From: Armillaria gallica
Lineage: Eukaryota; Basidiomycota; Agaricomycetes; Agaricales; Physalacriaceae
Assembly (NCBI GenBank): GCA_037576215.1
Contig: JBANDB010000006.1
Coordinates: forward strand, 4,030,001 to 4,094,000
Reading direction: 5' to 3'
DNA length: 64,000 nt
A model generated the notes under the pieces. That model saw only the letters and a list, made by a program, of their open reading frames with translations, searched no databases and was not told where the DNA came from. Positions 1-64,000 of this stretch are shown piece after piece. Position 1 is the stretch's first letter, and each line of letters opens with the position of its first letter. Made by a program: the position numbers and the translations under genes.

Positions 1-1400
1 AAGGAAGGAACGTAATACTAACGATAACGAATCGATACCCTCCCATCTCCCATCTCCGAACTCCCTCCATGTTCCTAGCATGAACACTTCCGGCTCGCAC
101 CACACGTCCACTACCGTCTCTACTCCCTCATATACGCCCTTGACAGATCAAAAGCCGTCTAATGCTCCTCTTCAGGGTACTTTGCGCGATACAAAACGTA
201 GAGAGAAGATGCGTATGGGTGCCGACTTTCGTGGAGGACTGGGAGATCGACGTGTGCTGGGGAAACCGGAGGTCGTCAGGTCGTGAGGGCGAGAGCGTTT
301 TTTCTTGATGTTCTTTCCCATGGTGATGGAGGTAATTGTAAAGAATCGTAGACGGGAAGTCGCGGCATGGAAGTATGGGGAAAAAAGGCGTGCGCTGTCC
401 ACTTTTGTACGAGTCCGTCCCCCCTCGCTTCAGTACCACTGTCGGAAACCCGACCCCCCGCGGAAATGCTGGGACAATACCTCAGAAGTTGCATAGACAA
501 CATCTCAGAGTTGGAGGTGAACATGGAGGGAAGCATGCAGGCGGTGGAGTTGCTGATGGCGACTCTGTAGATAACGTTGTTTAGTACTGAAGAGCCGGTC
601 AGGGCGCTGGTGGAGCCGTCGAGAGGCACACTTTCTTCCGAGTACGTGTTATCGAAGTCATTCAATGTCCGACGTCGGATGTGAACCAATTAAAGTGGAT
701 ATTGGTAACGCCAGTATCGGAACTGTTTATCTAAGGTAATACATCGGTGGGTCCGGGCACTGGGAAGGGATACAACGTGGAGGATTCTGCATAGCAGTGA
801 CAGCCGAGCATCACAGCGTCGCCAACATGTTCTTGGACACGGAGTCCTGGCCCGAGATGGATCAGAAAGTGGAACGCACGCGAATAAGCGGGGAGGCGTC
901 GACGATCCAGCAGATGTGGCGAATCGACGGTGAACAGAAAGGCCATCTTCGGTTTGATATAAGTATGACGATGATGAAGGTCTATAATGAATGAGTGTGA
1001 GATGTAGAAAGCAATACGAGGCTAACGCACTAGATCAAAACGATGCTCCGACACCAATAGTCACCAGTTCTCCCGCCTGCACTATCATTTGCCCATACCT
1101 TGCCGGACTGCCACTGACGTGGCTGAGAGGTGGAGTCACTGTAGCTATGACCGGCGTGCGCTTTATGAATCAAGTCAGCCAGTCCCTTCGTTGTCATTCA
1201 AATCTCCGATCCTTGCAATCGCATTGGAGGTTCAAATATTCAAGATGTATATGCAACGTCACTGCTGTATACGTTTCTGCGATGGCTGCCCAGTATGCAA
1301 GGGCACGAACTAGTGCAGGAAACAGCGAAGAATCGAATGGCGTGCCAAAATCTTGAATCCGGCATCAAAGGAGCAAAGTCGTGATGGTCAGAGAAATAGA
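1..1400. other. Left-edge region without a recognisable gene
   Basis: I see no conserved domain here. The longest open stretch is on the minus strand at 276-689 (137 codons), and shorter ones lie on the plus strand at 991-1356. None has a motif, splice pattern or context that supports a function, and several frames overlap, as expected from chance. The last 60 bases before 1400 resemble the 3' flank of the FAD-oxidoreductase copies, with shared words around cttgaatcc, so the relic at 1405-1810 may begin here. Confidence 0.4.
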
Positions 1401-1404
1401 TAGT

Positions 1405-1810
1405 TCGGCAGGTAAATGGCAGGGAGCCAATCAACGTCTTTCTCCAGCACCATGTACGCCAACACCTGTCCGCTCATCCACGCATGGACCATTGCCTCGC
1501 CTGAATAGCCCACCGCGATCCACTCTCTTCTCTCTGACCTGCTCGACACCTTTGAGCATCCGCGGAGATGGCCATGCCTTCTTCACGCGCTCTCTCGTCG
1601 ATTGTCAGATGCGCCTGGGTATAGGACGAGCGACCGTGTACCGAGCCATCCATCGTCCAAGCCTGTTCCAGCGCGCTGTGCGGCCATATGGCCACGCTAG
1701 AACGATCTTTTCCCGCATCGGCGCGAGGAGGTGGGAGGTCCAGCGCGGATGTCACCGCGGGGCGTGTGTATGATGTTGTCGTGATGGAAAGACAGGGATA
1801 TGCGCGATCT
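1405..1810 (-). pseudogene. FAD-dependent oxidoreductase relic, copy 1
   Basis: Reverse-strand remnant of the gene seen most completely at 46726-48216. The words that match the C-terminus (GYSGE, HAWMSG, VLGKDVDW) and the middle (NGW..., the LAPMREK region, the GLDDG and LYP region) can be traced in order in shifting frames. Large internal blocks are missing, including the segment between the LYP region and the RGRVKKA region. No frame stays open across it and the Rossmann N-terminus is absent. The family (DAO fold, Pfam PF01266 type) oxidises small amines or amino acids using FAD, but this copy cannot encode that activity. Confidence 0.75.
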
Positions 1811-2079
1811 TGAGGATCCTTGAGGGGGTACTTGTTAGACCTGTAACCGATCGTCTTGAATGGGAGGCAAGCTCACGATCGCGGTAATGTCAACAGCTGG
1901 TCTTGCCACGAGTAACCTCGCGTACCTGGTGTCAGGCTTAGTGGAATCGGCATAACAATGAATTATACATACCGGCTCAGCGTTGTACAGTATAGCATTG
2001 CTTGTCGAGCTATAGAGCTACATAGGTTTTGAGAAGTGAGAAATACTGATAGCGATGACTAATCAAGTAAAGCGAAATC

Positions 2080-2890
2080 GGAAAGATCGGCAGAAATGTC
2101 CGAACATTCACTACCACCACGTTATATCCTTCGGTCCCATTCTTCTGGTGTGGCTACCCTCTTCATCTTCCTGAACAACGAGTGAATTTACTTTGGAGAC
2201 GGTTCCGGACTCGTCGTATCGATGTCGACGCGTGCATTGCATCCTATATCCGCCCACAACGACGAATTACTTAGTGTACAGCAGTGGGGAGCAAACATTA
2301 TCATGTACGTCACTTTCGGTATCGTTGGAAGCACAATTTACACTAAAGGATACAGGCAAGGCCGAGATAATCAGCCCGCTCCACGTATGGCTTCGCGTCA
2401 AAGGAATCGGAGGATCAGCAGCTCTAGCTGGATCGCCCGCTGGTCGATGGATGTAGATTCCTTGAACCGTTTTCGTTGATTCCGAACGACAGCGCAACAA
2501 GCCCGTCGTCCAAGGATCAATTCTCGAGGTATGCCAGTGGTTCTGTTCACCTGGAATAGATATTTACAGTCACTCAGGCTGATATTTGGTCCCTGTCGTC
2601 TTGCAGTCGAGCTCACGCTACGATAGGGAAGTAAGAAACCAACGGCTTCATCCTTTCCACGGACGTGCGCGGGAATCAGGCTGCTGGTAATTGATTTTCG
2701 CTGTGTGTGCCCCAGCCCTACTCATTTATATACAGGTATTATAATCATCCGTGAAAAGGAACTGTCGCGATCCGTGACAGTAGCAGGGTTTGCGCTGTAG
2801 GTGGATGGGACGGATGGTATGACATCTTCTTTCGCCTGCCTTTTCTTTCCTACGTATTTCTGCAGAATTCGTCTCTATTCCACGATATCA
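2080..2890. repeat. Diverged duplicate of 12240-13085
   Basis: This stretch aligns by eye with 12240-13085. Shared landmarks include cattcttctggtgtg, ggactcgtcgtatcga, gtatggcttcgcgtc, gggtttgcgctgtagg and atttctgcagaattc. The plus strand has coding-like words (GDGSGLVVS, YVWLRV in the partner), but stops interrupt both copies and I recognise no family. Both copies lie next to a minus-strand FAD-oxidoreductase relic, so the duplicated unit includes that gene and its flank. Confidence 0.7.
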
Positions 2891-4815
2891 TTTAAACTTA
2901 CGGTTCACGGCTTTCGCTTGGAGGTATCAATTTGGGTTCTTTACAGTAAATAGGATACTATCGTTCGCAAACTATTTCTTTATTCGTTATCTCAGGCTCT
3001 GTAAACGATACGGATATGGGCTCGGACTCTGCCCTTCGACACGCCTAGTACGCCTCTCACTCATTACAAAATAACGAAGCCCCTTGAACTAGTAATCCTG
3101 CTTCGCCATCTCCGTGTTCGCTAACTCACCAGGATTGCCACAAGCGCCGATTACGACGATGGCTTGACATAGCCATCTATGACTGTGGATTGAGACTGGG
3201 AGCGTTGCGGTGATGGATGTCCATAGGTGGTGAGTTCGTACTTTTGCTCACCCATATCCCGTGTTCCTGTCAATGTTTAGATTTGACGTTAGGCCCGCAA
3301 GGCCCCACGACGATGAACGCTGAGCATCAAGCTCAAGTACATCAAAGGTAAGCAAATGGTTTGACTTTGTTGGTGGCTAGTTAACCGATATTTTCTCTAG
3401 GTTCAGTATTGTGCTCCAATGCCGGGTATCAGTCTCGGTTTTTACACGGTAAGCCGGGTACTTTCTATTCAAGTCAAGTCAAGTCTTAGTTCCTTATTTC
3501 AGGCTCTATACACGCGAATGCACAAGACGGCTATGGGCGAAGACATGGCTTCTCGGGGATCGCATCATGATAGAGGCCGGTTCCAAGTATGTTTCCTTTC
3601 TTGTCGAAAGCGTGGAGTACGACGGCGACATGCAGTATGGCCTCGGCCGGACCCGATACGACGTGTGTGGATGGGCGTGTGGCAGTTCACTGAGTACAAA
3701 GGGTATCCATTGACTGCAAAGGTAGCTATGATTGAGGACACGGCTTTTCGGGGCGGTTCTAGGTGTGTTTCCTTACTCGTTTTCCTTTGACTTTGCTAAG
3801 AGAATACTTTTTTATGCTAAGATTTCAGTTCTCATACACAGAGCACGACGACACGACACGCCTTACGACTTCATCCACATTCACTAGGAGATGCGTAGAT
3901 GAGCGTATAGGTATCGCTGGGGGCAATTGATCGACTGCAAAGGTGGTGGTACGGCTGTAGTAAGGGTTTGTTATCGTTTTCTCCGAGTCCTTCGTTTGGC
4001 TGACTTGTGGTTGCTTAGAAGTATACACTGCGTATATCTCATGTAATAGGTGCACGCCTTTGACTTTAAACTTGACGGAAACACTAACTACTGTACTGGC
4101 TCTAGCTGTGCAAACGATATACGTATACCTGCTTCTTCGCTAAAAGTTAAGCTTTCGAATTCTTGTTCGAGGGTACGGCGACCAAGAAGTAGTTCATGAA
4201 TGGCGAGATTGCGCTGTTAATGGATAGTGAACAATCAAATATTTGACTGTCCGGCACCGTATGATTGAAGAATCCCTCCTCGAGACGGCGATGCGAACGC
4301 GATCATAAAGCTTGTGGTAAAGTCTCGTCCATTTCAAGATGAACAGCAGACTAAATAACAATTGAAAAAGCGTGCATTGTTTTACTACATTATTACAAAG
4401 TAAAGTACCCGGTAGATAGTCGTAAGCGTGAGACGAGCCAGAGAGTCAGAAAGCATCCCACGTGGGTACATGCTCTGTCGACACGCAACTCTGTGGCCGA
4501 TTGCCTTACCACCGATTAACTCTATCAACCAAAAAAAAAACCCCGACTCGGACGCAAGCCAGAGTTTCGTTGAGGACGTACCGATGCATCTTGTGATGAT
4601 GAGGATGCAGAGGATATGAGGACAAGGGAGGACAGTGGAGGGACCTGCATGGCGTCGATGGTATTTTGCTTTCACGGCTTCTATTTCTCACACTCAACCA
4701 TGATGCCCCACGACAGCCACAAGGCGTGTTACTTCCCTGATTCACTCCTTCGATCTCAGTGCCACGCCAGACACCTTTCACTCCTACCTCTCCACCCCAT
4801 ATTTCATCTTAATAC
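2891..4815. other. Intergenic, weak internal repeats, no gene seen
   Basis: No domain is visible. Around 3530-3600 and 3700-3780 the plus strand repeats a diverged block (acggctnntcggggnnn...ggttc...tgtgtttcctt), and 3690-3730 resembles 3915-3950 (attgactgcaaaggt). These look like old tandem duplicates. The short open frame at 3419-3790 crosses two of them. The final 30 bases precede the F-box start codon. Confidence 0.4.
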
Positions 4816-6545
4816 ATGGCAGACTTAATCGCTGACAATCCAGTCACGGCAGTGCTCAACAATGCCGACCTACTTGGTTTCATTTGTAAGGATCTTTGGG
4901 ATATCGAACAAGCGCTCGGTAGTCTTGTGGATGGAATACGCATCCATTCTCTCTATTCTCTGGCGCTGACATGCCATACCATCTCTGAAACAGCGCTTGA
5001 TTGCCTCTGGCACGAAATATGTGGGATGAAACCGCTCCTGTATATCTTTCCTCGTGGTCTCTCACCGGATAATAATCAATGGGTATGTCGCCCTCCACTT
5101 TTACTTAAAATCGGTCCTGACGCTTACAGATACTCCCCGATATCATATCGGATGACACATGGGTTCGATTCGAACGGTACTCACGTCGCGTCCGTTCCAT
5201 CACTCTTGACGCACAGTTGCGCACTGTCCACTCTTCCACTATATTCCTGCGCCTTGCTGGGAGACAGGATCCTCTCTTCCCCAACTTACAGAAACTCCGT
5301 GTCGACTTGAGCTTCGCCGCCGATCCGTCAATACTTCTCTTTTTGGCCAGCCCTCGCCTGGACGACGTTAACTTTGTTTTTCCTTCCAATGCAGAGGCTG
5401 CTATGGCCTCCACCTCTGTATCTACAGTCGGCTGGAAGCTACCGATGCTTCATTCACTCACCATATCCTGCGTGCAACACGGAGGCCACAGGCCTCGACC
5501 TTTAGGAACGATATGCCCCTTCACCAACTTTTCCGGTCTTCGTAGGCTGCGTAGACTAAAAATTGACTCGCATTCTGCCGACGTCAGCTTTCTAGTTCAG
5601 CTTTCCTCATTTCCGGACCTTGCACACCTCCAGATTGTCGTTTTCCAAAGCCCCCTCACTCACAGCCAGCAGACCCATGATGGATTCCGATCCCTCGTAT
5701 CGTTGCACATCACAGCTCACGTTTCATCAATGCCTCATATTCTTCGGCTGATTCACCTGGGATCTCTGACTTCCCTAACATATATTGATGACTATAGCCA
5801 GTCTTATAACCAGATCAGAGAGTTTATGCAAGATTTCCACACAGAGATCGTTTCACGATTTCCTTCTCTTCAGACTCTGTCCTTGAATTATCGGAAATAT
5901 CGCGGACAATTAGATCAGCAATACTGGGAATCCACACGAGCCGTCTTCGAGCCTCTTTGCGGCCTTTGTAAACTCCAGGAATTCACTTACAATGCCATGC
6001 TCGCCCTAGAGACCAACACCGTCGAGCGTCTCCTCGCACCTGCATGGCCGGAGATCAGAGTCTTTAATATCCCACTTGTCCAGGGACCTTGTCCGACTTA
6101 CGAAGTGCTATGCACACTAGCAAAATGCTATCCTCATCTGAGCGAGCTGTCCATGCCCTTCGCATTTCCCAGTGACGACTCCCCGCTCCGGAATGATCAT
6201 GGCCCGTTTTCTCATAAATTACGCTTTTTCGCGTCTCCCAATACGAGTGTTTCACGCTTTGCAGGCGTAGCACGTTATCTGGATGGCATGTTCCCTTTCC
6301 TTGTTTCGATTAGTGGAGGGCAAGGGTGGGATCAAGTTGAATCTATCATCTTGGAGACATGTCAACCGGTGCGCAGAGATCAGGAGATGAGAAGGAAGCC
6401 GGCTGAGCATCTTCCACACGTTCGTGGTGATACCGCACTTGCGGAATTATTAGAGAAAGAAGGACGACTCGGTGAAGCTGCTGAGCTTCATTATTCTAAG
6501 GGTCGCAAAGAAGAAGCCATCGAGCTGTTCCTTCGCGAAGCATAA
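4816..6545 (+). CDS. F-box-type protein running into a TRANK1-like tail
   Basis: Exon 1 is 4816-5082 and exon 2 is 5130-6545. The 47-nt intron (GTATGT...TTACAG) is phase 0 and joins NNQW to ILPDIISDD. The N-terminal 85 residues follow the agaricomycete F-box layout (a helix pair ending ALTCHTISETALDCLW), and the following 400 residues are leucine-rich repeats of the kind that position SCF ubiquitin-ligase substrates. The typical F-box protein end (W.QVESIILETCQPVRRDQ) is at about 6330-6390. After 6425 the frame continues in a different family: GDTALAELLEKEGRLGEAAE matches the superhelical repeats of TRANK1-like proteins. The frame stops at TAA 6543-6545, and the same frame reopens directly as that second family. 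Either the F-box protein has gained a foreign tail or a fused gene has been cut by one stop. Confidence 0.7.
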
Positions 6546-9490
6546 AAAAAAAGTGCTTTGTGTCGTGCTCAGGAATGTATCCTCGAAGAGCTTTGGCGTA
6601 GGATATTTTTTGGCGTGGACTCTCATGCTATACGCTCAGACCCTGCCTTGTCGCGATTGGTGCGCTTTGCTTTGCGTCTTGATATCACTTTCATGGAGCG
6701 GACCAAAGCTGCTGAAGTACGTTTCAATTACATGTCTTACCCACCACTGCTTACAGAGGTGCGTTTTCAGCTGTTCATGTTCACTTCCATTTTTCAGGAT
6801 CAGGCATCTCGACTGCGTGAGCTTGCATTGGAATTTCACAAGATGGGCCATAGTTCCGCGGCTCTGCTATGCCTTGATCAATACTTTGCTCAAACTTTTC
6901 GAATTCAGGATATGGTTCTCGTGGATGCCGTTGAAGAGCTCAACCTATTCTATATCTATGCGAACCTACTCTGCACTGCGGCATACCGAACAGATCCATG
7001 TGAAGACACAGGGACTGCCACATTGTTCGGTTTCCAACGAATCACCGAGAATAGGTTCCTCGTACCCCGAGACACATGGTTACACACGACGGCTCTTGAA
7101 GTTGAACATCTTCAACTCGGGAGCAGGACCAGTGATTCTGACAGTGACTTCACTCTCTCGGCGTCGAAACTGCGTAACATATTTCAGCACGTTCTTGGAT
7201 TGCGTCTCAAGCAGAGGATCATTGCTGAAAATGACGAATGTGCGAGAAGCAAAGCTTTTCAGCCTTGCCTGGTTTTCGCTGTATCTGGGGTTTGTCGACA
7301 GCCTATTTGTCCGGAAGCTCATGTATCACCCTCTGTGGTAAATACCGAGTACTATAACATGCGTGTCCGCTTGCATCTGCAACAGATTTTGATTTTGCAG
7401 TCATTCAAGGAGAATTCTCATCAAGAGGTGGAAGGAAAAGGCACCAAGTATGTCATCGTATAATCTTCAGACGACGTTGGTTCATTTTTGGGATAGATTC
7501 TGGCTTAACCGTCTTTACGAGGCTCTTTATCCGCCCTACCATGCATTTGGTTCTATCTCTGATCTCGCTCTTTCTACGATTCCCGAGGCTGTCAAAGCAT
7601 TGAGCATTGTCAAAGATTGGGTGCGAACACTTGTTTACAAACGGGAATTTTCTCCCGCTACAAATTTCCTCACGGACGTGATGCGGACGACCACTTTGGC
7701 TCTCACGTTTGACCGAAGCCAAGCGATTTATCTTAGAAACGCGGCATATTTCAGAGCGCCCACTCCACATATGTATATCCGTCGTAGTGGTTCCTCCATC
7801 CTACCGGAACTTCTGGGTGTGATGTCTGGGTCTTATACATGGTCTCTATCTGCCGGTTTTGCATTCGTCGAGCAAGTCATGTTCTCACTGCATCCATGTC
7901 TATGTTTTGATTTCTTTTTCCTAGGCACGTTGTCATACAACAATTACCTATCAACATAGGTGTTTTATGTGACCTTGTTGACTTTCTTTGCAGCTCTGTC
8001 ATTCTTTGTCGTCGCCAACCTGGAATGGCATTTCTGCATGACGTAACAATCCCTCGCAGCTGGCTTCTGCGTTTTATCAAGTATGACTTGCCATACTTGA
8101 ACGCAGAGATGCAAACAGAAACTTTTCATTTACTTTTGACGCGTATGGGGGATCTTTTAGAAACGCTGCATGATGGCGGCAAAGGTTCTGGTAGGTGCTA
8201 AAACATTCCTCCGCCATGTAGTTCTCACTCTATGCCAGAATATCTTTTATACGGAATTGTCAGAAATCTCTCAAATGTGCCAGCTGTAGTTCGTCATGTT
8301 TTTGTGGCCAGAATGTAAGTCAAACGACAAATATGTTATTGCATTTTGCACTCATGATGGTTTCTCCTAGATTGAAGGCTATTGGTCTACGTCAGTTACC
8401 AGTAATAACTCATGAAATATGTTGACCGTTCACTTAGTGGGCTACAATGTACGTAGTGATCTTCTCCGGAGGAAGATCCGGATGCTGGTGCTATCCATGC
8501 GCCATGAAGGTTGTACATTACCTTCTCTTTATAGCGGGTGCGTGATAACTTCAGACAGGCAGGTGTAATCTCATAGAACCTTTGCAGATACGTTGATGCC
8601 GCAAGAAACTCATGGGACGAACTCGCAAAGGCTATACGCCGTTCACTGCAGCACGACACTATGGACGAGATGATCCACCTTCTTCACAAGAGCAAGGTTC
8701 AAGCAACTCAGCGTTCTGCCTCTATAGGAGTTCGTCAAGTTGTCTACAATAATTTGGCGGATGTCCAAGAGCTGCTTAACCCAGCACACAACCAGTTTGA
8801 ATCGCAGTCGTCGTTGGATGAAGAAGCGGATAGGGAAGAAGACTCTGTTGATGAAATGGGCAATGTTACTCCGATACAAAATATAACAGCCGCGGAAAGA
8901 GAGATCGCTGCGTCCCTGATTCAGCGGGTATACAGGAAAGTCCTCCGTCATCGACAAGGCGTTGCCAAAGGAGGGACAACAGGCCTTCGCGCACAAGTGT
9001 ACGCCTCGTGCACCGAAGAAGTATCTCGGCTTGGGGATAACCCAGGGATATATCTTCGTTTGTTTCTGGGGCCGCTGCCGCACATCTTAGTCTGTCTCGA
9101 GATAGTTCGTGTCGATACAATCAGCCACAAGATGAAGGCGAAAGGCAGGCTTAAAACGTGCAGTTCTGACGAGTACAACACACTTGATGACCTGTTAACA
9201 CAGGCAAAGTATGTAATTCTTGTCATTTCTGCGAGCGATAACTGACACAGCTCGCCAGCAAAGCGAACAAGGCTGTAGTCAACCTACAAAAGCAGCTCAG
9301 CCCGAGTTCTGCATTCCACAAACGTCGCAACATCAAGCAACTCCGGAAACTAGTGGAAGAGGCTAACGTTCTTGTCTCTTCTCTCCCTTTCGACACTTCT
9401 TCAGACTTGTCAGATGATCTGTACCTCGGTATCAAAGGGATCGTAACTGAACGCTCATCGACATCGCAGGTACAGCTGACTCCCTCGTAA
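6425..9490 (+). pseudogene. TRANK1-like C-terminal half, helicase missing
   Basis: C-terminal portion of a TPR/ankyrin-repeat-containing protein 1-like (UvrD/REP helicase-associated) family common in basidiomycetes. The helicase domain is absent. Visible parts in order: helical repeats (EAAELHYSKGRKEEAIELF); LWRRIFFGVDS; a CCCH-like zinc finger at about 7262-7322 (C-X7-C-X5-C-X3-H in PCLVFAVSGVCRQPICPEAH); WLNRLYEALYPP; FLHDVTIPRSWLLRF; an IQ-like helix (ASLIQRVYRKVLRHRQG) at about 8905; and KQLRKLVEEANVLVSSLPF before the end at about 9490. Probable introns are 6761-6799 (39 nt), about 8191-8238, 8315-8371, about 8520-8605 and 9210-9256. An in-frame TAA at 6543 separates it from the upstream start. 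A frame change near 7410-7470 fits either a 43-nt intron with a weak donor or a frameshift. A C-terminal fragment of a relative lies at 60369-60550. Confidence 0.65.
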
Positions 9491-9904
9491 CCCATACTCC
9501 TGTTAACCCATACTCTTCCATAGATTTGCACTGAATGACATACTCTCGCATAACCCATAGGTCAGAGGTTCCACCGAACGCTATGGAGTTGACTGTACAC
9601 GCAAAAAAGTTGACGCTTAATGGCAAGGACTTGTTATTCACGTATTCAAGATCTATAGTCTCTAATATACTTCTCGATTGATGAACCTGCACCCGTGAAG
9701 TCACCGGTATTTACAACATGCCTTGAGGCCGGGAGTCGGAACCTCGATATTGTTTGATGTATCGAAATCCTGGGTAAGGAAGTCTTCGGAATCTGGATGG
9801 CCGTAGCTCAATGAAGCAGGATCTATAGCAGGGAATATCTAAGAATCGAATTGTGTGCCGAGGGCTTGAGACCCGTAGTGCGAAGTTCAAGTTGCGAATT
9901 GTAA
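9491..9904. other. Intergenic, nothing recognised
   Basis: No open frame with a domain and no repeat structure seen. It separates the TRANK1-like relic from the FAD-oxidoreductase 3' tag. Confidence 0.4.
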
Positions 9905-9909
9905 GAGGA

Positions 9910-10045
9910 AAGGATTGTTCAGATATTTCCGACGTATAATACTTTACAACCTACAAGATCAACATACGAAGGGTATTGAAGTTAAGATATCATATTTGCT
10001 GAACACGAAATGGACCAGGGGCTAATTAACGTCTTTCCGAACCTG
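9910..10045 (-). pseudogene. FAD-oxidoreductase 3' end tag, copy 2
   Basis: About 135 bases match the 3' untranslated region and last codons of the FAD-oxidoreductase family: gatatttccgacg, then cctacaagatnaacat, then gatatnatatttgc, then the gaacacgaaatggac block and taacgtctttcc. The same ordered words occur at 10505-10640, 48160-48265 (reverse complement) and 63050-63170. No coding capacity remains. It could be the end of a tandem copy whose body was deleted. Confidence 0.55.
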
Positions 10046-10504
10046 ATAGTAGCCACGGACACAAGACGACGAGTTGATTCCATCCGAGAGTGGGGAAGAT
10101 GATTCAAATTTGCCGAGATTGAGCTCGTCCCGTACGCTGCAGATTCATTGTCAATATTGTATTTTGGTAGTTGTGCGTACCGACTATGTGGTTATTGAAG
10201 CCTGTATCGAGGTTAAGAGGATGATCATATTCTACCTCGTCCTTCTTTCTCCGTTCGTTCGCAAGGCTGACTGGCTCTTATGCCCTTGACATAGGAATGA
10301 CGTGGCGAAAGGTATCTGAAGAGAGGAGTCGTACAGCCAAAAGATACGATGCGCCCATTTAGATGACAGGTTTCGGCAGAAGATCTCTGCAGACTATTGG
10401 CTATTCGGTGTGTATCATCCTGAATTCAAGGAACCCGCAGTGGACATCGATTATAGATGAAAGGGACAGACAACGAGAGTAAGTAGGAGTAAGTCATGAT
10501 GAGA
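10046..10504. other. Intergenic, nothing recognised
   Basis: Only short chance frames. It lies between two FAD-oxidoreductase relics and may be rearranged flank of either. Confidence 0.4.
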
Positions 10505-11865
10505 GGGATAGACTGTCCGGATATTTCCGACGCGTAATCTACAGGATAAACATATGAAGCACCAGCATTACTTAACAAAGACGCGATATTTGCCTTTTCC
10601 CACCTTTTTTCTGTGACGCGAAACTAGGAAGGGGGCCAATCGACGTCTTTCCCGAGTAGCATGTATGCTAACGCCTTTCCGCTCATTCACGCGTGGACCA
10701 TTCCCACACTCAAATAGCCCGCCGCAATCCACACTCTTCCCTGCGACCTGTCCGACACCTTTGTGGGAACGCTGCCAACCCAGGGCAGTCCATCCGCAGA
10801 GATGCCTAAAACACCAGACTACGCCTTCTTCACGCGTCCTCTCTCAAAGAGATCATTCTCCTTATCGGCCGACTCGCCTCCCCACCATTTCCTGAAATAT
10901 GCTACCAGTGCGTCGCCAAGGTAAGTCGGCACTTGAAACTCGACTTTGCTGTTGTCAGCACATCCCACAGTGTCAAAGAAGGATGGAGAGCCGATCTCGA
11001 CGCCGCCAAACATAAATTCTGCGCGAGGCTTCTCGCCGAGTGTCGTAAGATTAGGCGGCTGTTGGGTGAGGTAGTCCCATCGATCCTCAGACGCGCTTGG
11101 GTACAGTACAAATGACCGTGCACCGAGCCATCCTTTGTCCAAGCCTGCGCGCTGTATGGTCATATGGCCTCGCATGGGAACGATCTTTTCCCGCATTGGC
11201 GCGAGGAGGTGGGACGTCCATCCGTTGGTAACATGGACGACGTGTGTGGCGCGGATATCACCGCGGAGCGTATGGACGATATTGGCGTGGATGGAGAGAC
11301 AAGGAGTGTGCGTGTACAGCCCGAACGACAAGTACGTCTTGACCAGCCGCGATATGATCCTCGTACATGACAAATCAATATGGATGTACCGCCCCGCCCA
11401 TCGTCGAGATGACCCCGCACACCCCGTTTGCGAGCTGCATTCCCGCCGGCCCATCCATCGTACCCCAGCCACCCTTCTCGCTCGGCAGCTTCTCCAAGTA
11501 GCGCCTCAGCTTCTGTTTGACTCCCTGAAACACGTCTTTGTCAAAAAAGACATCATGTGTCCACCTTGCGACACTGGCTCTCTTCCGTCAAGCCCTCCTC
11601 CTCTGCAACGCTAATCAGTTCGTCTAGATGCGAGAGCCTAGACTCGATGATCTGCTTTGCCGCCTCTGCGCCGTGTTTCTTCTTCAGGTCGAGGTAGTAT
11701 AGCTGTGACATGATAAGTCCTCCGTTCCGCGCTGTGGCCCCAGAGCACCCTCGCTTCCAGCATCATAACATCCGGAGACCCATCCGCATCAAGCAGCGTG
11801 CACGCGAATGCCGTCCTAGACCCAGTAATTACAACGTCCGCGTATGTTGGCAGAGGTAAGAATCC
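10505..11865 (-). pseudogene. FAD-dependent oxidoreductase relic, copy 3
   Basis: Reverse-strand copy covering most of the family. A single open stretch (10819-11472) holds the middle and C-terminal part: THTPCLSIH, NGWTSHLLAPMREKIVP, GWLGARSFVLYP, EFMFGGVEI, YFRKWWGGESAD. The N-terminal nucleotide-binding strand survives in another frame near 11690-11850 (YADVVITGS), but the glycine motif is damaged: the GSGITGTSFAR seen in the best copy is shortened to GSRTAFA. The C-terminus after RGRVKKA is frameshifted. The Trp (TGG) and Phe (TTT) codons that are stops in the 46.7-kb copy are intact here. The 3' flank 10505-10620 is recognisable too. Confidence 0.8.
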
Positions 11866-12239
11866 AAGGTAGGTCAACAATGCAGGCAAAAGAAACCTAA
11901 TTGAGCAGCAGCCGTGTGTAGTTGTAGACAGAGTAATACCCAGGCTGAGGAATGGAGTAAAAAGAATTTTTGTGCATGGTTGCGTCGAGCAAGTAGCTAG
12001 GTTGCAGAGCGGAGATGGCGGCAATTTGAAACTCCTGCTACAATTCTTCCATTCATCCATCGCAGTCTTCTTAAATTTCCGACTCTCTATGCTATACGAG
12101 CAGACACCTATGCGCGCACGCAATATTTTGTTGGGTTGGGAGGCCACGGGAAGCTCCCACCAATATGCGTCCGGGAAAATGGCACGCAGTTCACGGACCA
12201 GCCATTCGGCTGCCGTAGACAGGACGACTCTGGTTGCAT

Positions 12240-13085
12240 TTGTAGCTGAGTGAAATCGGGAAGATCAAACATTTTCCTTCACCACCACCGTGCCATATCA
12301 TTCTTCTGGTGTGACTACCCTCTTCATCTCCCTGAACAACTCAATCACTTACTCTGGAGACGGTTCTGGACTCGTCGTATCGACGTCGACGCGTACGTTG
12401 CATCCTATATGCTCTTGGAAGGTCCACAACGACGGATTAAAGGAGTGGGGAGAAAACATGATCACGTACGTTGCTTTCGGTTTTGTTTGAAGCACAATTG
12501 ACACAAGAGTTGCAGACAAGGTCGAGGTAATTAGCTCGCTCTACGTATGGCTTCGCGTCGAGGAGCTGCCAGGAATCGGAGGACCAGCAACTCTATCTGA
12601 ATCGCCCGTACCTGTACTCCAGTGCTCCATGGATGTGTATGCCTTGAACTACTGCACTCGTTGATATCCTCAGGCTTGCTGCCAAACGACAGTGCAATAC
12701 GCTCGGCGTCCAAGGATCAATCCTCAGAGGTATGATAGTGATTCTATTCCCCTAGAACGGATTCTTACAGTTACTCAGGCCGATACTTGGTCCCTGCTGT
12801 CTTGCACCCGAGTTCACGCTGTGATAGGGAAGCAAGAAAGTAACGGCTCCATCCTTTCCACGGATAGGCACGGGAATCAAGCTACTGGTAATTGATTTTC
12901 CTCGCTTACCCCTACCCTACTCACTTAGATACAGTTACTAAATTATCTGGGAAATAAGGCCGCGAACCATGACGATGGCGGGGTTTGCGCTGTAGGTGAG
13001 GTGGATGGGACGGATGGTATGACATCTTCTCCTCGACCGCCTTTCTTTTTTACGAATTTCTGCAGAATTCATCTTTAACAAGCGG
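12240..13085. repeat. Diverged duplicate of 2080-2890
   Basis: Partner of the repeat at 2080-2890, in the same relative position (right of a minus-strand FAD-oxidoreductase relic) and the same orientation. Coding-like words on the plus strand (GDGSGLVVSTSTRTLHP, VEVISSLYVWLRVEELPGIG) suggest it once encoded a protein, but I do not recognise the family and several stops interrupt it. Similarity fades at about 13085 after atttctgcagaattcatc. Confidence 0.7.
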
Positions 13086-13505
13086 AACTCTAAAATACCA
13101 CCAAAATGGACCTTTGCACGAACACTATCCACGTACCAGAATTTCTTTTGATTTTTTGGACCATGATGACGGTCATGCCACGCTCCTCCCACAACTACGG
13201 CGGTCCGACTACACCTTTAACCACGGTCTGTGACCTGCACCTACTACTAGTCTCAGTAGAGGGTAGTATGGTGTGCTCACGACGTCTGGGCAGGATATAC
13301 TCGCACGACAACTGTCGCCGCTCTTTTCTCTCGCGATTTTCATTGATTTTCGCCACCGGCTCCTCCCTCGCCCTTTCGTGGTCTTCATCGGCAGTTTGAG
13401 TGTCTTGCTGGAGTCGCTTATGCAAGTGCTGTCCTCTCCTACAACCCCCGATATTGAACATTCCTCGATGTATCTGTTACGGAGCAGCAATTCGCTGGTC
13501 ATTCG
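13086..13505. other. Unassigned segment
   Basis: Overlapping short frames on both strands (for example minus 13209-13514) without motif or splice support. I see nothing I can name. Confidence 0.35.
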
Positions 13506-13508
13506 GCA

Positions 13509-13860
13509 TGGCATCTCTGAGGAACATCACAACGTGTAACGTTCAAATGAATACGATACTCGCTACTGGCTTCCTCCCAAACTTTTGACTTCCGCTTCTC
13601 GAGAATAGGACCGTCCTTGTCCTTGACGGATTCTTCAAGTTCCGATTCCTTTTCGTCACCCTTTTCCAAGATCACCCTCTCTGAGGATTTGGATATTGAG
13701 GCGCAGTAGACGGCTCCGCCCCCAGCAATAGCAACGGCTACTGTTTCAATGAGGACCCATCCAATGATTCCCTTTGATCACAGAGACGTTCAGAGATGTA
13801 GTACGAGATGCGGCGTCTGTTCGAGCGTTGCGACGCCGTTGAACGAACCATGGACAAAAT
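13509..13860 (-). pseudogene. C-terminal fragment of a single-pass membrane protein
   Basis: Read on the minus strand, a Ser/Thr-rich stretch (ASRTTSLNVSVIKG) is followed by one hydrophobic helix (GWVLIETVAVAIAGGGAVY) and a charged tail rich in Glu and Lys ending at TGA near 13509. This layout of a Ser/Thr stalk, one membrane helix and a cytosolic tail is common in basidiomycete surface proteins. The two halves are in different frames, and one extra G in the ggg run near 13772 would explain it. No start codon or ectodomain is visible upstream. The inference rests on composition only. Confidence 0.35.
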
Positions 13861-14980
13861 CATATAGCATGTGGAGTTTCTCATGCGAAGTCTTTTAAGA
13901 CAGAGATAGACACCAGATTCAGGGCTATATTCGTTTCGTTCATGAATATGATTGCTCTATGGTCATCCACTGGTTGCGAACTTGAAGCTTCCGATTTAGG
14001 GATGCAGGATCGTTCGAGTACGGTAAGAAACCAAAGTGAGAAATGGATAGCTGAGCGTTGCGTAGCAGGCATTTATCTGCTCTTCAAGTTCCTGCTCGCC
14101 GTGAAAAATAAGGAGTCTATTTTGAATTTCAAAACGGGTTTTGCCGACGGCAATTTACCGTTTCCTTTTCATCTACCTCGTTCTCTCATGAGGCCAGTCC
14201 TATCCTACGATGACACCATGCCGGATCCTCGCTTATTAATGAGCCATTGCTCGTCGCACCATCCAAGAAACCCATGAACGGAAACGACAATCGCATTTGA
14301 GTACACTGACCAGCTCACCCACGCCGAAATTTGGAACGATTCTTGTTCACTGTCCATGAAGAGTATGCGGTACGGGATTTCCTCATTATGTAGTTTCGTT
14401 CTCTTAGTCGCATGTAGGATTCTGGAGGCGATACTCTTTGAAGACAAACCCTACCAAAAGATCACCATTGTGCGTGTATCGTCTACACTTAAAGGTCAAA
14501 GAGAACAACTTATCGGCCGCCCTCAGAAGAGGAAGTCGAAGAGGCAGACGATACGTCACGACAGCAACTGAAAACCCGTCAATTCAACAGCCTCCCTAGA
14601 CACCAGAGACGATCCTGTCTATGAGCCGTCATACAGTCTCCCTGAACGACCCACGGAGCCGGTATCTCATGACGAGGCATTCAAGCTTTGCGAGGGCAGT
14701 CAATGCAATGTACTGGGCGGGATATTAGACCGGGATGTACCAGGTACGTCTTAGCTTTCTTTGCCACTGTCCTTGGCTCATGTATGGCGGGTGTAGTATC
14801 AAAAAAGTGATGTCGTCGATACAGAGGAAGATGAAGCGGAAGGCATGGTATCTGAATTTGTTTTGACTCCGCAATGTTGGAGTTTGATATCAGTGTAAAA
14901 GGGATGCTGTCGATTGTAGTCTTTTATATAGCATGTCCATAGTCCTAAAATGCCCTTGGTATCCAGGCAGAGTGTTATAA
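13861..14980. other. Degenerate coding-like segment, family unknown
   Basis: Several frames look partly coding. On the plus strand about 14345-14575 reads into an acidic run (EEEVEEADDT), and 14600-14750 is open (RDDPVYEPSYSLPERP... to VPGTS) and ends near a GTACGT that could be a donor. The minus strand 14205-14447 is also open. I could not join these into one gene and recognise no domain. Confidence 0.3.
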
Positions 14981-14984
14981 TGGC

Positions 14985-15615
14985 GGAGGAAAGTGCATTT
15001 CTTGACAAAGACGTGTTTGAGGGCACCAAGGAGAAGCTGGGACTGTACTTGGAGGAGCTGCCGAGTGAGAACGGTGGCTGGGGTATGACGACAGGAATGC
15101 AGCTTGCGGACGGGGTGCAGGACTGGTACGGGGTCGTATCGACGACTCGCCACGGGGATCCTGTCAAGGCTGCTCAAGACGTACTCGTCGTTTTGGCTAT
15201 ACACGCACACACCCTGTCTTTCCATCCACGACAACATCGTCCACACACCCCACGGCGATATCCACGCCAAACACATCGTCCACGCTACCAATGGATGGAC
15301 ATCCCACCTCCTCGCGCCAATGTGGGAAAAGATTGTTCCCGTGCGAGGGCATAGGACTGCGCAGCGCACAGGAACGGGCTTGGACGACGGATGGCTCGAT
15401 ACATGGTCGTTTGTGCTGTACCCAGGCGTGTCCGAGAATCAACGGGACTACCTCACACAGCAGCCGCTTGACCCTTCGACATTCGGCAACAAACCCCACG
15501 CGCTGATGTTTGGTGGTGGCATCGAGATGGCCACCACGCCCTTCTTCGACGCTGCCGGATGTGCTGAGGACAGCCAAGTTCAGTTTCGAATTTCGGCTTA
15601 CCTTGGTGGGGTAGT
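14985..15615 (+). pseudogene. FAD-dependent oxidoreductase relic, copy 4
   Basis: Forward-strand copy lacking the Rossmann N-terminus and the last 100 residues. It starts at the FLDKDVFEG block and runs through ELPSENGG, MQLADGV, a frameshift near 15120-15150, then one open frame with SRLLKTYSSF, YTHTPCLSIHDNIVHTP, HATNGWTSHLLAPM, GLDDGWLDTWSFVLYPG, MFGGGIEMA and QFRISAYLGGV to TAG at about 15612-15614. The Trp and Phe codons corresponding to the two stops of the 46.7-kb copy are present. Just beyond the break another coding segment begins, in which element A is inserted. Confidence 0.8.
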
Positions 15616-15710
15616 TTGCACGAGAACACGTTACCAATGATTACTCCCGATGTCAACGGAGCATTCCGAGTCGTGATCCAAGGAAGTACTACATGTGAAC
15701 GAACAGTAAC
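15616..15710 (+). pseudogene. Left half of an exon split by element A
   Basis: From about 15622 the plus strand reads ENTLPMITPDVNGAFRVVIQ and stays open to the element A target site GTAAC (15706-15710). If the element and one copy of the GTAAC duplication are ignored, the frame continues without a stop at 40117 (THTLIQGDD...GGTYTPL) for about 35 more codons to a GTATGT donor near 40213. Element A therefore seems to have landed in an exon. I do not recognise the protein. The left border is fused to the FAD-oxidoreductase relic. Confidence 0.45.
15706..15710. repeat. Target site duplication of element A (left)
   Basis: GTAAC directly precedes the TG of the 5' LTR and recurs at 40112-40116 after the CA of the 3' LTR. 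A 5-bp duplication is usual for Ty3/Gypsy integrases. It shows that both outer ends of A belong to one insertion despite the 15 kb placed within its 3' LTR. Confidence 0.85.
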
Positions 15711-16008
15711 TGTAGGAGACTCGTGCCGGCTCTTTGTGCCGGTACTCCCGTGTGTGTTCTCTCTCTCTATCTAATCATTTATCTCTACATTTTATCTTAC
15801 CGCGTTTCTATTACTTATCCCGATTCTCTATTGATTACTTAACTTCATTTATTTCTACTAGTATATAAGACCGTAAAACTGTACTACGTACGCCAGACTA
15901 CTCTAATCGACGTTCTTCCAACTGGTCTTTACTAGTCCGACTTCGTCTATGCTTCGTCTACCCTCTCGTGTGCCGCTACTGCCGACTCACCGTCACAGTA
16001 TCGTCACA
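15711..16008 (+). repeat. 5' LTR of element A, 298 bp
   Basis: Begins TGTAGGAGACTCG and ends CGTCACA. A TATATAAG box at 15862-15869 directly follows an ACTAGT. The 3' copy, reassembled from 24749-24767 and 39833-40111, is also 298 bp and differs at six positions, all of them CpG in this copy and TpG or CpA in the other. Confidence 0.9.
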
Positions 16009-16236
16009 TATTTTTGACCTTCAAGAACTTCGTTTCGACAAAACTCGACCTCGAAAAACAAAAAGCCTTACCGGCAAGGCTTCGTCGATTGGAATCCTCT
16101 GGCTTGATCACCCGGACCTCCGCACGACTTCGCCTTGCCATCCCAAAATTCCGACATCTTCTTGCTTCTATCTATCTCACTAAAATCCTGCTTCATTTTT
16201 TTCTCTTTGCCCTCGTCGCTCCCGAAAAATTTCACC
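16009..16236 (+). other. Leader of element A
   Basis: 228 bases between the LTR and the gag ATG. The sequence right after the LTR (tatttttgacc) does not offer the TGG start of a usual tRNA primer site, so priming may differ or the site may have mutated. The leader ends in a good fungal start context, caccATGg at 16237. Confidence 0.6.
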
Positions 16237-18715
16237 ATGGCACCGTTTACCCGTTCGAAAGGGGTTGCTCCACAATTGGAGCTCCCGCCTCGGGGTAATA
16301 CAAAAAAGGCACCTGCCGTTTCCGCTGAGTTGCCACCCATTTATTCTAAAAATAATACTGACCTTCTGGGGGATCTGGAAAGCCCCCTCACCAGTATTGC
16401 GAGTCTCTTGCCTGACAATAGCGCAAGGGGCTCGGGCCCTCTCTCCATAGATGAGAAGGGATTATCCTCATGGCCTGTGAAGGAGGAGTCTGTTGTTTCA
16501 GACGATGCCGACCTTCCAGGCAACCAAGGCGGTCGCAAGAATGTGAATGAGCCGATATCCACGGGTTTTGTAACCGTGTTGGATGATGACCTCCTGGATC
16601 TACAGGATGAGTCAGTAGTTCTCCACCCCGACGACGTGAAGGGTTGGGAGACAGTTGGGAAGAACAAGGGTAGATGTACCCCTTCCCCAGACCCCGGTTC
16701 AAAATCAACCGGGTTTGTTGCTAGCATGAAAAATAGATTTGATGTTTTGTCTGATCCTGTTGTCGACGAAAACAAGGTCGCTATTGAGAAGACCATTAAG
16801 TTTGTTCATGACACAAGACAGAAAAACTTCGAAAATCAGTTAGGAAATTTGTTTGACCGGTTCCTGAAGGACCGTAAACAGAACCATGCCACCGAAGTGG
16901 ATGATGAAGACCCGAGCGACGGTTCCGAGACTGAAACATGTGAACCTCCCCCCCCCGAAAGTCAACAAGGGAAAGGTTCAGGATTTCCGTGATACAGGTA
17001 TTCCTGGGATTGATAATAAAGACCTTGATCCTGAGAATCAACGCCGTGCTTGGGAAAACTTCAATTTCTTGAAGGACAAAGATCCTGAGATGCAGGAGGC
17101 AATATATGAAGGGATTGTCAATACTTGGAAGTCCTACAAGGCAAAAACGAGCAAGACTGGGCCCGCCGTTGCAGGCCTGAGTACCTCCAAGAAATCAAAG
17201 CGGGTGGAGATTGTAGCAGAATCTTATGGTGATGACGTGTTGTCTGATGATGAGCATTCGTACACCAAACCCGTACCTAGTGGAAGCCAATCCCATAACA
17301 TCAATCGAGGCAATGTTCGTGATTCTCCTCTGGTAACAGGGAAAGAATCTTCAGGCAGTGGTGAGAATATAAACTTTACCCCGCCGGTTATAAGCACGCC
17401 AACACCTAAAACTAAGAAGAAAGTTAGGATTGTCGAGGACAATAATAGTGGAGAGATGCTAGGCTCAACTATGGGCGCCAGTACTGGCAATTCCAAGTCG
17501 TCTAGCCCTTTGCCATCAAATGCAAGTATTCCTGGTGGATTGCAAGGACGCTCACCTATGTCTGGACAGAATATACCTGGAAACCCTCACATTGATTTGC
17601 AGCACATGATTAATGTGTCTCGAAATGCAATGCGTAGTAGTAGGGGCCATGAGACGCCAAATGTGCAAACTGGGCCCGCATTCGCAGCTGATCAAGTTGC
17701 TCCGAATAGCTATCTGGGAAAGGTCTTGAAGAAATCGGATTCAGGCAATGGATCTGGCTTACCTCCAAATGATCCTGGTGATTCGAGTTCTGACTCTTCC
17801 TCCTCATCTTCATCTTCATATTCTTCGGACGATGAGTCTGAACACTCCAATGATGACTCTAGATGACGAAAGAAGAAGAAGCATCATAAGAAGAAGAAAT
17901 CTTCACGTCGTCGGTCCCGTTCTCGATCCCGTGAATGTGCCTCACCTTGGGAGAAGCCCATTCCTCCTTCTACCTATAATGGCAGTGATGACCCGAAGAA
18001 GGTAGCTCGTTTTATCCAGGAGTGTGAACAATACCTTAAGATGGCGAAAGTGGCGGATGAGGATAAAGTCTTTTGCATCTCTCGGTATCTTGAAGGCCCT
18101 GCTTGAGACTTCTATGACCAAAGTGTTAGTATGAATTACAACGAATGGAACATAGACACCTTTTTCTGGGAATTGTTCAACTATTGTTTCCCCCGTGATT
18201 ATCGTGCTAAAGTTCGTCGAAAAATCAAGCGGTGTTTCCAAGGAGAAAGGGATGTACGAGCCTATGCCCATGAGCTGAAAGGCCATTACCATATGCTTGG
18301 TGACGAATCAGAAAGGACTCAAGTCCTACATTTGTGGTACGGACTGAGACGAGACCTTCGCCAGGAGTTGAGTGCCCGTTATTATAACGAGGAAGTCAAC
18401 ACTTGGGAGGAAATCGTTGATATGGCAGAAATCCTTGACATTTCTCATAGGAAAGAAGGGGCCAAAGCCCATGGCGACTACGAGCACAACTGTCGTGCTA
18501 ATAATTGTAATACAAATGAGACTACTGAACGTAATAAATGGAACGACATACCTAGATCAAAACAGGATCATGGTCCCAAGCCAGCATGCCAAAGTTTCAA
18601 TGATGAACTTCGTGAACTTTCGGGCGTTCCTCGAAAGGGTCCCATTCGTAACTGGGAAAAGCCTGCAAAAGATAAGAAGGGACCATGGCGTGAAAATCAT
18701 CTCAATAAGAAATAA
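16237..18715 (+). pseudogene. gag: Element A gag
   Basis: Starts at ATG 16237 (MAPFTRSKG) and stays open to the 9-C run at 16948-16956, after which the reading continues one frame over. Capsid-like helices run from about 17938 (PWEKPIPPSTYNGS, then RFIQECEQYL, FYDQSVSMNYNEW, FPRDYRAKVRRK and DVRAYAHELKGHY). A strongly basic patch of Lys, His, Arg and Ser precedes them. Stops at 17864-17866, 18104-18106 and 18713-18715 interrupt it. The first fits CGA to TGA decay. A CCHC zinc knuckle (CFRCGKTGHMSHQC, about 18746-18787) lies just after the third stop and would bind genomic RNA in an intact element. Confidence 0.8.
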
Positions 18716-21700
18716 AGGGATGAATACCTGGCAGATGGCAAGTGCTTCCGTTGTGGAAAGACAGGACATATGTCTCATCAGTGTCCCGATGGTAACACTG
18801 TCGCATCTGGGTCCAAGTCAGGTCCCCCCAGCCATCGCAAGCCCCCAGCTATGTCTTCAGCAAGCATCCAACTCAAACTGAAGGAAGCTGATTGTCTGTT
18901 GAAAGTCACTGAAAGCTCCACTAGTTTCCAGTTGAACAACATTGGTCTCGAGCTTGACAATGACGAGATGGTGGAGGCTCCTGCATGTTCGTGGACATCT
19001 ACAGAGGCGGAACAGTGGCTGGACCAGCCCATGGGCGACATGCTTGAAGAATGGTGGACCTGACGCATGAATTCTGTCACAAACTGGCCGGATTCACTTG
19101 CATTGGAGGGGTCCAAGAACACGGAGGGCGGGAATACAAAATGGTTTACGATGTACCGTACAAAAGGCATGAAATATGTTCTCTTTGACTCGTTGCGTGA
19201 TGAGCAAGATGAGATCCTGGTCCCAGCAGACATTGTTCAATACGGCGACATGATCTCTTGGTATAAATCTCACCTTGTATGTGCATATAGAATTCCCTAT
19301 GTGGAACAGCCTCATCCTTTAGCAAAGGATCTCATGCCTTCATTCATTGAAGAATACCTGGAAGACGGTTTTAATGATGAATTTCGCAAGATAGCAAAGA
19401 GATTTACCGTATCTTACAAGACAGCCAACGTCTTCCGTGTACGAGATCGTGTGCTCGGCCACGTATTCCACCTGCCACGATCCACAGCTTTACACCCAAA
19501 GTTCCAGTTGTACAATTGGTGGTTGTCCCATGTACAGCGTTGGGAACAGAGACAAGCACATATCAGTTGCTGGGCAGGATCAAAAGTGGGACTTGCTGGC
19601 ATGGAGGGCGAGTATGTAGGAGACTCGACCCGAATAGAATCCCACAAACGTCAGCTTGAAGAACTGTACATTGGTCATGTGGGATACAAACGGGATAGAT
19701 TACCCGCAATACAACGTAACGCAGGAATTCCTTGTGATTTCACGCAGCTAGTCCCAAGGCCAGTGGTTGTCGAAATCCTCATCGAGGGCCATAAGGCCCA
19801 TGCCCTCATAGACTCTGGTTCATTATTGGACTTCATGTCCATGATGTTAGCTGATCAGTTAAACTTGAGGAAAATTGAGCTAGAGAAACCAATTTCATTG
19901 CACCTGGTGGTTCAAGGATCACGCTCGAAAATCAATCACGGAGTAAAGCCTAGATTTGAGTACCAAGGGATTGATGAACAACGGTACTTTTACATTGCGA
20001 ATCTCGGTAATTATGACGTGATTCTCGGAACCCCATTTCTATTTCAGCATAAGGTCACTATGGGAATAAATGAGAACATTGTGCACATAGGCAGTGAAGA
20101 AAGCTTACCTATTGAAGGTGCCAATGTAAGCGAGCTTGCATCCCGCTCTGTTGAACTCACTGAGGAGGCAATCTCAGATGTACGAAGCATCATACTGGAG
20201 TCTGCCCGTGGTCGAGGATTATTTGAAGATGCGGCAAAGGCTCCATTATCTCCATTCAGAGCTGTCAATCATGAAATTCCTCTGATTGATGAAACGAAAA
20301 CATACCATTGGCGACCGTCTAAGTGCCCTGAACCCTTGCTCGGGCAATGGATACAGAAAAAGAAGGATTATCTTTCGACTGGCCATTGGAAAGTGACCAC
20401 GGCTCGAAACACAGTCCCTATGCTCTGTATATTCAAGCCCAATAAGCTGAAGAATATGCCTGAGTTACGTACTGTTTTTGATTTGCGGGAAAGGAACGCG
20501 AACACTCGTAAGATGGTAGCACCTTTAGCGTCCATTGACAGAATACTAAGGCGTGTGGCAAGCCGCCGTTTTCATTCCTTGTTTGATTTGCAGGCGGCGT
20601 ATGAGCAAATTTGTGTCGTAACCGAACACTTAGACTGGACAGCGGTAACCACACCTGATGGTAACATGATGAGCCTCGTAATGCAGCAAGGTGACTGCAA
20701 CGCACCTGCTACTTGTCAAGCGTTGATGAACCACCTATTTTTGCCGTATATTGGGGTGTTCATGGATGTGTATCTTGATGATATCATCGTGTACTCAAAT
20801 ACTATAGAAGAACATGCGAAACATTGTGAAATAATATTCGATATCCTCCAAGAGCAACGACTATACCTCAGTGAAAAGAAATGCCAAGTATTGGAGAAGG
20901 AGCTTCATATCCTTGGGCATATTGTCGACGACAATGGTATCAAGATGGATCCTTCAAAGGTTGACACGGTTGTGAACTGGAAGGTACCGACGAATCGTGA
21001 ACTGCTAAGTGGATTCCTCGGTTCTGTTGGTTACCTCGCCGATAATATTGACCACGTACGAGTACCTATGGGGGTACTGCACACATTGACTGGGGCTACT
21101 GTCCCTTGGAACTGGACGGAGACGCATCAGTGAGCTTTTGAACAAGTCAAAGAATACGTACATCGTTGGCGGGAGCATCACCGTGTCCCACTGGATTATG
21201 CAAAAGATGTGTCAACTATCAGTATTGTTACCGATGCTAGCAGCACAGGCATTGCCGGGGTCGTGAGCCAAGGTGAAGACTGGAAGAATGCTAAGGTCGC
21301 GGCATTTTTCTCAGCCAAACTGAACTCCATGCAACAGAATTACCCCGTTCATGAACAGGAGATGTTTGCGGGTGTAGAGACGATGCGGAGGCATCGAGAT
21401 ATCTTGCTGGGATGCCACTTCAAGTGGTATATGGACCACAAAGGGCTTATACACCTGTTGCACCAGCGAAACTTGTCAGGACGACAAGCTCATTGGATGA
21501 AATTGTTGTCTGACTTCAACTTTGAGATAATATATGATCCGGGCACGGAGAATATACTCACTGATTCTCTATCTCGTCTATACTCAAACAAGCCTCCTGG
21601 AACTGTCCGCGCACCCTCTGAATATCCTCAACATGATGAAGATCATCCTGCTATAGATCTAGCTGAGGCCAAGGTGACCATGCCTGTCTTCACTGGTCTG

Positions 21701-24358
21701 GAAGCCAACGCGATGATGTTGACACGTATGGGATCTGGTGCAAAGCTGAAGTGGATGCTAAAACCAAAAATCCGAGCAAACAAGTCTTTGGTGGCGTTTG
21801 CGAAGCGAATGGCCAAGAAGAGATTTGTATTGCACGGCCCTAAGGCGTCTTCAGAAGCTGAGAGTGACAGTGGTTCTCCATTGTGGAACAATGGGTCGGA
21901 CCTAGGAGGAAGTAATGTCCCATCGTGGAACAATGGGGATGAGCTCTACATGGAGGGCGAGTCCGTCCCCAGCTCGTCGACATTGAACATCGACGAAGAC
22001 AGGGATGGTGCACTGCCACGATCACAACGTGTCCCGGTTGTCGATCCGGATTTACCGGAAGAACAACGAGATCTGATCGAAAACCTGGCTATACCGGATT
22101 CGGAGTTGCCGGCGGCCATGGCTGTGCAAAACCCTGACACGGACTTGGCTAGCTCGTCTCTGTCCTCGCTCACTGGGCTTGTCTCCACACGACTGCTAGG
22201 TGTCGATCTACTACCAATAGTCCGTAGACATATCTCTGGAGACTCAACACTATCTAAAGTACTGGAAGCTCCGTCTCAATTCAAGAATTTTTCAGTGGAA
22301 AATGGCCTCGTATACCTGCGTGAAGATGGCCAAAAATTGCTCTGTATACCGGACAATGTGCGCGTGCAAGATCGTAACCTCCAGGAGATCTTCATTAGTG
22401 AGGCACACTCCTTGGTGGCCCATCTGGGATCTTCAAAGATGCTGGCTTACTTACGGGACCACGTCTGGTGGAGAAACATCGCGAGGGATACTCGAGCTTA
22501 TTGTGAGTCTTGTTTGACATGCAAGCGAAGCAAACCCTCAAACCAGAAACCTTTTGGCCTACTAAACTCATTGAAGGTGGCAACTTACTCTTGGGAATCC
22601 ATGGGCTTTGATTTTGTAGGCCCTTTGCCTGAATTATCCAATCGGGACGGGACATTCAATAGCATTTCTGTATTCATAGACTTGCTAACTGGAATGGTAC
22701 ATTTGGTACCCTCTCGTACAAATTACAAAGCCCCACAAGTTGCAGAACTTGTATTCTCCGAAATCTACAAACACCATGGCCTACCGAAGAATATCATATC
22801 CGATCGCGATGTGATCTTCACAAGCAATTTCTGGACGCATCTCCATAAGCTCATGGGAGTCAACCTTCGGATGTCTAGCGCATATCACCCAGAATCCGAT
22901 GGATCAACAGAACGCGCGAATAGGACTATCACGCAGATGATCCGTAACTGTATCTCCTCGGATCAGAGAGACTGGGTCGCAAGGCTACTGGCTATCGAGT
23001 TCGCTATCAATAGTGCTTGGTCTGAATCAACGGGGTACTTGCCTTTCTTTTTGAACACTGGCCACATCCCCCGTTCCATGATTTGGAATTCTCCAACTGA
23101 TACGGAATTCCCGGGAGTGCGCAAATTTGCTGAGACCGTGAAAACTGCTCTGATGGATGCTCATGATACCATTTTGGCCACACGTGTCAAACAGACTCGG
23201 GATGCTAATAGGCATCGCTGCCCGTCTCCACTCACTCTAAATGATCTTGTATATGTTTCAACCAAGAATATATCTTTGCCCAAAGGATTGGCTCGCAAGC
23301 TCGCCCCAAAATTTATTGGTCCCTACCGCATTACAAGGGATTTCGGTAACAGCTCTTATGAGATTGAGTTACCTGTGGATCTCAAATGTCGTGGTATTCA
23401 CAATGTCTTCCATGCATCCTTGCTTCACGTACACATTCCCAACGACGATAGACTATTTCCTGGCCGGTCTGATGCACAAGTTGGCCTTACCGAACCCCTC
23501 GAGAAAGAATGGAAAGTCTTGAATGTCGTCTCACATGTTGGGAGGGGTGAACGCGCGATCTTCCAAGTGGAATGGGCTTCAGGCGATCAGACTTGGCTGC
23601 CCTATGCTGATGCCGAGGGTCTCGCTGCGCTTCAAGATTATTTCAACGTGCTCGGCATCTCAAAAATTTCTGAATTGAAGGAGGGCTCAGGCTCATCAGA
23701 TGACAAGCCTGGGTTTTTCCTAGGGGCCATTGATATTGACCATGGCCCCAATGTTTCGGAAGGAGGACAGAGGAAGAAGAAATTTTCATCGGGTTTTTGG
23801 GTTGGGGAGGGACCATCTGGTCATAAGAAGGATCAGACTGCAACAAGCTATTTCGCCGACCACTGCATCTCTGCGCTTCCCTGTCCATCTCCCATCCATC
23901 AGAACCTCGACAACATCCATTCTCAGCTTGATTCCCTCAGAACAAGCCACTTATCCCCACGAGGTTTGACTAAAGCCGTCGATGACCTCGATTCCTCACT
24001 GTACACCCTCCACATCTCTATCCACAATAAACTCTATGCCTCCCCTCCCAGTACTGACAAACTTCATCCGCTCGGGCCTGTATTTCATCGCGCTGAAGAC
24101 CAGCAAGAAGCCGATAGGCTTCCACCGCGAACAAGTGATTCTCTACATCAAGCATGCGAATCATCTGGCAAAAGGAGACATACCTTCGGGTTGGGTCGAG
24201 CCCGCAGGGTACAAGGTCTTCGCAGCCGCATGGAACAAGGAGGAGGCTGCACCCAGCGCATTCCCAGTACAACAAGGATCCACTGTCGAGACGATCATGG
24301 ATATTCGCGTGACAATCGACGAGATTTTTCCGCCCTTGCCACTCAAGAGGAAGGCTGA
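18716..24358 (+). pseudogene. pol: Element A pol: protease, RT, RNase H, integrase
   Basis: Same frame as the second part of gag, cut by stops at 19061-19063 and 21131-21133. Visible in order: retropepsin-like ALIDSGS at about 19805-19825; reverse transcriptase with VYLDDIIVYS at 20768-20797; RNase H (IVTDASS, HEQEM, the MDHKG region) from 21221; integrase zinc site (H-X4-H, then CESCLTC) at 22400-22525; the integrase catalytic triad D (FDFVGPLP, 22607), D (SDRD, 22799) and E (TERAN, 22908); and a chromodomain-like tail (WKVLNVVSHV...TWLPYADAEG) at 23510-23620. The last 90 residues of this frame look like the wrong frame, because a coding-like frame continues as the next feature. Confidence 0.85.
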
Positions 24359-24695
24359 GAGTCAAGGGAGCAGAGACGGCACACCACCAACACCTGGAGG
24401 GCGCGTGCTCACTCAGCAGGAGTTCGAGACTGCCACTTGTGCCGTATGGGAAGAGGCTTCAGCTTCTCAACGTCGCAAGGACCGCGTGGCTCAAGGCAAG
24501 AGGGAGCGACAGCAGAACCGCACCAAACGTGACGACTGGGGCCTCAACGCGAGTTATTCCCTTCGCGTCGTCAAACCGACTTTCTCCCCCGCTCCAGAGG
24601 AGAGCTCTGCCAACAACGCTATCCCGAACGACGCACTGCCTGGCAGCAACGCGATGGATACAGATACTCCAACTGCGGACGGCGACGCCGCCTAG
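24060..24695 (+). pseudogene. C-terminal extension frame of element A
   Basis: An open frame one register away from pol reads KPIGFHREQVILYIKHANHL, DIPSGWVEPAGYKVF and ends at TAG 24693-24695. It follows the integrase and chromodomain-like region, where related basidiomycete Gypsy elements can carry an extra C-terminal segment. The frame change between about 24060 and 24100 probably marks an indel, and a separately translated product is less likely. No catalytic motif is visible; the later part is charged (a run of Arg, Lys and Gln near 24480-24530). Confidence 0.5.
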
Positions 24696-24748
24696 GCCTT
24701 GATGAAGCTTAACTGAAGATGCTTTCTTGGAAAGCATCGGAGGGCGTA

Positions 24749-24767
24749 TGTAGGAGACTCGTGCCGG
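24749..24767 (+). repeat. First 19 bp of element A 3' LTR
   Basis: TGTAGGAGACTCGTGCCGG, identical to the start of the 5' LTR. The LTR is interrupted here by element B and resumes at 39829. The last four bases (24764-24767, CCGG) are the left target duplication of B. Confidence 0.9.
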
Positions 24768-26136
24768 TGATACGCCGTCTACGCGTTCACACCTAGATTT
24801 TGCGATTTTATAATAATACTATTGCATATCTATCTTACATTAGTGATACTTAAAGGACTATAGCTGAGGCTTCGAAGCTGATAGTTAGACTAGTATGCGA
24901 CTAGTAGAGCCAGGACTTAGATGCGATACCACTAGTGGGTTAAATCTACCAGCCGGCCATACTAGTGACTTGAATGCTAACAGGGCTAAGTGAATACGGC
25001 CACTAGTGGACAAGTAATGCGACTAGCGCACCAAACAAGAAGCAGAGGACACAAATCTCGTGAAGTTCGGTCACTAGCGAGCCGCTCTGGGCATAAACGC
25101 CTAAGTCAGGTTAACTAGTCACGCGGCAATCTCGAAACAGGACTTAGAAATGAATTAGCAACGGATTAACCTTGCGGTAGATCCGCCAGGTGCGATACAG
25201 ATCCATTGCGATCGGTACTAGTATAGCCGGGCTGCGCCTTCGATCACGATCGACAGCTGTTACAGGCACGCTCGCCTGGCTAGTCATTTATCCTTGGCAC
25301 TAGTGGAGCGTCGCTGGGCCCAGGACACGGAATACAACTGCTAGCGGAGCTCCTAGGCTCACTAGTCAGCAAGCGATCGTTTCTAGACCGACTATTGCGT
25401 GATTATTCACCATTATTCGTGACTAGCCAAGAAATCCTTATCAATAATACCTCTCTAGTCAGTTATTTATATCTCGATCGTACCTTGTTTGTCAGTATAT
25501 AAGTAGTAGAATAGGCGCACGCGTGGCTCAGGCAAGCCATCCCCGCAATTGTGACCTACTAGTCAGTATCTAGTGCCCCAATTAAAGGCTTTTGTGCTTA
25601 ACCTTGACGAAGCGGCTACTAGTCGCTAAGTTACCCATAGCATTGAGTGAATAGAAGTGTCTTAGAGTAATCTTTTGTGTCCTGCAAAGGCCAAGAGTGT
25701 TTCGAAGTTAGTTCAAGCAAGTTCTCGAAGTTTAAAGTATTATTCTTAGGCCAAGAGTGCCACTAGTCTGCCTAGAAAGCGACTAGTCAAGTGTTTATTC
25801 ACTTGTAAGACATTACAGGGCCAAGAGAGCCACTAGTTCGAAGCAGTCCCAGTCAGAGCGAGCGCAGTAGCTCAAGTCAAGTCACTATTCATCCAATTGT
25901 GTCTTACAAACCCCACTAGTGCGAGTAGTACGCTTGTATAGCTCACTAGTAACGAAATAAAACGTCTTTAAACAACTTTCCTTGATTATTGAAGTCTGCA
26001 GAGTGCTTCTATCGTACTCGAAACGCCCGAATTCAATACATTGGTGATAAGTGTAGAGTTAGTGATTGGTTTAGTGTTGTTGGTGTTCATTGCCAGCCTC
26101 TAGTCCATTTGCCACTCGCCGTTACCGAGCACATCA
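24768..26136 (+). repeat. 5' LTR of element B, 1369 bp
   Basis: Begins TGATACGCC and ends GAGCACATCA (TG..CA). It contains 16 ACTAGT palindromes, a TATATAAG box at 25496-25503, and three ggccaagag words between 25690 and 25830. Its length equals that of the 3' LTR, and I found no difference in the stretches compared, so the insertion is recent. Confidence 0.92.
25496..25503 (+). promoter_or_regulatory. TATA box in element B 5' LTR
   Basis: TATATAAG about 640 bp before the LTR end. It recurs at 39188-39195 in the 3' LTR. It probably sets the start of the genomic transcript, with the R and U5 regions downstream. Inferred from the motif only. Confidence 0.5.
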
Positions 26137-26138
26137 TC

Positions 26139-26156
26139 TGGAGCCCACCGCGAGGG
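26139..26156 (+). promoter_or_regulatory. Primer binding site of element B
   Basis: TGGAGCCCACCGCGAGGG lies two bases after the 5' LTR. A PBS starting TGG pairs with the CCA end of a tRNA, as usual for Ty3/Gypsy elements. The tRNA identity cannot be assigned without the tRNA set of the organism. Confidence 0.7.
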
Positions 26157-26239
26157 GGAGTTTCAGACTTGATAATCTCGTTGAATTAAGACTTTTATTT
26201 GACACTAGTCTTGTTAAATAAACTACTATTCAACCTAGC

Positions 26240-26628
26240 AGCTTGTACGCAATCTGTCTAACCAAGCCTCAGCGAAAGCGAAGGGCAAAGCTAGAGTAAC
26301 AGAGCCCGCACAAGCATCGTCTTCGAGGCCAGCACCTAATAGTGCCGCCACAAGACCAAAAGGAAGATCAACAGCCAATTCAAAAGCTGCTGGTGTTGGA
26401 GTCCCGTCTAACTACGACTTATTAAAGAATAAACGAAGTGCAACTGCACCGCCCGATAGCCCACAAGCTAGGACAGAGCAGCAAATCAACGCGAATCTTA
26501 ACATCCAACAGACAAGACCCCTTGCACCGCACCCACGGCGAAGACCTTCCCCCTCTAGTGGATCAACAAACCCACTAGCACCTGGACAATCGAACTCCCA
26601 GTCCATTCAAACCGCTAGTAGACCGATC
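26240..26628 (+). other. In-frame open extension upstream of element B gag
   Basis: After a TAG near 26236 the gag frame is open for about 130 codons before the first ATG (26629). Its composition is like a disordered gag N-terminus, rich in Ser, Ala, Pro, Asn and Arg (for example SNYDLLKNKRSATAPPDSP). No ATG is present in this stretch. It could be translated from a non-AUG start or joined to an upstream exon by splicing (a CTAGCAG acceptor-like site lies near 26236-26242), or it may be untranslated leader. Confidence 0.4.
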
Positions 26629-28152
26629 ATGTCCGCTAGCACCCAAAAGATGCCTAGACCGACATCTAGGGACGCGCCCAAGTTTGATAGCGATGAGCCT
26701 GAGAACTTGCATCGTTTCCTTGGTCAGATGGAGGATTTATTCTCTGACTATAGCATCACCGACGACGACGAGAAGAAGAAGAAACTAGTGAGGTACACGG
26801 ATGCGCGTACTGAAGAAGAATGGCAAGCATTGGAGGAGTATGATGGTGGTACCTTCGCCGAGTTCAAGGACGCGATCTTGAAGAACTATCCAGAGGCGGC
26901 AGACACAGAGACAGGCACTTGGGAGAGGCTCACGCATATTTCGCGTAAGTTCTCGAACCTTGGGGCTGACGAGCGCGAGTCGTACCTGAAATTCAAGCAC
27001 AGGTTCTTGACTGAAGCCAAGAAACTACAGAAGCCTCCAGCGCTAGTCACGAATCGTGAACTAGTGGAAAAATTCACCGAGTCGTTGTCACCTGCGTTTA
27101 GAGAAAACATCGCGTCGCGACTGAGTATCAAGCGTGGAATCAAAAACGGGACAAGTGCGCCCGCCCCTGCTCCTGCTCCTGCTGCTGCCGCAGCTGGTGC
27201 TGCCGCCGCGGGTGCTGCTGTTGCTGCACCTGTAGTCGCGAGACCCATCAAGAGGCGTGAAGATATGCACACCCTCGATGAGGTTGTTGCTGAAGCAGAT
27301 GATATCGCTCTCAACAGCTCTACTAGTTACCTTCTGTCAGCGACTAGTGGAAGTGTATCATCGACCGGAGCCACTAGTGGTTCTGGAATCAAGGCAGAAT
27401 TTGAAGATGTGAAGCAGCAAGTAGCTGCTTTACTTGATCGCATTGACGTGAGTGAGAAACAGGCGAAGGAGCGTCAAGAACAAATATTGAAAGTCTTTCA
27501 ACAAGGCGGAAATAATAGCTCCTCGTCTAAGCAATCGCGACCTCAGAATGAACACTCGGGAGCGGGACCAAATGACAACTGCTGGTACGACTGGAAGCCT
27601 GGACATTATGTGAAGAATTGCCAGAACATCCAGAAGCATGTAGCAGAAGGTTTGTTGAAGCTCGTCGATAAGAAGTTCATGATGATAGATGGGACAGCTA
27701 TCCCGCACGAGCCAGCTCATCTCTGCCCAATGGATCGTATGCTTGCATCGTTGAATAAAAGGCAAGAACAGATGTTCTGGGAAGATGTTAGTGGGCCCGC
27801 TGGTATATTCAATATCAACGTACCTGATAACACTTCCTTGTATGCGAACAAGCCTCGAGATGCTAGAGACGAAGTAATTGACAAACTTCGCCAAGATCTG
27901 CAATATTGGCAGACTAGTACTCATGTTCCAACATCGGTTCAGCCTCAGTTGTTACAAGCACCTGTACCATCTACTAGTAGTCAGCCAATGAATCAATCCT
28001 TTGACCCTAATGTGTTCTTGAACCAAATGAGGTCACTATTCAATCAGGCCGGTAGTCAGAATGCGACTAGTGGCCAGAACTTCGAAGGTCAGTATGTTGC
28101 CACATGCACTAGCGGTGGTGAGTCTTCCCAACAGGGTTTCGAAAGGGTCTGA
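26629..28152 (+). CDS. gag: Element B Gag protein
   Basis: 507 residues from ATG 26629. An N-terminal capsid-like helical region (residues about 15-165; PKFDSDEPENLHRFLGQMED, then GTWERLTHISRKFS) is followed by an Ala/Pro/Gly-rich linker (residues 180-205), a coiled-coil-like segment (VKQQVAALLDRIDVSEKQ) and a knuckle-like motif at about 27577-27618. That motif reads CWYDWKPGHYVKNC: the second Cys of a CCHC knuckle is missing. The protein would form the particle shell and package RNA. Its stop overlaps the next start as TGATG (28150-28154). The coding sequence contains eight ACTAGT. Confidence 0.85.
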   Translation: MSASTQKMPRPTSRDAPKFDSDEPENLHRFLGQMEDLFSDYSITDDDEKKKKLVRYTDARTEEEWQALEEYDGGTFAEFKDAILKNYPEAADTETGTWERLTHISRKFSNLGADERESYLKFKHRFLTEAKKLQKPPALVTNRELVEKFTESLSPAFRENIASRLSIKRGIKNGTSAPAPAPAPAAAAAGAAAAGAAVAAPVVARPIKRREDMHTLDEVVAEADDIALNSSTSYLLSATSGSVSSTGATSGSGIKAEFEDVKQQVAALLDRIDVSEKQAKERQEQILKVFQQGGNNSSSSKQSRPQNEHSGAGPNDNCWYDWKPGHYVKNCQNIQKHVAEGLLKLVDKKFMMIDGTAIPHEPAHLCPMDRMLASLNKRQEQMFWEDVSGPAGIFNINVPDNTSLYANKPRDARDEVIDKLRQDLQYWQTSTHVPTSVQPQLLQAPVPSTSSQPMNQSFDPNVFLNQMRSLFNQAGSQNATSGQNFEGQYVATCTSGGESSQQGFERV

Positions 28153-29462
28153 TGAAAGCTACGGGGAAGAATAAGTCGATCCCTACGACTATTCCCCATA
28201 AACAGCCGGAGGACCATTTTAAAAACCGACCAAAGGGAACTGAACCGAAGAAATATGCAAAGAAAGCGATTGAACCAGTGTCTGATGAATCTGATGAATC
28301 TGAAAACGAAATACCAGTACCAAGAGAACCCACTAGTAAGAAAGTCGTTGTGGAAATTCCCACTATCCGACCCACTAGTAAGAAACCGGTTACTGTAGAA
28401 GACGCTAGTGATGATGAGGATGAGGCCCCATGGCGAGAACTACCTTTTAGGAAAGTTCCGAGTGTAAGTTTCGCGCCCCTTCCCTCAGATAGCGCAAACA
28501 AAAAGAAAACTAAAGTAAGATTCGATGAATCCAAAGCACCAGCATATAAACATACGGCGCCTATCCATAAGGAAGGTAGAGTGCAGGATGTCACGTCTAA
28601 AGTATTGAAAATGCCTATTGTCTTGAATGCAGAAGAACTTATGGATCTGTCGGAGCCATTAAGGAAAGAGATCGCTAAGTTGATGGCCAAGAAAAGGATT
28701 TCGACGCAGCCGGTGACCGAACAGATGTATAGTGCGGGGGAGACTCAACCTGAGTCCGACCCGTTACCATTTAGTGAGACTAGTGATGAAGAAGACGCGA
28801 CTAGTGAGGACTTGTCCTTGAAGTCTGACGCGATCGACATCCATGACTTGCCATCTGGGACGTTTATGGCTGCGCAATTCAATGTTGGCTTGATACCAGC
28901 TGGCTCTCTAATTATGTCCGACCCGTATCTTCAGTATCTTGACTCACTAGCGCCAGGAGAAAAGCCTAAGCAGGTAATAGTCGTGAAAGACTCGGCTAGT
29001 CTGCGAGCTGTGTATCCAGTAATCAATGGCGCAGGCGAAGAAGAAAGTGTAGTTGACGGAGGCTCGCAGATAGTATCGATGGCTAGTATGATAGCAACCA
29101 AGCTTGGAGTAGCTTGGGATCCTGACATTACCATCCATATGCAGAGCGCGAATGGTCAACTAGAGAAAACCTTAGGGCTAGCGAGGAATGTTCCGTTCCT
29201 TTTCAATGATATCACTGTGTACTTGCAAATACACATCATCGCTAGTCCCGCATATAAAGTACTACTAGGCCGGCCGTTTGATGTCCTCACTGAGAGTGTA
29301 ATCAGGAATCATGCAGACGGTGGCCAAATCATTACTATCACTGATCCTAACACTGGTCGAAGGTGCACTATTCCAACCTTCCTGAGGGGTGCGCCTCCTC
29401 GGGTTGCGAAAGCTGTTCCTAAGGCTACTGAAGAGGGTTTTCATTTGAACTCAATGAATTGA
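28152..29462 (+). CDS. Element B protease-containing protein
   Basis: 436 residues from ATG 28152, which shares its A with the gag stop. The first 230 residues are charged and probably disordered. A retropepsin-like domain follows at residues 295-410, with the catalytic-type strand ESVVDGGSQIVSM (DGG where DSG or DTG is usual) and the later LLGRPFDVL signature. It would process the polyproteins. It ends TGA at 29460-29462, again overlapping the next ATG as TGATG (29460-29464). Confidence 0.8.
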   Translation: MKATGKNKSIPTTIPHKQPEDHFKNRPKGTEPKKYAKKAIEPVSDESDESENEIPVPREPTSKKVVVEIPTIRPTSKKPVTVEDASDDEDEAPWRELPFRKVPSVSFAPLPSDSANKKKTKVRFDESKAPAYKHTAPIHKEGRVQDVTSKVLKMPIVLNAEELMDLSEPLRKEIAKLMAKKRISTQPVTEQMYSAGETQPESDPLPFSETSDEEDATSEDLSLKSDAIDIHDLPSGTFMAAQFNVGLIPAGSLIMSDPYLQYLDSLAPGEKPKQVIVVKDSASLRAVYPVINGAGEEESVVDGGSQIVSMASMIATKLGVAWDPDITIHMQSANGQLEKTLGLARNVPFLFNDITVYLQIHIIASPAYKVLLGRPFDVLTESVIRNHADGGQIITITDPNTGRRCTIPTFLRGAPPRVAKAVPKATEEGFHLNSMN

Positions 29463-32400
29463 TGAACGATCAAGGAGAGTTAGCCCTGCAAATCGTGCAG
29501 ACTAGTGATGGTAAGTTTGAGATTGAAGGCTATATGAAGCCAAAAGAAGGCGCTAGTTTCTCAGAGAAAGAGCTACGCGACAGCTTCCTCATGGCCTCGA
29601 TGGCTAGCGAAGAAAACCTTTTGCAAGATGAGCAAGCCAAGGGACTATTGAACTCTTACTTCCAAGGTAAGGTAGTTCCAGAAGGCTATAAAATGCAATA
29701 TCATGTGTGCGAGCACACTAGTGATGGCTCTCCGTTACTAGACGATACTGAAATCCCAATCTATAATGTACTAGTTGATAACTTGCGCGCAAAATCGAAG
29801 ACTAGCCAACCTACAAAGAAAAAGACGGCACTAGTCCCCGGTTTTGAGCACCTTGGTGTGCGCATGAAGAGCCCCGACTTTAAGCCAGTCGCAGTGCTCA
29901 CTAGTAAGAAATATAAGCCTGTGGCACTAAAAGTAAAGCCACTATTAGGCGATCTGCCGGACAAGTTTCGAATAGTGAGAGACATTAAGGGTGATCCCCT
30001 CAAGGACATCCCACTATTGAGCACTAGCCCGCCAGAATATGTGCCTACAGCGCGCTATACCCCTGAAAGAAAAGCTAAGATTGACGAAAACCATCCAGAA
30101 GGATTTCTATGGCCAGAAGAGCGCAAGCTAATGCACCATTTTATGACTATCCAAGAGCAAGCTTTTGCTTGGGATGACACGGAACGTGGGCATTTCCGAG
30201 AGGACTTCTTCCTGCCAATAGATATTCCTGTAGTACCACACACTCCATGGGTTTTGAAGAATATCCCCATCCCGCCTGGAATCTACGAGGAAGTCTGTCG
30301 GATTATTAAATCCAAGATCGACGCTGGTGTATACGAGCCGTCTAATTCCTCCTACAGATCGAGGTGGTTCTGTGTAATTAAGAAAGACGGTAAAAGTCTT
30401 CGACTAGTGCATAGTTTGGAGCCTCTGAATGCAGTGACTATCGCGCATTCTGGGATTCCGCCGGCCACAGACGAACTATCCGAGCATTTTGCAGGAAGAG
30501 CGTGTGGCGGGTGTTTGGACCTGTATGTTGGATATGACGAGCGAGATATCGCTATTGGATCCAGAGACTATACTACGTTCCAAACTCCTTTCGGTTCGAT
30601 GCGACTAGTGAAATTACCAATGGGTTGGACTAATTCGGTACCAATATTCCATGAAGATGTAACGCATATCCTACGAGAAGAAATACCACATGTCACTCGT
30701 CCCTATATCGATGATGTACCTGTACGAGGGCCCAAAACTCGCTATGAAACTGAGGATGGGGGCTTTGAGACTATCCCGGAAAACCCTGGGATTCGTCATT
30801 TTGTATGGGAACATATGCAGAACATGAATCGAGTGGTTCAACGGATGAAATATTGTGGAGGTACCTTCTCTGGGCCTAAGACGTTCTTGTGTGTTGAGGA
30901 AATGATGGTGGTCGGTCATCTATGCACGTATGAAGGAAGAAAAATCGAACCTGATAGAGCTGGAGTCATCAGTCGTTGGGGTCCTTGTCAGCACCTCACG
31001 GATGTACGAGCCTTTCTGGGCACTTGTGGAGTCTGTCGAAAGTTTATAAGGGACTATTCGAAGATAGCGGAACCACTGGTCAAGTTGACGCGACTCAATG
31101 TACCCTTCGAGTGGGAGGCTGAACAGCAGCTAGCCATGGACAAGCTCAAGCATGCAGTCGTGACTAGTCCGGCTATTCGACCGATTGACCTCACTAGTGA
31201 TGCAGAAGTGGGTCTATGCATTGATACTTCGTACAAAGCTGTTGGATTCTACATCTATCAAGTCGACGAGAAGGATCCTACCAAGCGCTATTATGTGCGC
31301 TTTGGTTCGATCACTATGAACGAAAGAGAAGCGCGGTTTTCACAGCCCAAACATGAGTTGTATGGTCTATTGCGAGCTTTAAAGGCTTGTCAGTATTGGC
31401 TTATTGGAATTCGCAACTTAGTGGTTGAGACCGATGCGCAGTACATCAAGGGTATGCTAAGCAACCCAGGAATGGGACCAAATGCCACTATCAATCGTTG
31501 GATAGAGGATATCTTGATGTTTCATTTCACCCTTCGACATGTGAAAGGTAGTACTTTCCCTGCTGACGGACTATCGAGGCAAGATGCGCAACCTGGCGAC
31601 GAGATCCATCCTGACTTGGAGGATTACGAGCTAGAGGACCATGGCCCTTTGCAGTTTGAAGTAGCGGAAGGGACTAGTGAGCTGCCGAAGGAACTAGAGG
31701 AATTTAAGAATGAAATTGATAGTCGAGGTGGTTACATGCATGCACTAGCCACTAGTATCGACGATTTTTCTGTAGAATTAGACGAAGCCCGCTCTCGTGA
31801 ACTAGAACTAAGAAATCTTTACTTAGCACAGGAGAAAACCAATGAAACCATATGCCAGTTCTTGAAAGCGACTCCACTCATTCCTGATCTCGAGTATAAG
31901 TTCGATCCTAACAAAAGAGAGGACTATCCAGAGAAACAACGGACTAGTAGTGGACTAGCGCAAGACGGACGGCTGCCACATATCAGGACTTGGTTGAGGA
32001 ACCCTAGACACCGCCCAGAAGGACTTAACGACAAGCAATACTTGACTTTCAAGCAGTACTGTCGTAACTTCTTCTTGGACAAAGAAGGCAGACTATATAG
32101 ACGCAGTACTGAAGGAGACCACCGGCTAGTAGTGGATAAAGAGCATCGAATGTATATGATGAGATCGGCACATGACTCGTTAGGACATAGAGGCTTTTAC
32201 GCGACTAAGTCACTGTTGGAGCAACGGTTTTGGTGGCCAGAGTTGGAACAAGATGTCAGTTGGTATGTCAAGTCTTGTCATTTATGTCAAGTCAGACAGA
32301 AGACTATGGTCCGTATTCCACCCTCTGTCACCGAAACGCCTTCGCTATTCCAGAAAGTACACTGCGATACTATGGTTATGACCCCGGTTTCTAATAAGTG

Positions 32401-33520
32401 CAGGTATATAGTTCACGCACGCGATTCGTTATCGTCTTGGCCAGAAGCAAGGGCCTTACAGCAAGAAAATGCTAAAGCAATTGCGGTTTGGTTCTTTGAG
32501 GATGTGATATGCAGGTGGGGCTGTCCCAACGAAATAGTAACTGATAACGGCGGACCTTGGGTCGCAGTTATACAGTGGCTAAGTGACAAGTATGGCATCA
32601 CCGGCATAAAGATCACTCCTTACAACTCGCAAGCGAATGGAAAAATTGAAAGAGGCCATTGGGACATTCGTCAATCGCTATTTAAGGTGACTAGTGGCAA
32701 CCCAAAGAAGTGGTTTTACTTCCTACCGCATGTGTTGTGGGCGGACCGTATCACTATCAAACGCGGTACCGGTTGCTCGCCATATTTCATGGCACTAGGC
32801 GCACATCCAATAGTACCCCTTGATGTAGTTGAAGCTACTTGGCTAGTCAAGCCCCCAAGTGGAATCTTGAGCACCGAGGACCTTATTGGTATGAGGGCGA
32901 CAGCACTAGCCAAGCACGCTAAACATGTAATGGCCATGCGACAGAAAATTAATAAGAATAAGCTCGATACTGTACTACGCTACCAACGCGAGCACAAGGC
33001 CACTATTGTCGATTACGACTTCAAACCAGGTCGACTAGTGCTTATGCGGAACACGCGGGTCGAGGAAAGTCTCGATAGCAAGATGGAGCCGAGGTACTTG
33101 GGGCCACTAGTCGTTATCAGAAGGACTAGAGGTGGTGCTTATGTTTTAGCAGAGTTGGATGGATCCCTGGTGGGCGGCACAGTCGCTCAGTTTAGAGTAA
33201 TTCCATACCATGCGAGGCATAGTATCGAGTTACCCAAGAAAATTCATGATTTGATCGATGTAAGTCCCCAAACTCTTAAGGAGTTGGTGACTAGTGACGA
33301 GTCTGTCCCAACAGAATGTCACTATCGACCCTTAGGCAAGAAACTATATGGTATAGACCAAGTTAGGCTGCAACAGAGCGACACTAGTGAATCTGACAGC
33401 GAAGATTCAGGTTCGGAGGCCGAAGGATACCTTCAGCCCGACGAATATGATAGCAATAGTGATGAAGACAACAAGGTCCCCATCACTAGTCGACTTAGAA
33501 GCTCGAAAACTGCAGGCTAG
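29462..33520 (+). CDS. pol: Element B Pol: reverse transcriptase, RNase H, integrase
   Basis: 1352 residues, fully open. Reverse transcriptase spans residues about 270-480, with LPMGWTNSVPIF and catalytic YIDD at about 30703-30714. RNase H follows (CIDTSYKAVG, KHELYG, ETDAQY). Integrase has the H-H-C-C zinc site (HDSLGHRGFY, then CHLCQ) near 32170-32300 and a D, D, E triad in HCDTM (about 32360), VTDNG (about 32540) and KIERGH (about 32645). The C-terminus is acidic, and I see no chromodomain. It starts at the ATG of TGATG 29460-29464, so a separate translation event is needed, probably termination-reinitiation. Eighteen ACTAGT occur in this gene, encoding Thr-Ser or Leu-Val. Confidence 0.9.
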   Translation: MNDQGELALQIVQTSDGKFEIEGYMKPKEGASFSEKELRDSFLMASMASEENLLQDEQAKGLLNSYFQGKVVPEGYKMQYHVCEHTSDGSPLLDDTEIPIYNVLVDNLRAKSKTSQPTKKKTALVPGFEHLGVRMKSPDFKPVAVLTSKKYKPVALKVKPLLGDLPDKFRIVRDIKGDPLKDIPLLSTSPPEYVPTARYTPERKAKIDENHPEGFLWPEERKLMHHFMTIQEQAFAWDDTERGHFREDFFLPIDIPVVPHTPWVLKNIPIPPGIYEEVCRIIKSKIDAGVYEPSNSSYRSRWFCVIKKDGKSLRLVHSLEPLNAVTIAHSGIPPATDELSEHFAGRACGGCLDLYVGYDERDIAIGSRDYTTFQTPFGSMRLVKLPMGWTNSVPIFHEDVTHILREEIPHVTRPYIDDVPVRGPKTRYETEDGGFETIPENPGIRHFVWEHMQNMNRVVQRMKYCGGTFSGPKTFLCVEEMMVVGHLCTYEGRKIEPDRAGVISRWGPCQHLTDVRAFLGTCGVCRKFIRDYSKIAEPLVKLTRLNVPFEWEAEQQLAMDKLKHAVVTSPAIRPIDLTSDAEVGLCIDTSYKAVGFYIYQVDEKDPTKRYYVRFGSITMNEREARFSQPKHELYGLLRALKACQYWLIGIRNLVVETDAQYIKGMLSNPGMGPNATINRWIEDILMFHFTLRHVKGSTFPADGLSRQDAQPGDEIHPDLEDYELEDHGPLQFEVAEGTSELPKELEEFKNEIDSRGGYMHALATSIDDFSVELDEARSRELELRNLYLAQEKTNETICQFLKATPLIPDLEYKFDPNKREDYPEKQRTSSGLAQDGRLPHIRTWLRNPRHRPEGLNDKQYLTFKQYCRNFFLDKEGRLYRRSTEGDHRLVVDKEHRMYMMRSAHDSLGHRGFYATKSLLEQRFWWPELEQDVSWYVKSCHLCQVRQKTMVRIPPSVTETPSLFQKVHCDTMVMTPVSNKCRYIVHARDSLSSWPEARALQQENAKAIAVWFFEDVICRWGCPNEIVTDNGGPWVAVIQWLSDKYGITGIKITPYNSQANGKIERGHWDIRQSLFKVTSGNPKKWFYFLPHVLWADRITIKRGTGCSPYFMALGAHPIVPLDVVEATWLVKPPSGILSTEDLIGMRATALAKHAKHVMAMRQKINKNKLDTVLRYQREHKATIVDYDFKPGRLVLMRNTRVEESLDSKMEPRYLGPLVVIRRTRGGAYVLAELDGSLVGGTVAQFRVIPYHARHSIELPKKIHDLIDVSPQTLKELVTSDESVPTECHYRPLGKKLYGIDQVRLQQSDTSESDSEDSGSEAEGYLQPDEYDSNSDEDNKVPITSRLRSSKTAG

Positions 33521-33665
33521 AACGGTCAAACACACTTTATATTGCTAGGTAACGACGGTGTATGCTAGATACTGTATCTAAGCAGTTGGAAATTATGAGA
33601 AACGACAGACTGGTGATTGAAAACTTTTATATATGGCGACTAGTGACCGTTCCGAACAGCTAGCG

Positions 33666-35167
33666 CTAGCCAAGCTTGGAACTAGAGGCAACGGGAGCAG
33701 GAGAATCGTCTTCCATAGGTACCGGGAGACGACTTTCGAGCTGCTTGACGACTTGGCCATGATGAGCGACCACAAACTCGCGGTACTTGAGTAAGTACTC
33801 GATCTTGTGGGTCGTAGCAATCACGTCATTGTGAAGATCAGCCTCTCTAGAGCGTAAAACGCTCTCGGAAGGATTGACATGATCTCCAGCACTGACTAGC
33901 ACGGCCGCAGCGTCGACAGTGCTCTGACTAGCCTCGTTGTTGATAGCTAAGTCAGCCGCTAGTAAAAGAAAGAGGGTCAATAGCGCATTGCAAAGCTCAC
34001 TAGTAAGCACATACCAGCAATAGTGAAAGGGGAATCCTTGAAAGCATGGTCAGCCGAGGCACGAGGACGCTTCCTGGCTTGGATAGCAGCCTCGTTGGCC
34101 TTCCCTTTGGCGATAATCGCTTCGGCGGCCTGGTAATTGTGTAAAGATGAGTCAAAGTCGGCTACTAGTGATATGAAATCACCTGAATAGCCTCGGCACG
34201 ACGCTCTGCCTTCTCCTTTTCCCTCTGAAAGAAAACCTTAGACTAGTAAAGAAGAAAACCCGACTAGTAGACTAACCTGAGCAGCCTGAGCAACCTTCTT
34301 GTTCTTGAGGAACTTGGGGAGCGTAATCTTGTGTCCTTCAACGATGTTACCGGAAGTAGGGTCACGATTGACAATGACGTCGACATCTTCATCGATATTC
34401 ATCTGTTCAAACTGTGAAATGACGGTATCAGCCTGGCGACGAACAGTAGCTAAGGTAAACAATACCGAGTCAGTTTCCTGCGGCGCATTGGAAGCATCAG
34501 GGTTACCCATGACCGTATCCTCCTCGGTTGCTGCGACAATGCTAGCCTCTTCGTCGGACGAGTCCTCGACGATAGCCCGTGACTTAGCAAGACGACGGCT
34601 TCGTTTGGCAGGCTAATGGTCGAAACAGTCGGTCAGAAAGCGAAAGAACAATAACTAGTGAGGTACTCACTGCCTTAGAAGCTTTAGCCTTGCCACTAGT
34701 GGCCACGGTTTTGGCGGGAGTAGCAGGAACAGGATCAGGAGCAGAAGGAGTGGTAACAGTGGCAATAGCACTCGCTAGAGCTGCCGATCGCTTTTTGCAC
34801 TCGCTATGAATAGTCCCAGTAAAGGAACGAACGGTGTGGTAGTCCTTGAACGTCGGGATGGTCGGATGCTCATCAAGGATGCGCTCGAAAACCTGCTTCA
34901 TGCGAAAACACACGTCTTCAGCCTTCGAGTCACCTATGATAGCGGCGGCGTGATGGATAATAAGCTGTGCCTAGGACACTAGTCAGCGAAAACTTAGTAT
35001 AGAAATGACTAGTGTCCACATACCCCAATAGCACAAACGCTCTTGCCCTGGTCAATGATAGTCTCCAAGGGTATGCCTTTTTTCCTGACCTCCCACAACG
35101 TGTCAGCGGCTTGGATGGCATCGTTGCCTTGAGCAATGAGGAGTGCGACGCCGGCAGGATTGGACAT
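33666..35167 (-). CDS. Gene X: antisense, spliced, nuclear-type protein carried by element B
   Basis: Minus strand, exons (genomic order) 33666-33958, 34015-34129, 34183-34224, 34277-34612, 34671-34970, 35024-35167. Five introns of 52-58 nt, all GT..AG; exon sum 1230 nt gives 409 residues and a stop, which supports the model. The start is ATG 35167-35165 (MSNPAGVALLIAQG). Visible: a basic, NLS-like PAKRSRRLAKSR at about 149-160; an acidic Ser/Glu stretch after it; a helical charged segment REKEKAERRAEAIQ with KRPRA later; and another helical region near the end. No known enzyme motif is visible. Each intron holds at least one ACTAGT (seven in 272 nt), while the exons hold one. The 676-bp upstream region holds ten. 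I infer a nuclear regulatory role; the function is not recognised. Confidence 0.75.
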
Positions 35168-35843
35168 GACTAGTAACGAGAATTTTGATAGAAAGTTGGA
35201 AAACCTTTTGAGTGATGAAGCTAGTCACGGAAAGAAGTCCACTAGTGAGACGACAAAGTGACTAGTCAATGAGGACGTTGAATTTATAGTGTGGGGGAGA
35301 ACCGTGCGCTTGGACTTAGTAAATATCTCGACGAAAAATTTCACGAAAATTTCCGAGGAATTTCAATGATAAATTACTAAGGTCCAGACCATGAATAACA
35401 CCGCTCACGCAATATCGACCTGTCAAAAGGAATACCCCAGTCGAATTGAAATGACTAGTGATGAAGGAATCGAACCAAGATCTAATTGATCGCCAATAGT
35501 GCAATCACGATCGGACACTAGTGGAAATTCTAAGTCACTAGTGGACTTGTAATTTTGAATGAGTTCACTAGTCCCCTTTAGGGTCACTAGTGACCTTGCA
35601 AGATGATTAAAACACCTCGATTGGGCAAGAGCTTCACTAGTCTCATGGGAAAAGGGACTTAGATGTATTCCTTACAAACGACCTCACATCGCACAGAGAG
35701 AGCAAGCATATGAAAATATTTGTATTTAGGTGCCTATCCACACTTATGGCACTAGTTAATAAGAAAGAAACATATGCCCTAAAGGCGTGCACAGAAAACT
35801 ATAGTGAAAACGTTTGCATTTTAAAAAGCCCAAGGCTGACAGA
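35168..35843 (-). promoter_or_regulatory. Gene X upstream region packed with ACTAGT
   Basis: 676 bases between the end of gene Y and the start of gene X, both on the minus strand. ACTAGT begins at 35169, 35241, 35261, 35454, 35517, 35537, 35567, 35586, 35636 and 35751, about one per 68 bp. No long open frame. It is probably the promoter of gene X and the 3' flank of gene Y. The density suggests binding sites, possibly for autoregulation; that is inference. Confidence 0.5.
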
Positions 35844-38003
35844 TCAAGCCACCCCTGGCGCACCATCAGGAGAAGGACGAATGGGGGAGCTTGTGATTTG
35901 ATCAACGAGTGTGTCGACTTCATCGCCTGAGTCCCCTTTAGCCACCACACTAGCCTCCCGAGACGGAACTGGAAGAGTAGCGATTCTGGGACCCTCGACG
36001 ATGGGAGAGAGAGGCCGTTCGCCCCTAAGAAGGGGATGGTGGGAAGCTGGAGCAGCGACGCTCTCGAATGAACAGGTCCCGCCGGCTGAAGGCAACATGA
36101 TCAGGAAAGAAGAAAGCAAACACGAGAGGTGGCAAACGTACTAGCGTCCGAAGGAATGGGAGAAGACCGTTCAAGCTTAAGGAGAGCCACCCGCAGTTGT
36201 TCGTCGAAGTCCTGGCTCTCAAAGACGATTCCGCGGAGAGCACCCCTCCCTTCGCTGATGGCAGCATCCTGACAGATACCAAGGGTCTCTTCCAAGAAGG
36301 CACGGTATTGCTGCGCAGCGTGAGCAGCGGCGTTTGCACAGTTTTCAAAAACTTGGAGAGCGGTGGTTGTACGGCTGATGGAAGTACGAACGTCTTCAGG
36401 AGTGAAAAACAAGATTAGCAACCAAAAGAAATCACAAGAAACGAATGTACTATCAGGGGTTGCCTCAACAAACTTTGCCAGTTCCTTACGAGCAAAGTAA
36501 CGCTGAAGAGGCTCTGCACAGAAGGAACAGAGGCTCTTGGTAGCCGCCTCGCAATTGTTGCAGCGTTTGCCCCACCCCAAGAAGACGCAGGCTTGGTTTT
36601 GGACGCTAGAAGAACATTGAGCGCATCCATACCGAGGCTGGTAAAGCAAAGTAGGGAGTAAGCGGAAGCGTAGGAAAGGGAGGAGAAATACTCACCACAA
36701 TCGACGCCTGTAAGATGGGATCGATTTCCTCGTCTTTAACGGGGACTGGAACCTCTCTACCATACCGGTGCGCTGAAAACCTGCTAGTCAGAGGAGAAAT
36801 GCGAAGAATGATTTAGAAAACTGACTGCCGAAAGCTAAATGCTTCTTGTTCTTGATAGTTACCGTGGCAGGGGCTGCTACCTTGGACGAGGAAGCCACAG
36901 GCTTCTCCTCCTTGGCAACGACTCGCTGCGAGGACCGCGTACCACGGGAACTACTGGCCACTAGTCAAGTAGTCAGCCAGAGAGAACACTACGACGCAAG
37001 GAAAGAAGGCTTACTGGGAGCAGGTTCGTCCTTCACTGAACCAGGCTGGGTCCTCGCGACCTTCTTAGGCAGACCAATTGGTACAGTAATCGAGAGGCCG
37101 ACCTCGGGTTCCTTGGGATAGGTGAACTTCTTCTTATGCGACGACGCCTTCTGCTTTTGGTGCTTGGAAGTGCCTTTAACCTAAACCGAGGCAGCCACCT
37201 AAGTAGACGGCAAGCAAGAAAACGAAAGTACATACCAGAGGAGCAGGGCCACTAGTGGAGGAAGCTTTGCCAGGCGACCGAGCCTTGAGCTTGGGAGCAC
37301 CTTTACCACCAGTGTGCTATGTAAAAAGAGTGAATCGATAAGCGAAACATGAAAGAGATCGACGACTGACCTGGGGGAGGATATCCTCCTCAGACTCGTC
37401 CAATTCTTCCTCAACTCTGTTGTCGGTTCCGTTCTCCTCACTAGTGGCGTCGTTCCCTCCTTCGTCATCATCATCGGCGGAAGCATCCTGGTCGCCTGAA
37501 TCATCGACTGGGGAGGCTGGACGTTTACGACCCTTGGGTTTGGATAATGCGGAAAGGAAAATGTCGGGCAGCAGAGTATCTTCCTCGATTTTGGCACGCT
37601 GGGAGGGATTGTCCAATCGAAGGAAAGGAAAAGAAAAGACAATAGTACGCACCCCAGACCGTTCACGCATCTTTAGCTCCCAGCCGTCGAAGCTAGGAAG
37701 TTGCAAGTTCGCCAGGAGTTCGGCGACAATGGTCTCGCAGGTGTAAAGCAGGTCGCGTGCGAAGGACGCAGCCGGATGTGCTTTGTCCTCACGAGAAAGT
37801 TTCAGGATGCTGATCTAAAAAGAATTGCAAAGAGGAAAATTTTAGCAAGGACCGACAGCAATAGTAAAGGATTCGCGTACCAAGAAGGGAGTGCCATCTT
37901 TTAACGCCTGAGAGAGTTCTTTCGGCCGGCATTGACCACGCTTGTCTGGATTGAGAAAGGGACGGAGTCGATTGACCCCAGCAGCGAAATCCTCGGGCCT
38001 CAT
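35844..38003 (-). CDS. Gene Y: antisense, spliced, Cys-rich protein carried by element B
   Basis: Minus strand, exons (genomic order) 35844-36085, 36142-36393, 36451-36637, 36696-36772, 36826-36960, 37015-37180, 37236-37316, 37371-37598, 37653-37814, 37881-38003. Nine introns of 53-66 nt, all GT..AG; the exon sum of 1653 nt gives 550 residues and a stop. The start is ATG 38003-38001 (MRPEDFAAGVNRLRPF). The N-terminal 95 residues look folded. Then come an acidic run (DDSGDQDASADDDDEGG), a Lys/His-rich basic stretch (HQKQKASSHKKKF), and a Cys cluster at about residues 328-356 with spacing C-X2-C-X8-C-X8-C-X2-C-X7-C-X2-C, followed by helices. The Cys cluster implies zinc binding and the basic stretch a nuclear location. 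The family is not named with certainty. Confidence 0.75.
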
Positions 38004-38451
38004 GAGTGAAAAGAGAGGAACACTAGTGAAGACTAAGGACGAATAGTCAACGGGAGGAGCCAGCAATGAAATTTTATAGAAGTCAGACTTAGGTTTGATT
38101 CAATACAGTTTTCCAAGCTGAGCTTGAAACGGCTGTGCCGGCGGTGCGGCTAGCAACCTCCTCGATCACAGTAGTTGCTCATACACTACTAGTAGCTGTA
38201 GCATGCAATGAGAACGAATGAATAAGATAAGAAACCGTCCTAGCAAAGCAAGATTTGCGCTGTCATGCGGGAACCTGAAAATCATTAAGTGAATTTGATG
38301 ATCATTGATGGCCAAGTGCCAGTCGGACTTAGTGACTGAAACGTGATCGAGACCTGTGACCTCGAAAGAATTAGCAACGGGCCACTAGTAGGACATACTG
38401 CTAAGTACAAAAAGGGACTTAGATGACTGGGGACAGTCATTATTACAGTAT
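38004..38451. other. Upstream of gene Y, end of element B interior
   Basis: No gene. It has three ACTAGT (near 38021, 38188, 38384) and should hold the minus-strand promoter of gene Y. The minus frame upstream of the gene Y ATG is open back to a TGA near 38099 but has no ATG. Confidence 0.45.
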
Positions 38452-38459
38452 GGGGGAGA
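38452..38459 (+). promoter_or_regulatory. Polypurine tract of element B
   Basis: GGGGGAGA directly abuts the 3' LTR, where plus-strand DNA synthesis is primed in Ty3/Gypsy elements. It is preceded by tacagtat. Confidence 0.75.
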
Positions 38460-39828
38460 TGATACGCCGTCTACGCGTTCACACCTAGATTTTGCGATTT
38501 TATAATAATACTATTGCATATCTATCTTACATTAGTGATACTTAAAGGACTATAGCTGAGGCTTCGAAGCTGATAGTTAGACTAGTATGCGACTAGTAGA
38601 GCCAGGACTTAGATGCGATACCACTAGTGGGTTAAATCTACCAGCCGGCCATACTAGTGACTTGAATGCTAACAGGGCTAAGTGAATACGGCCACTAGTG
38701 GACAAGTAATGCGACTAGCGCACCAAACAAGAAGCAGAGGACACAAATCTCGTGAAGTTCGGTCACTAGCGAGCCGCTCTGGGCATAAACGCCTAAGTCA
38801 GGTTAACTAGTCACGCGGCAATCTCGAAACAGGACTTAGAAATGAATTAGCAACGGATTAACCTTGCGGTAGATCCGCCAGGTGCGATACAGATCCATTG
38901 CGATCGGTACTAGTATAGCCGGGCTGCGCCTTCGATCACGATCGACAGCTGTTACAGGCACGCTCGCCTGGCTAGTCATTTATCCTTGGCACTAGTGGAG
39001 CGTCGCTGGGCCCAGGACACGGAATACAACTGCTAGCGGAGCTCCTAGGCTCACTAGTCAGCAAGCGATCGTTTCTAGACCGACTATTGCGTGATTATTC
39101 ACCATTATTCGTGACTAGCCAAGAAATCCTTATCAATAATACCTCTCTAGTCAGTTATTTATATCTCGATCGTACCTTGTTTGTCAGTATATAAGTAGTA
39201 GAATAGGCGCACGCGTGGCTCAGGCAAGCCATCCCCGCAATTGTGACCTACTAGTCAGTATCTAGTGCCCCAATTAAAGGCTTTTGTGCTTAACCTTGAC
39301 GAAGCGGCTACTAGTCGCTAAGTTACCCATAGCATTGAGTGAATAGAAGTGTCTTAGAGTAATCTTTTGTGTCCTGCAAAGGCCAAGAGTGTTTCGAAGT
39401 TAGTTCAAGCAAGTTCTCGAAGTTTAAAGTATTATTCTTAGGCCAAGAGTGCCACTAGTCTGCCTAGAAAGCGACTAGTCAAGTGTTTATTCACTTGTAA
39501 GACATTACAGGGCCAAGAGAGCCACTAGTTCGAAGCAGTCCCAGTCAGAGCGAGCGCAGTAGCTCAAGTCAAGTCACTATTCATCCAATTGTGTCTTACA
39601 AACCCCACTAGTGCGAGTAGTACGCTTGTATAGCTCACTAGTAACGAAATAAAACGTCTTTAAACAACTTTCCTTGATTATTGAAGTCTGCAGAGTGCTT
39701 CTATCGTACTCGAAACGCCCGAATTCAATACATTGGTGATAAGTGTAGAGTTAGTGATTGGTTTAGTGTTGTTGGTGTTCATTGCCAGCCTCTAGTCCAT
39801 TTGCCACTCGCCGTTACCGAGCACATCA
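38460..39828 (+). repeat. 3' LTR of element B, 1369 bp
   Basis: Same start, end and length as 24768-26136, with a constant offset of 13,692. All 16 ACTAGT and the TATATAAG (39188-39195) are kept. No substitution was found in the stretches compared. Confidence 0.92.
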
Positions 39829-40111
39829 CCGGCTCTTTGTGCCAGTACTCCCGTGTGTGTTCTCTCTCTCTATCTAATCATTTATCTCTACATTTTATCT
39901 TACCGCGTTTCTATTACTTATCCTGATTCTCTATTGATTACTTAACTTCATTTATTTCTACTAGTATATAAGACCATAAAACTGTACTACGTACACCAGA
40001 CTACTCTAATCGACGTTCTTCCAACTGGTCTTTACTAGTCCGACTTTGTCTATGCTTCGTCTACCCTCTCGTGTGCCGCTACTGCCGACTCACCATCACA
40101 GTATCGTCACA
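39829..40111 (+). repeat. Remainder of element A 3' LTR, with CCGG duplication
   Basis: Starts with CCGG (39829-39832, right copy of the B target duplication), then the remaining 279 bp of the A LTR to CGTCACA at 40111. With 24749-24767 it makes 298 bp. It carries T or A at the six positions where the 5' LTR has CpG. The TATATAAG box is at 39965-39972. Confidence 0.9.
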
Positions 40112-40386
40112 GTAACACACACTGATTCAAGGCGATGACATCTCAGGTGGAACCTACACCCCACTAAGGTTCACCCTGTATACATCTAATCGTAACAAGA
40201 TGAACAGGCATGGTATGTGCCGTCACTTTCCTTCCACTTCAAGTCTCCGTTCTGACTAAAATGGTTAGTAGCGCTCCACTGGCGACAGCATTTGATTCAA
40301 GAGGAAGGCTATACAAATCCTTTGCGCAGAGACAACGAGGTATGTAGCTGTAAAATCCCATAAAAATGCACTGAATAACAGTATTA
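40112..40386 (+). pseudogene. Right half of the exon split by element A
   Basis: GTAAC duplication at 40112-40116, then an open frame (THTLIQGDD, GGTYTPLRFTLYTSN) to a GTATGT donor near 40213. A possible second small exon lies at about 40270-40338, followed by GTATGT and an acceptor-like AACAG near 40381. The protein is unknown. It sits directly upstream of the HET-family relic but may be a different gene. Confidence 0.4.
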
Positions 40387-43300
40387 TTGAGAAAGACAGA
40401 CTATTCAAATCTTTCCGACATCACCATCATCGCTCCCATTGAAGGCAGCTTGTTGATCAAAGATATCCAAGTCCCAAATCAACGAGCCTATACGGGATCA
40501 AAGCCCGTCATACCATCCTCTCTCGCTGACACCCCCAGTGCCAGCCTGGGTGTTGACGGGCTGATAGAGTTGCTGAACAGCACTCTTGGTACCAAATACG
40601 ACCTCAACCCTTCCCTGTCGTCCCTTCTTGAAGCGTACATCTCGAAGGAATATGACTTTGGCACTGTATATGGTTATCTCCGCCCCATATGGTTCGACTG
40701 TGACCTGAACGTCGTCCAAGATTCACTGCACACCTCTGAAGCGATGGACCAAAAAATATGACAAGAAGCGGTGGTTGATGGCCAGATCACCAGGGATGGA
40801 CTGCGCGTGGCCCCTAGGCACATCTGGGATCTCTTCAGCAATAGGGTGGTGCCGTGGTGGGTTGCCTTGCGTACACCATGGGGAATATCACATGCATCAG
40901 GAAAACCAAACATTGATCTTCCGTGTCTTTTTGGTCCTGTACAAGATCAAAAAGATGAAAAGGACGAAAGACCAAGCATCTTTGACAACTGAGGTACATA
41001 TTCTTGACAAGATCAATTTCGTCTTGACAACTATCTTGGTAAGACCATTATTCTTTCCTTTTCTTTCTATTCCGACAGGTTCGTAGAGCTTTGAAATACC
41101 AGTATATTGTTATTTATGTAAGACAACGAACACTACAATAGCTAACATATAGAAAAGCTATATAAACAATGAAGACCCATGTACAAGCAATCCATCAGCA
41201 CAACGACGGCGCGACAAGAATTCACAGAGTCGACCTCACAAAGCGATGGAGCCTGCCATCCTTGTATACCCGGCCGTAGCAATGTCACACCATGCAGACT
41301 CGCGGCTATATCACATGTCGACATAGGGCTACAAAATATGACATACAGACAGTAAGCAATTGGTAAAAGAAACCGAAACAGACAGCAAACGTACCAAAGC
41401 AGCTCTCCAGTAGTCCCCCCAGCCCATCTATGATGCCGGGTCTTGTCCCGTTGGTACTGCGGCCACCCAGATCGAATTGGATGGTGTTTGAATCCAAGTC
41501 CCGCACCAAAAAATTTGCACGAGCCTTAAATGTACCTGCTGTGAGCAAACGTAATCTCCTAGACTAGGGACTTACCTTTAGACGAATGACAAAACACTGG
41601 AGTAGAAGGACGTCAGTGCTTAAAGAACCAGCCCCCCGGGAGAGAAACATACCGTATGCAAAGCCCATTTGAACCCATCCGGAATCCCTGGACACGATAT
41701 GCACCACCACCCCTGCACCTCGCCCGCAAAAGCATGATAGATTTTCGGGCCCAAATTCGAAGTGTTATTTCGATGCTGAGGTTCGACGTTGAGATTGTCC
41801 TTTGAACGAGGATGGAGGGGAAAGGGAAGAGACGTGGAGATCAATTCGGATTGAATTTCGGATCCAAAAGTCAACGTCACATGAGATGGTGTGATCTGTG
41901 CGCAGGCACCACTGGCGGAGTTTGAAAGAACTTCACAGATTTTCTATTTCTCTTGCGTTCCTCCGCTGTTTACTCTCCCTCCCGGACCCTCTGCAACTTG
42001 CAACATCATCTTGGACATGCTTTTGCTACGGGAGCTCTACTAGTACTGACTGTGCTGTGTACTATTACCAAGAAATTGTGGTACAATATTTTCACCAACG
42101 CTTAGCTTCAGTTATCGATCTCCCATAGTCTGTATCAAAAACAATACCACCGTGCATACGCTATGTCAGCTTCTATTGGTAAATATACCAACTGACATTT
42201 GTACTGAAAGCCGTTCAAAAGAGACCACCCTAGTGACAAGACGACAAAGACACAGAAGGCCCGGTTTACCAAGACCAAGACCCGATCACCGAAGATAAAG
42301 GGGCAGAAAGATGGCTAAAAAAAGACGAAGCCCGGAAAGACCAATTATGGGTTTTGCTGATGTGCCTGGCTGGATATCAAAAATGTGCTCACTCCCATCA
42401 ATGGATGTCAATGGCCTGTGCCCATCCCAAAAGATGCCAACCTCGATCTCGTCTGTATAGAAATGCTGAATCTCGGAGCAGAGTATGCATGGCTGGACAT
42501 CCTCTGTTTAAGGCAGGAAGGGGGCCGAAATGAAGATCTGCGTGCGGGGGAGTGGATGTTGGATGTGCCCAATATCGGAAATGCATATACCGTGGAAAAG
42601 GTGGTTTGTTACTTCAATGGGCTTGGACGACCCTTGGAGCATGGCTTCGATTCCGATAGTGTTCGGAGTTGGTTCAAACGGACGTGGACGTTACAGGAGA
42701 CAAGTCACAACTGGACAATAGGTGGGGATACAGGCGACGAGATATTGAATGAGGAAGTACGAGAAAGATTCGAGTCGCAACTGCTATCCGTGGAGGGGTC
42801 CTTGGATGTGGTTCACTTGCTATCACTGTTGTGGGATCGCACATCCGAGAAAGATGTGGATAAAGTTGCAGCCCTGACATACTTTTTGGCAATCGACAGC
42901 ACACCAGCACACAATGGAACAGGACCCACTACATCTACCACTCATGATTACACAAAGATTGACCCCACTTCAAATGATAATTCCATCAGAACTGGTAATC
43001 CAACCTCAACCACAGCACCGGCATACTCTGAGCTGGAGTCTGCTGAAGATGCTTGGACAGCTCTAGTGAATATGATGTGGTGGAGACATTATTCACAGAT
43101 GCTCTTTTTGTATCATGGACCTGGGCCCGAAAAGAATGTGTGGAGACCATCATGGCAGCAGGCTATGAACTGGGATACACAAAGTTTCTATCAGTTCAAT
43201 TTCCTTATTTACAGAGAAGTTGATCACGATGTGGAGACAGGTACCTATTCATACAATGGTTGGTGTATTGAATCAGTACAGGTGCAAGGGTTAGCCATGC

Positions 43301-43584
43301 CAGTAGCAGCACCCCGCCAAGGACACCTGATTGTCCAAACCCCGAACGGAGAGGAGCATCGATATGAAATTTCCGCTGGCCATCAATACCCAATACCGGA
43401 CAGTGTATATTCATTGCTATGTGCCCAACAACTTCTATCAAATGAGACTCCATGCGTTGTCGGGAAAGTGCTGCCTGATCAAACATTCATAAAGACATCA
43501 GTGTTCAAAATCGTTGACTGGCCGGAGGATATGTCGAAGTGGGAGAGTCTGGGTGCTAAAGAGTTGCGTACTGTTCTTGGTTGA
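40387..43584 (+). pseudogene. HET-domain family protein, interrupted
   Basis: Two colinear parts of the large agaricomycete HET (heterokaryon incompatibility-like) family. The first, 40411-40908, has the family N-terminus (QRAYTGSKPVIPSSLADTP, DFGTVYGYLRPIW, RHIWDLFSNRVVPWW, WGISHA). The second, 42370-43584, resumes at DIKNVLTPINGCQWPVPIPK, with LGAEYAWLDILCLRQEGG, WFKRTWTLQE and a long C-terminal half to TGA 43582-43584. About 1.46 kb of foreign sequence splits the family right after SHA. An in-frame TGA at 40759-40761, before QEAVVDG, fits CGA to TGA decay. HET proteins trigger nonself-recognition cell death in ascomycetes; basidiomycete roles are less clear. No upstream ATG is evident. Confidence 0.75.
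40909..42365 (-). other. Insert inside the HET relic with a minus-strand coding-like stretch
   Basis: Foreign segment between two halves of the HET family protein. On the minus strand 41620-41880 is open (TFGSEIQSELISTSLPFPLH, then FAGEVQGWWCISCPGIPDGF). A GTATGT..CCAG intron and a GTAAGT..AGCAG intron may link it to 41395-41545 (FKARANFLVRDLDSNTIQFD). This could be a small spliced gene; I do not recognise it. I found no clear target duplication or terminal repeat, so the mechanism of insertion is open. Confidence 0.35.
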
Positions 43585-44060
43585 ACTACTTATATAAACC
43601 AAAGTCAATTATGTTTTCTGTATACACTTCAGAAAACCATGACTCGCTCCATAAAAATTTGCGCCTTCTATTGTGACACGTTTAGTGGCGGCACAGAACC
43701 CCGGCGTTCTTTTTTGGGTCCTTGTCCGGTTATCTATCTATCTATCTATCTATTGAATGCTACTTCTGGTGTCAAAACCACGTCCATTCTCTTCATGCAA
43801 CCTTGATATAAGATATGTAATCTTACAGACCTCACACCATTGCAGCAAGCACACTTCTGATAGGTCGTACCTTTCCGGCGAGTCCCTTCCCTGTCTCACA
43901 AACCATATGCATGGCGAAAAAGAATGATGTTTCATGCAATGATACTACCAGTATCCTTGCGTCCGGCGTGTCTGAAGGTACCGTGCCGTGTAATGATGAG
44001 ATGAGATGAGATACTTCGTATCCTTGAGAGTTCTACTATAATAAGCAAATTGAGATGTAA
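43585..44060. other. 3' flank of HET relic with TATC microsatellite
   Basis: Contains a (TATC)6-like tract at about 43731-43754. No gene seen. Confidence 0.5.
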
Positions 44061-44067
44061 GAGATCC

Positions 44068-44340
44068 TTCGCCTTTGCAAATATAACTCCAACGGAGCTT
44101 CGTTCCGCTCGTCTTGGTATTACTCGTAGTGGGTAGTGATGTTCGTACAAGGGTACGGGAACGAAGCACCATTTCTTCTCCCTAAAAGCTTGGTTTCTCC
44201 TGTCGTCGTCCGAACTTGCACGTTTAGCAGGCCCATTCAACAATGCTCCACCCCTTCTCTTCCAGCAACCTTCCGCATCGGCCCTAGCTCCTGCTTTCCG
44301 CCCATAGCTGGGTTCCTCTTCCGTTAGCTTTATGGGTATG
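44068..44340. repeat. Diverged direct repeat, unit 1
   Basis: Aligns by eye with 44776-45100 in the same orientation. Shared words: cttcgcctttncnaatata, gtgggtagtgat, ctcctgtcgtcgtc, ccaccccttctcttcca, cctgcttt. Indels separate them. On the minus strand both read WKRRGG at the ccccttctcttcca block, perhaps an old coding unit. A following open frame at 44370-44654 (plus) has no recognised domain. Confidence 0.5.
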
Positions 44341-44775
44341 AATCGAGTTGTCATTGGAATAGAGCTTGGTTGGCGGCGGAGTCTTTGCGTCCTGGGGTTG
44401 AAGTTGAATCCTTCAACATCAGGAGAGAATTTGTGCTGGGTCCCTCTCAAGGAAGGTTTGGGGATGCGAAAAGGAGGCAAATTGAACATTTTGGTACGGA
44501 ATTTCCAACGTACAAAGAATACGAGGGATGCAACGAGTACCTATGCGAGTCGAGAGATTTATTGAGTGACACAGAGCGATTAAAGCATCTTGACTCACAT
44601 GCGTTAAATCCCTCCAGTCTCAATGACCGTCTGTCCGAGCCGTTTGGTCCTTGATAAGATCATATCCTTCAAACGGACGATGGTCCAAGACGTTGAGGTT
44701 TTAGCCTGACCTAAGCAAATCGATCCTGTGTTGAGCATGGCTGTCGGAGTAGTAATTGTATGGCTTTCTCTTGTC

Positions 44776-45100
44776 GGCCTCCGCTTCGCCTTTCCGAATA
44801 TACCTCCATCAGAGCTTCAGCGCCATCGTTCCACCCATCTTGTTATCCCGCAAGGAACCGTGCCTGGTGGGTAGTGATATCCGCACTCCCTTCTTGAAGC
44901 ATGTGGGGACGAAGTGTTATTTCCTCTTCCATTGGCGGGCAAGAGCTCACTTTCCCCTGTCGTCGTCGGAACTGACATCGTAAGAAAGGCCATTTAACAG
45001 CCTTTCCACCCCTTCTCTTCCACATCGGTTCCGACACGGCTCTACCTTCCTGCTTTTGGGACCCTCTTCACCACGGCTCGTGAAATCCCGCCTTGAATGG
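44776..45100. repeat. Diverged direct repeat, unit 2
   Basis: Partner of 44068-44340, about 700 bp downstream, more degenerate in its last third. No gene is recognised in either unit. Confidence 0.5.
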
Positions 45101-46700
45101 AACGTCACTCGCAGATAATGGGTATTCCTCAAGTAGTCGCAAAAATAAAGCTAACAAAGACGTCGGTACCGCTAGTTCGATGCTGGTTTGGTGGTAGAGT
45201 GGTCGTGTCCTAGGCTGACGGCGAAGTTGGCCCAACACTTCGTTGTGGCTGCGCGTGGATCAAGCTGAGGCCCTCTCGTTCAGCGAGAGAAGGTGTGGAG
45301 CTGCGAAAAAGAGGGATGTTATGCACATCCTGTGTGAAATTCCGTGGCAGGGTCTGGGACAATTCATCGTCTTGGGCTCCCATACCCTGGTAGGTGAGGG
45401 TGCACTATCTCGTCGAGAGTGTCCTAGCAGGGATAAAGCAAGGTGCACCGAAGACGGCGCGTCTCTCTGATTGTCTGAAGATGAGAAGGATTTCAACTCT
45501 TCTGTCGTTGGATCCTTATGCGCAGATTGCTGTCTTTCGAAGACGAAACAAGTACGTAGGATACGGAGTAGGTCTGCGTTCTTTCCTCCGCTGGTATATT
45601 TCTGTTCGCTCCATGAATATGCCTGTTGTAACATTTTTAGGTCGAGCCTTTACGAAGAAGGGTGCTCATGAACGTTCTCTGAATCATCACAAGGGAAGAC
45701 CGATTCTTTTAGTCTATCCTTCTCGACTTCTATCAGGACGGTGGTGCGTCTTCTGGGTTTCGATGTTTCTGTTGCAGGTGACGGTGAGGAGGGCGCGTGT
45801 CATGGTAGTGTCAGCAGATAGAACTTGAAGAAGGCTGTGTATATGCAGGAGTGTGGAGCATGGATGACCGGGGGTAACCAAAGAGAATCTCCCCTTCCGC
45901 AGGCCTCGTCGGGAATTGATACCTTACGGCAGCCCTGAACAGAGTTTGTCACCCCAAATCGAGGACCACAGAAGATTGGGAAAACGAAGTGAACTTGAGG
46001 TGGAACGAGCTACACAGGGGTTAACATTGGTCAAAAACTTGAGAAAGTATAATTCACCTGAATAAAATAGCGTGCCTTCCTTGGTCTTGCGTCCTGTTCC
46101 CTGATGTCGTTAGCTTGTTTGCAGGAAAGCGATATGCCATCTCCGTGCAAAGCGCGCGACCTCGATATCGAGGTTGAATGTTGAGGTACGGGAGGTGTGA
46201 GCGAGCGGAAGATCGACTTGGCATCATCTCAGCCAGGGAGAAAAGTATGAAGATACGATTCGCTTTCAAGCTTCAAATTCATTCACATTGCTCCTCACAA
46301 CTTGATACCCAACCAACTGTTTCAAAAGGGGGCGTTCTTATCATGCATTGGTCTTAATTTGATTTGTTCCTAGAGAAGAAAGCACGTTAAAGCAAAAAAA
46401 CTGGTGGGATGTCGGTATTAATCGTACCATGTCAGTATATGCCCATGGCCCTGCCAAATTTATGAGGAATTTCGCTTCGCCTGTTACACCCGTCAAGCCC
46501 GTCAAACTATGTCCTGACGTTGGCTCGTACGATAGTCATGGCAGTCATGGTCACAAATGGCGTTGATGACTAAATATGGACAATTTTCACGCTTATCCGA
46601 CGGGCCGTGTTCCTGATCCTGACGATGATCATCGGCGAGCCGTTACAGTGGCCTGATATCGTCGCGGGAAACTGCTTGCCAGTGAAAACCCGAGGCTCAG
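45101..46700. other. Region without recognised gene
   Basis: The longest open frame is plus 45394-45828 (144 codons). Its shadow on minus 45260-45634 is equally long, and neither has motifs. The last 100 bases (gatcctgacgatgatcatcgg, then cagtggcctgatatc) match the sequence before the FAD-oxidoreductase copy at 63782 and are that gene's 5' flank. Confidence 0.4.
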
Positions 46701-46725
46701 GTATATTCATCATCGACAACCTCTG

Positions 46726-48216
46726 ATGGTAGCACTATTTTCAGTCCTACGAGTAGCTATCGACGCTCTACGAGAAATCGTCTCTTCATATCGCCGCGTC
46801 TCCAAACGGATAAAACAGTCTCCTGGACTCCCAGTACCCAATCCCACTACTCCGTTCTGGTCGATCCCGGCGTCGCCCATCCAAAAAGAAGGCTCGTCTG
46901 CACCCCTGCCAACATGCGCGGACGTTGTGATTATCGGGTCTGGGATAACGGGCACGTCGTTTGCGCGTACGCTGCTTGATACGGACGGGTCTTTGGAAGT
47001 TGCGATGCTTGACGCGAGAGATGCGTGCTCTGGGGCCACAGCGCGAAATGGGGGACATATCACGCCGCCGCTATACCACGACTACTTCGACTTGAAGAAG
47101 AAACACGGTGCAGAGGTAGCGAAGCAGATTATCCAGTTCCGGCTCTCGCACCTTGACGAACTGATAAGCGTTGCAGAGGAGGAGGGCTTGACGGAAGAGA
47201 GCCAGTGTCGCAAGGTGGATACTTATGATGTTTATTTTGACAAAGACGTATTTGAAGGCGCCAGGGAGAAGCTGGGTAGATACTTGGCGGAGCTGCCGAG
47301 CGAGAAGAGTGGCTGTGGTACGATGGATGGGCCGGCGGGGATGCAGCTCGCAGACGGGGTGTACGGGGTCATCTCGACGACGGGCGGCGCGGTGCATCCA
47401 TATCGGCTTGTTACGGGAATCCTATCGCGGCTCCTCAAGACGTACTCTTCGTTCCGACTATACACGCATACACCTTGTCTCTCCATCCATGACAACATCG
47501 TCCACACGCCCCGCGGCGACATTCGCGCCAAACACATCATCCACGCTACCAACGGATGGACGTCCCACCGCCTCGCGCCAATGCGGGAAAAGATCGTTCC
47601 CGTGCGTGGACATATGACCGCACAGCGCGCTGGAACTGGCTTGGACGATGGATGACTCGGTACGCGCTCGTTTGTTTTATACCCAAGCGCATCCGAGGAT
47701 CGATGGAACTACCTCACCCAACAACCCACTAACCCTGCAACACTCGGCGAGAAACCCCACGCAGAGTTTATGTGAGGCGGCGGCATCGAGATGGGCACTC
47801 AGTCCTTCTTTGACGCTGTCGGATGTGCTGATGACAGCCAAGTCGAGTTTCGAGTGTCTGCATACCTTGGTGGGGCACTGGCGGCGTATTTCGGAAAATG
47901 GTGGGGAGGCGAGTCAGCTGACGAGGATGATGATCACTTTGAGAGAGGGCGCGTGAAGAAGGCGTGGTCTGGTGTTCTGGGTATCTCTGCGGATGGACTG
48001 CCCTGGGTTGGTAGCCTTCCTTCAAAGGTACCGGGTAGGTCAGAGGGAAGCGAGTGGATTGCGGCGGGTTATTCGGGCGAGGGAATGGTCCACGCGTGGA
48101 TGAGTGGAAAGGCGTTGGCGTACATGGTGCTGGGGAAAGACGTTGATTGGCTCCCTGCCCCGTTTCACGTCACAGAAAAAAGGTGGAGAAAGGCAAATAT
48201 CGTGTCATGGCTATAA
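46726..48216 (+). pseudogene. FAD-dependent oxidoreductase, near-complete copy 5 with two stops
   Basis: 497 codons in one frame from ATG 46726 to TAA 48214-48216. A Rossmann FAD-binding motif at about residues 65-80 (DVVIIGSGITGTSFARTLLD) is followed by a second conserved block (SGATARNGGHI) and the substrate domain (YTHTPCLSIHDN, HATNGWTSH, VPVRGH, then WVGSLPS and AAGYSGEGMVHAWMSG near the end). This is the DAO-type (PF01266-like) fold of flavoenzymes that oxidise C-N bonds of small amines or amino acids. Two in-frame stops interrupt it: TGA 47653-47655, where copies 3 and 4 have Trp, and TGA 47773-47775, where they have Phe. The rest is well preserved, so loss is recent or the stops are read through. 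No intron is needed. It is the reference for the six fragments elsewhere in the window. Confidence 0.85.
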
Positions 48217-48940
48217 CCATATGCTTATCTTGTAGACTGCGGAAATTTCCGAGCAATCTATCCCTCTCATCGCGACTTACTCTCGTTGTCTGTCTCTTTC
48301 ATTCATTATCGACGTTCATCGTAGGCTCCTTGAATCCAGAATATCGGCATATCGACCAGTTTACAACTCCTCTTCAGATGCCTCGCGTCGCATGACTCGC
48401 ATCCTTAGTACTTCAAGGACATGAATGCGATTCAACGTTGGGAACGAATAGAAAACGAAGGACGGGAAAGAATATGATCGTCCTCTTAACCTCAATAGCC
48501 ATATAGTCGGTGCGCACGAATACCAACTCGAAAATATATACACCGATATTGAAAATGCAATACACACAGGATGGGTCCAATGTCGGGAAATCCGAATTGT
48601 CTTCCCCACTCTCGGACGAAATCGGCTCGTCTTAAGTGTGTCCGTGGCCATCAGAAACAGTGATTCGTTCTATCGAAACGCGCGTGTGTTGACGTTGAGA
48701 GATCGTCGGGTTCAGGTTCTTTCCACACAAGCCTCTTCTCCGCGGATGTCGCGTGTGGGAGGGAGGGAAGCTAGGATATATATCTCCGGGATGTATGAAC
48801 CTCGCTGCGTGCATCAATCCTGAGCAAGACAGACACCAACCGACATACTCCACACTGCATCTTTCTTGAAATTTGTAGTTACAAAGATCCAATCAGGCTG
48901 CACCCAAGTAGCAAAAGACGAGTCCGCATAAAGCCTTTGC
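48217..48940. other. 3' flank of FAD-oxidoreductase, no gene seen
   Basis: Begins with the 3' untranslated tag shared with the other copies (to about 48350: ggaaatttccgag, cttgaatccagaat). Minus 48632-48892 is open for 86 codons without motif. Confidence 0.45.
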
Positions 48941-49044
48941 GACACAATGGATCAATGGTAGATTGTCTCCACTGACTTATTTCAAGACCACAAAGCAAGG
49001 TTATAATGCAGGAGAAAATCACGGTTCGAATCCGTATTGTGGCA
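48941..49044 (+). tRNA. tRNA-like element with probable intron, isotype unclear
   Basis: The stem GACACAA...TTGTGGC pairs at six of seven positions. The D-arm region contains an A-box-like TGGATCAATGG, and a perfect B-box GGTTCGAATCC is at 49023-49033 with a four-pair T stem. TCTCC (48967-48971) and GGAGA could form the anticodon stem around a long loop, implying an intron of about 35 nt. A TTTT run at 49051-49054 suits RNA polymerase III termination. The position expected for U33 is not U, so the anticodon cannot be read with confidence and this may be a decayed tRNA or a SINE head. Confidence 0.4.
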
Positions 49045-50340
49045 CTGGAATTTTCAGGTCATTCACACTTTTGTCCTTTCACTACTAAAAGAAACATACA
49101 TATTCTGCGGGCATTGAATTATACTAAATAACAAGGAACGTTCGTCAAGGTCGTTGCTACACATAACAGTGCTTCATATATTTCTCGTGTAGGTAGACGA
49201 AGAATTACGGGTCGGAAATATCTGTGCAGTCCTTCTCTCTTACCATCACTTTGGATTCGAGACGTTATTTGATCAATTCTTCGCTGTTCCTGCCGTTGGA
49301 CAATTTCCTTGCACAACTGGGAAGGCGTATCCCGTACCAGGACTGATACTCTCTTATCCTCCTTCGAATACCTTAACCGCTGCTTGATGGATGGACAAAG
49401 TCGAGGAGAATGTGTTTCGCCATCCGGTTCTCGTTTTGTAAACGGGCGAGGATAATACTGCATAAATTCGAGTCGGCGTCTCAGGATTTGACGTCAAACA
49501 ATGAAGAGGACCACCTCTTCCCCGAATATGTTGCCACTTCTACACGGCTACCTGTCACTTGCATCCTACCCCAAGATCCTACTACACCGGCTTATGTACA
49601 GAGCCTACATCGTTCGTTCATTCTCCTTAGCATCCCTTCCACTCGCACGTCCTACTCAAGAGTCAACACACATAACCATGATCTCGTTGCTCATGCCAAG
49701 TAGGACGAAGCCCTTCCTTCACTCAGCTCTATCGAGACTTGCGCCCTTCTCACTTGACCCTTGTCCCAGAGTCCCCGCGTTCTTATACTACGCAATTCCC
49801 CTGCACACCGGTTGCTGATGAATCAGAGTCGGTGGCGACTGAGAACAGTCTATCCCTCTTACCATCACCTGGATTCAAGACCTCGGTACGCCATTCAATT
49901 CTTTTGCTGCCATAGATACCGCGCATGCTAGGTATACGATGATATAAACCAAGAGATCACTTCCAAGGTCAACGGTGTCATCCTTCGACTGTCTATTACC
50001 GGAGCGCATGGCCCTACCGCGATCCCTGTACGTCCTATGCACCGTTTTCTACTCGTTTTTTCAAGACGTCGCCATGAGCGCGTACATGACCAATATCTCC
50101 CTCTCGTTCGGCTCCAACTTTTCAGAGGCGCACATTAATCGAAGCCGGTCGGGAGCCCAAGTAGGACGAAGCTCTTCCTTAACTACCTCGCATCACACCA
50201 AATACGCGCTATCGAGGTCAGTCGAGCTCTCTTTCGAGCGAGCTGAGACCCATTATAATTTACGGGCTTATCCTCTCCTCGGTTCTCCCTATCAAGCCTC
50301 CGAGAAACCGTATCCTTATATCATTCCCATTCCTGCATAT
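49045..50340. repeat. Low-content region with a block shared with 62390-62600
   Basis: 49540-49660 (ccccaagatcctactacaccggct, ttgttcgttcat-like words, ccctttccactcg) matches the reverse complement of 62400-62560. Inside the region, 49225-49290 resembles 49840-49900 (cttaccatcacttggattc.agac). No gene is recognised, so the open frames here are probably chance or relics. Confidence 0.45.
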
Positions 50341-50755
50341 CAGGCTGTCATGCGTTACTGAGTCGGCTCACCTGGGATTTCGACTCCTTGCATGGGAGTA
50401 TGCCATGCAGCATCTTCCAAATGTGCAGTACTTCTAGGTCGCTTGAACAGGTGGCTGGATCAGATGTCGCGGTCATCCCTTCCTTATGTGATGATCCTTC
50501 AGCAGCGATGCCTAGGTCTTTACTGCGCACCGTGAACCATAAGCTTCAAGACCGACATCTCAGCTCACGGTGTATAAGGGTTGGCGAGAATTCACTCATG
50601 AGTACCAAGGGAAGAGCATGGAATTTAGATGGGTGGGACGACTCAGATCACTGGTAAATCTGGTCAAGATTTCTTGTCGACAAGTAATTACGACGTGGAC
50701 TGTATTAGATCGTCAAATTTTGGACAATGGCATGTTTGACCTATTAGTCTCCATA

Positions 50756-52502
50756 CTAATCCACTATGAACCCGTCACTTTTGACTGCTTCCCAACGTGC
50801 AGTTAATGCAGGATCGTCAAATGTCAAGGGTTTATCTAGGTAAACCCATTCTAGCATCATACCTTCCTCCTCTTCGTCGGCGTTTTGGTTGTCCTCTTGG
50901 TCTGCTCCCTCATTGTTCTCTTCGACATCCTCTGTTTCGTCTTTCGCCTCCTTACCATCTTCGCCCTCGCCCTCGGCTTCGGTGTCCCCTCCGTCATCCT
51001 CTATTTCACCCTTCATCTTCTCCCTGTCGTCCTCTTCGTCGTCCCCTTCACCATCCTCTGTTTGATCCATACGTGATTCCACCATCTGCAAAAGTGACTG
51101 ATGGTCGGACATTGATTCTGATCCCCGTAAATTAAGGGCACGAAGTTCAGGAAGGATACCGTCATTACCATCCGAACGCGTAAGGGCAGAAAGCAAGTCT
51201 TTTTCGACAATTTGAGCTGAAACGGCGAGGCATTCTAGGTTTGTGGCACGGGTCAGAAGGTCGATCAGGCCGGTCTTCCCAACTTTGCTCCTGGGTGCGG
51301 TCACTTCCAATCGCCTTAATTTACGACAGTGATGATGAGGTAGAATTTCCGGGAACACAAAAACAGTGCTGTCGCTGTCCTCGTTGTCCAGGTTGAAAGA
51401 CAAGTTGGACAATTCGGGAAGTTCTAGAGATTCGAAAAGATGGGCAATGGATGAAGGCGCCGCGTCATCCCATTCCGAAATTACCAGTCTGATCACTTTG
51501 AGCATCAGGATAGGAGTATTTAGGTGTTCGAAAGGCTTTGAGCCTACAAAGCCTACCGGCAGTTTTTCAATGTTGGGTGTTTTGCGCAGGAAGGAGAATA
51601 TGTATTTAACAAACGGTCCATGAATTGTTAAGTCTGTTAGCCCGTATCCACTGTCAGGAAGATAGACGTGACGGCATAATGATGATTCAATTTCCAGGAT
51701 GCGGAGGTTCTGAGCCATCTCAAAGGCATGGATAGGTGAGGCAGCGTCCTCCGGTAGGTCTATCTCGAGATAGAGAAGCGACTCAAGATACGATCCATAG
51801 ATCGAGCACCGCAAGGGACTTGGCAGGGATGCATGCGCGCAAGTGCTTCCAATAAGGTATGGAAGTTAGGAGGACAGGTATGAAGGCGTGAGAGGATATA
51901 TCTTTTACGCTCGACAGTCTGATCGTCAGCTGGTACTGACGCGCCCTTTGAATGTGTAACCCGAGCATAAACTGGTGCAGATGTACATCTTTAGGCTTGA
52001 GGTACTGCTCAAAATCTATGGAGAGGCACCTCCACAACGATGCGGTAGATAAAGATACTCTGCGCCAAGAACGACAGACTTGAGACAGTGTCCATGGCGG
52101 CTTGCGCGAGTCAAGGGTGTTGGGCGTGTCGTCTTCATCGAGGAGGTCGTAGACCTCATAGACGCAGAATGAAAATATGTGCCTGAGTACGTCTTCAGGA
52201 ATAGAGCGAATGGGGTGCAGCAGTGTTTTAACGGCACGCAGATTTTCCGTGACTTTTACTTGACCGTCCAGAAGCGTGTTTAGCATATGCTGGGTGTGAT
52301 CAATCTTCTCCTTCAATACCGAAAGTAGATTTGAGGATTTGGATGCAGTCGCGAGTAGGGATACGCGTTCTGTTTCCAACAAGGGACCATTGCATTTTAG
52401 TAACGCTTGGATTCGCGGATCGTCTGAAATTGACTTTGGAATATTCGGACACGAATGCAAAGAGCAGGCCGAGGATATCGGAGGGGAAGGACGTGCTGCC
52501 AT
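50756..52502 (-). pseudogene. F-box protein with one frame change
   Basis: The minus-strand ATG at 52502 opens a 239-codon frame with a coiled-coil-like helix (residues 40-90), then a clear F-box (residues about 97-160: IRSIPEDVLRHIFSFC, then WTLSQVCRSWRRVSLSTASLW), the SKP1-binding domain of SCF ubiquitin ligases. Near 51800-51840 the coding register changes, and the leucine-rich part continues in the next frame (from SPLRCSIYGSYLESLLYLEI) to TAG at 50756. A very acidic low-complexity segment of about 65 residues lies near the end. A one-base indel is the simplest reading, since no good GT..AG pair spans the shift. If the indel is an assembly error the gene is intact, about 590 residues. Confidence 0.7.
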
Positions 52503-54070
52503 GGAAGAGATTCTGGACGCAAGTTACTACATTTTCGTCATTTCAGAACATGGAACACATACGTGCAATCCAAAACGTTGTACGATCTAGCGCGATTTAA
52601 CTGAATCAAATGAGATTGGTTATCTTGAAAGAGTTCTGCAGATGTCTATCAGATTGATCCAACAGACACTTGAGCTTTGAATTCTATGGCAAGTTCGACA
52701 AGAAACGCACATTACGGTGTCTGAAAGAGTCGGCGGCGGCGCCCTGCGTAGCGACTCAATTCCTTGCTGTCGTAGAGCAGTGATAAGCTGGGTCTTGATG
52801 TTGGAGTCACCAGAGTAGTAAGACGCTTGAATGGCAAACTTCTGCTGGCGGTGGTGCACGGAACAGTATGGTAGATGCTTGTCAAGGTCTCTGTGGGTCT
52901 ACGCTCGCCAACCTAGTAACGTGATTCTACGCCATAACCGCGTCATAGCTTAGTAATATAACTTGCCCACTTAAAATAGAATCAATAAACGTCTGTATTT
53001 CCCTACCAAACGTCGAACATGACCTTCCATAATGGAGACAGCATCGCTTCCCTACTGGACACCCTCAGCATTGAATCAATTCATACCGTGTTAGAAAAAT
53101 GTGATGTCAGTATTTCTCCAACTTCAAGAGAATTGCTCTTTAATCTTAATAGATTCATCTTCCACCGATAATCACCGAGAGGCGTAGTGCCATGTATTTT
53201 TACATCTTACGATGCAATAATACCGTAGATTCTTCGAACCCGCTCCAGATCGGACATGACCACGTCAACCGACCTCTGCTTCCCATACCAGCGCTTGACT
53301 GGATTGTTCCTTGCGAGTCTAAGGTAGGTTGCTTCCTCAGGTGCCGATCCAATCCACTCACTCTGGACAGATCCACGTTAAAAGTGTAGAGGAGCGGATG
53401 TTACCTACGATTATAGCGGCAGGGGTGAACAATTCCTTTGACAGCCTATCAAACACCAGATACTCAAAGGAAAGAAACAAGAACAGAAACACGAACATCT
53501 TTGTCCTTCCTCTCTACCAACGGCCCAACCTCTGGTTCCACCTGAGACGGTTCCTCTTCAGAGTCTTCGCTGGCATTGCAGGGACCTTGAACTGCGACTT
53601 TGGCGGGACAAGGTCTCTGCCCTTAGCATGCAAGAGTAGTGGTGCCTTGTGGAGAGTGGGACCATCAGGCCGAGATAATGCGACTGGTGGAGGTGTCATC
53701 CCGGCAATCAGTAGCCGCAATGCATTGTCCCCAACGGAAGTCACGTAGATAACAATGTTCGTCGCGTCGGTATCCCCAAGCCCGACCTGAACACCTATTG
53801 AATGGGTTTGCTCTGGCCGCAGGCAGATGTTTTGAAACAGTAGAAAGAACGGCCTAAGGGTGTATATCAAGCACAATACTCAGAGCTGCCCCGGCGTCGT
53901 GTTAGACGTCGGCGACGAAGCATATAGCAATGCCACAAAGTGATTAGCGAGAAGATCGCACCCGGTTGTCAAATAAGTACAAATGCTCAGCCAACGAGAA
54001 CTGCCACCCAGCTGTGGAAATTGGCGCCGTATACATCTAGTACACCGACCGTCATCCACCGAAACTGAAG
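52503..54070. other. Region with small unassigned frames
   Basis: Three modest candidates. Minus 52720-52859 opens MHHRQQKFAIQASYY and may be a first exon ending at a GTAATG donor. Plus 53019-53171 is a 50-codon frame (MTFHNGDSIASLLDTLSIES) with a coding-like composition. Minus 53514-53876 (120 codons; VQVGLGDTDATNIVIYVTSV) is open with no domain. I cannot connect or name them. Confidence 0.35.
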
Positions 54071-56227
54071 ATGCCGACACAAGCTACTGGTCCAGGGGAG
54101 CTACCGCGCAAGTCCCGTTCAGCCCCAGGGAGGCCGGTGAGGCGCCTGAGGGCTGACACCGAGGCTAGGAAGCCGTTGAACTTCACGGATATACTAAACT
54201 ACATGGATGCATTCAAGGTCCAGTTCCAAGACAAGCCGGAGGTCTACAATGGTTTTTTGGCTATTATGGGGGATTTCAAAAACCAAATGTGCGTTGTAAC
54301 GGTAGCGTCAGTGATTATGGCATTTTCACTCTTCTCATTCCCTCAGCATCGATACTGCTGGCGTCATCCAACAGATATCGCGGCTATTCTACGGGGAACC
54401 TGGGCTCGTCAGAGCATTCAACATGTTCCTCCCAGCTGGGCATCGCATAGACATATTTCCGAATACAATCACTATCACTACCCCGCAGGGAACGACGACA
54501 GAAAGTACCGACAATTTTGGAATTGCCAGCATACAGCCACCCCGCGACATACCCTCGAGACTTAAGCGCAAACGGGCGATGCTGGACTGGTCTCCAGTGA
54601 CGAAGCGGGCTAGACCTACTGATGAGAACCAAGGAGACGAGGTGGGTAGAAATCTACCCCACCAGAGTTTGCGTATCAATAGCAAGGCCAGGCTCTTTTA
54701 GACATGCTTTTGGACAGACCAAGCTCAGAACCGGGGCATGGCGTGAATATCAGTGTAAACGGCATAGTGAAGCAAGTCACCGACGTCCTTTCCGAATCAA
54801 ATATACACGATCAACTACTCAATTTATCAGTGGAGGAAGCACAGTGTACTTTGGACTTCCTTCAGGATGTAAGCATGTTGATACTCATATATTTTCAATG
54901 CCTTTCATGAGTAGTTCACCATTGGCCAGCTTCTAGATGTACCGGGTCTAGCAATGATACCCAAGCGCACTCTTCTCAAAACCTCTCTCAAGTTGACACG
55001 TATTCACGATTGCGTACCTTGCTGTCTCGCACTTAGAGGTTTCAAAAAGACGGGAGATTATCCTTTCGCTCTAGGGCATTTTGGTGAGCTATGGAGAGGA
55101 CAAGTCGAGGGAGTTGAGGTGGCAGTCAAACAAGCAAGGATATTCACAAGTGACAATGATATCAAGAATGTTCTGCAAGTAAGTTGTTATTGATTTATCG
55201 TCACGACTTAAATCAGCCTAACATTTCCTTTACAGCGGGTGAGGCGAGAGGCCATCATTTGGAGGCAGTGCGATCACCCTAATGTTCTACCTTTCTATGG
55301 CATTTATCGTGATTCTGCCCCTTCTACCTACTGTCTCGTGTCGCCATTCATGTCGAATGGATCTCTTCGTCAATACATGAACAAAACTGATGATCCAGAT
55401 CGACACAAATTTGTAAGAACTGACCAACTTCCCTATTGATATCAGCAATTTCTGATAAGCAAATAGGCTCTAGATATTACGCGCGGTATGAACTATCTGC
55501 ACACATTATCCATCGTACATGGCGATCTCAAAGGGGTGCGTTTGGAGCATATTTCTCAGATGATATCTTGCTAAACCAAAACAAGGATAACATATTGATC
55601 ACCGATGACTGCAGGGCGGTTATCGCAGATTTCGGTATATCCTTCGTGATGGGTACCACAACCTTTGCAACTTCGTCGTCGTCGTCGCGGAGGGGTGGCA
55701 CCGTAAGATGGCAAGCACCAGAAGTCCTCAAGGGTAGCCCAAACAGCTTTTCAGCTGATGTATATTCACTTGCTTGCGTGTATTTTGAGGTATGTAGTTC
55801 TCAAGCAAGTCGCTCATAATGAGCTCTGACCGTTTATAAGGTGTTTGATGGGACAATACCCTGGAACGGCCTCAATGATGGCGCCGTTACCATGAATGTC
55901 GTCGTCGATAAGAAGCATCCTCCGTATCCGAAGCACCTGGAGTCGACCGGGCATGCTGAGCTGTGGCGGGAAGTCATGACAGAGTGTTGGGCTTATGAAC
56001 ATCAGGATCGACCGACTCTTCTAAATATCATGGCGTCTCTCCATATGACAGAAAATATGCCAACGACAGAGTCAAAATGGGATAGATCTGTCCCAACACG
56101 ACTTCATGATCCTTTAGTCCAAATTCCTTCAGGCATCCCTCGTTGGTTTAATCTTGAGGGACTCGCCGTTTCCTATCGTGACGATTCTGCTTTATCAACT
56201 AGTTCTCACATCATTTATAGCTATTAG
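54071..56227 (+). CDS. PAH domain fused to a protein kinase
   Basis: Exons 54071-54288, 54347-54641, 54683-54868, 54930-55178, 55236-55412, 55467-55535, 55586-55789, 55841-56227. The exon sum of 1785 nt gives 594 residues and a stop, and all seven introns are GT..AG and keep frame. Residues 34-120 form a SIN3-type paired amphipathic helix domain (NFTDILNYMDAFKVQF, NQIIDTAGVIQQISRLFYGE, FNMFLPAGHRIDIF). A basic SRLKRKRAMLDWSPVTKRAR follows, NLS-like. The kinase domain starts near residue 278 with a glycine loop (ALGHFGELWRG), VAVK lysine, VHGDLKG catalytic loop, IADFGIS and APEVL, so it looks active and TKL-like (HGD for HRD is common in this group). It would link a transcriptional-corepressor interaction module to signalling. 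The fusion is supported by uninterrupted phase across intron 3 (41 nt). Confidence 0.8.
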
Positions 56228-56325
56228 ATTTTTGGTTGCTCTGTGTATTATATTTATACAATGGACATCGGACGAATAGAATGATAATCTTAAAAATGTA
56301 TTGCTCATCTAGAAGTCCTTGGCTC

Positions 56326-56745
56326 TCGCTGTCATCCGCAGCGGCAGATTCAGTCGTACCAAGTTGAACGATGACCCTCCGATCTTGAACCAAGTGATCT
56401 GTCCCTCGTCGAAAGAGTGGGCGAGGAGTAATTCGCAAAGCTGAATCAAAGACCTACCAGTTGTTCTGAAGTAAATTCAAATGGCATTCCTTTCACATCT
56501 TCGACGCACTGTGTCCAGTCCTCTGCAATCTTCATGGATTTGGTATGAGGGAACCAACCTTGAAACTTCAAGCTTCATGATCTATGAGTACCGGAAATAT
56601 ATAAAATAGTGAAAAGCCTTACAAGGGAGGCATGTCAGGCTGGGGATATAGTCGACCAGATACAATCCTACATTTGCGGTGCGGCAAATACTTTCCACAA
56701 AGTGTACTATCGTCGATCAACTATCCCTGAGTTTCAACTACGACT
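56326..56745 (-). pseudogene. Minus-strand gene remnant, family unknown
   Basis: On the minus strand, coding-like blocks follow in order: LCGKYLPHRKCRIVSGRLYP (about 56650-56720), a GTAAGG..CAAG intron-like gap, WFPHTKSMKIAEDWTQCVED and MPFEFTSEQLVGL (56450-56570), a one-base shift near 56440, then LLLAHSFDEGQITWFKIGGS and LRMTARAKDF to TAG at about 56326. The frame change and lack of an upstream start suggest a broken gene. I do not recognise the family. It converges on the PAH-kinase gene. Confidence 0.4.
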
Positions 56746-58330
56746 AATAAAATCAAAGTCCTTCCGAAAGTAAACTGCCGGACATACTGTGCACTTGGAG
56801 CCGAATGAACGACATTTGGTAGGTAGGTAGGTAGGTAGTATTACACGGCAGTGTCCACACAGTGAACGCCGGTCCCAGACATTACGTACACGACAGGGGA
56901 AGTAAGTACTAAATATGTACATCACCACCCTCATCTGTACGACGCCCAGACCCAACCCCCCACTACTGAGCCAAACATCCATGCACCGGACGCACAGGCC
57001 ATGGGGGAGAAGAACCCAGCAGCAGGAAAGCCAGGCAAAAACTTGAAGCTTCATAATCAATCAGGTAGATTCAACGGCACCTCATATCGGGCGGGATAAG
57101 TGCAAATTTCTGGACCGCTCTTCTCCGGACCAGGACGAAGCCGGCTGTTTCCGGGTCAACTGTGCAGTTCCGCCACAGTCACAGAAAACTTTTCGTTGGC
57201 CCTAGGCGCTATGCGTGAGTACTGGAAACGCCTGCCAAAAAAGTGTAACGGTAAAAATGGTCCTTCCCTTTTGGGAATTTCCGGTAACTCAAGGTAACCG
57301 GATGTCCGCTTCTCATTAAGACGTCCCATTTTCTCTCTTTATACTACAAAATTGGCCTCTCTGAACTCTCGATGACCCAGGAATTCCTATGCACCACGGT
57401 ATCGAAGCAGATCGTGTCGATGTGGTGAACACAATCACATTGATTACTAGTGACTTTCCTTCTAGGGGAGGTATCCGCCTTCATCAACACAGCTCCCTGT
57501 ACAGGTCCACAGGGCTCCGTTTTTCTTCAAACAAAGTGTGGGATATACATTTCAGTTTATTTTGAAGACTTCTCTGGAGCTACTTTTGTAAATTAATGAC
57601 TGAAAGTAGCATATTTCGCTTGCCGAACTACGGTACCAGGCGATTGAGAAGGAAATTAAAAAATGTGCTTCCGGAGAAAGTTTTGTATTAGTCTTTCCAT
57701 CATTTTTTGTCTTACAAAGTAGTCGCCAAAGTACGTATTGAAAGAGATACAGGTACATCCCACTTTTCTCTGCCATCGTCGGAGTTTGAATTTGGGGAGC
57801 ATTTCCAGTACTCAAACTAATAGTTACTATGCGTAGGCTCGAAATCCTCTTTTTATGCAGGTTGAATAGTTCCTGACCACACACAGCACGCAACGCCGTT
57901 TATGTCCTCTTTAACGATCCCCAGTTTTTTGTCTTTAACGACAACACCGTTTCGCTTGTCTAAAAAACGACAACGGGCTTTTCTCCTTTTTTTCTGTTTA
58001 ATTTCATCCTTTTTTTTTTTTGCAGCAATGGATCTCGCGAAATGGTGTCAGTCTCCAAATGTCAGTTGGGCATGAGAGAGTGGCCGAGCAATGAGAGAGC
58101 GTGTCCGGAATCCGAGATGATGGTGGTATCGGAGAAGAATTCACAAGTATGAGGACGGAGATATAGAAGAATCAAGAAGGTAGGAAGAGGTAGGAGACGA
58201 GTTGGCCTTTTACGACACTGGTCTGTCTTTTGTATTACGGGCGTTGATTGTTTTTGACACATGTGCTCTAGATCTCGTGAACAACTACGATTTTGCAAGC
58301 GCAGTATACTCCCTATAACATACCCCCCTT
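56746..58330. other. Intergenic, TAGG microsatellite and homopolymers
   Basis: (TAGG)5 at about 56818-56838 and an oligo-T run at 58009-58021 followed by gcagcaatgg. No gene-like frame with support. Several short inverted words near 57540-57900 are not long enough to call. Confidence 0.45.
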
Positions 58331-58335
58331 CTATA

Positions 58336-59422
58336 CTACTTCCTATGCGGCATCACCGAATCCAATGACGGCGGCATCATAAACGTCTTCTCCCCAACCG
58401 GCGTAGTCGTCCCACTATTCGCCTTACCCGCTCCCTTCTTCGCCCGCAGCATCCTCGCGCCTCCTGCATAGAAGAATCCCAAAGCCGAGAAAATCAAAAC
58501 GTGTCCATAAAACGCTAGGCGCAAAGCCGGGTTTCTTCCCCTTGGGTGTGACGCGCTTGTACACGCACTCGCGCAGCCAGACGTTGATCTTCATATTCCA
58601 TGAGTCCAGGAGAACCTTGAAGTTGGATGGGATTTCGATGGCGGAGGGGACAACGTTTGCGGCGCCGGTCCAGGTTGATGCACCAGAGGCGTTGTAGCCA
58701 GTAAAGCCCAAGCCAGTCAGATTACTAGCTCCCTAGAATGCCCGTCAGTCGTCACGCGTCAGCCCCAGTATATGCGTGTTAACGTACTTCTGTAAGAGTC
58801 CACGCGGCATAATACTTGGACCTCTCAAGGGTACCATACGGCTGGAAACAGAGCAGCCTAGTTTATATCAGTAGAAAGCATATACATAGGAAAGACGACC
58901 TCACCTATACCACATACTCTGCTCCGCGAACCACGGCATCAAAATTGTCACAAATTTTTACTTTGCCCCCAACAAGACAAAGATGGTGAGATACACGAGG
59001 CCTTCGACCATCTTGCGGTAGGCAACACGCTTGCGCCCACTCGGAAGGTTGCGCTTGGTGTTCTCCTTGACGTGGCCTTCGTAGTGTTTTTCCGTGATGA
59101 GCTCCGTGTAGTCTACGAATTCGAGGTATGGCCCGACGAGGACGCCGGGAAAGTAGAACCTATCGCGCCGTTAGCAGGGGGCTGCATGCAGAATGAGAAA
59201 CCCATGCGGAGCCCAAGAACTCGAGAAGAGAAGGGAAAGTAGGGATACGCTTCGAGGTCTGCCATTTGTCGAGGTCCTAGTCAAAGGATTAGTTAGCCCA
59301 TTTACAAAAGCTAGACGGCGCACCTGAACAGGCCTGCGACCATCATACACGTTCCACGCAAACGTCGTCAGTTTCATGGTCAGCACCATCTGGGGACCAG
59401 TAATGTCCATCATTTCGTAGCT
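58336..59422 (-). pseudogene. Lysophospholipid acyltransferase (MBOAT, ALE1-like), truncated
   Basis: The minus strand has exons of an ER membrane acyltransferase of phospholipid remodelling. From the 5' side: SYEMMDITGPQMVLTMKLTT and FAWNVYDGRRP (to about 59330), DLDKWQTSKRIPTFPSLLEF, FYFPGVLVGPYLEFVDYTEL (about 59160-58960), LMPWFAEQSMWY, PYGTLERSKYYAAWTLTE, then NLTGLGFTGYNASG to WLRECVYKRVTPKGKKPG (58733-58530). Three lesions: the first exon follows an acceptor-like TACAG but the N-terminal membrane helices are not found upstream; TAA at 58958-58960 is in frame; and right after KKPG the sequence jumps to LAFYGHVLIF near the C-terminus, deleting the region that carries the catalytic His of MBOAT enzymes. 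The end (SLDSVMPHRK, stop 58336) is intact. Confidence 0.8.
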
Positions 59423-60365
59423 CTGTACTTAACGACGTTGGGAAATATGAAGATAGAAAAATGGACGATAGGGAAAGGTAGAAGAACATAGGCCAAACAG
59501 AGCGTGGAACCGCTCAGCAAGGTATCAAAGTCGTTCATGACGACCGCTAGTAGAATGAAGGAAGGTTGAAAAAGTGTCACGCTCGGCGACTAATCACGTG
59601 ACTGTGATAGTCGCGTCAGTCAATGTCACGTCAACTCTCTGCCCTGCCCCAATTCTCAGTCTTTCTCAGTGTCGCAGGGCCGGGCCAAGTTCGTACGCTT
59701 GGACAGACGATAATTATATCACCGCCATGATTCGAGTTCATATAGAAAAGGTGGGAAATGTCAAATATCCTAATGTTGCTAAGTTTATCTCGTAGATCAT
59801 AGCGCCTGGCCTTGTAGATATGCAAAATTACGCATCGAACAACCCTTCCCTCTTATGTATCACTGTTGAGGATATGGTTTCACAGCCACTGGGCTGACGG
59901 CTACGCCGTTTTTTGTTTTACCTTATTTTGATTTTCGCATCAATCATTACCGTAACTTGGCTTCGTACCACCACCTACTGCGTATTTATACCGGAATATA
60001 CCTTCGTTCGAGCCGCAACCATCACGTTCCTTTTCCCTGCCGATGTCTATTCCCAGCAATCACAGCCTTACTACGGATTTAACACCTTGGCCCATTATTC
60101 AACTGTTCCCTGCTATGTATCGTGCTTCATTGAGCTACAGTCAGATGACAGATGATGCTATCATAATAGACTGAGGTTGCATGAATCAGAGTCAGGCCGC
60201 CCAGGATTTTGACACATCGAACAATATCGAGGACCCGCGTATGTCCAACCCCAAGGCATATTTTACATGCCTTGTTGACGAATTTCACAGCTGCAGTTCT
60301 ACCAAAGGAGAGTTATATTACACACGAAAGATCAATACGCGAAGAATCAGGAATACAAGTCGTTG
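59423..60365. other. Intergenic, nothing recognised
   Basis: Upstream of the MBOAT relic. I searched it for the missing N-terminal membrane helices and found none. Short frames (for example plus 59913-60155) have no motif. Confidence 0.4.
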
Positions 60366-60368
60366 CCA

Positions 60369-60550
60369 TTAAGCATTGATTTTTCTGTGGGTGCCTGTAG
60401 ATGAGTACTCAGTTACAATCCCTTTGACCGCGAGGTGCAGGTCATCCAATAAGTCTGAGGAGGGTTTAAAAGGCAGGGAAGTAACCAGGTTGTTGGCCTC
60501 TTCCACTAGTTTCCCGAGTTCCTTGCCATCGTAACGTTCGCGAAATATAT
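60369..60550 (-). pseudogene. TRANK1-like C-terminal fragment
   Basis: The minus strand reads GKELGKLVEEANNLVTSLPF then SSDLLDDLHLAVKGIVTE. This matches the last 55 residues of the relic ending at 9490 (KQLRKLVEEANVLVSSLPF, SSDLSDDLYLGIKGIVTE). Nothing of the family is visible upstream, so this is a detached end piece, diverged enough to come from another paralogue. Confidence 0.7.
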
Positions 60551-61560
60551 TCCCCCAAATCCTTACACCGCTCCTTAAAAACACGGGAGTCCCAAAATTC
60601 CAATCTGAAGTCCATGTCTTGATGGGAGCGGTTGATACGCCTCCTCCACAGGAAGCGACTGCATCGATGATAAGTGGCGATAAGTCAGCTTGCTATCTAT
60701 AGCAGGGTTGGATGAGATCACAGAAAGGGTGCTTGTTATGCCGAAGGAGACCGTCGAGGGGAAATAACACGAGATCAAGATTTGGACTAGTAGGAATGTT
60801 AAGGAAATTGGCGAAGAGAAGGGTAGCAACATAGTGATATATGGGTTGATGGAGAATAAAGTTTGCGGCGGAATAGACAGTGAAATAACCATTCCCCGAA
60901 GCTAGTAGTAACGGTGCTGATAACGGTGATAGATCGATTTCTCGACGCGGACGAGGACAATAATGAATCGCAAAGCAACAGCATGTTATTAATACTTGTG
61001 GCGCACACGTTCTACACACAAAGAGCTACAAGTAGAAGAATAAGGAGATAGGTTTCAGAATTCACTGTGCAAAAAAAAAAAAAAAGAGCACAAGTCCAGC
61101 AACAGTCATAGCTCATAGGATCATAATTCCTCCAACCCGAAGATGTTCTCTCTCGCACAAAACGGGGCCCGTTCGTGCCGAGACCAATCGTGGTTACCCG
61201 TTCAAGTCGTGTCAACGGGAAACCAACGCTCGGTCCCACTCACGCGAAAAACAAAAATTTGCGCCAGTCTCGAAAGACTCGCGCGGAAGACCTGCTGTGA
61301 GAGTAAGCCCTAAACCGAGGAAACTACCTTTTTGAAGACAAAAACACGCTGGAATAGAGATAAGTCAACATCCATTGCAAAATCAAAGAAATGTCAGCCC
61401 TCAACAAACGGCGACTATTTACTCAGTTGCGACGGGATACACAGGGTTGAGCAGAGGCTAGGGTAGTTGACTCCTTTTTTTTTAGAAAGCGAATCGAAGC
61501 TAAAAAGGCATGGTTTGCGGTCGTGCATATGGAAAAACTAACCGTAGTCCAGTTGGACCC
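60551..61560. other. Intergenic with poly-A tract
   Basis: A15 at 61071-61085. Minus frames at 60575-61019 are hydrophobic but without domain. No gene called. Confidence 0.4.
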
Positions 61561-62010
61561 GAGGGATACACAACTAAAGAAAACCGGGGTTAGCACTCAA
61601 TAATTGAAAAGAAATGGCGCAGAGAAGTACATGTATACCAATTGAGCACCACTTCGTCCAAATTCCATATTTTCGATGACATTAGTTGTACCGCCGACGC
61701 CGTGGCCTTGCTCGCCAGACGTCAATACGCTATATCGGCGCAGAAGTCGTTGTACAAGGACACATCTAGGAGATGTGCTACGAGTCTGGAAGCTGAATCT
61801 TGAACTTGATGCTGCAGCTGAAAAATGAGCAAAAAATGTAGCCTTTGATGCCGCAAGGACGTACTGTATGCTTGCGAATTCCGCACTTCACAAAGACACT
61901 ACCACCTCGACGACCACCGCGCTCTTGCTCGCCAATACATAGCGTCGAGACAAAATCTCTCCGCCTCATGACGAATAGTCTGTCTCTCACCATGTAGCCG
62001 TAGTCGCACT
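61561..62010 (-). other. Possible minus-strand exons with an internal repeat
   Basis: Two minus-strand stretches about 230 bp apart encode similar words: RRDFVSTLCIGEQERGGRRG (about 61960-61900) and RRYSVLTSGEQGHGVGGTTN (about 61735-61675). GT..AG-like borders flank the second (CAG at about 61813, GTATAC at about 61643), but the phases do not join cleanly. The first starts with ATG 61993. It may be a small duplicated-exon gene or an old tandem repeat; the family is not recognised. Confidence 0.3.
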
Positions 62011-62389
62011 AAACGGACGAGAGAAAGGAACCGGAGAGAGGGAGTTTAGAGTTTAGAGTTTAGACAACCAGTATGCGAAAGTAGGCGAGGGTGGTGATCG
62101 GCGATCAAGTCCTCCTTGCATCCGTTGTCTTGAGCCAAAACTCGAAGGCCCACCCGCTGACCAAGAGTCGTCCTCCCTGTCCTTCGCACCTCCCTCAATC
62201 CTTGTTCACTGACACGAGCCTTTCATAACTCTCATCACACCTTTGGGAAAGGAATGGCGTCCTCGATACAGTCGCGAGCAGTACTGGATGGCACCGGTGG
62301 TAGGCGGCTGGCAGGGGCATGATGAAGAGAGATGGAGACATTGAGCGAGGGTCGAGGTCGAGTTCATAGTTCCTCACCACCTATCAGAA

Positions 62390-62600
62390 GACCCTTCCTC
62401 TCTCAAAGTGGTCGAGGTCGGATATCCAGCCATTGATATTGCATCGAGTGGAAAGGAGGCTGAGGTGAACGAACAAGATAAAGAGTCTATCGCAGCGAAT
62501 GATGTAGGCACTGTTCATCAGCCGGTGTAATAGGATCTTGGGGGCAGGACGCAAATAACAGGTTGTAGAGGGGAGGATAGTTCCAATTCGCATTCAGCTG
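62390..62600. repeat. Block shared with 49540-49660
   Basis: The reverse complement matches 49540-49660 (PKILLHRLM and AYI in both translations). Just upstream, at 62042-62064, there are three gagttta units. No gene recognised. Confidence 0.5.
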
Positions 62601-63039
62601 TAGATGCATCAGCAGATATTTGAAAATAGAAGACAAGAGGCACATGTAGAACCTTTCCAATTAAGCCCTTGCTATGCACGTAGAAGTGATCTCGACCGAC
62701 GACAAGCAACATTGTATGAAGTCTGGGATCCAGCACTGAAGAGGTGGCCACTGAGAGACGTTATACGGGGCCTCTTCATTGTTTGACGTCGAAATCTTAG
62801 GACGCCGACTCGAAACCATGCGATGTCCCACGGTGTCGTCTTCGTCCATTTGGTACGGGCAAACAAGAATCGGAAGGCCAAGCCAAACGCGATCTCTTGG
62901 CATACTGTTTGACATTTTCATTCATCAAGCGGCTATGTAATAATCTGAGTGTTAGGTATAAGAGAGTATTCAAGATGCATACCCAACGTTGCGAAGAGTT
63001 AAATTGTGTACTATGGTCTTGAATCCAGCACGAAGCCAG
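62601..63039. other. Intergenic, nothing recognised
   Basis: Short frames only. It leads into the 3' untranslated tag of the FAD-oxidoreductase relic. Confidence 0.4.
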
Positions 63040-63640
63040 TGAGAAGGAAAGATCGGATATTTCCAACGCGTGATCTACCAGATGAATATAAACAGACGTG
63101 ATGTTTCCTTTGTTCCACCTCTTCTTTGCGACGCGAAACGGGGCGGAGAGCCAATCAACATGTTTCCCGAGCAACGTGTACGGGGCCGACGCCTTTCTGC
63201 TCATCCGGGTGTGGTCAGACCATTCCCCTGAATACCCCCCCGCAACCCGCTCTCTTCCTTCCGGCCTGTCCGACACCGAGGGAACGCTGCTAACCTAAGG
63301 CAGACCATCCACAGAGATGCCCAAAATGCCGGACTACACCTTCTTCACGCGTCCTCTCTCAAAGCAGCCATCCTCTTTGTCAGTCGATTCTCCTCCCCAC
63401 CATTTCCCAAAATATGCTGCCAGTGCTCCACCAAGGTATGCTGACACTCGTAACTCAATTTGGCGGTCGTCAGCACACCCGACGGCATCAAAGAAGGACG
63501 GGAGGACCCCCGACTATGCCTACAGAGGTCGGCACGCGGAGTTCGGACAAATTCGGCATTCAAAGAGCCAGGACTGGGAGACAGAATGAGAGCAAAGTCG
63601 TGATGGTGAAAGGGAGGGATTATTGCAGAGAAAGCCAGAC
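63040..63640 (-). pseudogene. FAD-dependent oxidoreductase relic, copy 6
   Basis: Reverse-strand C-terminal third of the family plus 3' flank. AGGYSGEWSDHTRMSRKASA and LLGKHVDWLSAPFRVAKKRW (63130-63260) match the end of copy 5. Further on, words for RGRVKKA (as REDA in a shifted frame), GNGGEENRLT and SYECQHTLVEHW correspond to the WWGGESAD and YLGG regions. Frameshifts and a missing WVGSLPS block show decay. It ends near 63520, where the middle of the gene should continue, and a forward-strand 5' end (copy 7) follows. Confidence 0.75.
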
Positions 63641-63781
63641 AGAGGGATTGCTCGGGTTCTCCCGACGCATTGTAAGGTTGATCTCTTTGATTCGTTCGAC
63701 CGTGTTCTTCATCCTGACAATAATCATCGGCTTGGAGTTGTTGCAGTGGCCTGATATCATGTTAACGCCTCTTCAAGCTTC

Positions 63782-64000
63782 AAGCTCAAGCTTCAAGAGC
63801 CATGGCATCACTGTTTTCACATCTCCGAGTGACCATTGACGCTCCACCAGCGATTGTGTCTTTACCGACACGTCTCCAAGCGGATAAAGCAGTCTCCTGG
63901 ACTCCCAGTGGCCAATTCCACTGCTCCATTCTGGTGGATCCCAGCATCGCCCATCCAAAAAGAAGGCTCATCTGTAGCCTTGCCAGCATGCGTGGACGTT
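63782..64000 (+). pseudogene. FAD-dependent oxidoreductase 5' end, copy 7, cut by window edge
   Basis: An ATG at 63799 (MASLFSHLRVTIDAPPAIVS) corresponds to the start of copy 5 (MVALFSVLRVAIDALREIVS). A two-base deletion near 63865 shifts the frame, after which the nucleotide match continues (gataaagcagtctcctggactcccagt, gcccatccaaaaagaaggctc, ccagcatgcgtggacgtt) to the window end, just before the FAD-binding motif. The 70 bp upstream also match the copy 5 leader (cagtggcctgatatc). Confidence 0.75.

Follow-up and report, generated by a model that had tools for sequence, protein, structure and literature searches.

A window of 64,000 nucleotides from Armillaria gallica, that is, the whole stretch of DNA analyzed here, contains an LTR retrotransposon saturated with the palindrome ACTAGT, which raises the question of what this hexamer does in the element. 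With two LTRs, a short target-site duplication and a pol gene in which RNase H precedes the integrase H2C2 domain within a single frame, the element belongs to the Gypsy/Ty3 group (Table 1). Both LTRs are identical (1369 bp each, TGAT..ATCA), and the insertion is therefore recent. Neither the gag frame nor the RT domain of pol gave a Pfam match.

Table 1. Features of the element; positions are those of the window.
Feature	Position	Strand	Remarks
Gypsy/Ty3 LTR retrotransposon	24768-39828		saturated with ACTAGT
Target-site duplication, 5' copy	24764..24767		CCGG (4 bp)
5' LTR	24768..26136	+	16 ACTAGT; 23 sites including two variants
gag frame	26239..28152	+	open frame, 637 aa; 8 ACTAGT
Protease frame	28122..29462	+	weak gag-asp_proteas match, below cut-off; 4 ACTAGT
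pol	29432..33520	+	RNase H and integrase H2C2 above Pfam cut-off; 18 ACTAGT
Antisense gene 1	33666..35167	-	predicted, at least 5 exons, about 400 aa, unannotated family
Region between antisense genes	35168..35850		presumed gene 1 promoter; 10 ACTAGT, 14.6 per kb
Antisense gene 2	35844..38003	-	predicted, about 8 exons; Cys-rich segment at 36518-36625
3' LTR	38460..39828	+	16 ACTAGT
Target-site duplication, 3' copy	39829..39832		CCGG (4 bp)
Tandem arrays	27167-27232, 28281-28303, 35331-35365		no ACTAGT inside any

An exact count gave 102 copies of ACTAGT in the window, 88 inside the element and 14 outside. These were the figures that a preliminary description had reached by eye (88 and about 14), and its counts for each part of the element, which include one site in the leader and 25 between pol and the 3' LTR, were reproduced without change. 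ACTAGT is the commonest hexamer of the element and exceeds 19.6-fold the order-1 Markov expectation of 4.5, close to the value of about 4 previously put forward as chance. Its density peaks in the LTR and in the stretch separating the antisense genes, and two of the outside copies (39960 and 40034) are no more than 210 bp away from the 3' LTR. Thirty sites fall in coding frames. When these frames were shuffled 1000 times preserving both protein and codon usage, gag (8 observed; null mean 1.4, maximum 5) and pol (18; mean 4.2, maximum 11) surpassed the null, and the protease frame (4; mean 1.2, maximum 4) equaled its maximum without exceeding it. Accordingly, the Markov and codon-shuffle comparisons that the preliminary description had proposed placed ACTAGT above expectation in the element, gag and pol.

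We also counted the word in 75 kb of outer sequence, made up of the 50 LTR flanks not matching the element out of the 60 flanks of 30 related loci. Here, 18 copies were found (0.24 per kb), which is the background level; the equal enrichment in unrelated DNA that the preliminary description had named as refuting was not seen. Nine of them were located within 340 bp of an LTR, three of these nine coming from locus L018 and two from the present window. Self-targeted integration at ACTAGT was rejected, given that the outer flanks are at background.

Near-misses such as ACTATT and ACTAGC had been said to be common as well, and this held for those two classes: ACTAGC/GCTAGT occurs 28 times in the element vs. 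7.8 expected, and ACTATT/AATAGT 24 times vs. 6.7. It did not hold for the other seven of the nine one-mismatch classes, which ranged from 2 vs. 6.7 to 11 vs. 7.6. Both asymmetric variants are balanced between strands (15/13 and 12/12, respectively). An origin of ACTAGT from tandem repeats was discarded, because the LTR pair is the only direct repeat of at least 60 bp found in the search and the arrays detected are devoid of the word, in agreement with the previous remark that it does not form one tandem repeat.

A feature absent from the preliminary description is that the sites are helically phased. Site pairs up to 115 bp apart were considered, and a hit was scored when the distance deviated by at most 1.5 bp from a multiple of 10.2 bp. 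With a five-word set comprising ACTAGT and both orientations of ACTAGC and ACTATT, 114 of 145 pairs were in phase vs. 42.6 expected; with ACTAGT only, 48 of 58 pairs vs. 17.1. The best period was 10.20 bp (bootstrap 10.13-10.26), and phasing was observed in the LTR (p 0.0002), in the leader plus coding region (p 0.0006) and in the 3' region (p 0.0044), as well as against codon-sized jitter (p 0.0002). In the LTR the cosine reached 0.89 for ACTAGT (21 pairs) and 0.925 for the five words (44 pairs). As both enriched variants share the phase of ACTAGT (cos 0.77 and 0.83) and are equally frequent on the two strands, selection appears to act on DNA and not on one RNA strand.

The behavior of ACTAGT in related copies was analyzed next to that of other hexamers, a check that had been suggested before. 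Between subfamilies the word was kept at 15/16, 13/14 and 14/15 sites, compared with about 0.68 for other non-CpG hexamers (p 0.02-0.04 each), though from L031 to L036 it was kept at 14/16, less than other hexamers (0.923). Among 29 near-identical LTR copies, a comparison with little power, ACTAGT and the remaining non-CpG bases were conserved alike (0.0040 vs. 0.0047).

The wider comparison set consisted of 30 RT-related loci, in which the ACTAGT family is denoted A and the others B, C, and D. All 11 loci with at least 87% identity were rich in ACTAGT, and families C and D, with 64-71% identity, were rich in other words (ACCWGG, TTGCCG) that showed no helical phasing. Words chosen in the RT loci were re-counted in non-overlapping 3' flanks, where ACCWGG occurred 26 times vs. 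5.6 (order-1) or 8.5 (order-2) expected, and TTGCCG 18 times vs. 3.3 (order-1) or 5.0 (order-2). In coding sequence alone, corrected over all words, codon shuffling gave p values of 0.003 for L031 (top words CACTAG and ACTAGT) and 0.017 for L037 (top word ACTAGT); values were not significant for L056 (0.33), for family C (L046, 0.13; L052, 0.36) or for family D (L055, 0.17; L060, 0.16; L058, 0.49). The words are family-specific in A and C, and more weakly so in D. They differ partly through the use of different codons for identical residues, as in Arg-Leu-Val, encoded by CGA CTA GTG in A and CGC CTG GTT in C. In family B, which has antisense ORFs, none of the three loci tested had an enriched word. 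In the coding frame of L041, an 83% relative, ATCTAG was found 7 times vs. 0.8 expected (p 0.003 over all words); this apparent switch to TCTAGA was set aside since the genome holds no surplus of dense TCTAGA clusters (34 vs. 68 for a control pattern) and the switch thus rests on one element.

The two predicted antisense genes accompany the word. A gene 1 exon was detected near 10 of the 11 ACTAGT loci (81-100% identity) and the Cys-rich exon of gene 2 near 9 of the 11 (46-100%), and in the copies at C1:3786446 and C1:4672085 ACTAGT likewise clusters between these two genes. For families B, C, and D, one element per family was examined, and its flanks gave no significant match to either gene (best E 0.039); the homologues listed for the two proteins, 40 and 57, all belong to Armillaria or Desarmillaria. 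Six of the eight ACTAGT of gene 1 lie in predicted introns, and two predicted acceptors read GACTAG and TACTAG; in the splice model, comparison with homologues casts doubt on the final exon of gene 2 and on a portion of exon 4 in gene 1. For neither protein did Pfam yield a match above cut-off or PDB a significant sequence match. Gene 2 gave only sub-threshold Pfam matches (C5HCH and Zn_ribbon_15), and its Cys-rich segment reads C-x2-C-x8-C-x8-C-x2-C-x7-C-x2-C. The Zn2Cys6 cluster of Gal4-type transcription factors has the spacing C-x2-C-x6-C, and a gene 2 product of that type was rejected on account of its C-x2-C-x8-C spacing and the lack of a Zn-cluster match above cut-off.

On balance, we think that ACTAGT is recognized by a protein, probably encoded by the element, that binds cooperatively and acts as transactivator or anti-silencer. 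The preliminary description had already proposed that a protein of the element or of the host binds the word, and of the readings considered this is the best supported, through the B-form phasing, the strand symmetry of the variants, the synonymous accommodation of sites in coding frames, the conservation between subfamilies and the presence of other words in related families. A sequence-specific protein would bind double-stranded DNA at ACTAGT, with ACTAGC and ACTATT as weaker forms, throughout the element and most densely in the LTRs and the presumed gene 1 promoter. Binding would probably be cooperative along one helix face, since the sites occupy a single face at multiples of 10.2 bp. Gene 1 is a better candidate than gene 2 for encoding such a protein, a putative link drawn from co-occurrence of gene and word inside one family. 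The element might benefit because the protein activates both the LTR and the antisense promoter or, alternatively, because it keeps silencing by CpG methylation off the entire copy.

A host transcription factor or chromatin protein could instead bind ACTAGT, the element having evolved sites to recruit it by enhancer capture. We consider this rather unlikely, even though all the binding-site evidence fits it equally well, site density is highest in the LTR and in the stretch that separates the antisense genes, and neither antisense protein has a recognized DNA-binding domain. In the same nucleus, related families carry different words flanking the RT region on either side, so that each family would require a host factor of its own; besides, an enhancer needs no sites across all of gag-pol, and the outer flanks are at background for ACTAGT.

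Readings that dispense with a word-reading protein fare worse. Nucleosomal DNA has a period of 10.20 and free DNA one of 10.5, and the period observed here equals the former. TA steps every 10.2 bp, such as the central one of CTAG, might thus set nucleosome rotation, and TA steps outside the motif do lean slightly to its phase (cos 0.17, 783 pairs). However, the latter show hardly any periodicity relative to one another (cos 0.06, 3470 pairs), only two one-mismatch classes are enriched though four others retain the TA step, and the words of families C and D have neither TA nor phasing, which makes chromatin shaping improbable. A role of palindromic ACUAGU in dimerization, packaging or splicing of the genomic RNA is more improbable still: any copy could pair with any other, and the two acceptor sequences and six intronic sites mentioned above would fit it, but the period is not the approximately 11 of A-form RNA, the asymmetric variants are as common on one strand as on the other, and the sites fill the LTR and the space separating the antisense genes. 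Least credible is a mutational or compositional accident through codon bias or deamination of ACTAGCG. Between LTR copies, CpG columns are indeed about 20 times more variable than the rest, and 70 of 144 ACTAGT ends are followed by G. Nevertheless, 18 of 72 sites that have no possible CpG origin at either end are phased equally (cos 0.79, 32 pairs), which CpG decay fails to explain; ACTAGC is itself enriched and phased, and codon shuffling is exceeded in gag and pol, the protease frame only matching its maximum.

The favored reading, recognition by an element-encoded protein, has partial precedents. Among the VANDAL DNA transposons in Arabidopsis, one family abounds in a short motif that is rare in its relatives, and VANC, an element-encoded anti-silencing protein, reads this motif, as supported by ChIP-seq and EMSA; these motifs are mainly non-coding, have one orientation and arose as tandem repeats (PMC5735166, PMC10398659). 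ACTAGT is similarly dense in its own family and rare in relatives. Unlike the VANDAL motifs, it is palindromic, helically phased, placed outside tandem repeats and present also through gag and pol, and its carrier is a fungal LTR retrotransposon instead of a plant DNA transposon. Foamy-virus Tas is a retroelement accessory product binding the LTR and an internal promoter (PMC4929722), the same two kinds of place where ACTAGT is densest. This is a similarity of arrangement only, with no sequence similarity claimed, and the Armillaria element differs in carrying the word within coding regions too and in having spliced accessory genes on the antisense strand. Antisense aORFs are known from the plant LTR retrotransposons Grande, RIRE2 and Retand, whose TRP28 is predicted to bind DNA, and the portions of these reports at hand describe family-specific tandem repeats and no family-specific saturating word (PMC7264820, PMC11963269). 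Set beside these aORFs, the antisense proteins of the Armillaria element belong to no Pfam family above cut-off. Literature searches, mostly over titles and abstract openings, turned up no LTR retrotransposon described as having a system of this kind.

As the word differs from one related element to another, each may bear a mark for its own DNA-binding protein, and since related families also have other accessory genes, each family would be addressed separately. More tentatively, and with less than even confidence, we propose that this may be the first retrotransposon self-recognition code, in which an element-encoded protein would cover the DNA of its own family throughout as a one-faced cooperative array, by means of synonymous positions in gag and pol, and a switch of word would give rise to separately addressed lineages. 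With a word saturating one family along a single helical face, and other words taking its place in sister families, this question is open to an in vitro binding test. If the reading is true, sequence-specific transposon self-recognition would extend from plant DNA transposons to fungal retrotransposons, and selection would operate on DNA-level sites within protein-coding genes. A true self-recognition code would, in addition, provide a function for the widespread and unexplained antisense genes of LTR retrotransposons.

The preliminary description had reported that the palindrome ACTAGT saturates the Gypsy/Ty3-type LTR retrotransposon at window positions 24768-39828 (hereafter, the element), and a recount agreed with it, including its sub-counts per part of the element: 88 of the 102 ACTAGT in the window lie there, against 4.5 expected under an order-1 Markov model. 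ACTAGT outnumbers every other hexamer in the element; elsewhere in the window, the excess over expectation was at most about threefold for each of the 25 hexamers listed. The codon-shuffled null proposed in that description, in which both protein and codon usage were held constant, was also run and left the excess in place in gag (8 vs. 1.4 expected), protease (4 vs. 1.2) and pol (18 vs. 4.2). The 30 coding sites are read either as Thr-Ser (ACT AGT, 22 sites) or as Leu-Val (CTA GT, 8 sites). After correction for all hexamers, the excess survived in the pol locus L031 (p 0.003), whose top words were CACTAG and ACTAGT, and in L037, a subfamily copy (p 0.017). Across the 86 Mb of the genome examined (28 contigs), triple ACTAGT clusters numbered 452, as opposed to 31 for the reversed pattern.

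Features of the element and loci of a related family (positions are those of the window)
Feature	Position	Strand	Remarks
LTRs			1369 bp each, identical, TGAT..ATCA
Target duplication	24764-24767 and 39829-39832		4 bp, CCGG
gag, protease and pol frames			RNase H and integrase H2C2 above Pfam cut-offs
Gene 1	35167-33666	antisense	basic stretch, then acidic one
Gene 2	38003 to about 35844	antisense	Cys-rich segment at 36518-36625
GGACTTAG	24913, 25140, 35312, 35655, 38325, 38415	+	LTR, between antisense genes, upstream of gene 2
Family C loci			L044-L046, L048, L050-L052, L054, L059

The RT domain of the element gave no Pfam match. Just upstream, at 21134-24358, lies an open frame of 1074 aa that looks Gypsy-pol-like by eye. 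Among nine classes of one-mismatch words, only two were clearly enriched, ACTAGC/GCTAGT (28 vs. 7.8) and ACTATT/AATAGT (24 vs. 6.7); both share the phase of ACTAGT and are evenly divided between strands (15/13 and 12/12, respectively). The two-mismatch word ACTATC was enriched too (18 vs. 6.7), but was strand-lopsided (13/5). These five words, ACTAGT and its two pairs of variants, give 124 sites in 13.7 kb, with a largest gap of at most 643 bp. ACTAGT density per kb was 11.7 in the LTR, 14.6 between the two predicted spliced antisense genes (gene 1 and gene 2), and 3.1-4.4 in gag, protease and pol. The body of gene 1 had 5.3 per kb, with 6 of its 8 sites inside predicted introns, and that of gene 2 had 1.4. 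Clusters between the antisense genes were also present in the copies at C1:3786446 and C1:4672085. We also observed that GGACTTAG occurs six times on the plus strand and never on the minus strand of the element minus its 3′ LTR.

Neighbouring sites are commonly spaced by 11, 19-21, 30-31, 41-42, 50-53 or 60-63 bp. With the 3′ LTR omitted, 48 of 58 ACTAGT pairs no more than 115 bp apart lay within 1.5 bp of multiples of 10.2 bp (17.1 expected), rising to 114 of 145 (42.6 expected) when the two enriched variants were added; period and variants were selected on the same data. The estimated period was 10.20 (bootstrap 10.13-10.26), and the mean cosine decayed from 0.84 at 6-60 bp to 0.60 at 171-230, 0.27 at 301-400 and −0.01 at 401-600 bp. 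Phasing was detected separately in the LTR (21 pairs, cosine 0.89, p 0.0002), in the leader plus coding sequence (16 pairs, 0.73, p 0.0006) and in the 3′ region (21 pairs, 0.53, p 0.0044), and that of the coding sequence held against whole-codon jitter (p 0.0002). In these tests by region, in the jitter test and in that of the neighbour spacings, the null was a random displacement of each site. In the window outside the element, none of the three words with enough pairs was phased. TA steps outside the motif showed almost no periodicity (cosine 0.06; 0.17 relative to the motif).

A genome search for the RT gave 94 matches, and 30 loci were excised and analysed. ACTAGT was enriched in 11 of them (L031-L040 and L042; 12-29 per 4.3 kb), all with RT amino-acid identity of at least 87%; the remaining 19, with 0-2 copies each, showed no enrichment. 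Other words characterize more distant relatives: ACCAGG, CCTGGT, CCAGGT or ACCTGG are among the top words of the nine family C loci (65-71%), and TTGCCG or CGGCAA among those of the four family D loci (L055, L057, L058 and L060; 64-65%), while in the four family B loci (L043, L047, L049 and L053) no word stood out. Words picked in the RT loci were then counted in the flanks of one element per family. In the non-overlapping 3′ flanks, ACCWGG reached 26 vs. 5.6 (order-2, 8.5) and TTGCCG 18 vs. 3.3 (order-2, 5.0); in the 5′ flanks (6 kb, 1.5 kb of it shared with the RT locus), the values were 44 vs. 6.7 (10.7) and 19 vs. 2.8 (3.1). Words of other families reached at most 10 vs. 4.2 (TGCGAA) and 3 vs. 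1.0 (ACTAGT) in family D, and 4 vs. 1.5 (ACTAGT) in family C. In coding sequence alone, after all-word correction, family C was significant in L044 (0.04) and L048 (0.02) and not in L046 (0.13) or L052 (0.36); none of three family D loci (L055, 0.17; L060, 0.16; L058, 0.49) or three family B loci (0.25-0.41) was significant. The same Arg-Leu-Val residues are encoded by CGA CTA GTG in family A, the ACTAGT-rich group, vs. CGC CTG GTT in family C, and the same Thr-Arg residues by ACCAGG in family C vs. ACTCGT, ACTCGC or ACGCGA in family A. Helical phasing was absent in families C (93 pairs, cosine 0.03) and D (47 pairs, −0.13). In a relative from another family (L056, 64%), TTCGCA/AGTTCG may be yet another such word: it exceeded the codon-shuffled null (20 vs. 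5.9), but was not significant after all-word correction (0.33).

The comparison of related copies proposed in the preliminary description favoured conservation of ACTAGT in several subfamily comparisons, and did not favour it among near-identical LTR copies or from L031 to L036. Retention was 15/16 from L031 to L037 (one-sided binomial, 0.019), 13/14 from L031 to L040 (0.036), 6/6 from L031 to L042 (0.10) and 14/15 from L037 to L040 (0.023), where the remaining non-CpG hexamers were retained at about 0.68, in a test where hexamers overlap and comparisons have sequences in common. Weaker comparisons included L040 to L031 (13/17 vs. 0.54), L040 to L036 (11/17 vs. 0.54) and L031 to L039 (10/11 vs. 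0.88); L031 to L036 ran opposite (14/16 vs. 0.92). Across 29 near-identical LTR copies, ACTAGT was conserved no differently from other non-CpG bases, and CpG columns were about 20 times more variable than others (0.094 vs. 0.0047), as expected of cytosine methylation. In the LTR loci L001-L030, CpG also appeared as the integration target of this LTR family: the centre of the 4-bp target was CG in 20/27 outer flanks on the 5′ side and 18/25 on the 3′ side; with TG and CA counted as well, the figures rose to 26/27 and 25/25. CpG makes up 5.4% of window dinucleotides. Among 22 presumed solo LTRs, 13 have retained an exact 4-bp duplication, and at L004 (C12:733477-736218) an LTR copy is nested within the LTR of another copy.

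Pfam searches with the two antisense proteins gave no hit above cut-off and PDB searches none that was significant, and all homologues listed (57 for gene 1, 40 for gene 2) are uncharacterised proteins from Armillaria or Desarmillaria. One of them, P0037 (Armillaria novae-zelandiae, 634 aa), matches both queries and is perhaps an annotation fusion. The basic-then-acidic stretch of gene 1 is conserved in most alignment rows. In an alignment of 15 proteins, the Cys-rich segment of gene 2 hardly varies in most of them; its last cysteine is mostly Arg or His in other sequences, and one protein is without part of the segment. Located by position, the gene 1 exon accompanied 10 of these 11 ACTAGT-rich loci (81-100% identity; exception, L036) and not at L041, an 83% relative without ACTAGT; the Cys-rich exon of gene 2 was found near 9 of 11 (46-100%; exceptions, L037 and L038). 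In L035, with RT and gene 1 exon identities of 98 and 95%, that of the gene 2 exon was only 54% and ACTAGT was unchanged. This distribution points weakly to gene 1 rather than gene 2 as the candidate for encoding an ACTAGT-reading protein. Profiles of both proteins gave no significant hit (best E 0.039) in the flanking sequence fetched for B, C and D elements, whose antisense ORFs differ from genes 1 and 2. LTR retrotransposons of plants carry antisense genes too, described as of unknown function (PMC7264820, PMC11963269).

Arabidopsis VANC proteins are described as binding short family-specific motifs and lowering methylation (PMC5735166, PMC10398659). Motif density is likewise family-specific in the family of the element, which, unlike the VANC system, belongs to another element class and kingdom, uses coding DNA, is helically phased and carries ACTAGT without tandem repeats. 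A putative protein that read ACTAGT as a palindromic site and contacted neighbours on the same helix face would account for the word, its symmetry, its variants and their phasing, and sites would accumulate by benefit to the element. The concentration of sites in the LTR and in the stretch separating the antisense genes suggests that they would serve activation, and their spread through gag and pol suggests that they would shield the whole copy from silencing. The silencing countered may be methylation, which the variability of CpG columns between copies fits.
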